A DNA stretch of 37,324 nt from a virus: positions 1 to 37,324 of IMG/VR virus record IMGVR_UViG_3300020281_000060; one strand, 5' to 3'. A model generated the notes under the pieces. The model saw only the letters and a list, made by a program, of their open reading frames with translations, ran no database searches and was not told the origin of the DNA. This document shows positions 1-37,324 of this stretch, piece after piece (positions within the stretch are counted from its first letter, which is position 1; every line of letters starts with the position of its first letter). The position numbers were made by a program, and so were the translations under genes.

Positions 1-3000
1 ACCATAACCAAACTCATTGTTTTTAAGAGTCTTGATCTTACCAATCTGTCTACCAGTTAAGAATACAGCAGCACCAGTACCCTCAGCAGGAATGACAACG
101 TTTAGTTCAGCACCAGAACCTGACAATGTAGGTCCTAGGATACCTTCAATACCATCCACATCAATAGATGCTTCTGTATATCCTTTTCCTGGGTCTGTTA
201 GTACAACATCAGTAATAGTTCCTGATCCAATCTCTTCATCAACTTCAACAGTGATTTGTACAAGACCTCCTTCACCATCACCTAAGATAGGAACCTGTGT
301 ATAGACACCAACTGCATATTCAGTACCACCGTTAACAATTCTGACTTTCTCAATCTTACGATCAGATGCAATATCAGCAACAACAGGTAACTTCTGATAG
401 AATCCACCTGGGGATATTAGTTTGATACTATTAATAGGACCAATCGCTTTTACTGATGTAGTAGAGTATTTGGAATTAGGTTGATCTTGATCGTCAAGTC
501 CTATATTAGCATTCGTAAATTCTGGTTCATATAATAATGGGAATCTAAACTCAGTATCACTTAGAACCTCAGAAATTCTAAATGTACCATCAAACGGTGT
601 CTTGATAACATCAATAAATGAGTTTGCACCAACAGGTGAATTAGAACCAAGTCTTGATGGGTCAAAGTAGTAAGTAATATTAGTAACTTCTCCACCGATT
701 GTAAACTGAACAGTAGGTGTCTCGGTTGCAGATGCTACACCAGGAGTTCCTTCTCTTTCAATAACGTTGAATGAGTATTCAAGTTTAAACTGGTTATCTT
801 GTGAGAATGATAAGTAATATCCAAAGTTAGATGCATCACTCAAATCAAAGATATAAGAGTGATTTCTAACCAACATCAATGTTGGGTGCTTAGATGATAT
901 CTTGACATTCGCAATACCATTGTTTACAAATGCTGGATCAGCACTTGCAGTTGAACGAAGTCTATATGTGTAATCTCTTGAAGAGAATAGTTCTTGTACA
1001 AAGAATGATCCATTAAATTCAGCAGTTGTGAATCCTTCAACATATAGAATGTCATTTGCGTTTAAATTATGTGCAGTGGTAGCAGTTGCATAGATTAAAT
1101 CAGTTCTTGCCTCAGCAGTTCTGATAATGTCTTTATCAAGATTTACAGTAAATCTAATCTTACTTACAGATCCAATTCCATCGATATCTGCTATCTTTGG
1201 ATTATCTGCGTTTGGTATAGCCGTGATACTGTTACCGAGCGAAATTACGTCACCGACAATGAAACTGGAATCTGTATAGATTCCCATAATCTGTACTCGA
1301 TAATCATTTGCATCAAATGGTCTGAACCTAGCAAATGAATCTAATCCTGTATATGTTGAAATATAAGTCCATGTGACATTTCCATCACTGACAGAACCAG
1401 ATGTGTGTACAGGAGCAGTTGGTCCAGCAATACCATCACCTTGTGCTTGATACTTGTACCTACCATAGTATACAAAATCATTTGCAGAATATGACCTATT
1501 TTCTTCCCATTCTGATTCACTTGGTCTGGGCCAAGCATAGTCTGCAAGATTAACTTGTAATGTTCCAGATACACTAATAAAGTTCCATGTAACAGCACCA
1601 TCAGTTACGATACCGATCTCATGAGTCGGTGCAGTAGTACCAGAGGTAGCAGTATTAGTAGCAGCATAAATCTTACCATCGCTATAAACTTGATCTCCAA
1701 CGACATATGCCTTACCAGTTACCCATTGTGATTGTGGACGATTAACTACGAACTCTACGTTATCAATAGTGTTTTCTTCCGCTATATCATTTCTAAATCT
1801 ATCACTATTGTTAAAGTTACCATATATTTTACCAATCTTATATGTGTTACCCAATCCAGGATTATTAAGTGATCCTGTTGGAACTTCAACAATAGTACCA
1901 AATGCTTGGGTTACACCCTGAGAATTGAACTGTTGGATGATAGAACCTTTGGTAAACTTGACATCTTGGTTAAATGTAAATTGTTTAACATTATCAATCT
2001 TAGAATAACCAGCATCCCTGATATAGTATTTTGCAACAACATTAGGTGTAATAAGTAGTCTCTTACCTAGTGGTGTTGGAATAGTTGATGTTTTTGATGT
2101 AAATGTTGTAACTGTCTCTGAGAACGTATAAGTTCCTGGACTTAGTTGAGAAGTAACGTCAGAGTAGTCAAGAATCTGTAATCCACTTGCACCTTGGTTC
2201 CAAATTGTAATTACTGGATTATTAAGAGTATTGATGTTAAGATTTGTGTTTTCTGAGAATACAACCCCATCTGTTCCTGTTTGATAGTCAGAACGCTTAC
2301 TATGGATTCTATCAAACTTAATAAGGTTTACATTGCTATTAACAGTCGTAATACGGTATCTTTCGGTAGGAACTTGTAAAGATGACCCAGTATAGATTGC
2401 ACGAGGTTCAATAGCGATATCATCAATATTTCCAAGGAATGAATTAGTAATTGCTTGTCCTGATGTTGCACAACCGATTGTAAGGTCGTCCATCGCAATA
2501 TCTTCGGTTCTAGTCGCAGTACAGACTCTTGCGCCATCAAAGTAGATAGAATAGTCATATGAACCCAAACTTGGTTCTTCTTTCACTATTGCAAAGTGAT
2601 GCCATGCCTCTGCTGCCATTGTAGTGAAATATGTTGATCCAACTGAATATACAGTTGTACCACCGCCACCTTGGGGTGAAATCTCTAATGCAATCTTACC
2701 AAAGTTGGGATCAGTCGAATCTCCGTTAACAATTAGTTTTATAACACTACCAGAGTCATCTACAACATTTACCAACTCCATTTTAGGATTATTGGCAGTA
2801 TGTGACGATGACATCTTAACAAACATCGCAACTGTCCAATCATCGTTATTATCGAAGTCTGCCCAAGTTAATGAACCGTATGATTGGAATTTAAGTGATC
2901 CTAGACCAAATTTCTTGATTGTATTGTCAAAAACAAGATTAGCACTATTATTGATAGTAGGAATTGCCTTTTTCTGTTTTGTAGCGTCAAAGTAAAGATC

Positions 3001-6000
3001 GCTAGTCTCATCAAAACGATATACAGCAGTTGGGACTGATTTTTGAATATTTGCTGGAATTATGACGTCACCAGAGTTATCAACAGTATGATTATGTGCA
3101 GTAAACCCTAAACCGTAATCTGTTGATGAAGTTCCACTATTCCAAGCACCATTAATGACATTTGTCTTATGAAGAACAGTTCCGTCGTATTTGATGTAAT
3201 TAATGACTGCTTGTTGGTTATTGTCTTCATATACAATGTGTGTAACAACATTAATGTTGCCAAACTCATCAAGACTGATACCAGCATGTGTAATTGACTC
3301 AAATGCAATAGATGGAGCAATAATCTTCGAGAATATCCATGTTATATCATCTTCTGTCGTTTCAACCTGTGACATTGCAATTTTGAACAATGCAACACCA
3401 TAATGCTTAGTTCCATTCCACATATCACATGTGAAATACAAATCATTGTAAGAATCAATAACAAACTGTGGTCTCCTGACTTGACCACCAGATACTGCCA
3501 ATTTCTTGACATATCTCATTTCGATGTTAGCACCATCGTAAACCATCTCACCAAACATGAGATCGTTGTTGTCTAAGTCAATACCAGTGAATATAATCTT
3601 ATCATCACCAATATAATGAAGTTGATGCATTTGCTCACCTTCACTATTAGATGCAAACTTACGTTTTTCAATAACATCACCTAAACTATTAAGTTGCATG
3701 ATCCAGATGTCATCTGGGTCTGGTGAGTTAGTATCTGTCCAACCAGCGATGTATAAACGCTGCTCATCATCCATATAAAGGTCACCAGCATAGTCAGACC
3801 TTGTTGCACCCGATACACCAGCAATTTCTTTCTGCCAAAGGACTATACCTTCTGGATTGTTAGCATTATCAAGACCAGACCTGTATTTAACAACTAGAAT
3901 GTCTGGATTGTATGCAGCAGTAGATTGTGACTCAGTTTCACCCAAAACGTAGATGAGGTGATCTGATTCTGTTGTTTGATCTAAGTAGATACGCTTAAAT
4001 CTTGCTTTCTTAATACTAGAACTTGGTAGAAGTGTTCTATCCCAAATCACACCACCAAGATCAGAGAACTTAGCTAAGAATGCCGAAGTATTTCCATTTG
4101 TCTCTGTAAGTTCACCACACACATAGAATGTACGATCATCTGCTGGTTGAATATCAAATATCTCGAATGATGCAGCAGATTCAGCATACTGGTTAACCCA
4201 ATAATAAGTTTTCTTATATTGTTGTGGATGTGATACCCTGATCTGTGGTACTGCATCTGTGGAGTAATTAAAACCAGAATTAATGATATTAACAGTATCA
4301 ATCTTACCAGTAGTAGTATCAAGAACGATATCTAGTTCTACATCTTGTCCTTGACTTGCAATAATCTCATAAGTTGCTGGAATTGACTCATTATAACCAA
4401 CACCGATTTGATCAACAGAAATTGACTCAATACCAGTAACAACTGACATGTAGAATCTCTTATTTGTATTTTCTGTGATAACTCGTGAACTTACGATGAT
4501 TTCATCTGTTGCAATCAGTTCATGGTTAGCAGAAGTAATAATTTTACCGTGTGGTACATCATTAATGATTTCTTTTTGATAAGATGCAATACTTTGACCC
4601 ACTACTGACTCAATTTGTGCAGATGCACCAAATCCACCTGTTCCTGTGTTATCAAAGAACAAGGTATCATTAACCTGATAAGAAACACCTGGGTTTTCAA
4701 TAACAAACCCATCAATCTGTGCAGATTCAAATTTTGTCGTTGTTTCTACTTCAATATCAACTCTTGACTCAGCAGATACTAATGGGAAGTAATCGTATAT
4801 CTGTAATGCTGCTTCTTCTGTAATTTGTTGTTGATTTGCAATCTCAACAGGTGTGATTATACCATCTCCATCAATATCTTCAATTTCAAAGATAATTAAA
4901 TCACCTTCTCTCTCAGTAACGAACGAATCAGACTCTTGGTTAGGTTGACGATCAATATCAATGTCAACATTCTCATATGGATCTCTATAACGAGAAACAT
5001 CAGGAGGAATGTTCTCTTGAATTGCACTCTGACTTAAATTCCATGTATCAACAACAGAGTTAAACTCTGGACCAACAATATAAGGGAATTTTGGAAAACC
5101 CTCATCACTTTCATCAATAGTAATGAAGTATGCATATGTTCCAGCAGGGAAGTCAGGTGTTTTACAGAAACGACCGTTATATGGGTCTAGGTCACCAACA
5201 CCAAACAGATATTCGTAATCATTTACAAATGTTCCAGCAGGATAGTCTTGAATAGAAGGACCGTCTGTTCTTGTTGGTGTTGGGTTAGTCTCAGATTCTT
5301 CAACTTCTGCTTTCAATGCGTAAGAACTACGCATCCTTCTCAAACCACTGTTTTGGTCAGTTGGATCAATGTATCCATATGGACCGTAGATTGGGTTACC
5401 ATCAAATGCCCAACCAATAATAGGAGAGTGTGTTTCATTAACACCAATCTCTCTAAAACTCTGTGTCTCTGGATCTAGTACAACGTTATCACCAACAACA
5501 TACCTTAATTCTTTTGGATCAGAAATATGTGCATACTCACCACCATACTGGTTATTAAAACCAGTAAATACATATCCTCTTGCTACGTCATATTTTGCAT
5601 TAAGTGCATATTCAAGGTTTTTATTCCATTGGAATACATTTGCTTGGAATGTTGCAAGTTGACCAACTGCTTCTAAACGTACAGTTGTTTGACCTTGTGT
5701 ATATCCAACACCCCTGTTAGTAATTGATACAGATATAACCTTACCTTTGTCTTCTCCTAATGTTCCGATAATTGCAGTTGCTTGTGCACCAAATCCATCA
5801 CCATTGATAAAGACAGTAGGTGCAGTTGTATATCCAGAACCAGAGTTAATAATAGCGATTGATACAATACGACCATTAATAACAATAGGTTGTGCCAGAG
5901 CACCTTCACCAGAGTTTAATCTAATTGAAGGAGTTGATGTATATCCAGCACCAGGAGATGTTAGTGTTACACCTGATATAGGACCACGAACTTGTGCAGA

Positions 6001-9000
6001 TGCAAGAGCACCTGTACCGCCACCACCAGTAATTGATATAGTAGGTTGAGAAGTGTATCCTGTTCCAGCGTTCTCTACAAGTATTCTAGTTACTCTACCG
6101 TTAGTAACAACCGCTTGTGCAGTTGCACCAGATCCACCACCACCAACAATAGAGATTAATGGTTGTTCTGTATAACCAGATCCCTCATTAGTTACAGCAA
6201 TAGAGAATAGAGAACCATTAACAGTTACCGTAGCAGCAGCACCTGTACCTCCACCACCAGATATTTCTAATGCTGGTTTTGATCCAGCATCATAGTCCTC
6301 TCCATTTGTAAGAATACTAATACTGGTTAAAGGTCCAAATGTTACAACATCAGCAGACTTATAAGACCATGCAGCAACACCATTTACCCATGATCCGATA
6401 GGAGTGTTAGGTGCAACTACTGTTCTTGTAGATACTGTCTCAACTGTTCTAGGGAATCTTAGTAACTTACGTTGGTTTCCTGGAATAAGTGCAGATCCTG
6501 TAAATGGTCCAACTTTATAGTTGGGTAATCCAGATGCAGCGATGTAAACATAATCACTATTAAAGAAAGAGTTCTGTATGTTAGATGTAAAGAGTGATAT
6601 AACTTCATTAATAGAATTTACAGTTGACTTACCTCTATTAAGGTCAACTGATAATAGAATATTACCCTGTGGAATGATATCGGTAGGAACAGGTAAGTTA
6701 TATGTAAAGGTAAACTCATCAAGACGTGATGTTACCTCAAACGTGCCATTATATACAGCAGGGTTAGCACCATAAATGGTAACCTTGTCTTCTACAAGTA
6801 AACCATGTGGGTTAGCACAAACAACGTTAGCAATTTGACTTACTGAGTTGTTGTTTTGTGTAGGAGTGATCTGTGTAACAGATATTAATTTCTTAACGTT
6901 ATATAACCATGAGTTTAGACGCTTATCATTAGCAGTAGAACCTAATGCAGCAACATTTAACTTGTCACCAGGTAGATAATATGATCCACTGTCTTCTAAG
7001 ACTGTTGTACCCGCTTCTGCGATACCTAGAACGCGAAGTTTGACTTCTGTTGTTAAACCACGGTTGACATATACAAATATGTCAGAGAATATAGTAGTTC
7101 CTGGGTCCCAGTCTTCTACTACACCGTTTTTAGAACGTGTACACTCAATAAACTGGTTTAGTGATTTTTCTTTATACTGTACAACCTCAGAATCACCAAT
7201 AATGATAGTTCCGTTCTTCTCAGGCCACCCAATAGTTGAGTCAACTGTTATTATGTTCTCTGTTGTTGTTAATGGTTCTGCAAGAACTGTTTTATAGGGA
7301 ATCTTGAATACCCCTGATAATGTTTCTTCTGATATTGCTAATTCATAGATTGTATCTGTACCTTCTATGATTGAAATAACGTTTTCAATCAATACATTAG
7401 CATCTCCGATGTTTGGATCAACATCATCAGCAAATTGATTAAGTTGTGAGTTAGGTAAGTTAGCAGGATCACCAGATATCAACTCTGCTCTTAAAATAGT
7501 GTCAACTATCCATGAAGCAGCAGATGGTGTGACTAATTCTTCTCTTGGGTAGTAAACATCAACCTGTTCACCGAATAATATCTTGAATAGGTACTGTGCA
7601 GCAGTTTTCGTACCCTTAGAGATATAGAAGTCCTTAATAGTCTTAATAACCTGTATCGGATTGACCTGTGAGTAGTCAATGTTGATAGTAGGCATATATT
7701 GACGTCTAAACTTGTCAAATACTTGTCTAATGATCTGAGAGTCAAGGTTATGTACAACAGCACCACTTGTATGGTTACTTTGTGCTAGTTGTGCCTCTTT
7801 TGCATATATCTGATTACCATAGTTGTCAAATTGTACTACATCAGATACACCACGAGCACAATTAAGGAATGCAGAGGGTTCATAGTAAGAACCAGCACTT
7901 AAAATCTTACAACCAGTAATTTCACCAAATCCAACGTCACAGGACGATGCAGCAGATAAAGGTTCGGCTATGTACACTTTGGGTGGCGAACTTTCAGAGT
8001 AACCTGATCCAAAACTGATGATATTGATATCAGTAATCTCTCCGTTGAATATAGTCGCTGCTGCCAATGCTCCTGTACCACCGATTGCTTCTCCTAGTGG
8101 TCCTTTACGATCATCTACAATATAAACAGAAGGTGCGTCTGTATATCCAGCACCACCAGTCAATAGGTTGATATTGGTAACACTACCGTTAGCAACAGTT
8201 ACATCTAAAACCTGTGCACCAACTGGTTGTATAATTCTTGCTCTTGGTGGAGTTAAATATCCTCTACCTCTATTATTAATGGTAACTTGAACAACCTGTC
8301 CATCAGGTGATACTGTACATGATGCTTCTGCATCAATACCATCAACAGGAGCAGGATCAATGTAAATTGTTGGAGGGTTACTATATCCTATACCTTGTGA
8401 AGTAACTGTAATAGAATCAACGTTTAATCTACCCTCACCATCAATAGTAGGATCACTAATTGACGCACCACCTGGGTTTTGGAAAGTGATTGCTGGAATA
8501 AAGTCATATCCAGAACCAGAGTCTGTAATAGTAACGCTATCTACCTGACCAGTTGTATCATCAACTGTAATGGCAGCAGTTGCCCTTGAACCGTTGACTA
8601 GATCACTAGGGGGTGTGATATTAATAAGTGGAGGGTTATATGATGTATATCCTTGTCCACCACTTATGAGTTGGATGTTTTTGATTCCCGAGACAAGTGA
8701 TCTTGCAGCTGAGTTGCCACCGACACCAGTCGAACTGTATATAGAAACTTTTGGAGCAAAGTTAAGTTCATATCCTGATCCTCCGTTTTTGATTATGATT
8801 GCTTCAATCTCACCATTGACTCCTATCCTCGTAACTGCCTCAGCACCCGATCCAACGGACGGAGAGACGTATTCGATAGACCTTATATGGTAAACATCCT
8901 GTGAGGTGATATTTACAAAGAATTTGATCCTTGTGTTGTTGTCAGTTAGTACATAATCGATATATGGTCTTTGTAAAGTACCATTACGATTAATAATTAG

Positions 9001-9750
9001 ACCAATCTCTGAAATAGGTGAATAAGGTTGACTATTATAAGAAATAGGCATGGACTCATTACCAGCAAGAGTCGCAACATCAGGATATTCTAATTTTTTG
9101 ATTACTGAGTCAGCAAAACCAATATAATACAGAATTTGAGTAAACTCTACTTGGTCTGTACCTGTTTTTGCTCTTGGAGGTGTTGTAAAGACAATTTGAG
9201 AACCACTGATTGTATAATCAACAGTTGGTTGCATCATTGTCCCATAAACAGTGACAACAAGGTGATCTGCTGAGACAGGTGAGACTGGGGTGCCTAAGAA
9301 TTTAAGATCGAAGGTAGTTTTGACTCCATCGAACAATGTTATAGGACTTTCTAGGTTTTGACGCTTTTTATTAAATTCTTCTAGTGAAATTCCTGGTGTT
9401 AAGATAGCATCAGGACCACGAACTGTTTCTTGGTAGTATATTACTTCATTGTCAATCATTACCGAACCATCTTTCGGTAAGAATCCATCTATCTGTTCTA
9501 CTTCAATCTTTTCTACACTTGTATCAACATCTTTAATCAAAATTGTATTAGATGTTAAGATCTTAGGATCATAAGCATCAATATCAAGATATTCAAGTAA
9601 ATTGTTTAATACATTATACGCACGACCAGTCTTCTCTTGTGATTTGTAGTATTCAAAGAGAAAGTTAACGAGTTGTTGATCTTCATCCCTTATAAACTCT
9701 GGGAGTTGATTACTAACTCTGTCCGAAATGTTTATTTTGTCAGCAAACAT
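1..9750 (-). CDS. Giant virion structural protein, probably baseplate/tail-associated (3' end outside window)
   Basis: An uninterrupted frame of 3250 codons starts with ATG five bases after the gp6 stop and runs off the left edge. I read the frame over most of its length and found no stop. Residues about 1-100 form a helical start followed by a segment shared by large myovirus wedge-type proteins. Around residues 690-735 is a motif (DFYISKGTKTAAQYLF, then YYP) that I recall from marine T4-like structural proteins. Glycine-rich GYT repeats occur at about 290-580, 1150-1350 and near 3130-3250. A YHYH-like motif (GWAFDGNPIYGPYG) is near 1440-1455. A beta-propeller-like region is at about 1810-2215, and a LamG/concanavalin-like domain (WHHFAIVKE, then YFDG) at about 2240-2460. 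Its place after gp6 matches T4 gene 7, but I see no clear gp7 similarity. Surface-binding domains suggest a host-contacting baseplate or fibre protein; this is inference. Confidence 0.85.
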   Translation of the reverse strand, partial: MFADKINISDRVSNQLPEFIRDEDQQLVNFLFEYYKSQEKTGRAYNVLNNLLEYLDIDAYDPKILTSNTILIKDVDTSVEKIEVEQIDGFLPKDGSVMIDNEVIYYQETVRGPDAILTPGISLEEFNKKRQNLESPITLFDGVKTTFDLKFLGTPVSPVSADHLVVTVYGTMMQPTVDYTISGSQIVFTTPPRAKTGTDQVEFTQILYYIGFADSVIKKLEYPDVATLAGNESMPISYNSQPYSPISEIGLIINRNGTLQRPYIDYVLTDNNTRIKFFVNITSQDVYHIRSIEYVSPSVGSGAEAVTRIGVNGEIEAIIIKNGGSGYELNFAPKVSIYSSTGVGGNSAARSLVSGIKNIQLISGGQGYTSYNPPLINITPPSDLVNGSRATAAITVDDTTGQVDSVTITDSGSGYDFIPAITFQNPGGASISDPTIDGEGRLNVDSITVTSQGIGYSNPPTIYIDPAPVDGIDAEASCTVSPDGQVVQVTINNRGRGYLTPPRARIIQPVGAQVLDVTVANGSVTNINLLTGGAGYTDAPSVYIVDDRKGPLGEAIGGTGALAAATIFNGEITDINIISFGSGYSESSPPKVYIAEPLSAASSCDVGFGEITGCKILSAGSYYEPSAFLNCARGVSDVVQFDNYGNQIYAKEAQLAQSNHTSGAVVHNLDSQIIRQVFDKFRRQYMPTINIDYSQVNPIQVIKTIKDFYISKGTKTAAQYLFKILFGEQVDVYYPREELVTPSAASWIVDTILRAELISGDPANLPNSQLNQFADDVDPNIGDANVLIENVISIIEGTDTIYELAISEETLSGVFKIPYKTVLAEPLTTTENIITVDSTIGWPEKNGTIIIGDSEVVQYKEKSLNQFIECTRSKNGVVEDWDPGTTIFSDIFVYVNRGLTTEVKLRVLGIAEAGTTVLEDSGSYYLPGDKLNVAALGSTANDKRLNSWLYNVKKLISVTQITPTQNNNSVSQIANVVCANPHGLLVEDKVTIYGANPAVYNGTFEVTSRLDEFTFTYNLPVPTDIIPQGNILLSVDLNRGKSTVNSINEVISLFTSNIQNSFFNSDYVYIAASGLPNYKVGPFTGSALIPGNQRKLLRFPRTVETVSTRTVVAPNTPIGSWVNGVAAWSYKSADVVTFGPLTSISILTNGEDYDAGSKPALEISGGGGTGAAATVTVNGSLFSIAVTNEGSGYTEQPLISIVGGGGSGATAQAVVTNGRVTRILVENAGTGYTSQPTISITGGGGTGALASAQVRGPISGVTLTSPGAGYTSTPSIRLNSGEGALAQPIVINGRIVSIAIINSGSGYTTAPTVFINGDGFGAQATAIIGTLGEDKGKVISVSITNRGVGYTQGQTTVRLEAVGQLATFQANVFQWNKNLEYALNAKYDVARGYVFTGFNNQYGGEYAHISDPKELRYVVGDNVVLDPETQSFREIGVNETHSPIIGWAFDGNPIYGPYGYIDPTDQNSGLRRMRSSYALKAEVEESETNPTPTRTDGPSIQDYPAGTFVNDYEYLFGVGDLDPYNGRFCKTPDFPAGTYAYFITIDESDEGFPKFPYIVGPEFNSVVDTWNLSQSAIQENIPPDVSRYRDPYENVDIDIDRQPNQESDSFVTEREGDLIIFEIEDIDGDGIITPVEIANQQQITEEAALQIYDYFPLVSAESRVDIEVETTTKFESAQIDGFVIENPGVSYQVNDTLFFDNTGTGGFGASAQIESVVGQSIASYQKEIINDVPHGKIITSANHELIATDEIIVSSRVITENTNKRFYMSVVTGIESISVDQIGVGYNESIPATYEIIASQGQDVELDIVLDTTTGKIDTVNIINSGFNYSTDAVPQIRVSHPQQYKKTYYWVNQYAESAASFEIFDIQPADDRTFYVCGELTETNGNTSAFLAKFSDLGGVIWDRTLLPSSSIKKARFKRIYLDQTTESDHLIYVLGETESQSTAAYNPDILVVKYRSGLDNANNPEGIVLWQKEIAGVSGATRSDYAGDLYMDDEQRLYIAGWTDTNSPDPDDIWIMQLNSLGDVIEKRKFASNSEGEQMHQLHYIGDDKIIFTGIDLDNNDLMFGEMVYDGANIEMRYVKKLAVSGGQVRRPQFVIDSYNDLYFTCDMWNGTKHYGVALFKIAMSQVETTEDDITWIFSKIIAPSIAFESITHAGISLDEFGNINVVTHIVYEDNNQQAVINYIKYDGTVLHKTNVINGAWNSGTSSTDYGLGFTAHNHTVDNSGDVIIPANIQKSVPTAVYRFDETSDLYFDATKQKKAIPTINNSANLVFDNTIKKFGLGSLKFQSYGSLTWADFDNNDDWTVAMFVKMSSSHTANNPKMELVNVVDDSGSVIKLIVNGDSTDPNFGKIALEISPQGGGGTTVYSVGSTYFTTMAAEAWHHFAIVKEEPSLGSYDYSIYFDGARVCTATRTEDIAMDDLTIGCATSGQAITNSFLGNIDDIAIEPRAIYTGSSLQVPTERYRITTVNSNVNLIKFDRIHSKRSDYQTGTDGVVFSENTNLNINTLNNPVITIWNQGASGLQILDYSDVTSQLSPGTYTFSETVTTFTSKTSTIPTPLGKRLLITPNVVAKYYIRDAGYSKIDNVKQFTFNQDVKFTKGSIIQQFNSQGVTQAFGTIVEVPTGSLNNPGLGNTYKIGKIYGNFNNSDRFRNDIAEENTIDNVEFVVNRPQSQWVTGKAYVVGDQVYSDGKIYAATNTATSGTTAPTHEIGIVTDGAVTWNFISVSGTLQVNLADYAWPRPSESEWEENRSYSANDFVYYGRYKYQAQGDGIAGPTAPVHTSGSVSDGNVTWTYISTYTGLDSFARFRPFDANDYRVQIMGIYTDSSFIVGDVISLGNSITAIPNADNPKIADIDGIGSVSKIRFTVNLDKDIIRTAEARTDLIYATATTAHNLNANDILYVEGFTTAEFNGSFFVQELFSSRDYTYRLRSTASADPAFVNNGIANVKISSKHPTLMLVRNHSYIFDLSDASNFGYYLSFSQDNQFKLEYSFNVIEREGTPGVASATETPTVQFTIGGEVTNITYYFDPSRLGSNSPVGANSFIDVIKTPFDGTFRISEVLSDTEFRFPLLYEPEFTNANIGLDDQDQPNSKYSTTSVKAIGPINSIKLISPGGFYQKLPVVADIASDRKIEKVRIVNGGTEYAVGVYTQVPILGDGEGGLVQITVEVDEEIGSGTITDVVLTDPGKGYTEASIDVDGIEGILGPTLSGSGAELNVVIPAEGTGAAVFLTGRQIGKIKTLKNNEFGYG
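2370..3023 (-). other. LamG/concanavalin-A-like domain within the giant structural protein
   Basis: Translation shows a typical LamG-type jelly roll. It begins YRFDETSD, continues through SLKFQSYGSLTWADF and DDWTVAMFVKM, has a central WHHFAIVKE, then YSIYFDGARVC, and closes GNIDDIAIEPRAIYTG. These are the usual strands of phage and bacterial glycan-binding LamG modules. It directly follows the beta-propeller-like segment, so both may act in host surface recognition. Confidence 0.75.
3100..4320 (-). other. Beta-propeller-like repeat region within the giant structural protein
   Basis: About 400 residues carry several blades of the form 'hydrophobic-Y-V/I-x-G-E/W-T, then D-x-x-I/V-x-K-x-x-x-x-G'. 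Examples are RTFYVCGELTETNG, HLIYVLGETESQ, QRLYIAGWTDTNSP with DDIWIMQLNSLGDV, and NDLYFTCDM. This resembles SBBP-type beta-propeller repeats. The call comes from the repeat pattern alone. Confidence 0.6.
5700..6310 (-). repeat. Tandem 37-43-residue GYT repeats inside the giant structural gene
   Basis: At least five consecutive units have the pattern G-x-GYT, then a short beta strand with P-x-V/I-x-I, a GGGG-T/S-GA box and NG-R/x-V-x-x-I. GYT codons fall near 6177, 6060, 5946, 5835 and 5706, so the period is 111-129 nt. More diverged units lie at about 8000-8880 and 60-300 of the same gene, and single units occur in the 1364-aa gene. The repeats probably form beta-rich fibre or adhesin structure. 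Confidence 0.8.
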
Positions 9751-9755
9751 CTAAT

Positions 9756-11855
9756 TTAGAAACAGGAGTCGATTTCTGGATAGGTAAACGCATCTATCGG
9801 GTAATTAATTGTATTTATGGTGCCACCACCATAGTTCCAACCACCAAAGTTATAAGGATCAAACCCACTTACGTTAGATGGGTTAGTAATGTAATCAACA
9901 GGATAAACTTTCGGATCAAATAACGTAGGATCGACACCTGGTGGGATTGTTAGTCCATCACTATCAGGTAATACTACAATAGGAACACGAGTCGTACTGT
10001 CAGGGGTATCAGCAATATTTAGCGGTCCAGCACAAACTTTTCCAGTTGCGTAATCTACTGTACCAACTGATGAAGAAAGGATGACCTCTTTTTCATTTCT
10101 ATTAGTAACCATCAACAAGTTACCTTTTCCATCATCACGAAGGTTTACTGGTACTAACGTCTCTGATTGAACTAACGTACCATTAAACACTGCTGATTCA
10201 AGACCACTTGCTTGTTGAGCAGTTGTCAATGAACCCGCTGCCTCACCAGCAGCAATTAAGTCTGCAACTTCTTCGGTATAACCAGTTGCATAGAATGAAC
10301 CAGACTTAACAGATGAAAACTTAGGATCACAACCATCAGAATCACCACCACCCAAATTACTTGGGTCTGTAAGAACATTACCAAAGTCAAGACACTGAGT
10401 AAACACATTACCAAATGTAAATTGATCAAGATTCTGACCAATAGTCATTTGTGTAGTTGTACCAGCAATAGCATTATCAGCAGCGTCAATCATAGAGTTG
10501 AACCTAGACATTTCAAGACGACCACCAAATCGGTCATCTCTATTCTGTGAGTTATACTTGTCAACAGATTTAAGAATAGCAGATGCTAGTTCGTTAGCAG
10601 ATCTAACTGTATTGTTACCATCGTATGATGGATAGATCTTAGGTGACAAGTAGAAAATGCGTGGATCAACTACAACTGGTTGAATCGACGCCATGGAGTA
10701 TGCAAGTAGTTGATTCTGAATACGTTTCTTTGTAGTAGTGTTTAAGTTCACACCAGACTTAGATCTGACTGCGATAAACACTTTACCGTACTCAGGGGGT
10801 GAAAGTTTCTCACCACCATAGGCAGTTACTGCTGCTGCCTGGGGATAGATGTCTTTAACAATGTGAGCATAGTCATTCTCTGTAACTGCTCTGTTCTGCG
10901 TCGAGAATGCCCTAGGAGCGCGGAATTTAACACTTAGGGCAGATTCCCTCTCCTCACCACTTTGACTGCTGTCAATGGTTGCTAGGGACATCTGAGAGGG
11001 TAGTATAGAACGTCCTGTGACGTCTACTGCTTGTCCTATGAAACTAAACTTATTAGCACCGTTTGCTTTTGGTCCGTCAGTTGTAACATAATTCAATACA
11101 ATAAATTCATTGTCAATTAACTTACGTCCCAAAACACCATCACCAAAGATTACCTTATATCTAAGATCTTCTGTCTCTTCTAAGAAGTAAACACGAGAAG
11201 TAGCAGTGAGTTCAGTTACGTTAGATGATATAGAGTATTCATCAATCTCAGCAGACTGTTCATTTGGTTTTACTGATACAGTAAGCAACTCTGTGTCTAC
11301 ACCATCACTAGGAATAATATAGTTTGCTTTCTTTGTATCATCAACTGTATAGTTGTATGTAATGTAGTTACCTTGATAGATGATAAGTTGAGTAAATGTA
11401 GCAAGACCAGTAGTTTGATCTACTGTTGCTTGTGTATCTCTCATCAAAGCATAAGGGAATGTCTCACCATTAATCTCAGAAATGAATACATCACCTTTCT
11501 TGATTGTAATACTGTCAGGATAAGTCTGCCCACCAGGTAAGAGTGATGCCCTTGCAGTAATACGCACACATGCTTTTGATGCTTTGATTGATCTAGGAGT
11601 ATAGTTTATCTGCTTTGCAATTCTTACAACGTTATCTCTTACTGTTGCTGATTCTAGGAATGCTTCGTTCATTGCCATGTTAGCATTGAACGCACTGTAA
11701 TAGGTATTGTACGCTAATGTGTCTAACAAGTATGATGCACTAGATCCTTCAAAGTCATAATCAGTAAACTCAGATCTAGTTCTGAGATATGACTTGATTG
11801 ACTCCTTAATCTCGAAGAAATCTAATGAGGTTAGATTTGATGGTATGGCAGGCAT
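9756..11855 (-). CDS. 6: Baseplate wedge protein gp6 (Baseplate_J family)
   Basis: This 699-aa protein is slightly longer than T4 gp6 (about 660 aa). The N-terminus has the helical start FFEIKESIKSYLRTR and the typical SYLLDTLAYNTYYSAFNANM segment, followed by NEAFLESATVRDNVVRIAKQ. The central Baseplate_J-like region has VYFLEETEDLRYKVIFGDGV, then NRAVTENDYAHIVKDIYPQ. In T4, gp6 forms the ring that joins the wedges of the contractile-tail baseplate. It starts two bases after the gp25 stop and is followed after five bases by the giant structural gene, so the three are very likely one late operon. The last ~170 residues, rich in Gly, Asp and Pro, look lineage-specific. Confidence 0.95.
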   Translation of the reverse strand: MPAIPSNLTSLDFFEIKESIKSYLRTRSEFTDYDFEGSSASYLLDTLAYNTYYSAFNANMAMNEAFLESATVRDNVVRIAKQINYTPRSIKASKACVRITARASLLPGGQTYPDSITIKKGDVFISEINGETFPYALMRDTQATVDQTTGLATFTQLIIYQGNYITYNYTVDDTKKANYIIPSDGVDTELLTVSVKPNEQSAEIDEYSISSNVTELTATSRVYFLEETEDLRYKVIFGDGVLGRKLIDNEFIVLNYVTTDGPKANGANKFSFIGQAVDVTGRSILPSQMSLATIDSSQSGEERESALSVKFRAPRAFSTQNRAVTENDYAHIVKDIYPQAAAVTAYGGEKLSPPEYGKVFIAVRSKSGVNLNTTTKKRIQNQLLAYSMASIQPVVVDPRIFYLSPKIYPSYDGNNTVRSANELASAILKSVDKYNSQNRDDRFGGRLEMSRFNSMIDAADNAIAGTTTQMTIGQNLDQFTFGNVFTQCLDFGNVLTDPSNLGGGDSDGCDPKFSSVKSGSFYATGYTEEVADLIAAGEAAGSLTTAQQASGLESAVFNGTLVQSETLVPVNLRDDGKGNLLMVTNRNEKEVILSSSVGTVDYATGKVCAGPLNIADTPDSTTRVPIVVLPDSDGLTIPPGVDPTLFDPKVYPVDYITNPSNVSGFDPYNFGGWNYGGGTINTINYPIDAFTYPEIDSCF
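9812..9819 (-). promoter_or_regulatory. Weak candidate T4-type late promoter box (CATAAATA)
   Basis: The minus strand reads CATAAATA inside the 3' end of gp6, about 61 nt before the ATG of the giant gene. It fits the NATAAATA late box described for cyanophages, but the spacing is longer than at the two better candidates (26 and 28 nt). It could be chance in AT-rich coding sequence. Confidence 0.3.
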
Positions 11856-11856
11856 G

Positions 11857-12270
11857 TTATGTTCTCTCTAAGAGGAATTCAACCACTTGTGTTTGTGGTT
11901 GTCCGACAATGTTATACTCTAAGGCAACATCAATACTGTTCTCATCCTCTGAAAGTTGCACATCAACATTTACTACCCTGACTCGTGGTTCTAATCGTTC
12001 AATAGTATTGTTGATTTCTGCTTTTAAATCTTCTGCTAAGAATACATCAAAAGGTTCAAAGAGCAGACCCTTCACTCGTGACCCTAAGTTGGGTTGAAAT
12101 GGTCTTTCACCAAAAGTTGTCAGTATCAGGTTACGAACAGACTGCTTAATTGCATTTTCGTTAGTTACCGTAGCAAAGTCATTAGTATTAGGGTTATCAT
12201 CAAATGATATCGCCAAATCCTTGAATTTACGAGATAAGAACTTTTCTGATCGGAACCTGTACGTCGACAT
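11857..12270 (-). CDS. 25: Baseplate wedge protein gp25
   Basis: The 137-aa product matches the gp25/T6SS TssE fold. It has an N-terminal segment with KDLAISFDDNP, the hallmark NENAIKQSVRNLILTTFGER followed by PFQPNLGSRV and LLFEPFD, then a C-terminal beta-rich part (RVRVVNVDVQLSEDEN). In T4, gp25 sits at the wedge-sheath junction and primes sheath polymerisation. It is the first gene behind a good late promoter box and is followed at once by gp6. The length is close to that of T4 gp25 (132 aa). Confidence 0.95.
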   Translation of the reverse strand: MSTYRFRSEKFLSRKFKDLAISFDDNPNTNDFATVTNENAIKQSVRNLILTTFGERPFQPNLGSRVKGLLFEPFDVFLAEDLKAEINNTIERLEPRVRVVNVDVQLSEDENSIDVALEYNIVGQPQTQVVEFLLERT

Positions 12271-12296
12271 TATGACTTATTTAGTCTTTACAGGAT

Positions 12297-12304
12297 TATT
12301 TATA
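12297..12304 (-). promoter_or_regulatory. T4-type late promoter (TATAAATA) for gp25-gp6-giant gene
   Basis: The minus strand carries a perfect TATAAATA, the T4 late box recognised by the gp55-type sigma factor, with 26 nt between it and the gp25 ATG. It lies just after the stop of the 50-aa basic gene, between two genes, where a new transcript would start. Confidence 0.8.
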
Positions 12305-12310
12305 GCACTT

Positions 12311-12463
12311 TTAGCGTCCTTGTCCCCTGTACTTCTTTTTTCGCTTATTTCGTGACGTTGCACTCAATTTTGTGTTTTGTGACTTGCCTTGACGAGTCTT
12401 TTTTGGAATTACCTCCGAAGCAATCTGAGATCCAAATTGACCTGTCTTAGTTCGTACTGCCAT
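12311..12463 (-). CDS. Small basic conserved protein (50 aa)
   Basis: The protein starts MAVRTKTGQFGSQIASEVIP and ends in a very basic tail (SRNKRKKKYRGQGR). About a third of the residues are Lys or Arg. I recall near-identical small proteins beside gp25 in T4-like cyanophages, but know of no assigned function. It lies 20 bases after the PAAR gene and directly before the gp25 late promoter. Its charge suggests binding to DNA, RNA or an acidic virion protein; that is inference. Confidence 0.8.
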   Translation of the reverse strand: MAVRTKTGQFGSQIASEVIPKKTRQGKSQNTKLSATSRNKRKKKYRGQGR

Positions 12464-12483
12464 GTGTTAAAAAATGAAAGTTT

Positions 12484-13017
12484 CTATGATGATAGCACAT
12501 TTGGTGACCCATATGCAACCACACTGTTACATGGATAACTATATGCCAGTGTACCTACCCCCAGAGGGTCTAGAACACGTCCGATTGGTAACTTGGTAGC
12601 GAATACTGTCAACGATGTTGCAAATAGGATTCTCAAATGACCAACACCACCCATATCTTCGATAGTTAGGATACTACAAGGTATAGGAGTCGGAATAGGA
12701 CACAGTGCTTTACCGCATGGGCACATATAGATGACAATGTTCGTACATGGTGAGATGTGTGGTATGAATCTATCACCAAACGTCATTGTCGGCAGTCCAT
12801 TGGTCAACACCATCGCTTTCAGTGGACTAATAGGTCCAAATGGTATCAATGGGGTCGGTGGCCACCAACATGTCCACTCCTTAATCTTAATAGTATAAGG
12901 AATAGGTGGTGATCCGCATGATTGCACTGAATGAACGGTACTAGGAATGCATATACCGTGTCCTGAGCAAGGTAAACCTGTGATTGGTGCTACTGGTAGT
13001 AATATTCCTGCTGGCAT
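12484..13017 (-). CDS. PAAR-domain baseplate spike-tip protein
   Basis: This 177-aa protein is rich in Gly, Pro, Cys and His. PAAR-type elements are visible: MPAGILLPVAPITGLPCSGHG at the start, PLKAMVLTNGLPTMTFGDRF in the centre, and then H and C residues (PHISPC) that could bind the tip metal. PAAR proteins cap the central spike of contractile tails (T4 gp5.4 is the counterpart) and sharpen it for membrane piercing. The gene starts two bases after the stop of the 1364-aa structural gene, so the two are probably translated together. It is longer than a minimal PAAR protein (~95 aa), with about 70 extra residues at the C-terminus. Confidence 0.85.
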   Translation of the reverse strand: MPAGILLPVAPITGLPCSGHGICIPSTVHSVQSCGSPPIPYTIKIKEWTCWWPPTPLIPFGPISPLKAMVLTNGLPTMTFGDRFIPHISPCTNIVIYMCPCGKALCPIPTPIPCSILTIEDMGGVGHLRILFATSLTVFATKLPIGRVLDPLGVGTLAYSYPCNSVVAYGSPNVLSS

Positions 13018-13019
13018 GG

Positions 13020-16000
13020 TTATAAGAGGTCTGATGCTGGGTTGGTTGAGAAATCGGAAACTGGATTGTTTGCAATTTCTGCTTCATAGTCAAATTCTGG
13101 GTCATAGAGTTCTTGCCATGAGTCATCCTCAAACTCTATGTCACTAATATCGCGACTCTGCGCTTTTAGTAGTTCAACATCACCTGGATCATACGATGCC
13201 TTATGAACTTTGCGTCGTTTTAGTGGAGGTTGTGGATTTAGCGTCTCATTAGACGATCCAAACGCTGCACCTTCGCAATCAGTGTAATACGGATTGCCCA
13301 TATTCTGTACTGCTTGCCCAAATGCGATATTAGTGCCTGTATTCCAGTTCTTAACATTCATAGTTCCGCTATATGGACCCATACGCATACCAAGTTGCGT
13401 AAACAATCGCGGATCAACTGCAATACTAACGTCATTGACGTATTCAAGACCGCATGCATTATTATTATTGAATCCAGAGGTTCCGTATTGGTAACTTAGA
13501 GACCCTGTGCATGGACTAGACCCGCAAGTGTACCCATTGTACAGTCCACTGCTTGTCCAGTACCCTCCTCCTGCGGTTTTACCTTGCGAACCATTATTAT
13601 TGTAGTACGCAGAGTAAACATCAAGCACTCCGTTCGCATTATTAGAGTGTCTAAGGTATGTATCCCAACATTCGTTCGGAGGAACCCCACCAGACAGCGG
13701 AGAAACGGAAATTACGTTAAATGTATTGAAGGATTGTGAAGATCCTCCGTTAGTATTGGTAATAGTCTTACTAGAATGCTGGAAATTGTTTCCTAACCAC
13801 ACTCCGAGTTGATCAGTTTCGGAAAAATCACCCGCAGACCAGTCAAATGTGTTTTCGTCTAATCCAACAGGAACAAAAATCACGTCATTTCCAGAATTTG
13901 CCCAATAACAGCGTCCTTCAATTCCCTGACGAGAGCATCTCCACATTTTTTTGATTCCACCGCTGTCAACAACAGGTCTTGTAGGTTGAATTGTGGGTCT
14001 TGGAAGTTTTTGTAGGAATTCCATGAACTGTTCACCTTGTGAACCTGTTGTTTTACCCTCAACAGAGAGTGAAACCTTGAAAGATGCGTTGTCACCGTCC
14101 GCTGCACAGTACTTATAGATCATCCATCCATAATTTCGACCATTATCGGCATCAACGTAAGGACAAGGTAGGTCTTGTAAGCGAATTACAGTCTTAAACT
14201 TGGGTTGAGCGATAGAAATACACTCATCACCACTATTCCACCCATAGAGGTCGCTTAGAGACGTGCTAGAATCGTCTGTAAGGGTCGCTCCTTGCTTTAA
14301 ATTACGATACTGGTTCTCCATAAACTCCTTCATAGGAGTATTAACCTCTACAATACCCGAAACAGTCTCTACTGGGAACAATGCTTCACCTACAATCCCA
14401 GGAATTTCGATATTTACACACCCTGCTGGTAGGTTGTTGCATAGTTTTGTCTTTTCGTTTGAATCAGGGTCTGTCATTTTGACATAACCAGTCGGATATT
14501 CAGCAGTAAACCCTTCCATCATGTTTTCAAACGACCCTATGACACCATCATCCATGATATTCAACTGATTTTCCTTGGTTCCTGCCTTCTCACGGACAGT
14601 TCCTTTCATTCCAGTGATCTCTTGGTTGCCAGATGTGGGTGTTACACCTGTTCCGCGCATCAATTCGGTAGTATCATCTGTTCTTTCGGAGGGATCGATA
14701 GCATTTTTGTATCCTTTCTGATGACTGCGGGTGTTTGGACCCCTCATTTTGTATTGTTCGTCGTCTGTTTCCGTTATCCAGACCTTCGGACGACGGTTTG
14801 GATCGGTATCATACCCAAATCCGCGATCTCTAATCACGATTTCATCAACAGCACCGTCATCTGTGAGTGATAATACCTCTACTTTCGCTTGTCTGAACTT
14901 TCCTTTGCGTCTATGCTCCGCTGAAATGGTCCTTACCTTGCTTCTGTCGATCATTTGCGGACTAACTTCGTCTGGTTCTGCGTCCTGATCCGCACCAACT
15001 ACCTGTGTATCGCTGTTATTACCATAAGGAACCTTAGTTTGACGCTCGTCCATGTCACTTTCTATGCTTCTTTCGGAGTCTCTCTGGTTCTCTTTGATGG
15101 TATTGAAGGTAAAATTGTGTTTTGTACCGTCAGGATTGTCCAATGTGGAGGTTGGAGAGCGTAATGGAGCACCTTCCCACCCATCTAACTGGTGCATATT
15201 CTCTTTTACGTTGTCCATTGCACCCCTTTCAGTCAGTTGTGCGGGTTCTTCGATGACAATTTTCGGATTTGTGTACCCTCTTCCTCCATTTACGATCAAG
15301 ATTGACTCAATCTCTCCGTTTTTATTAACACTACACTCCACTTCTGCTAGGTCAATCGTCTGTTTTGACACTAATGCGGTCTTATCTATCTCTACTTTGT
15401 AATAAGATATGCGTTTTGGGAACTCATACACCCCAAAGAACCCTGCTTTATCAGGAATTCCGTAACCACATATGACTTGTGCCTCTTTTCCGTTCTCTCC
15501 ATTCGCAGTTATGACCTGTTGATAGGTAAATTTCTTGCCACTACCCTTCAATTCCATGTAACCCGCACGCAATTTGTTACCAAAGTATGCAACTTCGGTG
15601 ATTTCCCACCCATTTACAGTGTCACCTAACGCAAAATTGTCTCCATTGCGGGTTGTGTAACGGAATAGTATACGTTTTGTCTCAGTATCTACTGTTTTGA
15701 ACGACTCATTGATGCCAGATCCTGCACTAGAACCTGTCAAACTCATTTTAGAGCGAGTAGTTTTCCAAGAATCCTCTCTAATCTCATAAAAATGAGAGTA
15801 ATAGTCGTAAGTAAGGAGTGATTCATTACAAAAACAGTTACTACCCGACCCTTGGTTAGGACAACAGTTACGATTTGAGGTCGCATACTGGATTCCGAAG
15901 ATAGGACCCTTCCATGGATACGATGTATCGTACACATAGTAAGCAAATTGACTGTCAAAGAGAGTATGAAACTCCAAATATCTCGGAACTGCTGCTTTAA

Positions 16001-17114
16001 CTGCTCCACTTTTACCATACACCCACTCAAAATATGCGTCAGTGTTTAAATTTGGACAAAGAGTCGGATCTCCCCAACCAAAATTAGGGAACGCAGACGT
16101 AGATGGAGTTCCTCTCCAACGATTATTACGTCTTTGTGTCGGTGTTGGGTTCAGTGGTCCTGCATTTGCATCATATTGATACTCATAATTCTTCTGTGTA
16201 TAGATTCCTGCACCTGTTGCGTCCCAATTATACCATCCTGCTCTTGTTCCATAGGTCACTGGACTACCATAACCAGTAGGTCCGATGATTCCTTGGTCTC
16301 TTAATGTCTTTCTGTTACCTTGTCCGAGGTCTTCAATGAAAACATAACCGACAATACCCACATATTGATACTCTTCATCACGAGGATCCCTTGGATTGGG
16401 TACTCCTGCTACATCTTTTTGTAGATTTACTTCTTGTGTAGGGTCTGCTGTATAGAAGTGATCTCTCTTTCTGTTGTTTGTGTCCCTATAATACTCATAT
16501 AATGGAACTGCTACTTCATTTGTATCAGCATACGGTGCTGCATTTGAAGCAGATGTAAAAATATATCCAACTATGCCTATATTTGTATATCCACTTAGGT
16601 ATGAAGTTGCTGTGCTGAGTGCACTATCGTTGAGATTGCTGTTATACCAATGGTATAGAGCAGCAGTTCCTGACTTGCTAGTCAGTGACATGTAGAATAC
16701 AGGTTCACCGCTTCGTGGTTCTTTGTTATATGCATGTGCTACTTGCTTACTACCTGTACCACGAGACTCACCAGGGAAGTCATCAGGCCATCTGAGTTCA
16801 GATGTCTTGACATACTTATGATCTCTATTGGTTCCGTCAGCACGATAGAACCTATGAAACCCTACTCGTTCATTATCACAGTTACCTACACATATCTCTT
16901 CTTGGTCGCCAATATAATATGCCTTGTCCTGACCGAAGATACTAGAACCTGGTCCTTCGTCATTAAAGGTAATGTTATAATTGGTGCCAGGTCCCGAATG
17001 GAACTTGTGTGACTTATATCTACTAGAACTAGGTCTCTGCCAAGTCTGCTGATATTCGCCTCCTGCATCTACGTTCGGGAATCCTCTACCTGTTTCGAGG
17101 ATGTATATTGCCAT
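13020..17114 (-). CDS. Large virion structural protein with DUF5648-like repeats (1364 aa)
   Basis: The first ~300 residues hold repeats of the type 'LYxYY...DHFYT...GYVF': FHRFYRADGTNRDHKYV, ALYHWYNSNLND then NIGIVGYIF, and PLYEYYRDTNNRKRDHFYT then YVGIVGYVF. These resemble DUF5648 repeats of secreted and surface proteins. Two GYT-type units (NKNGEIESILIVNGGRGYT near 600 and VDEIVIRDRGFGYD near 770) are the kind of unit repeated in the giant gene. A Cys-rich patch lies near 425, the region near 1190-1290 is rich in Asn and Gly, and the C-terminal tail is acidic. Immediate coupling to the PAAR gene suggests a baseplate hub or tail-tip role, possibly host contact. I cannot assign a T4 counterpart. 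An internal late box upstream suggests separate late expression. Confidence 0.85.
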   Translation of the reverse strand: MAIYILETGRGFPNVDAGGEYQQTWQRPSSSRYKSHKFHSGPGTNYNITFNDEGPGSSIFGQDKAYYIGDQEEICVGNCDNERVGFHRFYRADGTNRDHKYVKTSELRWPDDFPGESRGTGSKQVAHAYNKEPRSGEPVFYMSLTSKSGTAALYHWYNSNLNDSALSTATSYLSGYTNIGIVGYIFTSASNAAPYADTNEVAVPLYEYYRDTNNRKRDHFYTADPTQEVNLQKDVAGVPNPRDPRDEEYQYVGIVGYVFIEDLGQGNRKTLRDQGIIGPTGYGSPVTYGTRAGWYNWDATGAGIYTQKNYEYQYDANAGPLNPTPTQRRNNRWRGTPSTSAFPNFGWGDPTLCPNLNTDAYFEWVYGKSGAVKAAVPRYLEFHTLFDSQFAYYVYDTSYPWKGPIFGIQYATSNRNCCPNQGSGSNCFCNESLLTYDYYSHFYEIREDSWKTTRSKMSLTGSSAGSGINESFKTVDTETKRILFRYTTRNGDNFALGDTVNGWEITEVAYFGNKLRAGYMELKGSGKKFTYQQVITANGENGKEAQVICGYGIPDKAGFFGVYEFPKRISYYKVEIDKTALVSKQTIDLAEVECSVNKNGEIESILIVNGGRGYTNPKIVIEEPAQLTERGAMDNVKENMHQLDGWEGAPLRSPTSTLDNPDGTKHNFTFNTIKENQRDSERSIESDMDERQTKVPYGNNSDTQVVGADQDAEPDEVSPQMIDRSKVRTISAEHRRKGKFRQAKVEVLSLTDDGAVDEIVIRDRGFGYDTDPNRRPKVWITETDDEQYKMRGPNTRSHQKGYKNAIDPSERTDDTTELMRGTGVTPTSGNQEITGMKGTVREKAGTKENQLNIMDDGVIGSFENMMEGFTAEYPTGYVKMTDPDSNEKTKLCNNLPAGCVNIEIPGIVGEALFPVETVSGIVEVNTPMKEFMENQYRNLKQGATLTDDSSTSLSDLYGWNSGDECISIAQPKFKTVIRLQDLPCPYVDADNGRNYGWMIYKYCAADGDNASFKVSLSVEGKTTGSQGEQFMEFLQKLPRPTIQPTRPVVDSGGIKKMWRCSRQGIEGRCYWANSGNDVIFVPVGLDENTFDWSAGDFSETDQLGVWLGNNFQHSSKTITNTNGGSSQSFNTFNVISVSPLSGGVPPNECWDTYLRHSNNANGVLDVYSAYYNNNGSQGKTAGGGYWTSSGLYNGYTCGSSPCTGSLSYQYGTSGFNNNNACGLEYVNDVSIAVDPRLFTQLGMRMGPYSGTMNVKNWNTGTNIAFGQAVQNMGNPYYTDCEGAAFGSSNETLNPQPPLKRRKVHKASYDPGDVELLKAQSRDISDIEFEDDSWQELYDPEFDYEAEIANNPVSDFSTNPASDLL

Positions 17115-17353
17115 TAAAGATTATCAACACGGTCTTCCAACATATTTATCTTCATATACAGATCATCTAAAAGTTCCCTCATATTGAGGTGATCTTCGTA
17201 ACCTTCTGGTTTGTACTTGATCATGTCTGATCCTGGTGGGGGCATTCTACCCATAGCACTTTCTAGGACATTCAGACGCTGTGCCAAGTTCTCCAATGCC
17301 TTGGAGATCATATCCATGTGTTCTTTGTAAGCGTTTAGGAATTCTTCGTTCAT
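17114..17353 (-). CDS. Small coiled-coil protein (79 aa), function unknown
   Basis: The sequence is almost wholly helical, with heptad-like hydrophobics in two blocks: MISKALENLAQRLNVLESAM and MRELLDDLYMKINMLEDRV. A short Pro/Gly linker (RMPPPGS) separates them. The start codon overlaps the stop of the upstream oxygenase gene (TAATG), and its own stop overlaps the start of the 1364-aa gene. The position suggests a chaperone or a small trimeric virion component for the structural protein; this is inference. Confidence 0.75.
   Translation of the reverse strand: MNEEFLNAYKEHMDMISKALENLAQRLNVLESAMGRMPPPGSDMIKYKPEGYEDHLNMRELLDDLYMKINMLEDRVDNL
17143..17150 (-). promoter_or_regulatory. Candidate late promoter (GATAAATA) for the 1364-aa structural gene and PAAR
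   Basis: GATAAATA on the minus strand fits the cyanophage NATAAATA late box. It is 28 nt before the ATG of the 1364-aa gene, almost the same spacing as at gp25 (26 nt). It lies inside the 79-aa gene upstream. The matching spacing is the main support. Confidence 0.55.
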
Positions 17354-18027
17354 TATTTAAAAGGAATAGACATCATCATTTCATTGGAGGGTGAGTTCTT
17401 CTTGCAGTAGTCCATACCCTCAGTAGTGTATATATCCCATGCAAGTGCCACTCGTCTGTACTTCACAGTCAATACCTTGTGTTCTACCCATGATGGGAAG
17501 ATACATGTTTGTCCTGCTATTGGTTGTGGAATAAAGTTACCACCATACAGACTATACCCAGGGATATAGTATTCAGTTCCCTGCTGACTATCCTGTAACA
17601 ACAAGTTACCCGACAGGTAAGTATTCTCATGAATACTATGATGGTGAGTCGGTAGGTGTTGACCAGGTTCTAGTTTGTGTAACCATCCACGAATCCAGAG
17701 ATCCTCGGGTAGGTCATGACCCAGTGCTTTACAGAACTCCCAAGTCATATACCTGATTTCCCGAAGGAGGTTATTTTTTGATTGATACTCAGTGAAGAAG
17801 TTATAAGTTGACCATGGGCGGTTTACTACATGATCACAATCTTCAAGGATTTTTTCACACTTCTTCTTATCAATCTTATCCAACCACATCGGGCAGTCAA
17901 ACCTTGGAGCAAAAGGAGTTTTAGGTTCCCAACTCCTAAAATGATACATCCTAGGGTCAACGTGTTTAACCCTCCCCGCACATGCTTCGACTCCGAACCA
18001 CGTCATTTCTTGTTTCACTGATTTCAT
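17353..18027 (-). CDS. Putative 2-oxoglutarate/Fe(II)-dependent oxygenase (HxH type)
   Basis: The 224-aa protein has the core of the 2OG-FeII_Oxy_5-like family (PF13759 as I recall). WLHKLEPGQHLPTHHHS is followed by LSGNLLL, then GQTCIFPSWVEHKV and the late Arg-containing strand RRVALAWDI. The putative metal ligands are the H-x-H in THHHS and the H of VEHKV; HxH takes the place of the classical HxD. The substrate is unknown. Unlike the other oxygenases here it sits among late structural genes, which hints at a virion protein or late host target. It is translationally coupled to the coiled-coil gene. Confidence 0.8.
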   Translation of the reverse strand: MKSVKQEMTWFGVEACAGRVKHVDPRMYHFRSWEPKTPFAPRFDCPMWLDKIDKKKCEKILEDCDHVVNRPWSTYNFFTEYQSKNNLLREIRYMTWEFCKALGHDLPEDLWIRGWLHKLEPGQHLPTHHHSIHENTYLSGNLLLQDSQQGTEYYIPGYSLYGGNFIPQPIAGQTCIFPSWVEHKVLTVKYRRVALAWDIYTTEGMDYCKKNSPSNEMMMSIPFK

Positions 18028-18038
18028 AGTTTTAGAGA

Positions 18039-18227
18039 TTATTTTTCTGCTTTGCGTAATATAATCGACCCATCGAGTTCCTCAGTATATTCTATTTCGG
18101 TTCCTTCGTACCATCCCAACTCATTCATTAACTCTGCTGGGAAGGTAATCGACATGTCACCGAAGTCATCAACCTCAACAGGTAATGTAAATCGTCTACT
18201 CATAGACTCTAAATGTAGTGTCATCAT
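18039..18227 (-). CDS. AbrB/SpoVT-like small DNA-binding-fold protein
   Basis: The 62-aa protein carries a swapped-hairpin AbrB pattern: FTLPVEVDDFGDMSITFPAE, then ELGWYEGTEIEYTEE and SIILRK. AbrB/MazE-type domains bind DNA as dimers and often act as transition regulators or antitoxins. No toxin gene is next to it. It starts at a TAATG overlap with the endopeptidase stop; an internal ATG (MSRRFTL) is also possible. It may be a phage regulator of late genes, but this is inference. Confidence 0.65.
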   Translation of the reverse strand: MMTLHLESMSRRFTLPVEVDDFGDMSITFPAELMNELGWYEGTEIEYTEELDGSIILRKAEK

Positions 18228-18772
18228 TATATAGGATTTGTATAGTTTGCAACATGTGGTGACCTCAACACTAACTCGACCGCCTTCAAAAGATAAGTGT
18301 CAATCTTTAAGTCTACAATGTCACTTGGATCTAACCATGCATGATGGAGCATGTATCCGTAACCCAAGTATATACCACTATGGTTACACATTCTACCATC
18401 CTTACTCGCATACCCGCCTTCTAGGGGATTTAAGTACATCTTCATGACCATCATATCACCAAACATCAGATCATCCAACTTAGGTGGTGGTACATCTTTA
18501 TCTCCCTCATATACATGTATGACACCATCCTCCCATCTGTCTGCCTGATCTGCGATAAACTCAGGCATGAATAGTGCCTTCCTATTAATATTCGGATAGT
18601 CTCTCAGTTCTAGTTCAAAGAACTTCTCATAGAACTCTCTGCATATACCATAACAATCACCAACCTTCATCTTCTCCTTAATCCATGGTCTATCCACCCA
18701 CTGAGAGTATATCTTCCTCATTATCTCCATTGACGGTCGATAGTCCGTAGTGGTAGTCATCTGTGTCTCCAT
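18227..18772 (-). CDS. NlpC/P60-type cell-wall endopeptidase, tail-associated
   Basis: A catalytic Cys is visible in VGDCYGICREFYEKFF (near residues 38-40). GD follows in the LMFGDMMVMKMY segment, and the catalytic His region is NHSGIYLGYGYMLHHAW. This order (DC.G..R.FY, GD, H.GIYLG...H) is that of C40-family peptidases such as lambda tail protein K. They cut peptide cross-links of peptidoglycan. In this late block it probably opens the host wall during DNA injection. The frame overlaps the upstream gene by 83 nt; a later ATG (near 18730 or 18721) is possible but would still overlap. Confidence 0.8.
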   Translation of the reverse strand: METQMTTTTDYRPSMEIMRKIYSQWVDRPWIKEKMKVGDCYGICREFYEKFFELELRDYPNINRKALFMPEFIADQADRWEDGVIHVYEGDKDVPPPKLDDLMFGDMMVMKMYLNPLEGGYASKDGRMCNHSGIYLGYGYMLHHAWLDPSDIVDLKIDTYLLKAVELVLRSPHVANYTNPI

Positions 18773-19370
18773 AGCGTTCCATGTGTCCTCTCTCTACACT
18801 GTATACCTTAGTAGACACTTTGAAATCTGGCATCTTAGGTATCTTAGGTGTAAGAGAGTTATCGTATATGCGTAACCTGTTATTAGGATACAACGCAAAC
18901 TGCCCATTGTCAAGCTCTATTAAGTTATGACTCTTATGTTCAGCAGGAGTTTCAGCAGTACTATAATCTACCCTATCAATGTCATCATGATAGTTATCCA
19001 ATGTACAAACATACTTACCATGTACAGGACCATAGTCTCTTGTATATGCCTCATAGTCCATACTACCAATAAACTGTTTACATATCACAGTGACACCATA
19101 GTCCATACAGTTCCAGAACTGTAAGTTAGGCAGGTCCATATCAGGACTTGGTGTCTCAGGGCGACTTACAAATGCACTGATAGGTAACTTATCGTAGATA
19201 GCAGCATACTCAGGGAGGTATGTTTCAAAGTAGAATGCTCTACCAGGCATGCTTTTAGCAGATACCCATACACCAGGAGTAAACTCACCATGACCACTCT
19301 TGAAGTCTGTAAGGTATTCTTTCCTTACCCAGACCTCCTCAGCGGGCATATTAGCAATTAGTGAAGACAT
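18690..19370 (-). CDS. Conserved hypothetical protein of the late block (226 aa)
   Basis: I do not recognise a named domain. The sequence has many aromatic residues and few charges in its first half (GVWVSAKSMPGRAFYFETYL, then NLQFWNCMDYGVTVICKQ) and an acidic end (DTDDYHYGLSTVNGDNEED). There is no signal peptide or membrane segment. It is the first gene of the late structural block after a 187-bp gap and overlaps the endopeptidase gene, so a tail or tail-assembly role is likely. ATG start with no in-frame competitor nearby. Confidence 0.7.
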   Translation of the reverse strand: MSSLIANMPAEEVWVRKEYLTDFKSGHGEFTPGVWVSAKSMPGRAFYFETYLPEYAAIYDKLPISAFVSRPETPSPDMDLPNLQFWNCMDYGVTVICKQFIGSMDYEAYTRDYGPVHGKYVCTLDNYHDDIDRVDYSTAETPAEHKSHNLIELDNGQFALYPNNRLRIYDNSLTPKIPKMPDFKVSTKVYSVERGHMERYGDTDDYHYGLSTVNGDNEEDILSVGG

Positions 19371-19514
19371 AGGGGACTATTTTCTACCTGGGAAATTTTT
19401 TGTATATAGACTTGCACGAACAATCGAATTATATCTACCCCTCTGGGATACTTTTATAGCTTAGTCATTAGGAACCCTTTTATATTAGCGCACCCATTAA
19501 ATATCAACAAATAT
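19371..19514 (-). promoter_or_regulatory. Upstream region of the late block with candidate promoter
   Basis: No gene is visible. On the minus strand a TATAAT lies at 19428-19433, about 57 nt before the 226-aa gene, and a TATAAAAG-like sequence near 19452-19459 resembles a degenerate late box (6 of 8 positions). I see no strict NATAAATA box and no CAACCACA leader, so the control of this gene differs from the early operons. Confidence 0.35.
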
Positions 19515-19546
19515 CACAAATTAACTGTCCTAAGTGTTAATTAGTG
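19515..19546 (-). terminator. Strong hairpin after the 61-aa gene
   Basis: CAC-A-AATTAAC and GTTAATT-A-GTG form a stem of ten pairs with one internal mismatch and a 10-nt loop. It lies 12 nt beyond the stop of the small gene at 19558. There is no clear U tract in the minus direction, so it may be a terminator, processing site or RNA-stability hairpin. Confidence 0.55.
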
Positions 19547-19557
19547 TGCTATTTCAT

Positions 19558-19743
19558 TTAATTAAATACTCCTACGTCATAGCATAACCCCTCCACTATG
19601 AAATAATCACATAAGCGGGTGTACTGGTGCAACTGTTCATTTAGTCCTGTATCGATTAGGAACTGCACCAACTCGATTTGCTCATCAGGTGGCAACCCGC
19701 CTGAGTCATACAAGTCCAGTAGTAATTTGTACTTAGTCGGCAT
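19558..19743 (-). CDS. Small conserved phage protein, DUF7417-like (61 aa)
   Basis: It begins MPTKYKLLLDLYDSGGLPPD and continues EQIELVQFLIDTGLNEQLH. This resembles a family of short phage proteins ('LxxLYxxGxLxxEExIELFQxLIDTG') that I remember as DUF7417; the function is unknown. The ATG at 19743 is preferred to the one at 19767 because the conserved part starts there and the overlap with the upstream gene falls to 11 nt. Confidence 0.7.
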   Translation of the reverse strand: MPTKYKLLLDLYDSGGLPPDEQIELVQFLIDTGLNEQLHQYTRLCDYFIVEGLCYDVGVFN

Positions 19744-19951
19744 AGTCTGTTGAATAGGTGATAGCATCCTGTAATGCTGATTGATAATTGAAAAATGCCC
19801 CTATGGGTTTGCACCCCTCATAATCATATACCCACCAGTAACCACTAGGGGATTTGCCTATCACTACCTTAACTGGTGGATAAGTCTCCAAAGTTAAGGC
19901 AATAGGGGCAAACAAATTAGTCTTAGAGGTCAAAGCGGGCAAAGCAAGCAA
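19733..19951 (-). CDS. Hypothetical protein, possible TTG start (72 aa)
   Basis: The frame begins at TTG about 20 nt after a good -10 box; no ATG is in frame before the conserved-looking core (PSGYWWVYDYEGCKPIGAFF). A downstream TTG or GTG could be the real start. An out-of-frame ATG at 19956 opens an eight-codon frame that overlaps the TTG. No known domain. It overlaps the DUF7417-like gene by 11 nt, suggesting coupled translation. Confidence 0.55.
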   Translation of the reverse strand: MLALPALTSKTNLFAPIALTLETYPPVKVVIGKSPSGYWWVYDYEGCKPIGAFFNYQSALQDAITYSTDYAD

Positions 19952-19970
19952 GGCATTCTAAGTATATTTA

Positions 19971-19999
19971 ATATTATCATGAACTGTCAAATAAGTCAA
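19971..19999 (-). promoter_or_regulatory. Sigma70-type promoter for the 72-aa/61-aa gene pair
   Basis: On the minus strand, TTGACT (19994-19999) and TAATAT (19971-19976) are separated by exactly 17 nt. A second TTGACA lies within the spacer. The -10 box ends about 20 nt before the TTG start. This is the best classical -35/-10 pair in the window. Confidence 0.65.
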
Positions 20000-20122
20000 A
20001 CAGGGCAAAGAGGTCTGTGTGAATTCTCCCATATAGTTGACAAGATCGCTCTCGATATGCTACGCTCCGAGGTAACAACAACTGAGACCTATTGAACACA
20101 CATATACATTTAATTAGACATT
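20000..20122. other. Gene-free spacer with a GC-richer hairpin
   Basis: I find no gene. The middle (about 20048-20076) is richer in G and C than its surroundings and can form a short CTCG/CGAG stem. It separates the operon ending with the oxygenase at 20123 from the promoter at 19971, so it may hold a terminator or a small RNA. Evidence is weak. Confidence 0.3.
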
Positions 20123-20752
20123 TTAAATAGGTATCACATTAAAGGTTAATGCTATGCGATTATCTGTGGGGTTGCTGTCAAATCCATGTGTTAAATTGCT
20201 TGGATAAATCACAACATCCCCTGCTGCGTAAGGGATAGTTGCTTCTTGTAAGTTAAATGCGGTCATAGTGCTATATGGCAACATCATAATCGGATAAGTG
20301 TTAGAAATGGTGTTTCTTTTAAACTTCAAATAACTGTGTGCTTCTTTATCGTATGATATAAAAAACGTGCCTGAGAATAAGCAATTACTGTGTTCATGTG
20401 GTGCATAAATTGCCCCTTGGTGTGCAACTTCTAGGTAACAGTCGCTTATCTCAAAGTTGCTTGCATAGTTTAAACCTGTTTCATTATGCTTTCTTGCTAC
20501 GTTGAGTAATGCCGATTTAACGTGGGGTAAATCCTTTAATATTTGGTTAGTCTCTCCGATTTGTTGAATATTGTGCGAAATGGCGTTTCTATCGTGCTTT
20601 ACGAAATCTTGATTTCTTGCCCATTTCAACACGTCATCAACTAAATCTGAGCAATTATACTTAGTAACTGGAATCATGAATAATCCATAAGTCTCAAAAT
20701 CAACTGCTGTTTCGAGACTATCGGATAAATTGATTTCTTGGTTCGCTTCCAT
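20123..20752 (-). CDS. Putative 2OG/Fe(II)-dependent oxygenase (HxH type)
   Basis: The 209-aa protein has the family core in order: SDCYLEVAHQGAIYAPHEHS, LFSGTFFI, then after a variable insert GDVVIYPSNLTHGFDSNP and RIALTFNVIPI. Putative metal ligands are H-x-H in PHEHS and H in LTHGF, and the Arg near the end would hold 2-oxoglutarate. It is the last gene of the operon led by the 117-aa gene, two bases beyond the 81-aa gene stop. The substrate is unknown. Confidence 0.85.
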   Translation of the reverse strand: MEANQEINLSDSLETAVDFETYGLFMIPVTKYNCSDLVDDVLKWARNQDFVKHDRNAISHNIQQIGETNQILKDLPHVKSALLNVARKHNETGLNYASNFEISDCYLEVAHQGAIYAPHEHSNCLFSGTFFISYDKEAHSYLKFKRNTISNTYPIMMLPYSTMTAFNLQEATIPYAAGDVVIYPSNLTHGFDSNPTDNRIALTFNVIPI

Positions 20753-20754
20753 AA

Positions 20755-21000
20755 TTAATGATAAAAACTGTAAGGTGTTTGTTCTGTCATGTCTCTGGTA
20801 TTTAGAACCTCATCAAAACAGGACTCCATATCCTCTAAAATTTCTACTAAGTCCTCTGATGCTTCGGTATAATCAAAGTAGCACCACTCTAACTTAGTGA
20901 AGTCATATAGGGGATCTCCACTTTCTGAGACCTCCCTATAATACATGTAACCGCCTTCTGCGTATGCTTCAAATGTACAATCGTCATAAGAAAAAATCAT
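20755..21000 (-). CDS. Acidic hypothetical protein (81 aa)
   Basis: About a quarter of the residues are Asp or Glu, and there are many aromatics (GGYMYYREV, KLEWCYFDYTEASEDL). No recognisable domain, signal or membrane segment. It is the middle gene of a three-gene operon that ends with a 2OG oxygenase. A DNA-mimic or protein-binding role is possible but not shown. Confidence 0.7.
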   Translation of the reverse strand: MIFSYDDCTFEAYAEGGYMYYREVSESGDPLYDFTKLEWCYFDYTEASEDLVEILEDMESCFDEVLNTRDMTEQTPYSFYH

Positions 21001-21027
21001 TTGCTCGTATCTCCTGTAATGTGTGTA

Positions 21028-21381
21028 TTAGTCTAATGCTGAGAGTTTAAACTCTGGTACTTCTGTTGAGTAGATAGTAAAACCGTATAGTGGGTTGTAA
21101 CGGAATAATGGGGATAGTTTCTGCTCTGGTGTTAGGTTATCTGGGTATAGTACATTGAAAAATGTTGATCTGTCGTTTAATAGTAGGTCTATTGCGTTAG
21201 ATACCATTAAGCGAACCTGAGAATAGGTTGATCTCTTGATATTGCCATAATCTAGTGAATCTGTTAAAAGTATTGTATTCTTTACTGCCTGAGCGATTTC
21301 TTTTGTATTGATGCACTCATCCTCGTCATAGTTGCTGAATAGGTCGAAAACTACTACTGGTACTGCGTCAAATAAGTTCAT
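21028..21381 (-). CDS. Hypothetical protein (117 aa), first gene of a leader-bearing operon
   Basis: Mixed helical protein with no domain I can name. The region TKEIAQAVKNTILLTDSLDY followed by KRSTYSQVRLMVSNAIDLLL could be a helix-turn-helix-like bundle. The ATG lies two bases after a CAACCACA leader, which supports this start. Two genes follow on the same strand, ending with the oxygenase at 20123. Confidence 0.75.
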   Translation of the reverse strand: MNLFDAVPVVVFDLFSNYDEDECINTKEIAQAVKNTILLTDSLDYGNIKRSTYSQVRLMVSNAIDLLLNDRSTFFNVLYPDNLTPEQKLSPLFRYNPLYGFTIYSTEVPEFKLSALD

Positions 21382-21383
21382 GA

Positions 21384-21432
21384 TGTGGTTGAAATTGTGG
21401 GGAATCTCTCTCCCTCGTATATATTAATTGTA
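21384..21432 (-). promoter_or_regulatory. Promoter and CAACCACA leader A
   Basis: CAACCACA (21384-21391) is two bases before the ATG at 21381. A TACAAT box lies at 21427-21432 (an alternative TATGAT overlaps it). The -10 to leader distance, 35 nt, is longer than at the other copies. The 41-bp repeat lies 13 nt upstream of TACAAT, exactly as at leader B. Confidence 0.6.
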
Positions 21433-21445
21433 TCATAAAAAATGC

Positions 21446-21486
21446 CGATTTGGGGCATGTTTTCTGGTGCGGTAGTCCACTAATAA
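21446..21486 (-). repeat. 41-bp direct repeat, copy 1 (upstream promoter element)
   Basis: Identical over 41 bases to 22262-22302. Both copies lie between genes, in the same orientation, and end 13 nt from the -10 box of a leader-bearing operon. This suggests a shared regulator or RNA polymerase contact site. Confidence 0.85.
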
Positions 21487-21491
21487 TATTG

Positions 21492-21526
21492 TCACAAGGA
21501 AAGGTGTTAAACTTCCTTTCCTGTGA
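21492..21526 (-). terminator. Hairpin spanning the stop codon of the 66-aa gene
   Basis: TCACAGGAAAGG pairs with CCTTTCCTTGTGA with one bulged base, giving about 12 pairs. The TAA stop of the gene at 21507 lies in the loop. It is the strongest of the stop-spanning hairpins and separates operon B from promoter A. Confidence 0.65.
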
Positions 21527-21707
21527 TAATAAATTGGTATTCGTTATAATCCAATTCTCTGGGTAATCCTTCGCCTACTGGTGGATATAATCGAACTGTG
21601 GCGGGATAGTATCCAAACGTTGAAAAATGGTCGTTTGCATATTCTTCGATTAGATGCCTTACTGGTTCAAATATCTTGTAATATTCGGGTTCTCTCCTTA
21701 ATCCCAT
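21507..21707 (-). CDS. Hypothetical protein (66 aa)
   Basis: Small basic-acidic mixed protein (LRREPEYYKIFEPVRHLIEE, then FGYYPATVRLYPPVGEGLPR). No known family. It overlaps the upstream 60-aa gene by 10 nt, and its stop codon lies in the loop of a strong hairpin. Last gene of operon B. Confidence 0.65.
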   Translation of the reverse strand: MGLRREPEYYKIFEPVRHLIEEYANDHFSTFGYYPATVRLYPPVGEGLPRELDYNEYQFIITGKEV

Positions 21708-21880
21708 AAATCCTCCTCCTGCTCTTCTAATTCCTTACTTGCCATTGTAAAAAAGTCTCTAATGGTCATGTCTGGATATTGAAGTAAGTAAGAACACAAT
21801 GCACCCATCTGCATGTGTCTTGACTCTGCCATGTGGATTTGCTCCATAACTTGCATTGCGTCATATTCTAAATCTGACAT
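21698..21880 (-). CDS. Hypothetical acidic helical protein (60 aa)
   Basis: Helical and acidic, with several Met residues (AMQVMEQIHMAESRHMQMGA) and the C-terminus KELEEQEEDLWD. No known family. The start overlaps the stop of the 109-aa gene (TAATG), so it is translated with that gene. Confidence 0.65.
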   Translation of the reverse strand: MSDLEYDAMQVMEQIHMAESRHMQMGALCSYLLQYPDMTIRDFFTMASKELEEQEEDLWD

Positions 21881-22209
21881 TATGCAACCTCCATACCGTT
21901 AACAAAAGGAATCTTAGTTCCTGCAAAGTTGACTAAGTACCAAGTCCAATCTCTCTGAATGACCTTAAATCCAGTTGCGAACTCATCACAAAGTGCATTA
22001 AGTCTGGATTTGGTGGTTACAGTTTGCCAACCACCATCAAATAGAAATAGTTTCTGATTGACATGATCGAATGTTGCAATGTGGTTTCCATGTAGAAATA
22101 CCTCTGACTCTAAACCATTGTCTGATGTTAGAACTGATGTATTGGAATTTGACCAGTTATGCTGAGTGCGAATCATGTAGTTCATTGACTTTTCAATCTT
22201 TCTTGTCAT
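21880..22209 (-). CDS. Conserved phage protein of unknown function (109 aa)
   Basis: I recall its pattern from many marine phages: NWSNSNTSV, SEVFLHGNHIATFD, then FDGGWQTVTTKSRLNALCDE. The conserved 'LHGN-IA' and 'GWQT-TTKSRLNAL' stretches suggest a small beta-helical fold of unknown role. First gene of operon B, with ATG 14 nt after a CAACCACA leader and an AGAGGAA ribosome-binding site between them. Confidence 0.75.
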   Translation of the reverse strand: MTRKIEKSMNYMIRTQHNWSNSNTSVLTSDNGLESEVFLHGNHIATFDHVNQKLFLFDGGWQTVTTKSRLNALCDEFATGFKVIQRDWTWYLVNFAGTKIPFVNGMEVA

Positions 22210-22223
22210 TTTAAAAATTCCTC

Positions 22224-22248
22224 TGTGGTTGTGTATGTATTAATGATA
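22224..22248 (-). promoter_or_regulatory. Promoter and CAACCACA leader B
   Basis: TATCAT (-10, 22243-22248, preceded by TGC like an extended -10) is 11 nt from CAACCACA (22224-22231), which merges into AGAGGAA and the ATG at 22209. The second copy of the 41-bp repeat lies 13 nt upstream. Confidence 0.7.
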
Positions 22249-22261
22249 GCATGAATTAGGT

Positions 22262-22302
22262 CGATTTGGGGCATGTTTTCTGGTGCGGTAGTCCACTAAT
22301 AA
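22262..22302 (-). repeat. 41-bp direct repeat, copy 2
   Basis: Identical to 21446-21486. It lies upstream of the -10 box of operon B. The flanking bases differ on both sides, so identity is confined to this block and the similarity is not a larger recent duplication. Confidence 0.85.
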
Positions 22303-22315
22303 AACTGTCCACTCC

Positions 22316-22486
22316 CTATTCATATTTGCTTGCAATAGTGCCTGTTTTGTGGTAAGTGTTCCATATACCCATGAGTTCGTCATATTGCTCTGTTGTATAT
22401 GCTCTGCGATCCTCTGGGATGAAATCTGACCACTCTACTCCCTCAAATTTGATTTCGAGGGATGTTCCATTAAATCTTACTTTCAT
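22316..22486 (-). CDS. Hypothetical protein (56 aa)
   Basis: It starts MKVRFNGTSLEIKFEGVEWS and continues DFIPEDRRAYTTEQYDELMG. A clear AAGGAG ribosome-binding site lies nine bases before the ATG. No known family; an N-terminal beta hairpin followed by helices is likely. Second and last gene of operon C. Confidence 0.75.
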   Translation of the reverse strand: MKVRFNGTSLEIKFEGVEWSDFIPEDRRAYTTEQYDELMGIWNTYHKTGTIASKYE

Positions 22487-22498
22487 TGTTATTTCTCC

Positions 22499-22867
22499 TT
22501 AGTACTGAGCAAGTGACTTTTTATCCACGTTGATAACCAAGAATCCCTGCTTTCTCAACATATTTCTGTATCTTGTTATCTGTGTCTCGTTGAAAGACTC
22601 TTCTGCTCCTGCTCTGTCCATCATTGCGATATAGGTAACAGGTGCTTTTTTGGTGTTATCCATAATTATTTCCTGATACTCTCTCTGGTTCAAATCTAAC
22701 TTTCTCTTATCGTAGAAAACTTTACCTATGATTTCAGAATGACATATAATATTTGAGTAACCTGACTCATGTACATAATGAACTGACATCCAATTTTTCC
22801 AATCGCCTGTTCCGTACTCGTTGATTGCGTCAACTACTAATTTCTGGTAAGTGTCTAATTTTGCCAT
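22499..22867 (-). CDS. Hypothetical protein (122 aa), first gene of operon C
   Basis: Mixed alpha/beta sequence without a motif I can name. The C-terminal part (NETQITRYRNMLRKQGFLVI, then NVDKKS) looks like a helix-strand unit. The ATG lies ten bases after CAACCACA, with a GGA between. The next gene follows after 12 bases. Confidence 0.75.
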   Translation of the reverse strand: MAKLDTYQKLVVDAINEYGTGDWKNWMSVHYVHESGYSNIICHSEIIGKVFYDKRKLDLNQREYQEIIMDNTKKAPVTYIAMMDRAGAEESFNETQITRYRNMLRKQGFLVINVDKKSLAQY

Positions 22868-22877
22868 GTGTGAATCC

Positions 22878-22900
22878 TGTGGTTGTTATACTCTATTATA
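22878..22900 (-). promoter_or_regulatory. Promoter and CAACCACA leader C
   Basis: A perfect TATAAT (22895-22900) is nine nt before CAACCACA (22878-22885). The transcript would therefore start at or just before the leader. No good -35 hexamer is seen. Confidence 0.7.
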
Positions 22901-22940
22901 AACATATAAAACCAGAAAAAGAGACCTATCATGTGTAGGT

Positions 22941-22974
22941 AATAAAACTGTCACAACCACATAACAATTTTATT
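22941..22974 (-). terminator. Hairpin with the stop codon in its 5' arm
   Basis: AATAAAATTG and CAGTTTTATT pair over ten positions (one G-U). The TAA stop of the open frame at 22970 lies in the 5' arm. The loop contains GTGGTTGTGA. It separates operon D from promoter C. Confidence 0.5.
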
Positions 22975-23104
22975 CCTTTTTATGATAGGTCTTTCTGATA
23001 GTGGACTTACATAAGGATGCAACTGCCATTAGACCATACCTTTCGGATTTACTGGAATTGTAAGAGATCACCCTTACTGGTGTTTTAAAGTTCGTTCGCT
23101 TAAT
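22970..23104 (-). CDS. Possible small basic protein with a non-ATG start
   Basis: An open frame follows the 88-aa gene with operon-like spacing but has no ATG at its beginning. Possible starts are ATT at 23104 (12 nt after the upstream stop) or GTG at 23071. The product is basic (KRTNFKTPVRV, YNSSKSERYGLMAVASLCKS, RKTYHKKE). Support is indirect: the frame is open, and its stop sits in a hairpin as at other operon ends. It may instead be non-coding. Confidence 0.35.
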   Translation of the reverse strand: MKRTNFKTPVRVISYNSSKSERYGLMAVASLCKSTIRKTYHKKE

Positions 23105-23115
23105 GCCACTTGATC

Positions 23116-23382
23116 TTATTTCTGATTGTATAGTTTCAATAAATCTGATTCGTATTGTTCCCTGATATGATTATCAGTTACGAGATCATCAAAACGTTCA
23201 ATAACTTCAATCTGTGTGAAGTCATCACATACTACCGCCTGATCTGGGTAAGAATGATTTGGATGAATGATTGTAATTTTTCCTTCATCCCTGATAATTA
23301 CTTCACCTTTGTAACCATTATATGTTACATAATCACCAACAGTAATTTCATTAAATGTTTGGTATCTGCTCTTATTTAACAT
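23116..23382 (-). CDS. Small SH3/KOW-like protein (88 aa)
   Basis: EITVGDYVTYNGYKGEVIIR followed by EGKITIIHP looks like an SH3-like beta barrel of KOW type, with a helical acidic end (REQYESDLLKLYNQ). The ATG at 23382 (MLNKSRYQTF) is chosen because a separate 39-aa gene occupies the sequence upstream; the longer frame from 23424 would overlap it almost completely. Confidence 0.65.
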   Translation of the reverse strand: MLNKSRYQTFNEITVGDYVTYNGYKGEVIIRDEGKITIIHPNHSYPDQAVVCDDFTQIEVIERFDDLVTDNHIREQYESDLLKLYNQK

Positions 23383-23491
23383 TGTCTTTTGCCTTTCGTT
23401 GTTTAATAAGTTTAACTCTCTCATTATGAGTTAATTTAGGATTCCATAAAATCTTCCTTAGATCATTATATTCTGTGAATTGTTTACACAT
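23372..23491 (-). CDS. Basic microprotein (39 aa)
   Basis: It starts MCKQFTEYNDLRKILWNPKL and ends RVKLIKQRKAKDNVK. The start overlaps the stop of the 79-aa gene (TAATG), and its end overlaps the ATG of the 88-aa gene by 11 nt. These overlaps match the coupling seen across this region. No family known. Confidence 0.55.
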   Translation of the reverse strand: MCKQFTEYNDLRKILWNPKLTHNERVKLIKQRKAKDNVK

Positions 23492-23730
23492 TAGTCGATT
23501 TCCTCACTAATAAGATATGCAATGAAATTGTTATGTTCTGACCAATCTTGATTATAGAATTGATCTAAAACCGCTTGGGTGATCTCTGGTTTAGCATCTT
23601 CTTTAATTGATGCGAACTCTTCATAGGTGTCCATGACATGTTCAATATCTGCTTTAACATCAACAAATTCAGTTAAAAAGCGGATACGGTCAGGGCATAG
23701 TTCCAACCAATCTTCAAATGAAATATTCAT
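23491..23730 (-). CDS. Acidic hypothetical protein (79 aa)
   Basis: Helical acidic protein (DWLELCPDRIRFLTEFVDVK, then EHVMDTYEEFASIKEDAK). No known family. It overlaps the 58-aa gene upstream by four bases (ATGA type) and the 39-aa gene downstream by one. Part of operon D. Confidence 0.7.
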   Translation of the reverse strand: MNISFEDWLELCPDRIRFLTEFVDVKADIEHVMDTYEEFASIKEDAKPEITQAVLDQFYNQDWSEHNNFIAYLISEEID

Positions 23731-23903
23731 GATGCTTTACCCATAGTGTAAACAACTTTACCATCTACATTATCAGTTACAAATGAATAACCATAATCAC
23801 ATCCCATTTCAAAACAAAAATCCTCTGCTGATTGTCTGTCTTGGGTGTGTGTCTGATTATTGAAAAAACTCGGTGTTGTAATTGTGTATTTAAACTGAGT
23901 CAT
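23727..23903 (-). CDS. Hypothetical protein (58 aa), first gene of operon D
   Basis: It starts MTQFKYTITTPSFFNNQTHT and has AEDFCFEMGCDYGYSFV. It has a plausible short beta-alpha-beta fold but no known family. The longer frame from 24020 is rejected because its extra part would run through the promoter, the leader and the end of the previous operon. ATG 23903 is five bases after CAACCACA with an AGGA ribosome-binding site. Confidence 0.65.
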   Translation of the reverse strand: MTQFKYTITTPSFFNNQTHTQDRQSAEDFCFEMGCDYGYSFVTDNVDGKVVYTMGKAS

Positions 23904-23908
23904 AATCC

Positions 23909-23934
23909 TGTGGTTGAATGATGTAATAATTTTA
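23909..23934 (-). promoter_or_regulatory. Promoter and CAACCACA leader D
   Basis: TAAAAT (23929-23934) is 12 nt before CAACCACA (23909-23916). A GCCCATTTTGCCC element lies about 10 nt further upstream; a similar TGCCCATTTTGCC occurs near 35038-35050. Confidence 0.6.
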
Positions 23935-23981
23935 GCGAACAATAAGGGCAAAATGGGCGGTGAGTGGGCGATATTATTAGT

Positions 23982-23999
23982 GTCACACAAACTGTTGAC
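23982..23999 (-). terminator. Small hairpin with a stop codon in its 3' arm
   Basis: GTCA-A-CA and TG-TGAC form six pairs with one bulge. The TGA stop of the 57-aa gene is in the 3' arm. Modest on its own, but it matches the other operon ends. Confidence 0.4.
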
Positions 24000-24156
24000 T
24001 TGTCTCACCTGTCTCATCAATAATTGAACCTCTTAGTTCAAAATCAAACGTATCAAGATCAAATCCTGCTCTTGCTACTACCTCAACTAAGAGATCAACA
24101 ACTGTTTGTCTCTCGTCAGCATTCATATAATCATATATTTCAAATGTTTTAATCAT
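23983..24156 (-). CDS. Acidic hypothetical protein (57 aa)
   Basis: It starts MIKTFEIYDYMNADERQTVV and includes DLLVEVVARAGFDLDTFDFE. A short helical acidic protein with no known family. The start overlaps the stop of the 42-aa gene (ATGA). Last gene of operon E. Confidence 0.65.
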   Translation of the reverse strand: MIKTFEIYDYMNADERQTVVDLLVEVVARAGFDLDTFDFELRGSIIDETGETSQQFV

Positions 24157-24281
24157 TGTAGTAAATCCTCAAATAGTTGTTTAGTTAGTTCGATTTGCTC
24201 CTCTTCTGTAAGATTTGGATGCTCTTCTTGTACTTGTTCATATAGTGATTCAAGTAATGCTTCGTTATTGATGTTGCTCAT
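24153..24281 (-). CDS. Acidic microprotein (42 aa)
   Basis: It starts MSNINNEALLESLYEQVQEE and ends EEEQIELTKQLFEDLLQ. Wholly helical and acidic. It resembles the 'EE-QIEL-xxL' part of the DUF7417-like gene at 19558, so it could be a distant relative. ATGA overlaps on both ends show coupled translation. Confidence 0.6.
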   Translation of the reverse strand: MSNINNEALLESLYEQVQEEHPNLTEEEQIELTKQLFEDLLQ

Positions 24282-24442
24282 GAGTTCACCTCCATTGCTA
24301 GTGCTTCGGGTGAATCAAATGCCTTCTCAAATAGTGAATCAAATGCCTTCTGGTCATCTTCCATTGAATCGGGAAGTCCTATCTCATATACAAATAGTAA
24401 GACATTTTGTAATGCGTGTAACTCGTCTCTGTTTAGTTTCAT
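24278..24442 (-). CDS. Acidic hypothetical protein (54 aa), first gene of operon E
   Basis: It starts MKLNRDELHALQNVLLFVYE. An internal duplication is visible: KAFDSLFE is followed at once by KAFDSPEA, also as a short repeat in the DNA. ATG lies five bases after CAACCACA, and the stop overlaps the next ATG. Function unknown. Confidence 0.65.
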   Translation of the reverse strand: MKLNRDELHALQNVLLFVYEIGLPDSMEDDQKAFDSLFEKAFDSPEALAMEVNS

Positions 24443-24447
24443 GTCTC

Positions 24448-24471
24448 TGTGGTTGCTTATACTTAATTATA
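24448..24471 (-). promoter_or_regulatory. Promoter and CAACCACA leader E
   Basis: TATAAT (24466-24471) is ten nt before CAACCACA (24448-24455). TTTTGCCCT directly precedes the -10 box and recurs upstream of promoter D. Confidence 0.7.
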
Positions 24472-24501
24472 AGGGCAAAAGTGGCAATTTAGAGCATATA
24501 T

Positions 24502-24525
24502 TGTGCAACTGTTTGTACTGTCACA
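24502..24525 (-). terminator. Hairpin immediately after the 88-aa gene stop
   Basis: TGTG-A-CAG pairs with TTGCACA, giving seven pairs with one bulged A. It begins at the base after the TAG stop. It separates operon F from promoter E. Confidence 0.45.
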
Positions 24526-24792
24526 CTACTCTACACCTATTTCATCTAGTGCTGACATGATACGATTAGTTCTATCGATTAATGCCTGCCTGCACTCTAT
24601 CAAGTCCTGATCTGATAGTTCCCTGAGTGAACAATTTAGTTCCTCTGCTTCATTCCATGCTTCTTCTATAAGGATAGGGTTGCTTCCATCACTATATGAT
24701 TGAATTCTCTCGATTACTTCGAGATCATCAAAATCTCTGTTTATAGCATTGTCTCCGAATGCTATTTCATAAATCTCTTCCTTGAAATCCAT
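24526..24792 (-). CDS. Acidic hypothetical protein (88 aa)
   Basis: Helical protein (DFDDLEVIERIQSYSDGSNP, then LDEIGVE at the end). No known family. The start overlaps the stop of the 67-aa gene (TAATG). Last gene of operon F; the stop touches a hairpin. Confidence 0.7.
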   Translation of the reverse strand: MDFKEEIYEIAFGDNAINRDFDDLEVIERIQSYSDGSNPILIEEAWNEAEELNCSLRELSDQDLIECRQALIDRTNRIMSALDEIGVE

Positions 24793-24995
24793 TATTTAAA
24801 CTCCTCGTAGTTTTTGGTTAATGCTGTTGGTAGTGATACTTTATCACCTAATTGTATTCTTAAAGAATAATATGCTGATACTATGTCTCTGTGTACATAC
24901 CTATCAAGATCGGGATAACCTTCAAATTCATCCGCTATCCACTCGATTGACTCTATAATCTCTCGTACCTGATTAATTGGTAATTCTATCTTCAT
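24792..24995 (-). CDS. Hypothetical protein (67 aa)
   Basis: It starts MKIELPINQVREIIESIEWI. The ATG at 24995 is chosen because it overlaps the stop of the 54-aa gene (ATGA) and gives a natural start; the ATG at 25016 would add seven residues inside the upstream gene. A helical region SIEWIADEFEGYPDLDRYVH follows. Function unknown. Confidence 0.65.
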   Translation of the reverse strand: MKIELPINQVREIIESIEWIADEFEGYPDLDRYVHRDIVSAYYSLRIQLGDKVSLPTALTKNYEEFK

Positions 24996-25156
24996 GACAC
25001 ATACTCCGCTTGACATACTGCATCAAATAGATTGTCGAATGTCTGCATGTCCATGTCACCATTAGAATTAGCAACGATCTTTTCGCCATGCTCTGCGATC
25101 ATTAACCATAATAGGTTATACTGACCTGATGTTACTCGAATGTTTAAGTCTTTCAT
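24992..25156 (-). CDS. Hypothetical protein (54 aa), first gene of operon F
   Basis: It starts MKDLNIRVTSGQYNLLWLMI and continues AEHGEKIVANSNGDMDMQTF. No known family. The ATG overlaps the last base of CAACCACA, so the mRNA leader must be about as short as the motif plus a few bases. No Shine-Dalgarno sequence is seen. Confidence 0.65.
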   Translation of the reverse strand: MKDLNIRVTSGQYNLLWLMIAEHGEKIVANSNGDMDMQTFDNLFDAVCQAEYVS

Positions 25157-25177
25157 GTGGTTGAATTAACTATCTTA
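25156..25177 (-). promoter_or_regulatory. Promoter and CAACCACA leader F, overlapping the start codon
   Basis: CAACCACA (25156-25163) shares its last A with the ATG. A weak -10 (TAAGAT, 25172-25177, with TAATAT just upstream) is eight nt away. The leader must act without a separate ribosome-binding site here. Confidence 0.55.
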
Positions 25178-25215
25178 ATATTAATGGATAAGTTTAAAGA
25201 ATGGAAGTCAAAATA

Positions 25216-25233
25216 GACACCTATGATGCTGTC
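25216..25233 (-). terminator. Short stem around the stop codon of the 69-aa gene
   Basis: GACA and TGTC pair around a 10-nt loop that contains the TAG stop. Only four pairs are certain, so support comes mainly from its likeness to the other operon ends. Confidence 0.3.
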
Positions 25234-25430
25234 ACATAGTAACCATCATGTAATTCTGAGTGAACTACATTATACTCTTCACATGATGCTTCGATCTCAT
25301 AGTTGTAGATACCTTCATTCTGTTGTATCTCCTCTTCTATAAGTTCCATTGCTTCTTGTGGTGACTCTGCTTCAACTTCAACTGAGTATTCTATTTGCTT
25401 CGATACTAATACTCTATAAATCTGTTCCAT
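25221..25430 (-). CDS. Small protein, DpnD/PcfM-like (69 aa)
   Basis: YRVLVSKQIEYSVEVEAESP followed by QEAMELIEEEIQ has the pattern of the DpnD-PcfM family (a beta hairpin, then VEA-S-EEA and a helix). Those proteins are found on plasmids and phages and are of unclear function. Last gene of operon G. The family call is tentative. Confidence 0.6.
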   Translation of the reverse strand: MEQIYRVLVSKQIEYSVEVEAESPQEAMELIEEEIQQNEGIYNYEIEASCEEYNVVHSELHDGYYVTAS

Positions 25431-25432
25431 GA

Positions 25433-25696
25433 TTAAATCCTCTGTAAGTTGTAGTTCATGATCTCTTCATTATCATAATCAGAATCTCCTGATCTATACT
25501 TCTCTGGGTCTTTTAGAATCTCATCCCATGCAATTTCCATCAAGTCTCTATTCTCCCACGTTGAGAGATCGGACTCTTCTTCATCAAAATCATTCTCTTT
25601 ACAATACTGTTCCCAAAACTCATCAAATGAAATTTCAAAATTCTGGTAGTAGTCAGTTCTTGTTGTAAACTGCATAACATACTGTTGTTCAATCAT
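25433..25696 (-). CDS. Very acidic hypothetical protein (87 aa)
   Basis: Nearly a third of the residues are Asp or Glu (EQYCKENDFDEEESDLSTWE, then DPEKYRSGDSDYDNEEIM). No known family. Such charge suggests DNA mimicry or binding to a basic host protein; this is only inference. It overlaps the upstream gene by eight bases and lies two bases before the DpnD-like gene. Confidence 0.65.
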   Translation of the reverse strand: MIEQQYVMQFTTRTDYYQNFEISFDEFWEQYCKENDFDEEESDLSTWENRDLMEIAWDEILKDPEKYRSGDSDYDNEEIMNYNLQRI

Positions 25697-25904
25697 TTGT
25701 GTAATCCTCTATAATTTGGTTGAATGAATCTTCCCAATAGTTTTTCGCTTCATCTAGAAATTCTGCTTCGGGTAGTTCGCTTACATAATCCCACATGCTA
25801 TCGGTAACATATTGGACTAAGGTTTTAATGTCCATGTTGTCAACTATACTGGTAACATATAAGTCTTTAATGTTATCAAGTTGACTAGGTGATAATTCCT
25901 TCAT
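25689..25904 (-). CDS. Acidic helical protein (71 aa), paralog of the gene at 30055
   Basis: YVTSIVDNMDIKTLVQYVTD with SELPEAEFLDEA aligns with YINTLVDSMSMEDLQQYVAN and DTDLLNEF in the 72-aa gene at 30055. Both have V-D-x-M, L-x-QYV and a D/E-x-L-x-E motif at the same distances. Function unknown. It overlaps the membrane-protein gene upstream by an ATGA. Confidence 0.65.
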   Translation of the reverse strand: MKELSPSQLDNIKDLYVTSIVDNMDIKTLVQYVTDSMWDYVSELPEAEFLDEAKNYWEDSFNQIIEDYTND

Positions 25905-26056
25905 TTCTGGTTATCCTCATTGAATGGTGACTTGGCATATTTGACGTTTACAATGTAAACTGTTGCTAGTGCAACTGCTATACCCAAGAAACCCAACCAT
26001 AGGATAGGACTACGAGGAAAATCGTAGGTAGGAATAAGTGTGTTGACTTCATACAT
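25901..26056 (-). CDS. Single-pass membrane microprotein (51 aa)
   Basis: It starts MYEVNTLIPTYDFPRSP and has one clear membrane span (ILWLGFLGIAVALATVYIV), followed by a short polar end. A strong AAGGAG lies six bases before the ATG. With a periplasmic or cytoplasmic N-terminus of 17 residues, it probably sits in the host inner membrane. Second gene of operon G. Confidence 0.7.
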   Translation of the reverse strand: MYEVNTLIPTYDFPRSPILWLGFLGIAVALATVYIVNVKYAKSPFNEDNQK

Positions 26057-26066
26057 AATGGTCTCC

Positions 26067-26384
26067 TTAACAATAAAATGATGTTGGTCTTTTTTTGATC
26101 TTTGATTGATCTTTACGATATAATCCTAGTACCTCAAAATCTCTATCGAGACCAAAGGCGGACTCTTTTGCAACTGGTACACGTTGACGTTTTAATTCAA
26201 GTGATTCTTTTGTTAGTTCCTTGGTCTGTATATCCCTCTGAACCTTCTTGAATGCTCCTACAACTGCATCTTTACCATATCGCTCAAATGTCCATGTGTT
26301 ACCACTATTGGGTGTGTCTAGATCGCAATATGCCATGCCTAGTAGGTGAGCAATTAATCCTAATTCTCTGTTAGTAAATTCCAT
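26067..26384 (-). CDS. Hypothetical protein (105 aa), first gene of operon G
   Basis: The N-terminal part is helical (NRELGLIAHLLGMAYCDLDT) and the C-terminal part basic (ESLELKRQRVPVAKES and KDQSKIKKRP). The ATG directly follows CAACCACA with no gap. No known family. Confidence 0.7.
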   Translation of the reverse strand: MEFTNRELGLIAHLLGMAYCDLDTPNSGNTWTFERYGKDAVVGAFKKVQRDIQTKELTKESLELKRQRVPVAKESAFGLDRDFEVLGLYRKDQSKIKKRPTSFYC

Positions 26385-26392
26385 TGTGGTTG
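26385..26392 (-). promoter_or_regulatory. CAACCACA leader G, directly before the ATG
   Basis: The motif ends one base before the ATG at 26384. Only weak -10 candidates (CATTCT, TTTAAT) precede it, so expression may partly depend on read-through of the RNA element upstream. Confidence 0.55.
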
Positions 26393-26394
26393 AA

Positions 26395-26614
26395 TTAAAA
26401 AGAATGTGAAAGGCGGTCAGGCGGTGGCGAGTTGCGTTACTGACCTTTAATAATAATATGCTTGGATGATCTTCTAACGAACTGACTTGTCATTCATTAG
26501 TGGGGACTCTCACCTCCTCGGTTTTACACCTAATTAACCTAAAAGTATCGAGTACTTTATAGTGTGTGGGGTTTGTCAGATTTTGAAGTTAGTGTGAGTA
26601 ACTCCCTAACCTGA
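26395..26614 (-). ncRNA. Candidate structured non-coding RNA
   Basis: There is no credible gene between 26393 and 26659. The minus strand behind a TATAAT box (26622-26627) can form four good hairpins in order: GGAGUUA/UAACUUC (26585-26605), AAAGUA/UACUUU (26542-26558), CUAAUGAA-UGA/UCA-UUCGUUAG (26474-26500, 11 pairs with one bulge and one G-U) and GGUCAG/CUGACC (26415-26445), the last followed by a U-rich stretch like a terminator. Between hairpins two and three is a purine-rich GAGGAGGUGAGAG. An eight-codon frame (MNDKSVR) begins inside the third hairpin. It could be a regulatory RNA, a leader of operon G or an unrecognised ribo-element; I could not match it to a known class. Confidence 0.5.
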
Positions 26615-26630
26615 TATATCCATTATAGTC
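26612..26630 (-). promoter_or_regulatory. Promoter -10 region of the candidate RNA, identical to that of operon H
   Basis: Nineteen bases including TATAAT (26622-26627) are identical to 27679-27697, the -10 region of operon H. A TTGTAT lies 16 nt upstream of the -10 box. Here no CAACCACA follows, consistent with a non-coding transcript. Confidence 0.6.
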
Positions 26631-26659
26631 GAGTGGATGTCAAATACAATGGATAGTGT

Positions 26660-26677
26660 GACAATATTTTAATTGTC
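26660..26677 (-). terminator. Hairpin with the stop codon in its loop
   Basis: GACAAT and ATTGTC pair perfectly around a six-base loop holding the TAA stop of the 79-aa gene at 26669. It separates operon H from the candidate RNA promoter. Confidence 0.5.
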
Positions 26678-26908
26678 CTCATCTAGTTGAATATTGAACT
26701 CTTTTGAGATAGTGTCAAACAGTTCAGCATCCCATCCATCCATTTCTTCAAATACTGCTTGCTGTCCAGTATCTTGTCGGATGTTCTCAAAATCAATATG
26801 TGCCTGCTCTGAAATCAGTTCTCTCATTTGATCTGGTGATAGACTCCATACATAGTCTGCTACAAATTTTCTTACAACTTTATCGTATTCATTCATTGAT
26901 AGTTTCAT
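26669..26908 (-). CDS. Acidic hypothetical protein (79 aa)
   Basis: Helical acidic protein (YDKVVRKFVADYVWSLSPDQ, then MRELISEQAHIDFENIRQ). Its N-terminal half is loosely like the QYV paralogs at 25689 and 30055. Clear AAGGAGG site before the ATG, which directly follows the upstream stop. Last gene of operon H. Confidence 0.7.
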   Translation of the reverse strand: MKLSMNEYDKVVRKFVADYVWSLSPDQMRELISEQAHIDFENIRQDTGQQAVFEEMDGWDAELFDTISKEFNIQLDEDN

Positions 26909-27073
26909 TTAATAGTCCTCCTTTAAAAAACCGTACTTGTTATAAATTGCTGAATATTCCCTACCTAGTTTAACCGCATGTAGGTACTGCTCGAATGTTG
27001 GTATGGTGCGGTCATCATCATCACACCTCTTTAACCACTCTTCTTTATACTCTGAAAATGATACTGACATCAT
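26909..27073 (-). CDS. Hypothetical protein (54 aa)
   Basis: It starts MMSVSFSEYKEEWLKRCDDD and includes TFEQYLHAVKLGREYSAIYN. Helical, with no known family. Two consecutive ATGs are possible starts. It follows the nuclease-like gene by two bases and ends right at the next ATG. Confidence 0.65.
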   Translation of the reverse strand: MMSVSFSEYKEEWLKRCDDDDRTIPTFEQYLHAVKLGREYSAIYNKYGFLKEDY

Positions 27074-27075
27074 GA

Positions 27076-27666
27076 TTAAACCTCGAATACAAATGAATCT
27101 ACAAAACTAGGTGTGATTGTATTATAATCTTCGCTAGTCAATCCTGATCTTACATCATCAATAGTATAGAATAGATCAATAGATTGTACTTTGTTACCGT
27201 ACTGTCTCTTCAATACTGGTTTGATATTGGTTCTATCCTTCGCTGACTTGACGTCATCAAAACCTACAACTTCGCCTTTCTTGTTGAATCTAGGTGCTGT
27301 TCTAGGTAGTAATGAAACAAACAATATCTTTTCGATTGTCTCATTTACAACTGGTGCATAGAATAGTCTTGCTGCTTCACCGATTGTAGTGTTAGCATAG
27401 TTTTTGATATTCTTGTTAACGTTGCTGTTGATTGCCTTAGCAAGAATTGCATACTTGATATAACCGTTGTCATCAAGTCCTACAATATCAATATCAAATG
27501 TACCACCAAATGCGTCTTTTTGTAGTTTATACTCTTGTCTCCAATGTAGTGATGCTAGTTCTGGATAGGTTTCTAGGAACTGAGATAGCAATGCGTCATG
27601 CAACTGGTCAGTTCTCTTAGATGATCTAACATTCTGGAAACTTGTTTCTAGGAAATTGAAAATCAT
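27076..27666 (-). CDS. Conserved phage protein, possibly PD-(D/E)XK nuclease-like (196 aa)
   Basis: The core HWRQEYKLQKDAFGGTFDID followed by IVG and then YAILAKAINSNVNKNIKNYA resembles the E...D-x-D...x-x-K arrangement of the PD-(D/E)XK fold, with LAK where ExK is usual, so activity is uncertain. I recall homologs with 'KAPNSSVKQNxKNYxNT' in marine phages. The ATG at 27666 (MIFNFLETS) is chosen, seven bases after CAACCACA; the longer frame from 27732 would translate through the -10 box. First gene of operon H. Confidence 0.65.
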   Translation of the reverse strand: MIFNFLETSFQNVRSSKRTDQLHDALLSQFLETYPELASLHWRQEYKLQKDAFGGTFDIDIVGLDDNGYIKYAILAKAINSNVNKNIKNYANTTIGEAARLFYAPVVNETIEKILFVSLLPRTAPRFNKKGEVVGFDDVKSAKDRTNIKPVLKRQYGNKVQSIDLFYTIDDVRSGLTSEDYNTITPSFVDSFVFEV

Positions 27667-27672
27667 GTTATC

Positions 27673-27694
27673 TGTGGTTGATATATCCATTATA
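27673..27694 (-). promoter_or_regulatory. Promoter and CAACCACA leader H
   Basis: TATAAT (27689-27694) is eight nt before CAACCACA (27673-27680). The -10 region matches that of the candidate RNA over 19 bases. Confidence 0.7.
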
Positions 27695-27724
27695 GTCACA
27701 CGTCTATCACTTTTGTACAAACTG

Positions 27725-27748
27725 TGTGACACTTACATAGGTGTCACA
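27725..27748 (-). terminator. Perfect 8-bp hairpin with the stop codon in its loop
   Basis: TGTGACAC and GTGTCACA pair perfectly around an eight-base loop that holds the TAA stop of the oxygenase gene at 27733. Being a perfect palindrome, it could also be a protein-binding operator upstream of promoter H. Confidence 0.6.
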
Positions 27749-28302
27749 GCAAGGTTGAAACTGAGCGTTAATCTGTTATTATCAAATCTTTGAGTCTTTA
27801 CACCATGACGTACAAACGAGGGAAATAACAACAAATCGCCTTCTGTTATATCAGGTGTTAATATCTGATCTTGTTCAAATATATGTGTGTAACCTAGTAC
27901 TGTATGCTCTAAGTTTAAATTCTCAAAATAAAAGTTGGCATCTTCTCCCTTCTTATACTGTATGAATACTACACCACTAAAATTAATAAAGTCAGGGAAA
28001 TTTACATGATGATGTGGTTCTTGTGTGTGTCCACTATTATATAAGTTTAACCATGAGTTTATTAAATCTATGTTGCAATGTGTAGGGAAATATTGATACA
28101 AATAAGGTGCGAGGACTTTCCCTAGTTCATCAGGATTTACTACATCTTGCTCTTCAAAGTAAGTTGTATAAACACTACAATTCCATTTACCCTGAGCATC
28201 TTTGAGTAAATGTTTAGCACTTTCTAATAGTGAACCGAATAACTCTTTATGGTTATGTATCTTGCAATGGTAGTATTGTATAGGAAATAATGTATGTTTC
28301 AT
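27733..28302 (-). CDS. Putative 2OG/Fe(II)-dependent oxygenase (HxH type)
   Basis: The 189-aa protein has SWLNLYNSGHTQEPHHHVNF, then FINFSGVVFIQY, and near the end GDLLLFPSFVRHGVKTQRF and RLTLSFNLAV. Putative ligands are H-x-H in PHHHV and H in VRHGV; the final Arg contacts 2-oxoglutarate in known relatives. It aligns well with the gene at 31454 (both start with FPxxYYH and have NCSV near residue 40-50), so the two are paralogs. Last gene of the ten-gene operon I. Confidence 0.85.
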   Translation of the reverse strand: MKHTLFPIQYYHCKIHNHKELFGSLLESAKHLLKDAQGKWNCSVYTTYFEEQDVVNPDELGKVLAPYLYQYFPTHCNIDLINSWLNLYNSGHTQEPHHHVNFPDFINFSGVVFIQYKKGEDANFYFENLNLEHTVLGYTHIFEQDQILTPDITEGDLLLFPSFVRHGVKTQRFDNNRLTLSFNLAVTPM

Positions 28303-28403
28303 TAACCGTATAAGTGCATATTATAATGTTTACGAGTAGGTTTATACTTAACCTTCTTTACTCTAACAACTTTGAGTATCCTTAGTAGTGTATCTGTTTT
28401 CAA
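28302..28403 (-). CDS. Possible basic microprotein with TTG start (33 aa)
   Basis: The frame starts at TTG overlapping the TGA stop of the 72-aa gene, with AAGGGA five bases before it, and ends at a TAATG overlap with the oxygenase gene. The product is very basic (LLRILKVVRVKKVKYKPTRK). Coupling at both ends supports a real gene; no homolog is known to me. Confidence 0.45.
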   Translation of the reverse strand: MKTDTLLRILKVVRVKKVKYKPTRKHYNMHLYG

Positions 28404-28618
28404 AATCCCTTACCGCCTGATCTCTTGGGTTTAATGTCCAATACTTCTACATTCTCTATTAATTGATGTTTATGCCAATAGTTCTCTATAACATCATTAT
28501 AATCATATGTAATGATTGAACTACCATCTTTACAATTAATCTTATACTTATGCCTATCGTATTGTCCATCACTTGTTTTAGTGAAGTAATTATTCTCTTT
28601 GGATTCTGGTGTTATCAT
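28400..28618 (-). CDS. Small conserved cyanophage-type protein (72 aa)
   Basis: It has YKINCKDGSSIITYDYNDVI with ENYWHKHQ and the end VLDIKPKRSGGKGF. I recall short cyanophage proteins with the same 'DY-x-x-V...W...VLD...GGKGF' plan; the function is unknown. It overlaps the membrane microprotein gene by an ATGA. Confidence 0.7.
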   Translation of the reverse strand: MITPESKENNYFTKTSDGQYDRHKYKINCKDGSSIITYDYNDVIENYWHKHQLIENVEVLDIKPKRSGGKGF

Positions 28619-28767
28619 TGTTCCAACTGTTTTAATTGCTGTTGTAATAGTTCATTGCGTGTTCTAATACGCTCTTGTACACCTTCTCCTTTATGTAATT
28701 TCATAGTATTCTTAATTAATCCTAGAAATACAAATGCTATTAAGATGTATAAAAAATAGGGTCTCAT
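28615..28767 (-). CDS. Membrane-anchored coiled-coil microprotein (50 aa)
   Basis: It starts MRPYFLYILIAFVFLGLIKN, a membrane anchor, and continues with a Gln-rich helix (RIRTRNELLQQQLKQLEQ). It probably sits in the host inner membrane with the helix in the cytoplasm. ATGA overlaps with both neighbours. Confidence 0.7.
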   Translation of the reverse strand: MRPYFLYILIAFVFLGLIKNTMKLHKGEGVQERIRTRNELLQQQLKQLEQ

Positions 28768-28958
28768 TGGTCAAATCCTAACTCTTCTTGTAACCTATCT
28801 AGTTCTGCTGAACATTCGCCACACCGCCAACCTTCTACCTCGTCTCCGTAGTAAGCATAACGATTAACAAATCTTCCAGAACCCATGTGGCAAGGTTTTC
28901 CACAATCTACGCAAATTTCTGATTCAAATAGATTCATAGGTTGAATTACAACTTCCAT
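28764..28958 (-). CDS. Zinc-ribbon protein (64 aa)
   Basis: Two pairs of cysteines, CVDCGKPC and CGEC, are 25-30 residues apart, as in zinc ribbons. An acidic helix (SAELDRLQEELGF) follows. Such small zinc proteins often bind nucleic acids or polymerase, but nothing specific shows this here. Coupled to the next gene by an ATGA. Confidence 0.7.
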   Translation of the reverse strand: MEVVIQPMNLFESEICVDCGKPCHMGSGRFVNRYAYYGDEVEGWRCGECSAELDRLQEELGFDQ

Positions 28959-28976
28959 AATACTCCAATAATAATG

Positions 28977-29168
28977 TTAAGTCAAATTTTGTGTTAGTTT
29001 CTGAATAGTTCCAATAACTACGTCATTGAATACGTTTTCATCATGTGGTTCTACACCCATTAACAAGAAACCATAGGAACATAAGTCCTCTATATTTGAG
29101 AGTGATTGATCTCCACCTCTCATGATGTACTTATCGAATGTTTCGATTTTGATTTGATTACTGCTCAT
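28977..29168 (-). CDS. Hypothetical protein (63 aa)
   Basis: Sequence MSSNQIKIETFDKYIMRGGD followed by SNIEDLCSYGFLLMGVEP. No known family. Overlaps the 56-aa gene by 11 bases; an 18-base gap follows before the zinc-ribbon gene. Confidence 0.6.
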   Translation of the reverse strand: MSSNQIKIETFDKYIMRGGDQSLSNIEDLCSYGFLLMGVEPHDENVFNDVVIGTIQKLTQNLT

Positions 29169-29328
29169 AGTGGTTAGTGATAATGTCTTTTAATTCTTCG
29201 AGTTGATTACGCTCTAATAAATTGAACATGAACTCTATTAAGTCATGCTTTCCTGTTTCATAATCTTGACCTACAATATCATGTAGGTCATCTAATAGAT
29301 TTAGGTCAGATTGATTGTAGTTAATCAT
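29158..29328 (-). CDS. Acidic hypothetical protein (56 aa)
   Basis: It starts MINYNQSDLNLLDDLHDIVG and ends with FMFNLLERNQLEELKDI. A short helical acidic protein, no known family. Start overlaps the upstream stop (ATGA). Confidence 0.65.
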   Translation of the reverse strand: MINYNQSDLNLLDDLHDIVGQDYETGKHDLIEFMFNLLERNQLEELKDIITNHYEQ

Positions 29329-29555
29329 GTGTCCTCTTCTGGAACTTCAATATCATCATACACACGAACTGAGAGTTGTTCATTGTCTGATGTGACAATA
29401 TTATTTCTGTCCATTGCTTTACCAACAATTTCCCAGATTTGATGTACTTCTGCGTCATCTAAGAATGAAGTCATGTTATAATAAACTTCAACTTTACCAT
29501 CATAGGTACACTCTCCATAGGGATTCTCTTCTGGGTATTCCCATAGTCTAGTCAT
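29325..29555 (-). CDS. Acidic hypothetical protein (76 aa)
   Basis: A likely beta-alpha-beta fold (DGKVEVYYNMTSFLDDAEVH, then LSVRVYDDIEVPEED). No known family. It overlaps the neighbours by 8 and 4 bases. Confidence 0.65.
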   Translation of the reverse strand: MTRLWEYPEENPYGECTYDGKVEVYYNMTSFLDDAEVHQIWEIVGKAMDRNNIVTSDNEQLSVRVYDDIEVPEEDT

Positions 29556-29715
29556 GATCTATCTCCAATGAATCAATAAATGCTACACAATACTGTGTGA
29601 ATTTCTTAACATCAACAGGTGCAACTTTGTCATCTTCTTCTCCAATATAATAAAATTGGTTGTTGATGTTTGAAATCAAAGTTTCAAGTGCAACTTCGTT
29701 TTTAGTGTAACTCAT
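29548..29715 (-). CDS. Hypothetical protein (55 aa)
   Basis: It starts MSYTKNEVALETLISNINNQ and continues FYYIGEEDDKVAPVDVKKFT. No known family. The start overlaps the stop of the 97-aa gene (ATGA). Confidence 0.65.
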   Translation of the reverse strand: MSYTKNEVALETLISNINNQFYYIGEEDDKVAPVDVKKFTQYCVAFIDSLEIDHD

Positions 29716-30005
29716 AGTGCTAACTCCTTTAAATCTTGCTCTGTAATTCCCCTCTGTGGGTTGTAATTGATTGTCATGCCCATAACATCAGTTAAGATGT
29801 CTCTTACACGCTCTCTGTCGAGACTATCTCCGTCTCCCCATGTAACATTGTCATTCATGCTCTTGAAGTAGATAGCAGTTGCTTTGAAAATGTCTAACTT
29901 TGTTAGTCCTTCTATTGGGTATAGTGAGTCATCATCACTACCATAGAATGACCACACATAGTCAACGAAATCATCAAGTTGTCTTTTATGTGTGAGTGTG
30001 TCCAT
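29712..30005 (-). CDS. Hypothetical protein (97 aa), first gene of operon I
   Basis: It starts MDTLTHKRQLDDFVDYVWSF and includes RVRDILTDVMGMTINYNPQR. The ATG at 30005 is chosen, five bases after CAACCACA; the longer frame from 30032 would run through the leader and -10 box. No known family. It leads a run of ten coupled genes that ends with a 2OG oxygenase. Confidence 0.7.
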   Translation of the reverse strand: MDTLTHKRQLDDFVDYVWSFYGSDDDSLYPIEGLTKLDIFKATAIYFKSMNDNVTWGDGDSLDRERVRDILTDVMGMTINYNPQRGITEQDLKELAL

Positions 30006-30010
30006 GTCTT

Positions 30011-30036
30011 TGTGGTTGTAATATATTATCATTATA
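30011..30036 (-). promoter_or_regulatory. Promoter and CAACCACA leader I
   Basis: TATAAT (30031-30036) is 12 nt before CAACCACA (30011-30018). It controls the longest small-gene operon, ten genes from 30005 to 27733. Confidence 0.7.
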
Positions 30037-30054
30037 AAGGTATGATTCTAGAAT

Positions 30055-30273
30055 TTAAACAAGTAGTGTGCCACTTTTTAAACTGGTTACAAACTTATTA
30101 TAAAATTGTTCATCTGTGGTATGTTCTACCTTAATTAAAAATTCATTAAGTAAATCAGTATCATTTACATGATACAACCAACTTGCCATGTCATTTGCTA
30201 CATATTGTTGCAAATCTTCCATACTCATGCTATCAACGAGAGTATTAATATATGTCTCTTTTTTAACTGTCAT
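30055..30273 (-). CDS. Acidic helical protein (72 aa), paralog of the gene at 25689
   Basis: It shares the V-D-x-M, L-x-QYV and D-x-L-x-E pattern with the 71-aa gene at 25689 (here YINTLVDSMSMEDLQQYVAN). Function unknown. Last gene of operon J; overlaps the upstream gene by ATGA. Confidence 0.65.
   Translation of the reverse strand: MTVKKETYINTLVDSMSMEDLQQYVANDMASWLYHVNDTDLLNEFLIKVEHTTDEQFYNKFVTSLKSGTLLV
30061..30076 (-). terminator. Hairpin just before the stop codon of the 72-aa gene
   Basis: AAGTGG and CTACTT pair over six positions (one G-U) around a CACA loop. The TAA stop is three bases after the stem. It separates operon J from promoter I. Confidence 0.45.
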
Positions 30274-30509
30274 GATAAAACCCTATCATAGTTTTTCATC
30301 ATATCATAATCGTTGTTAGGGTCTTTATCTGCTTTATAACAGGCATCAAATACTTTGGTATAAACCAGATTTAATAGAATCTCTCTCCTGTCTGGGTTGA
30401 CATTGCCAGTAGTATTGAGTCTGGACTCTACCATAATCTCACTCTCTCCTTCTAATAGGATATTGAGTGCTGTAATTTCCATGTCATCTAGTGTGATTGT
30501 ATGCTTCAT
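30270..30509 (-). CDS. Hypothetical protein (79 aa)
   Basis: It starts MKHTITLDDMEITALNILLE and includes NPDRREILLNLVYTKVFDAC. The ATG at 30509 is preferred to that at 30518 because it overlaps the stop of the upstream gene (ATGA). No known family. Confidence 0.65.
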   Translation of the reverse strand: MKHTITLDDMEITALNILLEGESEIMVESRLNTTGNVNPDRREILLNLVYTKVFDACYKADKDPNNDYDMMKNYDRVLS

Positions 30510-30727
30510 GCTTCGCACCCCTGTTTGTAAATTTGATACTGTTGTTTTTCAAGTGATTCCATTGCTTGTTCTACCTCTGGAAATTCTAGGTCACACCCTG
30601 CTTCGGATATGTCTGTTAGTTTCCATTCTAGGTAGTACATAATATCATTGAGTTGTTCCCATGATAGTTTAATGTCAACTTCCTTACCTTGAAGTTTATG
30701 GAAGTCTCTTATGTCTGGGTACATCAT
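30506..30727 (-). CDS. Hypothetical protein (73 aa)
   Basis: DIKLSWEQLNDIMYYLEWKL is followed by a helical Glu/Gln-rich end. A 'beta strand, then long helices' plan typical of small phage proteins that bind host factors, but there is no specific match. Two ATGs in a row; the first overlaps the upstream stop. Confidence 0.65.
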   Translation of the reverse strand: MMYPDIRDFHKLQGKEVDIKLSWEQLNDIMYYLEWKLTDISEAGCDLEFPEVEQAMESLEKQQYQIYKQGCEA

Positions 30728-30855
30728 GATCTTGCACCTGTGTTGTAGAAACCTTCATTCAATATCTTTTCTGCTAACTCTTTTTGTTCTGGTGTCATGT
30801 AGATGTGATAATTCTTGAAAGCATCATACATGAGTTCAAATTCTTTTCTTGACAT
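30724..30855 (-). CDS. Microprotein (43 aa), first gene of operon J
   Basis: It starts MSRKEFELMYDAFKNYHIYM and continues TPEQKELAEKILNEGFYNTG. Two helices. The ATG is two bases after CAACCACA. No known family. Confidence 0.65.
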   Translation of the reverse strand: MSRKEFELMYDAFKNYHIYMTPEQKELAEKILNEGFYNTGARS

Positions 30856-30857
30856 AA

Positions 30858-30891
30858 TGTGGTTGAAATTGTTTGATAGTTCTATATTATA
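30858..30891 (-). promoter_or_regulatory. Promoter and CAACCACA leader J
   Basis: TATAAT (30886-30891) has a TTGTTG 17 nt upstream, a fair sigma70 pair. CAACCACA (30858-30865) is 20 nt further on, then ATG after two bases. Confidence 0.65.
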
Positions 30892-30918
30892 TGAATGTCG
30901 TACAATTTCAACAAACTA

Positions 30919-30942
30919 TGTGCCACTTAATATACTGACACA
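30919..30942 (-). terminator. Hairpin with the stop codon in its loop
   Basis: TGTGTC and GGCACA pair over six positions (one G-U) around a 12-base loop containing the TAA stop of the oxygenase at 30927. Same plan as at 27725. Confidence 0.45.
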
Positions 30943-31457
30943 CCCTTGTGTGGTGCGATCACTCCTAGTGTTATTCTTATATCTTCATTAGGTGGTTCGC
31001 CATCATGTTCCTTCTGGGAATCAAATATGACTAACCTACCTTCTCTAAATGGTACTCTGTGACCGTCAGCAAATGTTGTATCGCCACTCTGACCGTATGC
31101 GTGGTATATGATACTTGTTGCTTTATGGTTAAAATCTGTATGAGTCTGACTCACTTGATGTGGGTGTTGAGCATTGACTAAAACTCTATGGATATGACTT
31201 AAAGGTAGGTCTCTACATATATCTTTCATTATACATTCATTAAGATAAGCGAAAAACCAATACCAAGGTGTCTCTCCTGTAAACTCGTTATCCCTAATAA
31301 CAGTATTACCCCAGAATCTTGCTTTCTTATAGTCTCCGTATGGTGTATTGTTATAGTACATAGGGAAATCAGTTGACAAGTACTTGCCTACATCTTCTAT
31401 TAACCAATCTGGGAAGTATCCGTCAATTACCTTGACGTCATGTGTACTGTATGTCAT
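30927..31457 (-). CDS. Putative 2OG/Fe(II)-dependent oxygenase, prolyl-hydroxylase-like (HxD)
   Basis: This 176-aa protein has the full classical set: H-x-D in QVSQTHTDFNHKATSIIYH, the distal His in FDSQKEHDGEPP, and the 2OG-binding Arg in DIRITLGVI. GDTTFADGHRVPFREGRLVI gives the jelly-roll strands between. It belongs to the P4H-like branch, not the HxH branch of its neighbour. The target could be a protein, nucleic acid or small metabolite. It overlaps the upstream oxygenase by ATGA. Confidence 0.85.
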   Translation of the reverse strand: MTYSTHDVKVIDGYFPDWLIEDVGKYLSTDFPMYYNNTPYGDYKKARFWGNTVIRDNEFTGETPWYWFFAYLNECIMKDICRDLPLSHIHRVLVNAQHPHQVSQTHTDFNHKATSIIYHAYGQSGDTTFADGHRVPFREGRLVIFDSQKEHDGEPPNEDIRITLGVIAPHKGVSVY

Positions 31458-32035
31458 GATGTTATTTTAAAATTTGCTGATACTGTGATTCTAGTAGTAT
31501 CTGATCTATGTGGTTCTACTTGATGATGTATCCATGAGGGAAATATTATTATATCTCCTTCCTGTACATCAGGAAACCATGTGTTTACGACACCATCATA
31601 ATGTTTAGTGAAGTCTCCTAAATGTTTAGTTTGATCTGGGTCATAGAACAAAAATCTAGCGTCATTGAGGGCATATTGGGCAAAATATGAACATGAGAAA
31701 GTACAGTTATCAGCACCTATATGGGTGTGTACTTCTTGACTATCTCCTCGCTCATATTTGTTTAACCATGCTTCGGTCATCTTAAACTGGTGCAATGGAT
31801 TACCATTTAATTGTTGGTGCATATCTATCAAGTTAGGTTTAATGCACTCATAAAAATAATCCCATGAGAAATTGTTATCAGTTTCAAATGATGATTGAAC
31901 ACTACAATTCCACTCCTTTGGTTGAGATAGTTTATCATCAGTTAATTCAGATAATAGTTTATCTTTTAACTGTTGATGATTCTCTACCTCTCCATGATAA
32001 TAAAATTGTGGAAATAATGTACAGATTTGACTCAT
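31454..32035 (-). CDS. Putative 2OG/Fe(II)-dependent oxygenase (HxH type), paralog of 27733
   Basis: EAWLNKYERGDSQEVHTHIG is followed by FSCSYFAQY, then GDIIIFPSWIHHQVEPHRSD and RITVSANFKI. Putative ligands are H-x-H in VHTHI and H in IHHQV. Like 27733 it starts with LFPQFYYH and has EWNCSVQSSF near residues 41-50, so the two came from one ancestor. Start overlaps the helicase stop (ATGA), tying oxygenase expression to the helicase. Confidence 0.85.
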   Translation of the reverse strand: MSQICTLFPQFYYHGEVENHQQLKDKLLSELTDDKLSQPKEWNCSVQSSFETDNNFSWDYFYECIKPNLIDMHQQLNGNPLHQFKMTEAWLNKYERGDSQEVHTHIGADNCTFSCSYFAQYALNDARFLFYDPDQTKHLGDFTKHYDGVVNTWFPDVQEGDIIIFPSWIHHQVEPHRSDTTRITVSANFKITS

Positions 32036-33282
32036 CTAACAATACTGAGTGGTGGTTCTCCTTTATTAAAGATACTATCACAAACTAATTCTAGTCTCTT
32101 GATAGTTCGCTTTGATGTCTTGTGTACTGGTACTGTAATGTAACCAGTAGGTTTATGATATAGTGACCACTTGCAAGGTGTTAGTTCTCCACTCTGCAAC
32201 CTGTTACTATCTCTCTTATCTAGTCGTATAACTCTACCAATAGTCTGTGCCATTTCAACTACGTTAAGGTTTCTTAACAAGATACAATGTGTAAGACCAT
32301 GTACATTTATACCTTCACTAAGAATAGAATAGTGAAAGATAACAAACTTCTTATCTGGGTCTCTACCCCATGCTGTAAGAGTATCGAAGAAATGCTCTCT
32401 TGATACCTTCTTACCATTGATGATAGCACCAAACTTAGATGTGATGTGTAAGGTGTCGTATCCACGCTCTGACAAGCGATACAATAGAGTGGTCTTAGCG
32501 ATCATACCTTGTAATACACCGCTACTAGGAACTGCTACAAGTACCTTAGATGCGTGTGTATCATCTAGTGTATCAATAATATCGTCAACTGACTCTGCAT
32601 CTACTTCATGACAATTTTCTCTGGTTCTAGTTGCATCAACTTCAAACGGTACGATAGTTGGTGGTAGTATGTGACCTTGACTTACGAGTTCTGGTGCGGG
32701 TACATTGATAAGTCTCTTACCATACACCTTCTCGTTAGTCATGCTACGCTCATGTTGATGTGCTATGCGAGGTGTTGCTGTGAAGAAATATGATTGTCTT
32801 GATCTGTGACTCATTGCCTGAGTACCATCAAAGAATCGTCTAGTAACTGAGTTATGTGCTTCATCATAGTATGCTACGTCAACTTCAATATCAAGACTAT
32901 CTGTAATCTTGTGTAGTGAATGATATGTAGTGAAGATGATGAGATTCTTAGGTGTATTGTGATACCACTCTTCTAGTTGCTTTGTCTTTGTAGTAGATTT
33001 GAAGTGTGTCTCTCCTGAGTGAACATGAATGCACTCAATACTCTGGTTGTACCAACCATCTAAGTTCTGTTCTAGGAACTCTGAACATAGTTGATTAGCA
33101 AGTAGGATGCGAGGTGCAACAACAACAATAGTTTTGGGAACTGCATTCTGACAATAAGTCATACGAGCATGTTCAATCATAACCATAGTCTTGCCACCAC
33201 CTGTGGGAACTATGACCTGACCCTTGTCAGAGTCACGCATAATATCAAATGCACGTTGTTGGTGCGGTCTCAATTCAATCAT
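32032..33282 (-). CDS. SF2 DEAH-box helicase (UvsW/ResIII-like)
   Basis: The 416-aa protein has the helicase motifs in order: Q-like start RPHQQRAFDIM, Walker A VPTGGGKTMVM, motif Ia VVVAPRILLANQ, DEAH box YYDEAHNSV, motif III FFTATPR, and motif VI in the second RecA domain, QTIGRVIRLDKR. This is the UvsW/type III restriction branch. T4 UvsW unwinds branched DNA and R-loops and helps the switch to recombination-driven replication. It is shorter than T4 UvsW (503 aa) and may lack its N-terminal domain. The ATG at 33282 is used (a TTG lies one codon earlier). No symbol is given because other SF2 helicases occur in cyanophages. Confidence 0.85.
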   Translation of the reverse strand: MIELRPHQQRAFDIMRDSDKGQVIVPTGGGKTMVMIEHARMTYCQNAVPKTIVVVAPRILLANQLCSEFLEQNLDGWYNQSIECIHVHSGETHFKSTTKTKQLEEWYHNTPKNLIIFTTYHSLHKITDSLDIEVDVAYYDEAHNSVTRRFFDGTQAMSHRSRQSYFFTATPRIAHQHERSMTNEKVYGKRLINVPAPELVSQGHILPPTIVPFEVDATRTRENCHEVDAESVDDIIDTLDDTHASKVLVAVPSSGVLQGMIAKTTLLYRLSERGYDTLHITSKFGAIINGKKVSREHFFDTLTAWGRDPDKKFVIFHYSILSEGINVHGLTHCILLRNLNVVEMAQTIGRVIRLDKRDSNRLQSGELTPCKWSLYHKPTGYITVPVHKTSKRTIKRLELVCDSIFNKGEPPLSIVR

Positions 33283-33347
33283 CAAATAATTTAATATGAT
33301 CGTATTCTATACGCTAATGTGGGTAGTAGTCAAGTGCTTGTGACGGT

Positions 33348-33674
33348 TTATCTTTTGTCTATCTCTGGCATCATATCATTTCCTGCGTGGTCATTGATCT
33401 TACCCTTATATGCTTTCTGTCTCTGGAAGTGTACTGGGTCTAGTTCTAACTCTTCCCAATCACACCGCCTAACCAATAAACTTACGTCTCTAAATCCTTT
33501 AAGTGTACCTTCATCAGGTATTTGTCTAATGATTAATGTAATATAATCATCACTCACAAAACCAATAGTTCCCTCGAACCCTTGCCAACATGCTTTACTA
33601 CCTACTGATAGTGCTTTAAGAATGTCTCTAATTTCCAATGGTATGCTCTCTGAAATGAATAAAGGTGTACTCAT
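33348..33674 (-). CDS. Conserved small phage protein, SH3-like (108 aa)
   Basis: SKACWQGFEGTIGFVSDDYI is followed by TLIIRQ and later RDVSLLVRRCDWEELELD. The 'W-G-x-G-x-I... TLxI...VLVxRxxWxxLE' plan resembles a small beta barrel seen in other cyanophages; function unknown. It overlaps the oxygenase upstream by ATGA, and 65 nt separate it from the helicase. Confidence 0.65.
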   Translation of the reverse strand: MSTPLFISESIPLEIRDILKALSVGSKACWQGFEGTIGFVSDDYITLIIRQIPDEGTLKGFRDVSLLVRRCDWEELELDPVHFQRQKAYKGKINDHAGNDMMPEIDKR

Positions 33675-34282
33675 AAATCGATATATGATGATGGGTTGCC
33701 GAACTTCCCTCTTAACATTATATTAAATGCTAGTGAGTAACGCAACTCCATACTCTGATTCATAGTAACGAAATGAAATAAATCAGAGGGGAACATACAC
33801 ACCATACCCACCTCTGGTGTGATAGTCCACTTCAAACTATTGTATATGTTATGGTGTGTCCTATCTGGACTTATCATTTCAAATTTGTGGTTGGTGAACA
33901 CCAGATCACCACCGTTAGGTTCACACTTTAAATATACTATTCCAGAATATAAACAGTTCCTATGATTATGTTCATGTGATGTATCTTGAAACCTATGTCT
34001 GTTAACCCATGAACAAGGTACATCAATAATATGATCTTCCGAACATCCCATCACACCATACACATATTCCTTAACAAATGGTTCTAACCACTCCGTCAGG
34101 TCAGGTAATGACTTCAATATATTCATGTCGGTGGTCTGTTCTCCACCTCTATATTTCTTACTGTAATTATGATATTCTAAGTCTTTAATTCTATCAATAA
34201 CATCAGGCATATTTTGACCCACGTCAATATATACTGGACTCGAAAAGAGTGGTAATACTTTATCAGATAGAGAAGTTGGCAT
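33671..34282 (-). CDS. Putative 2OG/Fe(II)-dependent oxygenase (HxH type)
   Basis: The 203-aa protein has SWVNRHRFQDTSHEHNHRNC, then LYSGIVYLKCEPNGGDLVF, later GMVCMFPSDLFHFVTMNQSM and RYSLAFNIML. Putative ligands are H-x-H in HEHNH and H in LFHFV. The region between has extra His residues (DRTHHNIYN). Its N-terminus (VLPLFSSPVYIDVG) is typical of this family. It overlaps the next oxygenase by 20 bases. Confidence 0.85.
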   Translation of the reverse strand: MPTSLSDKVLPLFSSPVYIDVGQNMPDVIDRIKDLEYHNYSKKYRGGEQTTDMNILKSLPDLTEWLEPFVKEYVYGVMGCSEDHIIDVPCSWVNRHRFQDTSHEHNHRNCLYSGIVYLKCEPNGGDLVFTNHKFEMISPDRTHHNIYNSLKWTITPEVGMVCMFPSDLFHFVTMNQSMELRYSLAFNIMLRGKFGNPSSYIDL

Positions 34283-34757
34283 TAATCAAAATTCTGCATT
34301 TATGTTGTTGAGGTGAGTGACCTGTGTGTAAATGTCTCCCATTAAATGTGAGCATCCTGTTCGCTCTTGGTTGTACTCTCTTTACTTGACCATTATCAGG
34401 GTCTCCAAGAATAACTGTGTCACCATCACTTTCATTAACATAATATATACACACTCTGTGTGGTTCTTTTGCGTCAGTATGAAAGTCATGTCGATACTTC
34501 TTGGGATTATATAATGTCATATCACACCTCGCTCTATAACACTCTTTTGCACCTACTTTCTCTTGCATTTTTGCAATTAGTGGTGAAAATAGAGGGTCAT
34601 TCTCTTCACTTAACCAGTGGTTAAATCCAAGAGCAGGAATATCTAGACTCCCTGCTGTCAGGGTATTCTGGTAGAACCAAGGAAACTCCCACCCTGTAAG
34701 AAGTGACAGTATTTCTTTGTGATAATCTTCATCCAGAAAATTATCGTAAATATTCAT
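34263..34757 (-). CDS. Putative 2OG/Fe(II)-dependent oxygenase, prolyl-hydroxylase-like (HxD)
   Basis: H-x-D is in YRHDFHTDAKEPHRVCIYYV, with NESDGDTVI next, the distal His in FNGRHLHTGHSPQ and the Arg in CRILINANFSI. The ATG at 34757 (MNIYDNFLDEDYH) is chosen because 'YDNFL' is the usual start of this family and overlap with the upstream gene falls to 17 bases. It is a clear paralog of the gene at 35124: both have YYVNE-DGDT and 'FNG..KH/LH' at the same places. Confidence 0.85.
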   Translation of the reverse strand: MNIYDNFLDEDYHKEILSLLTGWEFPWFYQNTLTAGSLDIPALGFNHWLSEENDPLFSPLIAKMQEKVGAKECYRARCDMTLYNPKKYRHDFHTDAKEPHRVCIYYVNESDGDTVILGDPDNGQVKRVQPRANRMLTFNGRHLHTGHSPQQHKCRILINANFSI

Positions 34758-34938
34758 CTCGTAGATGCAGGGCGGTCGCAATTTCATCTAATAACTGCAA
34801 TTTATGAGGTGGGATTTCTCCAAGTTTGTTGTAGTATTCTTTTTGTAGAGCGAAAAGAGCATGACGTATCAGTTTCTTTTGCTCTGGGGTTAGGATTGCA
34901 TCTTTTGCGAACATCAGGTCATATTTTGGGGTTGCCAT
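34741..34938 (-). CDS. Hypothetical helical protein (65 aa)
   Basis: It starts MATPKYDLMFAKDAILTPEQ and continues KKLIRHALFALQKEYYNKLG. Helical, no known family. It lies between a tRNA and an oxygenase gene. It has no CAACCACA leader; a TATACT-like -10 is present near 34985. Confidence 0.65.
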   Translation of the reverse strand: MATPKYDLMFAKDAILTPEQKKLIRHALFALQKEYYNKLGEIPPHKLQLLDEIATALHLRDEYLR

Positions 34939-35051
34939 ATAGTTCTATTTAAACACAATTTCAAACAGTTTACCACACAAATAGTATAATAATACACTCT
35001 ATATTAGCATATACACACACAAATGTCTAGCAAAATAGGCAAAATGGGCAG
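34939..35051 (-). promoter_or_regulatory. Spacer between tRNA and the 65-aa gene, with a possible promoter
   Basis: The minus strand starts with TGCCCATTTTGCC, shared in part with promoter D, then GTGTGTGTATATGC and a TATTATTATACT stretch that could be a -10 box. No gene is seen. The tRNA could be matured from a transcript that also carries the 65-aa gene. Confidence 0.4.
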
Positions 35052-35124
35052 TAGGGGTAATTGGAATCGAACCAATCTCCTTTCTGTTATGAGCAGAGTG
35101 CATTCACCAGATTGCTATACCCCC
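35052..35124 (-). tRNA. tRNA with anticodon CAT (Met, or Ile after lysidine modification)
   Basis: A 73-nt cloverleaf folds on the minus strand. The acceptor stem is GGGGGTA/TACCCCT (seven pairs, first is G-U), the D arm GCA...TGC, the anticodon loop CTCATAA on a TCTG/CAGA stem, a five-base variable loop and the T arm ATTGG-TTCGATT-CCAAT. The discriminator is A, and CCA is not encoded. It lacks the three G-C pairs of an initiator anticodon stem, so it is elongator Met or Ile2. G1 is also the last base of the TAG stop of the oxygenase gene upstream. Confidence 0.9.
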
Positions 35125-35657
35125 TATTGAACCTTGGGTTTGAAATTCACATTGAGTGCTATTCTATACCCTTTGCTTGGACTACTGCTTGCATGTTTAC
35201 TGAGTCCATTGAATACTATCATCTTACCACGTTTCGGTGATACTGCACCTTTCTTTGGTTCAAAGAAATAAGTATCTCCATCAGTTTCATTGACATAATA
35301 CAATGCTGTGGTATGTGGTTCTTCAAAGTCAACATGAGGGCAATGGTGTGGTAGGTTATCAGGTAACAGACATCCTAACCTGACTCTGTATATGTCAGTA
35401 AATGGTTGCTTTGAGTGGTGTGCTATCAATCTGAGTGCTGACTCAAATAGATCATACTGGTGACTAACAACTTGGTAGTCCATCACCAATACATGTGAGA
35501 AACTATTGTTATCAAATACACCTGAGTATGGTCTCTCTTGTCCATCAGCAAATGTAGTTTCCTTTAACAGATACCAAGGAAAATCATGTGAAGTAACGAG
35601 TTCTTCGATCTGATCCATAATTGGATCTGGCAATGGATAACTACTGCTCAATAACAT
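35124..35657 (-). CDS. Putative 2OG/Fe(II)-dependent oxygenase, prolyl-hydroxylase-like (HxD)
   Basis: H-x-D is in PHHCPHVDFEEPHTTALYYV, followed by NETDGDTYFFEP, the distal His in FNGLSKHASSSPS and the Arg in YRIALNVNFKP. Paralog of the gene at 34263. The ATG at 35657 (MLLSSSYPL) is preferred over a GTG at 35672. Its TAG stop shares one base with the tRNA, so tRNA processing must cut right at the end of the coding sequence. Confidence 0.85.
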   Translation of the reverse strand: MLLSSSYPLPDPIMDQIEELVTSHDFPWYLLKETTFADGQERPYSGVFDNNSFSHVLVMDYQVVSHQYDLFESALRLIAHHSKQPFTDIYRVRLGCLLPDNLPHHCPHVDFEEPHTTALYYVNETDGDTYFFEPKKGAVSPKRGKMIVFNGLSKHASSSPSKGYRIALNVNFKPKVQ

Positions 35658-36345
35658 ACTGTTTTCTGTCACTTTCTACATCCAATGGGTACATACAAGG
35701 TATAGACATACTCAATCGTTTACCACTAGGAAATGGTTTGTGATATGTCCTAGCAGGGATATACATGACGTCTCCCTCTTTAAGTGTAACATCTAATGCT
35801 ACTGTGAGTTCATGATTGTTCTTGTCTGGTAGATATGGTTCATCTGTCATTTCTATGAGACCAGAACAACGCTCTTCAAATACATTCCAATGTGTCTCTC
35901 CTTCTATCTGACATATAAAGTTTGGTGGTATGTCCCAATGTGAACCAAATGATGTGCTATCTGGTTTTGCTGCACCAAAAATATGTGCATCACAGTTGCA
36001 ATCAAATACTGATTCTATATTCTCTAATAGATTATCTACTGCTGCATTGTAATGTCCATACTGTTCAATAATAAATGTATATCCTTCGTTAATTGCTGCG
36101 AATAATTCTTCTTTGCGTGGCACTCCCTTCTCATACCAGACTTCAAACTTCTCTGGTAACATCAATCGCCTTCCGTTTCTATTTAATATCTGAGTTCTAT
36201 AATACCAAGGGTTATTGAAGCAATGTGCAACTGTATCCCAATTCACATATTGTGTAGGATTATCTAGTGCCTTTCTCCATACCTGTGGTTTATCTCCACA
36301 TACAAATAGTTTAGGATTTAGAAATGGTAGGATAAGTTTATTCAT
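35641..36345 (-). CDS. JmjC/cupin-like Fe(II)/2OG oxygenase, second of a tandem pair (234 aa)
   Basis: H-x-D is in SFGSHWDIPPNFICQIEG, followed by THWNVFEERC, and the distal His is in GDVMYIPARTYHKPFPSG with the strand RLSMSIPCMY. This is the plan of cupin_4/JmjC ribosomal oxygenases such as RoxA and MINA/NO66, which hydroxylate ribosomal protein residues. The ATG at 36345 (MNKLILPFLNPKLF) is chosen over the one at 36501, since it gives exactly the length and start of the paralog next door and overlaps it by only eight bases. Confidence 0.8.
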   Translation of the reverse strand: MNKLILPFLNPKLFVCGDKPQVWRKALDNPTQYVNWDTVAHCFNNPWYYRTQILNRNGRRLMLPEKFEVWYEKGVPRKEELFAAINEGYTFIIEQYGHYNAAVDNLLENIESVFDCNCDAHIFGAAKPDSTSFGSHWDIPPNFICQIEGETHWNVFEERCSGLIEMTDEPYLPDKNNHELTVALDVTLKEGDVMYIPARTYHKPFPSGKRLSMSIPCMYPLDVESDRKQYVIEQ

Positions 36346-37042
36346 GTAATAATTTATAGTGTTTCCTGTCCGAACATTCACATCTTTTAGGAAACCAAAT
36401 CGGTATGCTAACTGACAATCTTGAACCTTCTGTGTGTTCAGTATTGTGATAATATCTACTCCCAAAGTATAACACATCACCCTCTTCAAGTACAGTATCA
36501 ATCGCTATTGTCAATTCATCCTGACTTGGTGTGTATGGTGGGTCTCCACCTTCGAGTAATGCACTACACCTCTCATTATATACTTTCCATCTAGTCTTGC
36601 CTTCCATCTGCATAATAAAGTTACAAGGTTTATCAAAATGTGGTTTGAATGAGGGGTGTGAATTGTCTCTACCAGAGGTAACAAACAGATGAGCATCACA
36701 GCATCCATCAAACGTGGACTCAATAGTTTTCAATAAACTTTCAATATATGTGTTCCCATGACCATACTGACATATGTTTATCGTATAACCATTGTTCACT
36801 AGATCAAACAACTGTTCCTTCCTTGGTACTTGTTTATAGAACCAAGGTTCTTCTACCATGTCTAAATCCATGCGTTTACCATCATCATCTATAACTGTGA
36901 TAATGTGATTCCAAGGAGCATTGAGGGCATTTTCGGCATCTTTCCACCTAACAAATTTAGGTACTGCTCTCCTCCATACTCTCGGACTATCATCCGCATA
37001 GAATATTGTAGGGTCTAGGAATGGTAACTCAATCAAAATCAC
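36338..37042 (-). CDS. JmjC/cupin-like Fe(II)/2OG oxygenase, first of a tandem pair (234 aa, GTG start)
   Basis: H-x-D is in FKPHFDKPCNFIMQMEGKTR, then WKVYNERC, and the distal His is in GDVLYFGSRYYHNTEHTEG with the strand RLSVSIPIWF. It matches the neighbour throughout: LPFL, VWRRAV/VWRKAL, QVPRKEQLF/GVPRKEELF, CQYGH/EQYGH and CDAHLF/CDAHIF. The first codon is GTG; both copies have LPFL at the same residues, which supports it. It overlaps the upstream oxygenase by 14 bases. The target could be a host or phage protein. Confidence 0.8.
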   Translation of the reverse strand: MILIELPFLDPTIFYADDSPRVWRRAVPKFVRWKDAENALNAPWNHIITVIDDDGKRMDLDMVEEPWFYKQVPRKEQLFDLVNNGYTINICQYGHGNTYIESLLKTIESTFDGCCDAHLFVTSGRDNSHPSFKPHFDKPCNFIMQMEGKTRWKVYNERCSALLEGGDPPYTPSQDELTIAIDTVLEEGDVLYFGSRYYHNTEHTEGSRLSVSIPIWFPKRCECSDRKHYKLLHE

Positions 37043-37324
37043 CCTCTGCTGGGTCGATAGGGCAACCCGCTACGTTAATACTAATAGCAATCCTATCTCC
37101 TTTTGCTGGTTGAGTTCTGTGCTTTAACCATGAGGGAAATATAATATAATTATATGATTCTGCATCTATTTCTTGCCAATCATATTGTACTCCTTGATGA
37201 TAATAGTCGTCTCTTACCCAATCATCATAGTCCTCATTGAGTGGTAGCATTCTCCATATATGTTCTAATGGATTCTTAAATTCTATATTGCCTGCACCTT
37301 TTTGTTTCTGTAAATAATATACTA
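37029..37324 (-). CDS. Putative 2OG/Fe(II)-dependent oxygenase (HxH type), 5' end outside window
   Basis: The open frame reaches the right edge. The first visible residues, VYYLQKQKGAGNIEFKNPL, are the strand that follows the H-x-H site in this family. Near the end, YNYIIFPSWLKHRTQPAKGD and RIAISINVAG give the distal His and the Arg. The first metal ligands lie beyond the window. It overlaps the first JmjC-like gene by 14 bases. Confidence 0.75.
   Translation of the reverse strand, partial: VYYLQKQKGAGNIEFKNPLEHIWRMLPLNEDYDDWVRDDYYHQGVQYDWQEIDAESYNYIIFPSWLKHRTQPAKGDRIAISINVAGCPIDPAEGDFD

Follow-up and report, generated by a model that had tools for sequence, protein, structure and literature searches.

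Known early-gene signals in T4-like phages

In the PeSL (promoter early-stem-loop) elements of T4-like phages, a hairpin terminator is followed by an early-type promoter within a region of gene shuffling. These cassettes are not dense in S-PM2 (PMC4503421). Marine T4-like cyanophages lack alt, modA, modB, motA and asiA, and the control of their early genes has been described as unclear (PMC2984593). Other signals act near start codons or promoters. For instance, about 30 T4 mRNAs are bound at their AUG, or just 5' of it, by the translational repressor RegA (PMC3014915), whose gene cyanomyoviruses also have (PMC2984593). Trans-acting small RNAs, such as DicF on ftsZ (PMC12197685), use an exposed loop for short exact pairing beside a start codon, and the genome of halovirus HF2 carries repeated intergenic elements tied to promoters (PMC8707807).

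The window, i.e. the whole stretch of 37,324 nucleotides analysed here, is a fragment of an uncultivated marine T4-like cyanophage (cyanomyovirus). Like S-PM2 and Syn9, whose early promoters are of the sigma-70 type, it has TATAAT-like -10 boxes before small early-type operons and NATAAATA late boxes at structural genes. Its small-gene operons also share an eight-base sequence, CAACCACA, beside their first ATG. At site 22878, and less clearly at 21384, the locus resembles PeSL elements, as these are described, in the succession of hairpin terminator and early-type promoter, but its conserved part is an 8-nt leader 3' of the promoter. It differs from HF2, an archaeal virus whose repeats span 29-58 bp and are not a start-codon-linked leader. 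A shared transcribed leader is not described in the S-PM2 and Syn9 early-promoter literature that we examined; the Syn9 transcriptome of Doron et al. 2016 lies outside that scope and a prior report is possible. A text search of the literature for the 8-mer string returned only unrelated texts. We estimate at roughly 55% the probability that the early small-gene mRNAs of one cyanomyovirus clade have CAACCACA as their common 5' leader, which acts in RNA to load ribosomes.

An eight-base leader at ten operon heads

All 10 operon heads within 21.3-30.9 kb carry CAACCACA on the minus strand, 14 to -1 nt 5' of the ATG (Table 1). The sequence-only reading had reported these ten copies, 0-14 nt before the first ATG with one overlap; its coordinates were all exact and its distances agree with those measured. 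The motif is commoner than expected, since the window holds 15 copies against 2.03 +/- 1.45 in shuffles, and none of 100 shuffles reached 15. On the minus strand, 10 copies fall in 21.3-31.0 kb versus two across the remaining 27.6 kb. As the ten operons all lie on one strand, a check for enrichment on both strands, which had been proposed, does not apply. The remaining copies are intragenic (minus strand, 11894 and 33886; plus strand, 12516 and 17881), except the one at 22954 on the plus strand, which is the sole intergenic copy beyond the ten heads. The exact motif is absent before internal operon genes, as had been claimed. The nearest resemblance at an internal gene is CTAACCACT-ATG, at the gene starting at 29168.

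Table 1. Leader copies and hairpin-associated features in the window
Feature	Position (strand)	Local context	Relatives or basis
Leader CAACCACA	30858..30865 (-)	2 nt 5' of ATG 30855; TATAAT 20 nt upstream	same place in L002; CAACCACT in L003
Leader CAACCACA	30011..30018 (-)	5 nt 5' of ATG 30005; TATAAT 12 nt upstream	conserved in L002 and L003
Leader CAACCACA	27673..27680 (-)	6 nt 5' of ATG 27666; TATAAT 8 nt upstream	conserved in L002 and L003
Leader CAACCACA	26385..26392 (-)	adjoins ATG 26384 (gap 0 nt); ends a ~250-nt 5' element	another gene behind the same leader in sister phages
Leader CAACCACA	25156..25163 (-)	overlaps ATG 25156 (gap -1 nt)	CAACCACT in L002 and L003
Leader CAACCACA	24448..24455 (-)	5 nt 5' of ATG 24442; TATAAT 10 nt upstream	
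Leader CAACCACA	23909..23916 (-)	5 nt 5' of ATG 23903; TAAAAT 12 nt upstream	retained in homologues with as little as 56% identity
Leader CAACCACA	22878..22885 (-)	10 nt 5' of ATG 22867; TATAAT 9 nt upstream; hairpin immediately before	
Leader CAACCACA	22224..22231 (-)	14 nt 5' of ATG 22209; TATCAT 11 nt upstream	
Leader CAACCACA	21384..21391 (-)	2 nt 5' of ATG 21381; ~25-nt insertion between TACAAT and leader	insertion absent from sister phages
Hairpin with U-rich tail	22908..22996 (-)	predicted -32.5 kcal/mol; terminator and/or candidate small-RNA 3' end	
Hairpin tip UGUGGUUG	22954..22961 (-)	exact complement of CAACCACA; predicted ~2.2 kcal/mol to open all 8 nt	
Partly conserved intergenic stretch	22997..23110 (-)	upstream of hairpin; candidate small-RNA 5' part	alignment

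Promoter context and conservation

Five of the ten heads have an exact TATAAT 8-20 nt before the leader, compared with 2.5% of random positions (p = 2e-6), and seven have a -10-like box with at most one mismatch at this distance (p = 7e-5). Eight TATAAT-like boxes had been counted there from the sequence alone, which was slightly generous, the number being seven or eight. Site 25156 has only TATTAA and TAAGAT. No -10 box was found near the leader at sites 26385 and 21384, the nearest good one being about 230 nt away at 26385. Sigma-70 sites with a -35 and a -10 hexamer spaced by 16-18 nt are not clearly enriched (64 versus 49.5 +/- 7.4 in shuffles), so it is by the -10 box alone that promoters are called. 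Host RNA polymerase would start from this sigma-70-type box, so that the leader would usually fall within ~10 nt of the mRNA 5' end, beside the first start codon. The proposed location at or near the predicted mRNA 5' end fits most heads; at 26385 and 21384, the promoter is displaced. These transcripts are probably early. On the minus strand, late-type NATAAATA boxes occur only at 9819, 12304 and 17150, before structural genes and never at the ten heads; this agrees with the earlier suggestion that the leader sets the small genes apart from the late ones.

The window belongs to a narrow clade of five contigs (with L042, L045, L018 and L025). Between homologous heads of this clade, the 8-mer differs at 2% of sites versus 36% for the preceding 14 nt (p = 1e-18, with pairs that are not independent and flanks aligned without gaps). 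The 30 clade leaders show a sharp 8-nt core in poorly conserved flanks, and the -10 box and spacer are also far less conserved than CAACCACA. Moreover, the leader persists despite a change of head gene (26385) or the displacement of the promoter by an insertion (21384). Outside the small-gene region of the sister contigs, the copies examined are intragenic. A pattern scan for TATAAT-gap-CAACCACA-gap-ATG gave, among the matches listed, mostly single ones in unrelated contigs, and a search that started from one small early protein added no more relatives.

The sequence-only reading had proposed either a translation or stability signal at the 5' end or a transcription-start element. As the latter, the leader would belong to the early promoter as its downstream portion (initial transcribed sequence) and would determine which start site the host polymerase chooses or how it escapes from the promoter. 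The -10 box located 8-12 nt upstream at most heads and the nearly fixed spacing between this box and the leader in S-SSM7 and S-RIM12 are consistent with such an element, which we nevertheless find unlikely: within the clade, this spacing varies between 8 nt and at least 35 nt, yet leader and ATG remain linked, and the -10 box is more variable than the motif. A role in RNA linked to the start codon fits better, because the motif holds its position 5' of the ATG even at heads with a displaced promoter and outlasts the -10 box and spacer in conservation.

Alternatively, mobile PeSL-like terminator-promoter cassettes could have spread by recombination, the leader being a functionless hitchhiker or an exchange junction. 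Several cyanomyovirus intergenic regions do have terminator-like hairpins followed by -10 boxes, the 26385 leader fronts different genes and repeats occur upstream, near 21.45 and 22.3 kb. However, hitchhiking predicts conserved flanks, yet the 8-mer alone is conserved, and eight bases are very short for homologous exchange. An early promoter immediately preceded by a terminator stem-loop is clear at 22878 and weaker at 21384, and is not general among the ten heads. Such an origin of the leaders appears improbable.

Lineage-specific leaders in other cyanomyoviruses

CAACCACA was not found at this place in other cyanomyoviruses. Several of them have their own shared leader there, between the -10 box and the ATG of small-gene operons: ATAACAAACA in S-SSM7, GAGTCAAAGG in S-RIM12 and in Syn9, whose leader is of the S-RIM12 type, and GTAATCAAGG in P-TIM68. 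In S-SSM7, one 7-mer is present at 9 of 24 heads, versus at most five in shuffles. According to whole-genome counts, the leaders of S-SSM7, S-RIM12 and P-TIM68 are nearly limited to the small-gene region. Shared leaders are weak or few in S-WAM1, P-HM1 and P-RSM6. CAACCACA would then be the clade variant of a wider cyanomyovirus pattern, with one leader per lineage across the operon heads of this region. Such a lineage-specific leader provides a sequence handle on cyanophage early-gene control and could be used to predict where operons and genes begin in uncultured phages.

Proposed ribosome loading at the first cistron

In the window clade, heads differ from internal genes in having weaker Shine-Dalgarno pairing (p = 0.006) and less RNA structure (-1.1 versus -3.3 kcal/mol, p = 0.001), the starts 30005, 27666 and 23903 having been taken 1, 1 and 7 nt off, with a small effect. 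Seven of the ten heads have Shine-Dalgarno energies weaker than -4 kcal/mol, two have -4.1 and 22224 has -5.9, while internal genes are mostly stronger (median about -5.8 kcal/mol). In the reading that we prefer, the A/C-only leader RNA would be an unstructured, sequence-specific landing site for ribosomes. The first cistron would be loaded largely without a Shine-Dalgarno sequence, and the downstream cistrons would use ordinary ones.

This pattern is not clear among pooled promoter-bearing heads of other cyanomyoviruses (p = 0.15), and we rejected the generalisation that leader-bearing heads lack a Shine-Dalgarno sequence in all cyanomyoviruses. The leader was also rejected as a Shine-Dalgarno sequence itself, as the pairing with the 3' end of 16S rRNA just before the start is weak at most heads. 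Such pairing is unlikely to be the general role of the leaders because they differ between lineages.

General ribosome loading alone would not require eight exact bases, and the leader may therefore have a specific partner. Alternatively, the leader could be the operator of a phage RNA-binding protein, such as RegA, with a lineage-specific specificity. Like T4 RegA operators, it is a single type of signal that recurs at many early-gene start codons. However, the AUG forms part of the known RegA sites, which are A+U-rich (PMC3014915), whereas CAACCACA precedes the ATG and consists of A and C only. We consider a RegA-like operator very improbable.

A hairpin complementary to the leader

The leader could also be the target site of a phage small RNA from 22.9-23.1 kb. 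A hairpin located between two operons exposes at its tip UGUGGUUG, which would pair with CAACCACA at the ten starts and thereby silence the early operons jointly or time them in another way. An exact 8-nt complement is expected 0.008 times over the whole sense intergenic sequence of the region, and here it occupies the apical loop. All five clade members have an identical tip on stem arms that co-vary, and the IMG/VR contigs seen to have the loop sequence in this hairpin all also carry leaders. For each head, the predicted net pairing lies between -5.4 and -7.9 kcal/mol; the raw duplex energy of heads far exceeds that of internal genes, largely by construction. Such an RNA would account for the conservation of exactly eight bases.

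Other observations weigh against it. The hairpin resembles an ordinary terminator, conservation reaches past the loop, and the loop, although conserved and exposed, has only 4-6 nt fully unpaired in the predicted fold. Furthermore, whole-genome counts gave no convincing intergenic antisense copy of the leader in S-SSM7, S-RIM12 and P-TIM68; a small RNA thus does not explain shared leaders in general. Cis pairing between the loop and the leader downstream of it is absent from the minimum-energy fold predicted for the read-through RNA.

A phage small RNA with ten targets is nonetheless a real, if unproven, possibility, and we hold the leader's being its target as tentative and rather doubtful. 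That a single hairpin RNA of a lytic cyanophage switches the whole early set by covering the start sites of ten operons seems unlikely to us. Unlike described trans-acting small RNAs, it would have ten targets in its own genome, all with an identical site, and the candidate is known from sequence alone. Thanks to the antisense hairpin, the idea of a phage RNA regulon can be tested directly, and the early genes of this virus may share the leader as their switch.

Beyond the stretch upstream of the hairpin (Table 1), the sequence differs among sister phages. An Rfam scan of the window gave nothing at the leaders or the hairpin; it detected only a tRNA-Met, plus a sub-threshold plastid-type match on the opposite strand of this tRNA-Met.

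Gene order and relatives of the window

The window comes from an uncultivated virus, and its 37 kb carry a T4-like cyanophage gene series: first a giant virion structural/baseplate protein, then gp6-like and gp25-like baseplate proteins, the small-gene cluster, a DNA helicase, and members of the phrog_274 and 2OG-oxygenase families. The same gene order flanks the cluster in S-WAM1, P-RSM6, S-SSM7, P-SSM7, S-SSM4, P-TIM68 and S-RIM12; a large part of this order is also found in P-HM1. The nearest cultured phages have only short stretches of DNA in common with the window; the contigs most closely related to it, both from IMG/VR, are 3300020367_000004 and 3300020419_000010 (94-96% identity, two proteins).

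Coordinates of the motif sites and neighboring features
Feature	Location	Strand	Remarks
CAACCACA leaders	window 21384, 22224, 22878, 23909, 24448, 25156, 26385, 27673, 30011, 30858	-	low coordinates
NATAAATA copies	window 9819, 12304, 17150		
Intergenic motif copy	window 22954	+	single one
Hairpin, upper part and tip	window 22940-22975	-	
tRNA-like stretch	window 22997-23060	-	upstream of hairpin
~40-nt repeat ATTAGTGGACTACCGCACCAGAAAACATGCCCCAAATCG	window ~21442-21490, ~22270-22315	-	near-identical, upstream of two heads
~250-nt 5' element	window 26393-26640	-	also L002 upstream of 11615, L007 upstream of 19972, L188 4799-4820
tRNA gene	window 35051-35124	-	anticodon CAT; ARAGORN, Rfam
Cassette heads	P-TIM68 (L173), e.g. 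19446, 20097, 21206, 21654, 22124		~50-nt repeats

A leader tied to the start codon

All ten motif copies that the sequence-only reading had placed ahead of small-gene operons are real and exactly located. The motif occurs 15 times in the window versus 2.03 by shuffling, lies 14 to -1 nt before the ATG at all ten sites and has -10 boxes enriched 8-20 nt upstream. Its claimed restriction to operon heads (first genes) also holds: the ten small-gene operons at 21.3-30.9 kb are all headed by it and the exact motif is found in 0 internal genes. At 9819, 12304 and 17150, genes outside this set have NATAAATA 18-28 nt ahead of the ATG instead.

In four sister sequences (L002, L003, L018, L025), the motif again precedes operon heads; copies fetched from beyond the small-gene cluster of sister contigs have a coding-type context, none being ahead of a head. 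Across 30 leaders, in a comparison resting on five related contigs, the information profile shows a sharp 8-base block followed by a preferred G, with little conservation on both flanks; three sister leaders have the variant CAACCACT. Homologous heads differ at 3 of 152 motif sites versus 96 of 266 in the preceding 14 nt (ungapped comparison of non-independent pairs). The leader still reads ...AATTCAACCACA-ATG when it precedes non-homologous genes (window 26385 versus L002 11615 and L003 11174), and at 21384 it remains adjacent to the ATG despite a ~25-nt insertion between it and the -10 box. The position of the motif is tied more closely to the start codon than to the promoter.

Motif heads also show weaker Shine-Dalgarno pairing (p = 0.006) and less structure (p = 0.001) than internal genes, and the motif consists of A and C only. 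Together with start-codon tracking, these features point to a role in RNA, where the leader would act at ribosome loading. Since promoter-bearing heads of other cyanomyoviruses lack the Shine-Dalgarno contrast, this step is proposed for the window clade. Transcription start and early timing of these operons are predictions based on the -10 box and on the kind of gene. Text related to the ~40-nt repeat, ACCAGAAAACACC, occurs in sister contigs and P-TIM68.

Other leaders in cultured cyanomyoviruses

None of nine cultured cyanomyoviruses concentrates CAACCACA in its small-gene region, and at the equivalent position several share sequences of their own. These are TATAAT-N5/6-ATAACAAACA for S-SSM7, CAAAC leaders of a similar kind for P-SSM7, S-SSM4 and P-HM1, CTATAAGAGTCAAAGG for S-RIM12 and Syn9 and at one S-WAM1 head, GTAATCAAGGAAT for P-TIM68 and TATAGACACCTACGGA at two P-RSM6 heads. 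With heads in other phages defined by an intergenic gap of at least 35 nt, the most-shared head 7-mer was commoner than in any of the shuffles for the window, S-SSM7, P-TIM68, S-RIM12, P-SSM7 and S-SSM4 (being the -10 box itself in P-SSM7 and S-RIM12), which did not hold for P-HM1, S-WAM1 and P-RSM6. In whole-genome counts, leader copies are almost confined to the small-gene region in S-SSM7 (12 of 13 forward copies at 38-52 kb), S-RIM12 (five exact copies, 39.0-44.6 kb) and P-TIM68 (5/5 at 52-55 kb). Several small-gene operons of P-TIM68 are preceded by repeated promoter-leader cassettes of the form TAAATGTTAGTTACCTCTAAATTGA...TTAATGTAATCAAGGAATTAAATT-ATG.

An antisense hairpin and other upstream elements

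At the intergenic plus-strand copy, the minus-strand RNA reads UGUGGUUG, the tip of a strong predicted hairpin that has a U-rich tail and lies ~70 nt before leader 22878. The outer stem is AGACCUAUCAU/AUGAUAGGUCU in the window versus AGACCUUACCAU/AUGGUGAGGUCU in the sisters, both arms thus being altered together. One possibility is a small RNA pairing with the leaders: the tip is exactly complementary to them, is identical in the window and four sister sequences (L042, L045, L018, L025), and has a predicted net pairing of -5.4 to -7.9 kcal/mol with the ten leaders. About 0.008 such 8-mers are expected across the region's sense intergenic sequence as a whole. A search in S-SSM7, S-RIM12 and P-TIM68 gave no comparable antisense copy of their own leaders, so this reading would be clade-specific and not a general explanation. 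The hairpin is also possibly a plain terminator whose loop matches by chance.

The upper part of the hairpin reads AAAAUUGUUAUGU, with 13 nt identical to the SELEX consensus of the T4 translational repressor RegA, aaAAUUGUUAUGUAA (PMC3014915), and its tip contains a mini-ORF (ATG TGG TTG TGA); both may be coincidental. Upstream, GGTCTAATGGCAGTTGCATCCTTATGTAAGTCC is similar to portions of the D-arm and anticodon arm of a tRNA and is possibly a degenerate tRNA. The ~250-nt 5' element, a candidate structured RNA without a match in Rfam, has a conserved hairpin, GGTCAG-TAAYGCAACTCGCCACC-N2-CTGACC. Its 3' part also occurs in P-RSM6, upstream of a head with a different start-proximal leader.
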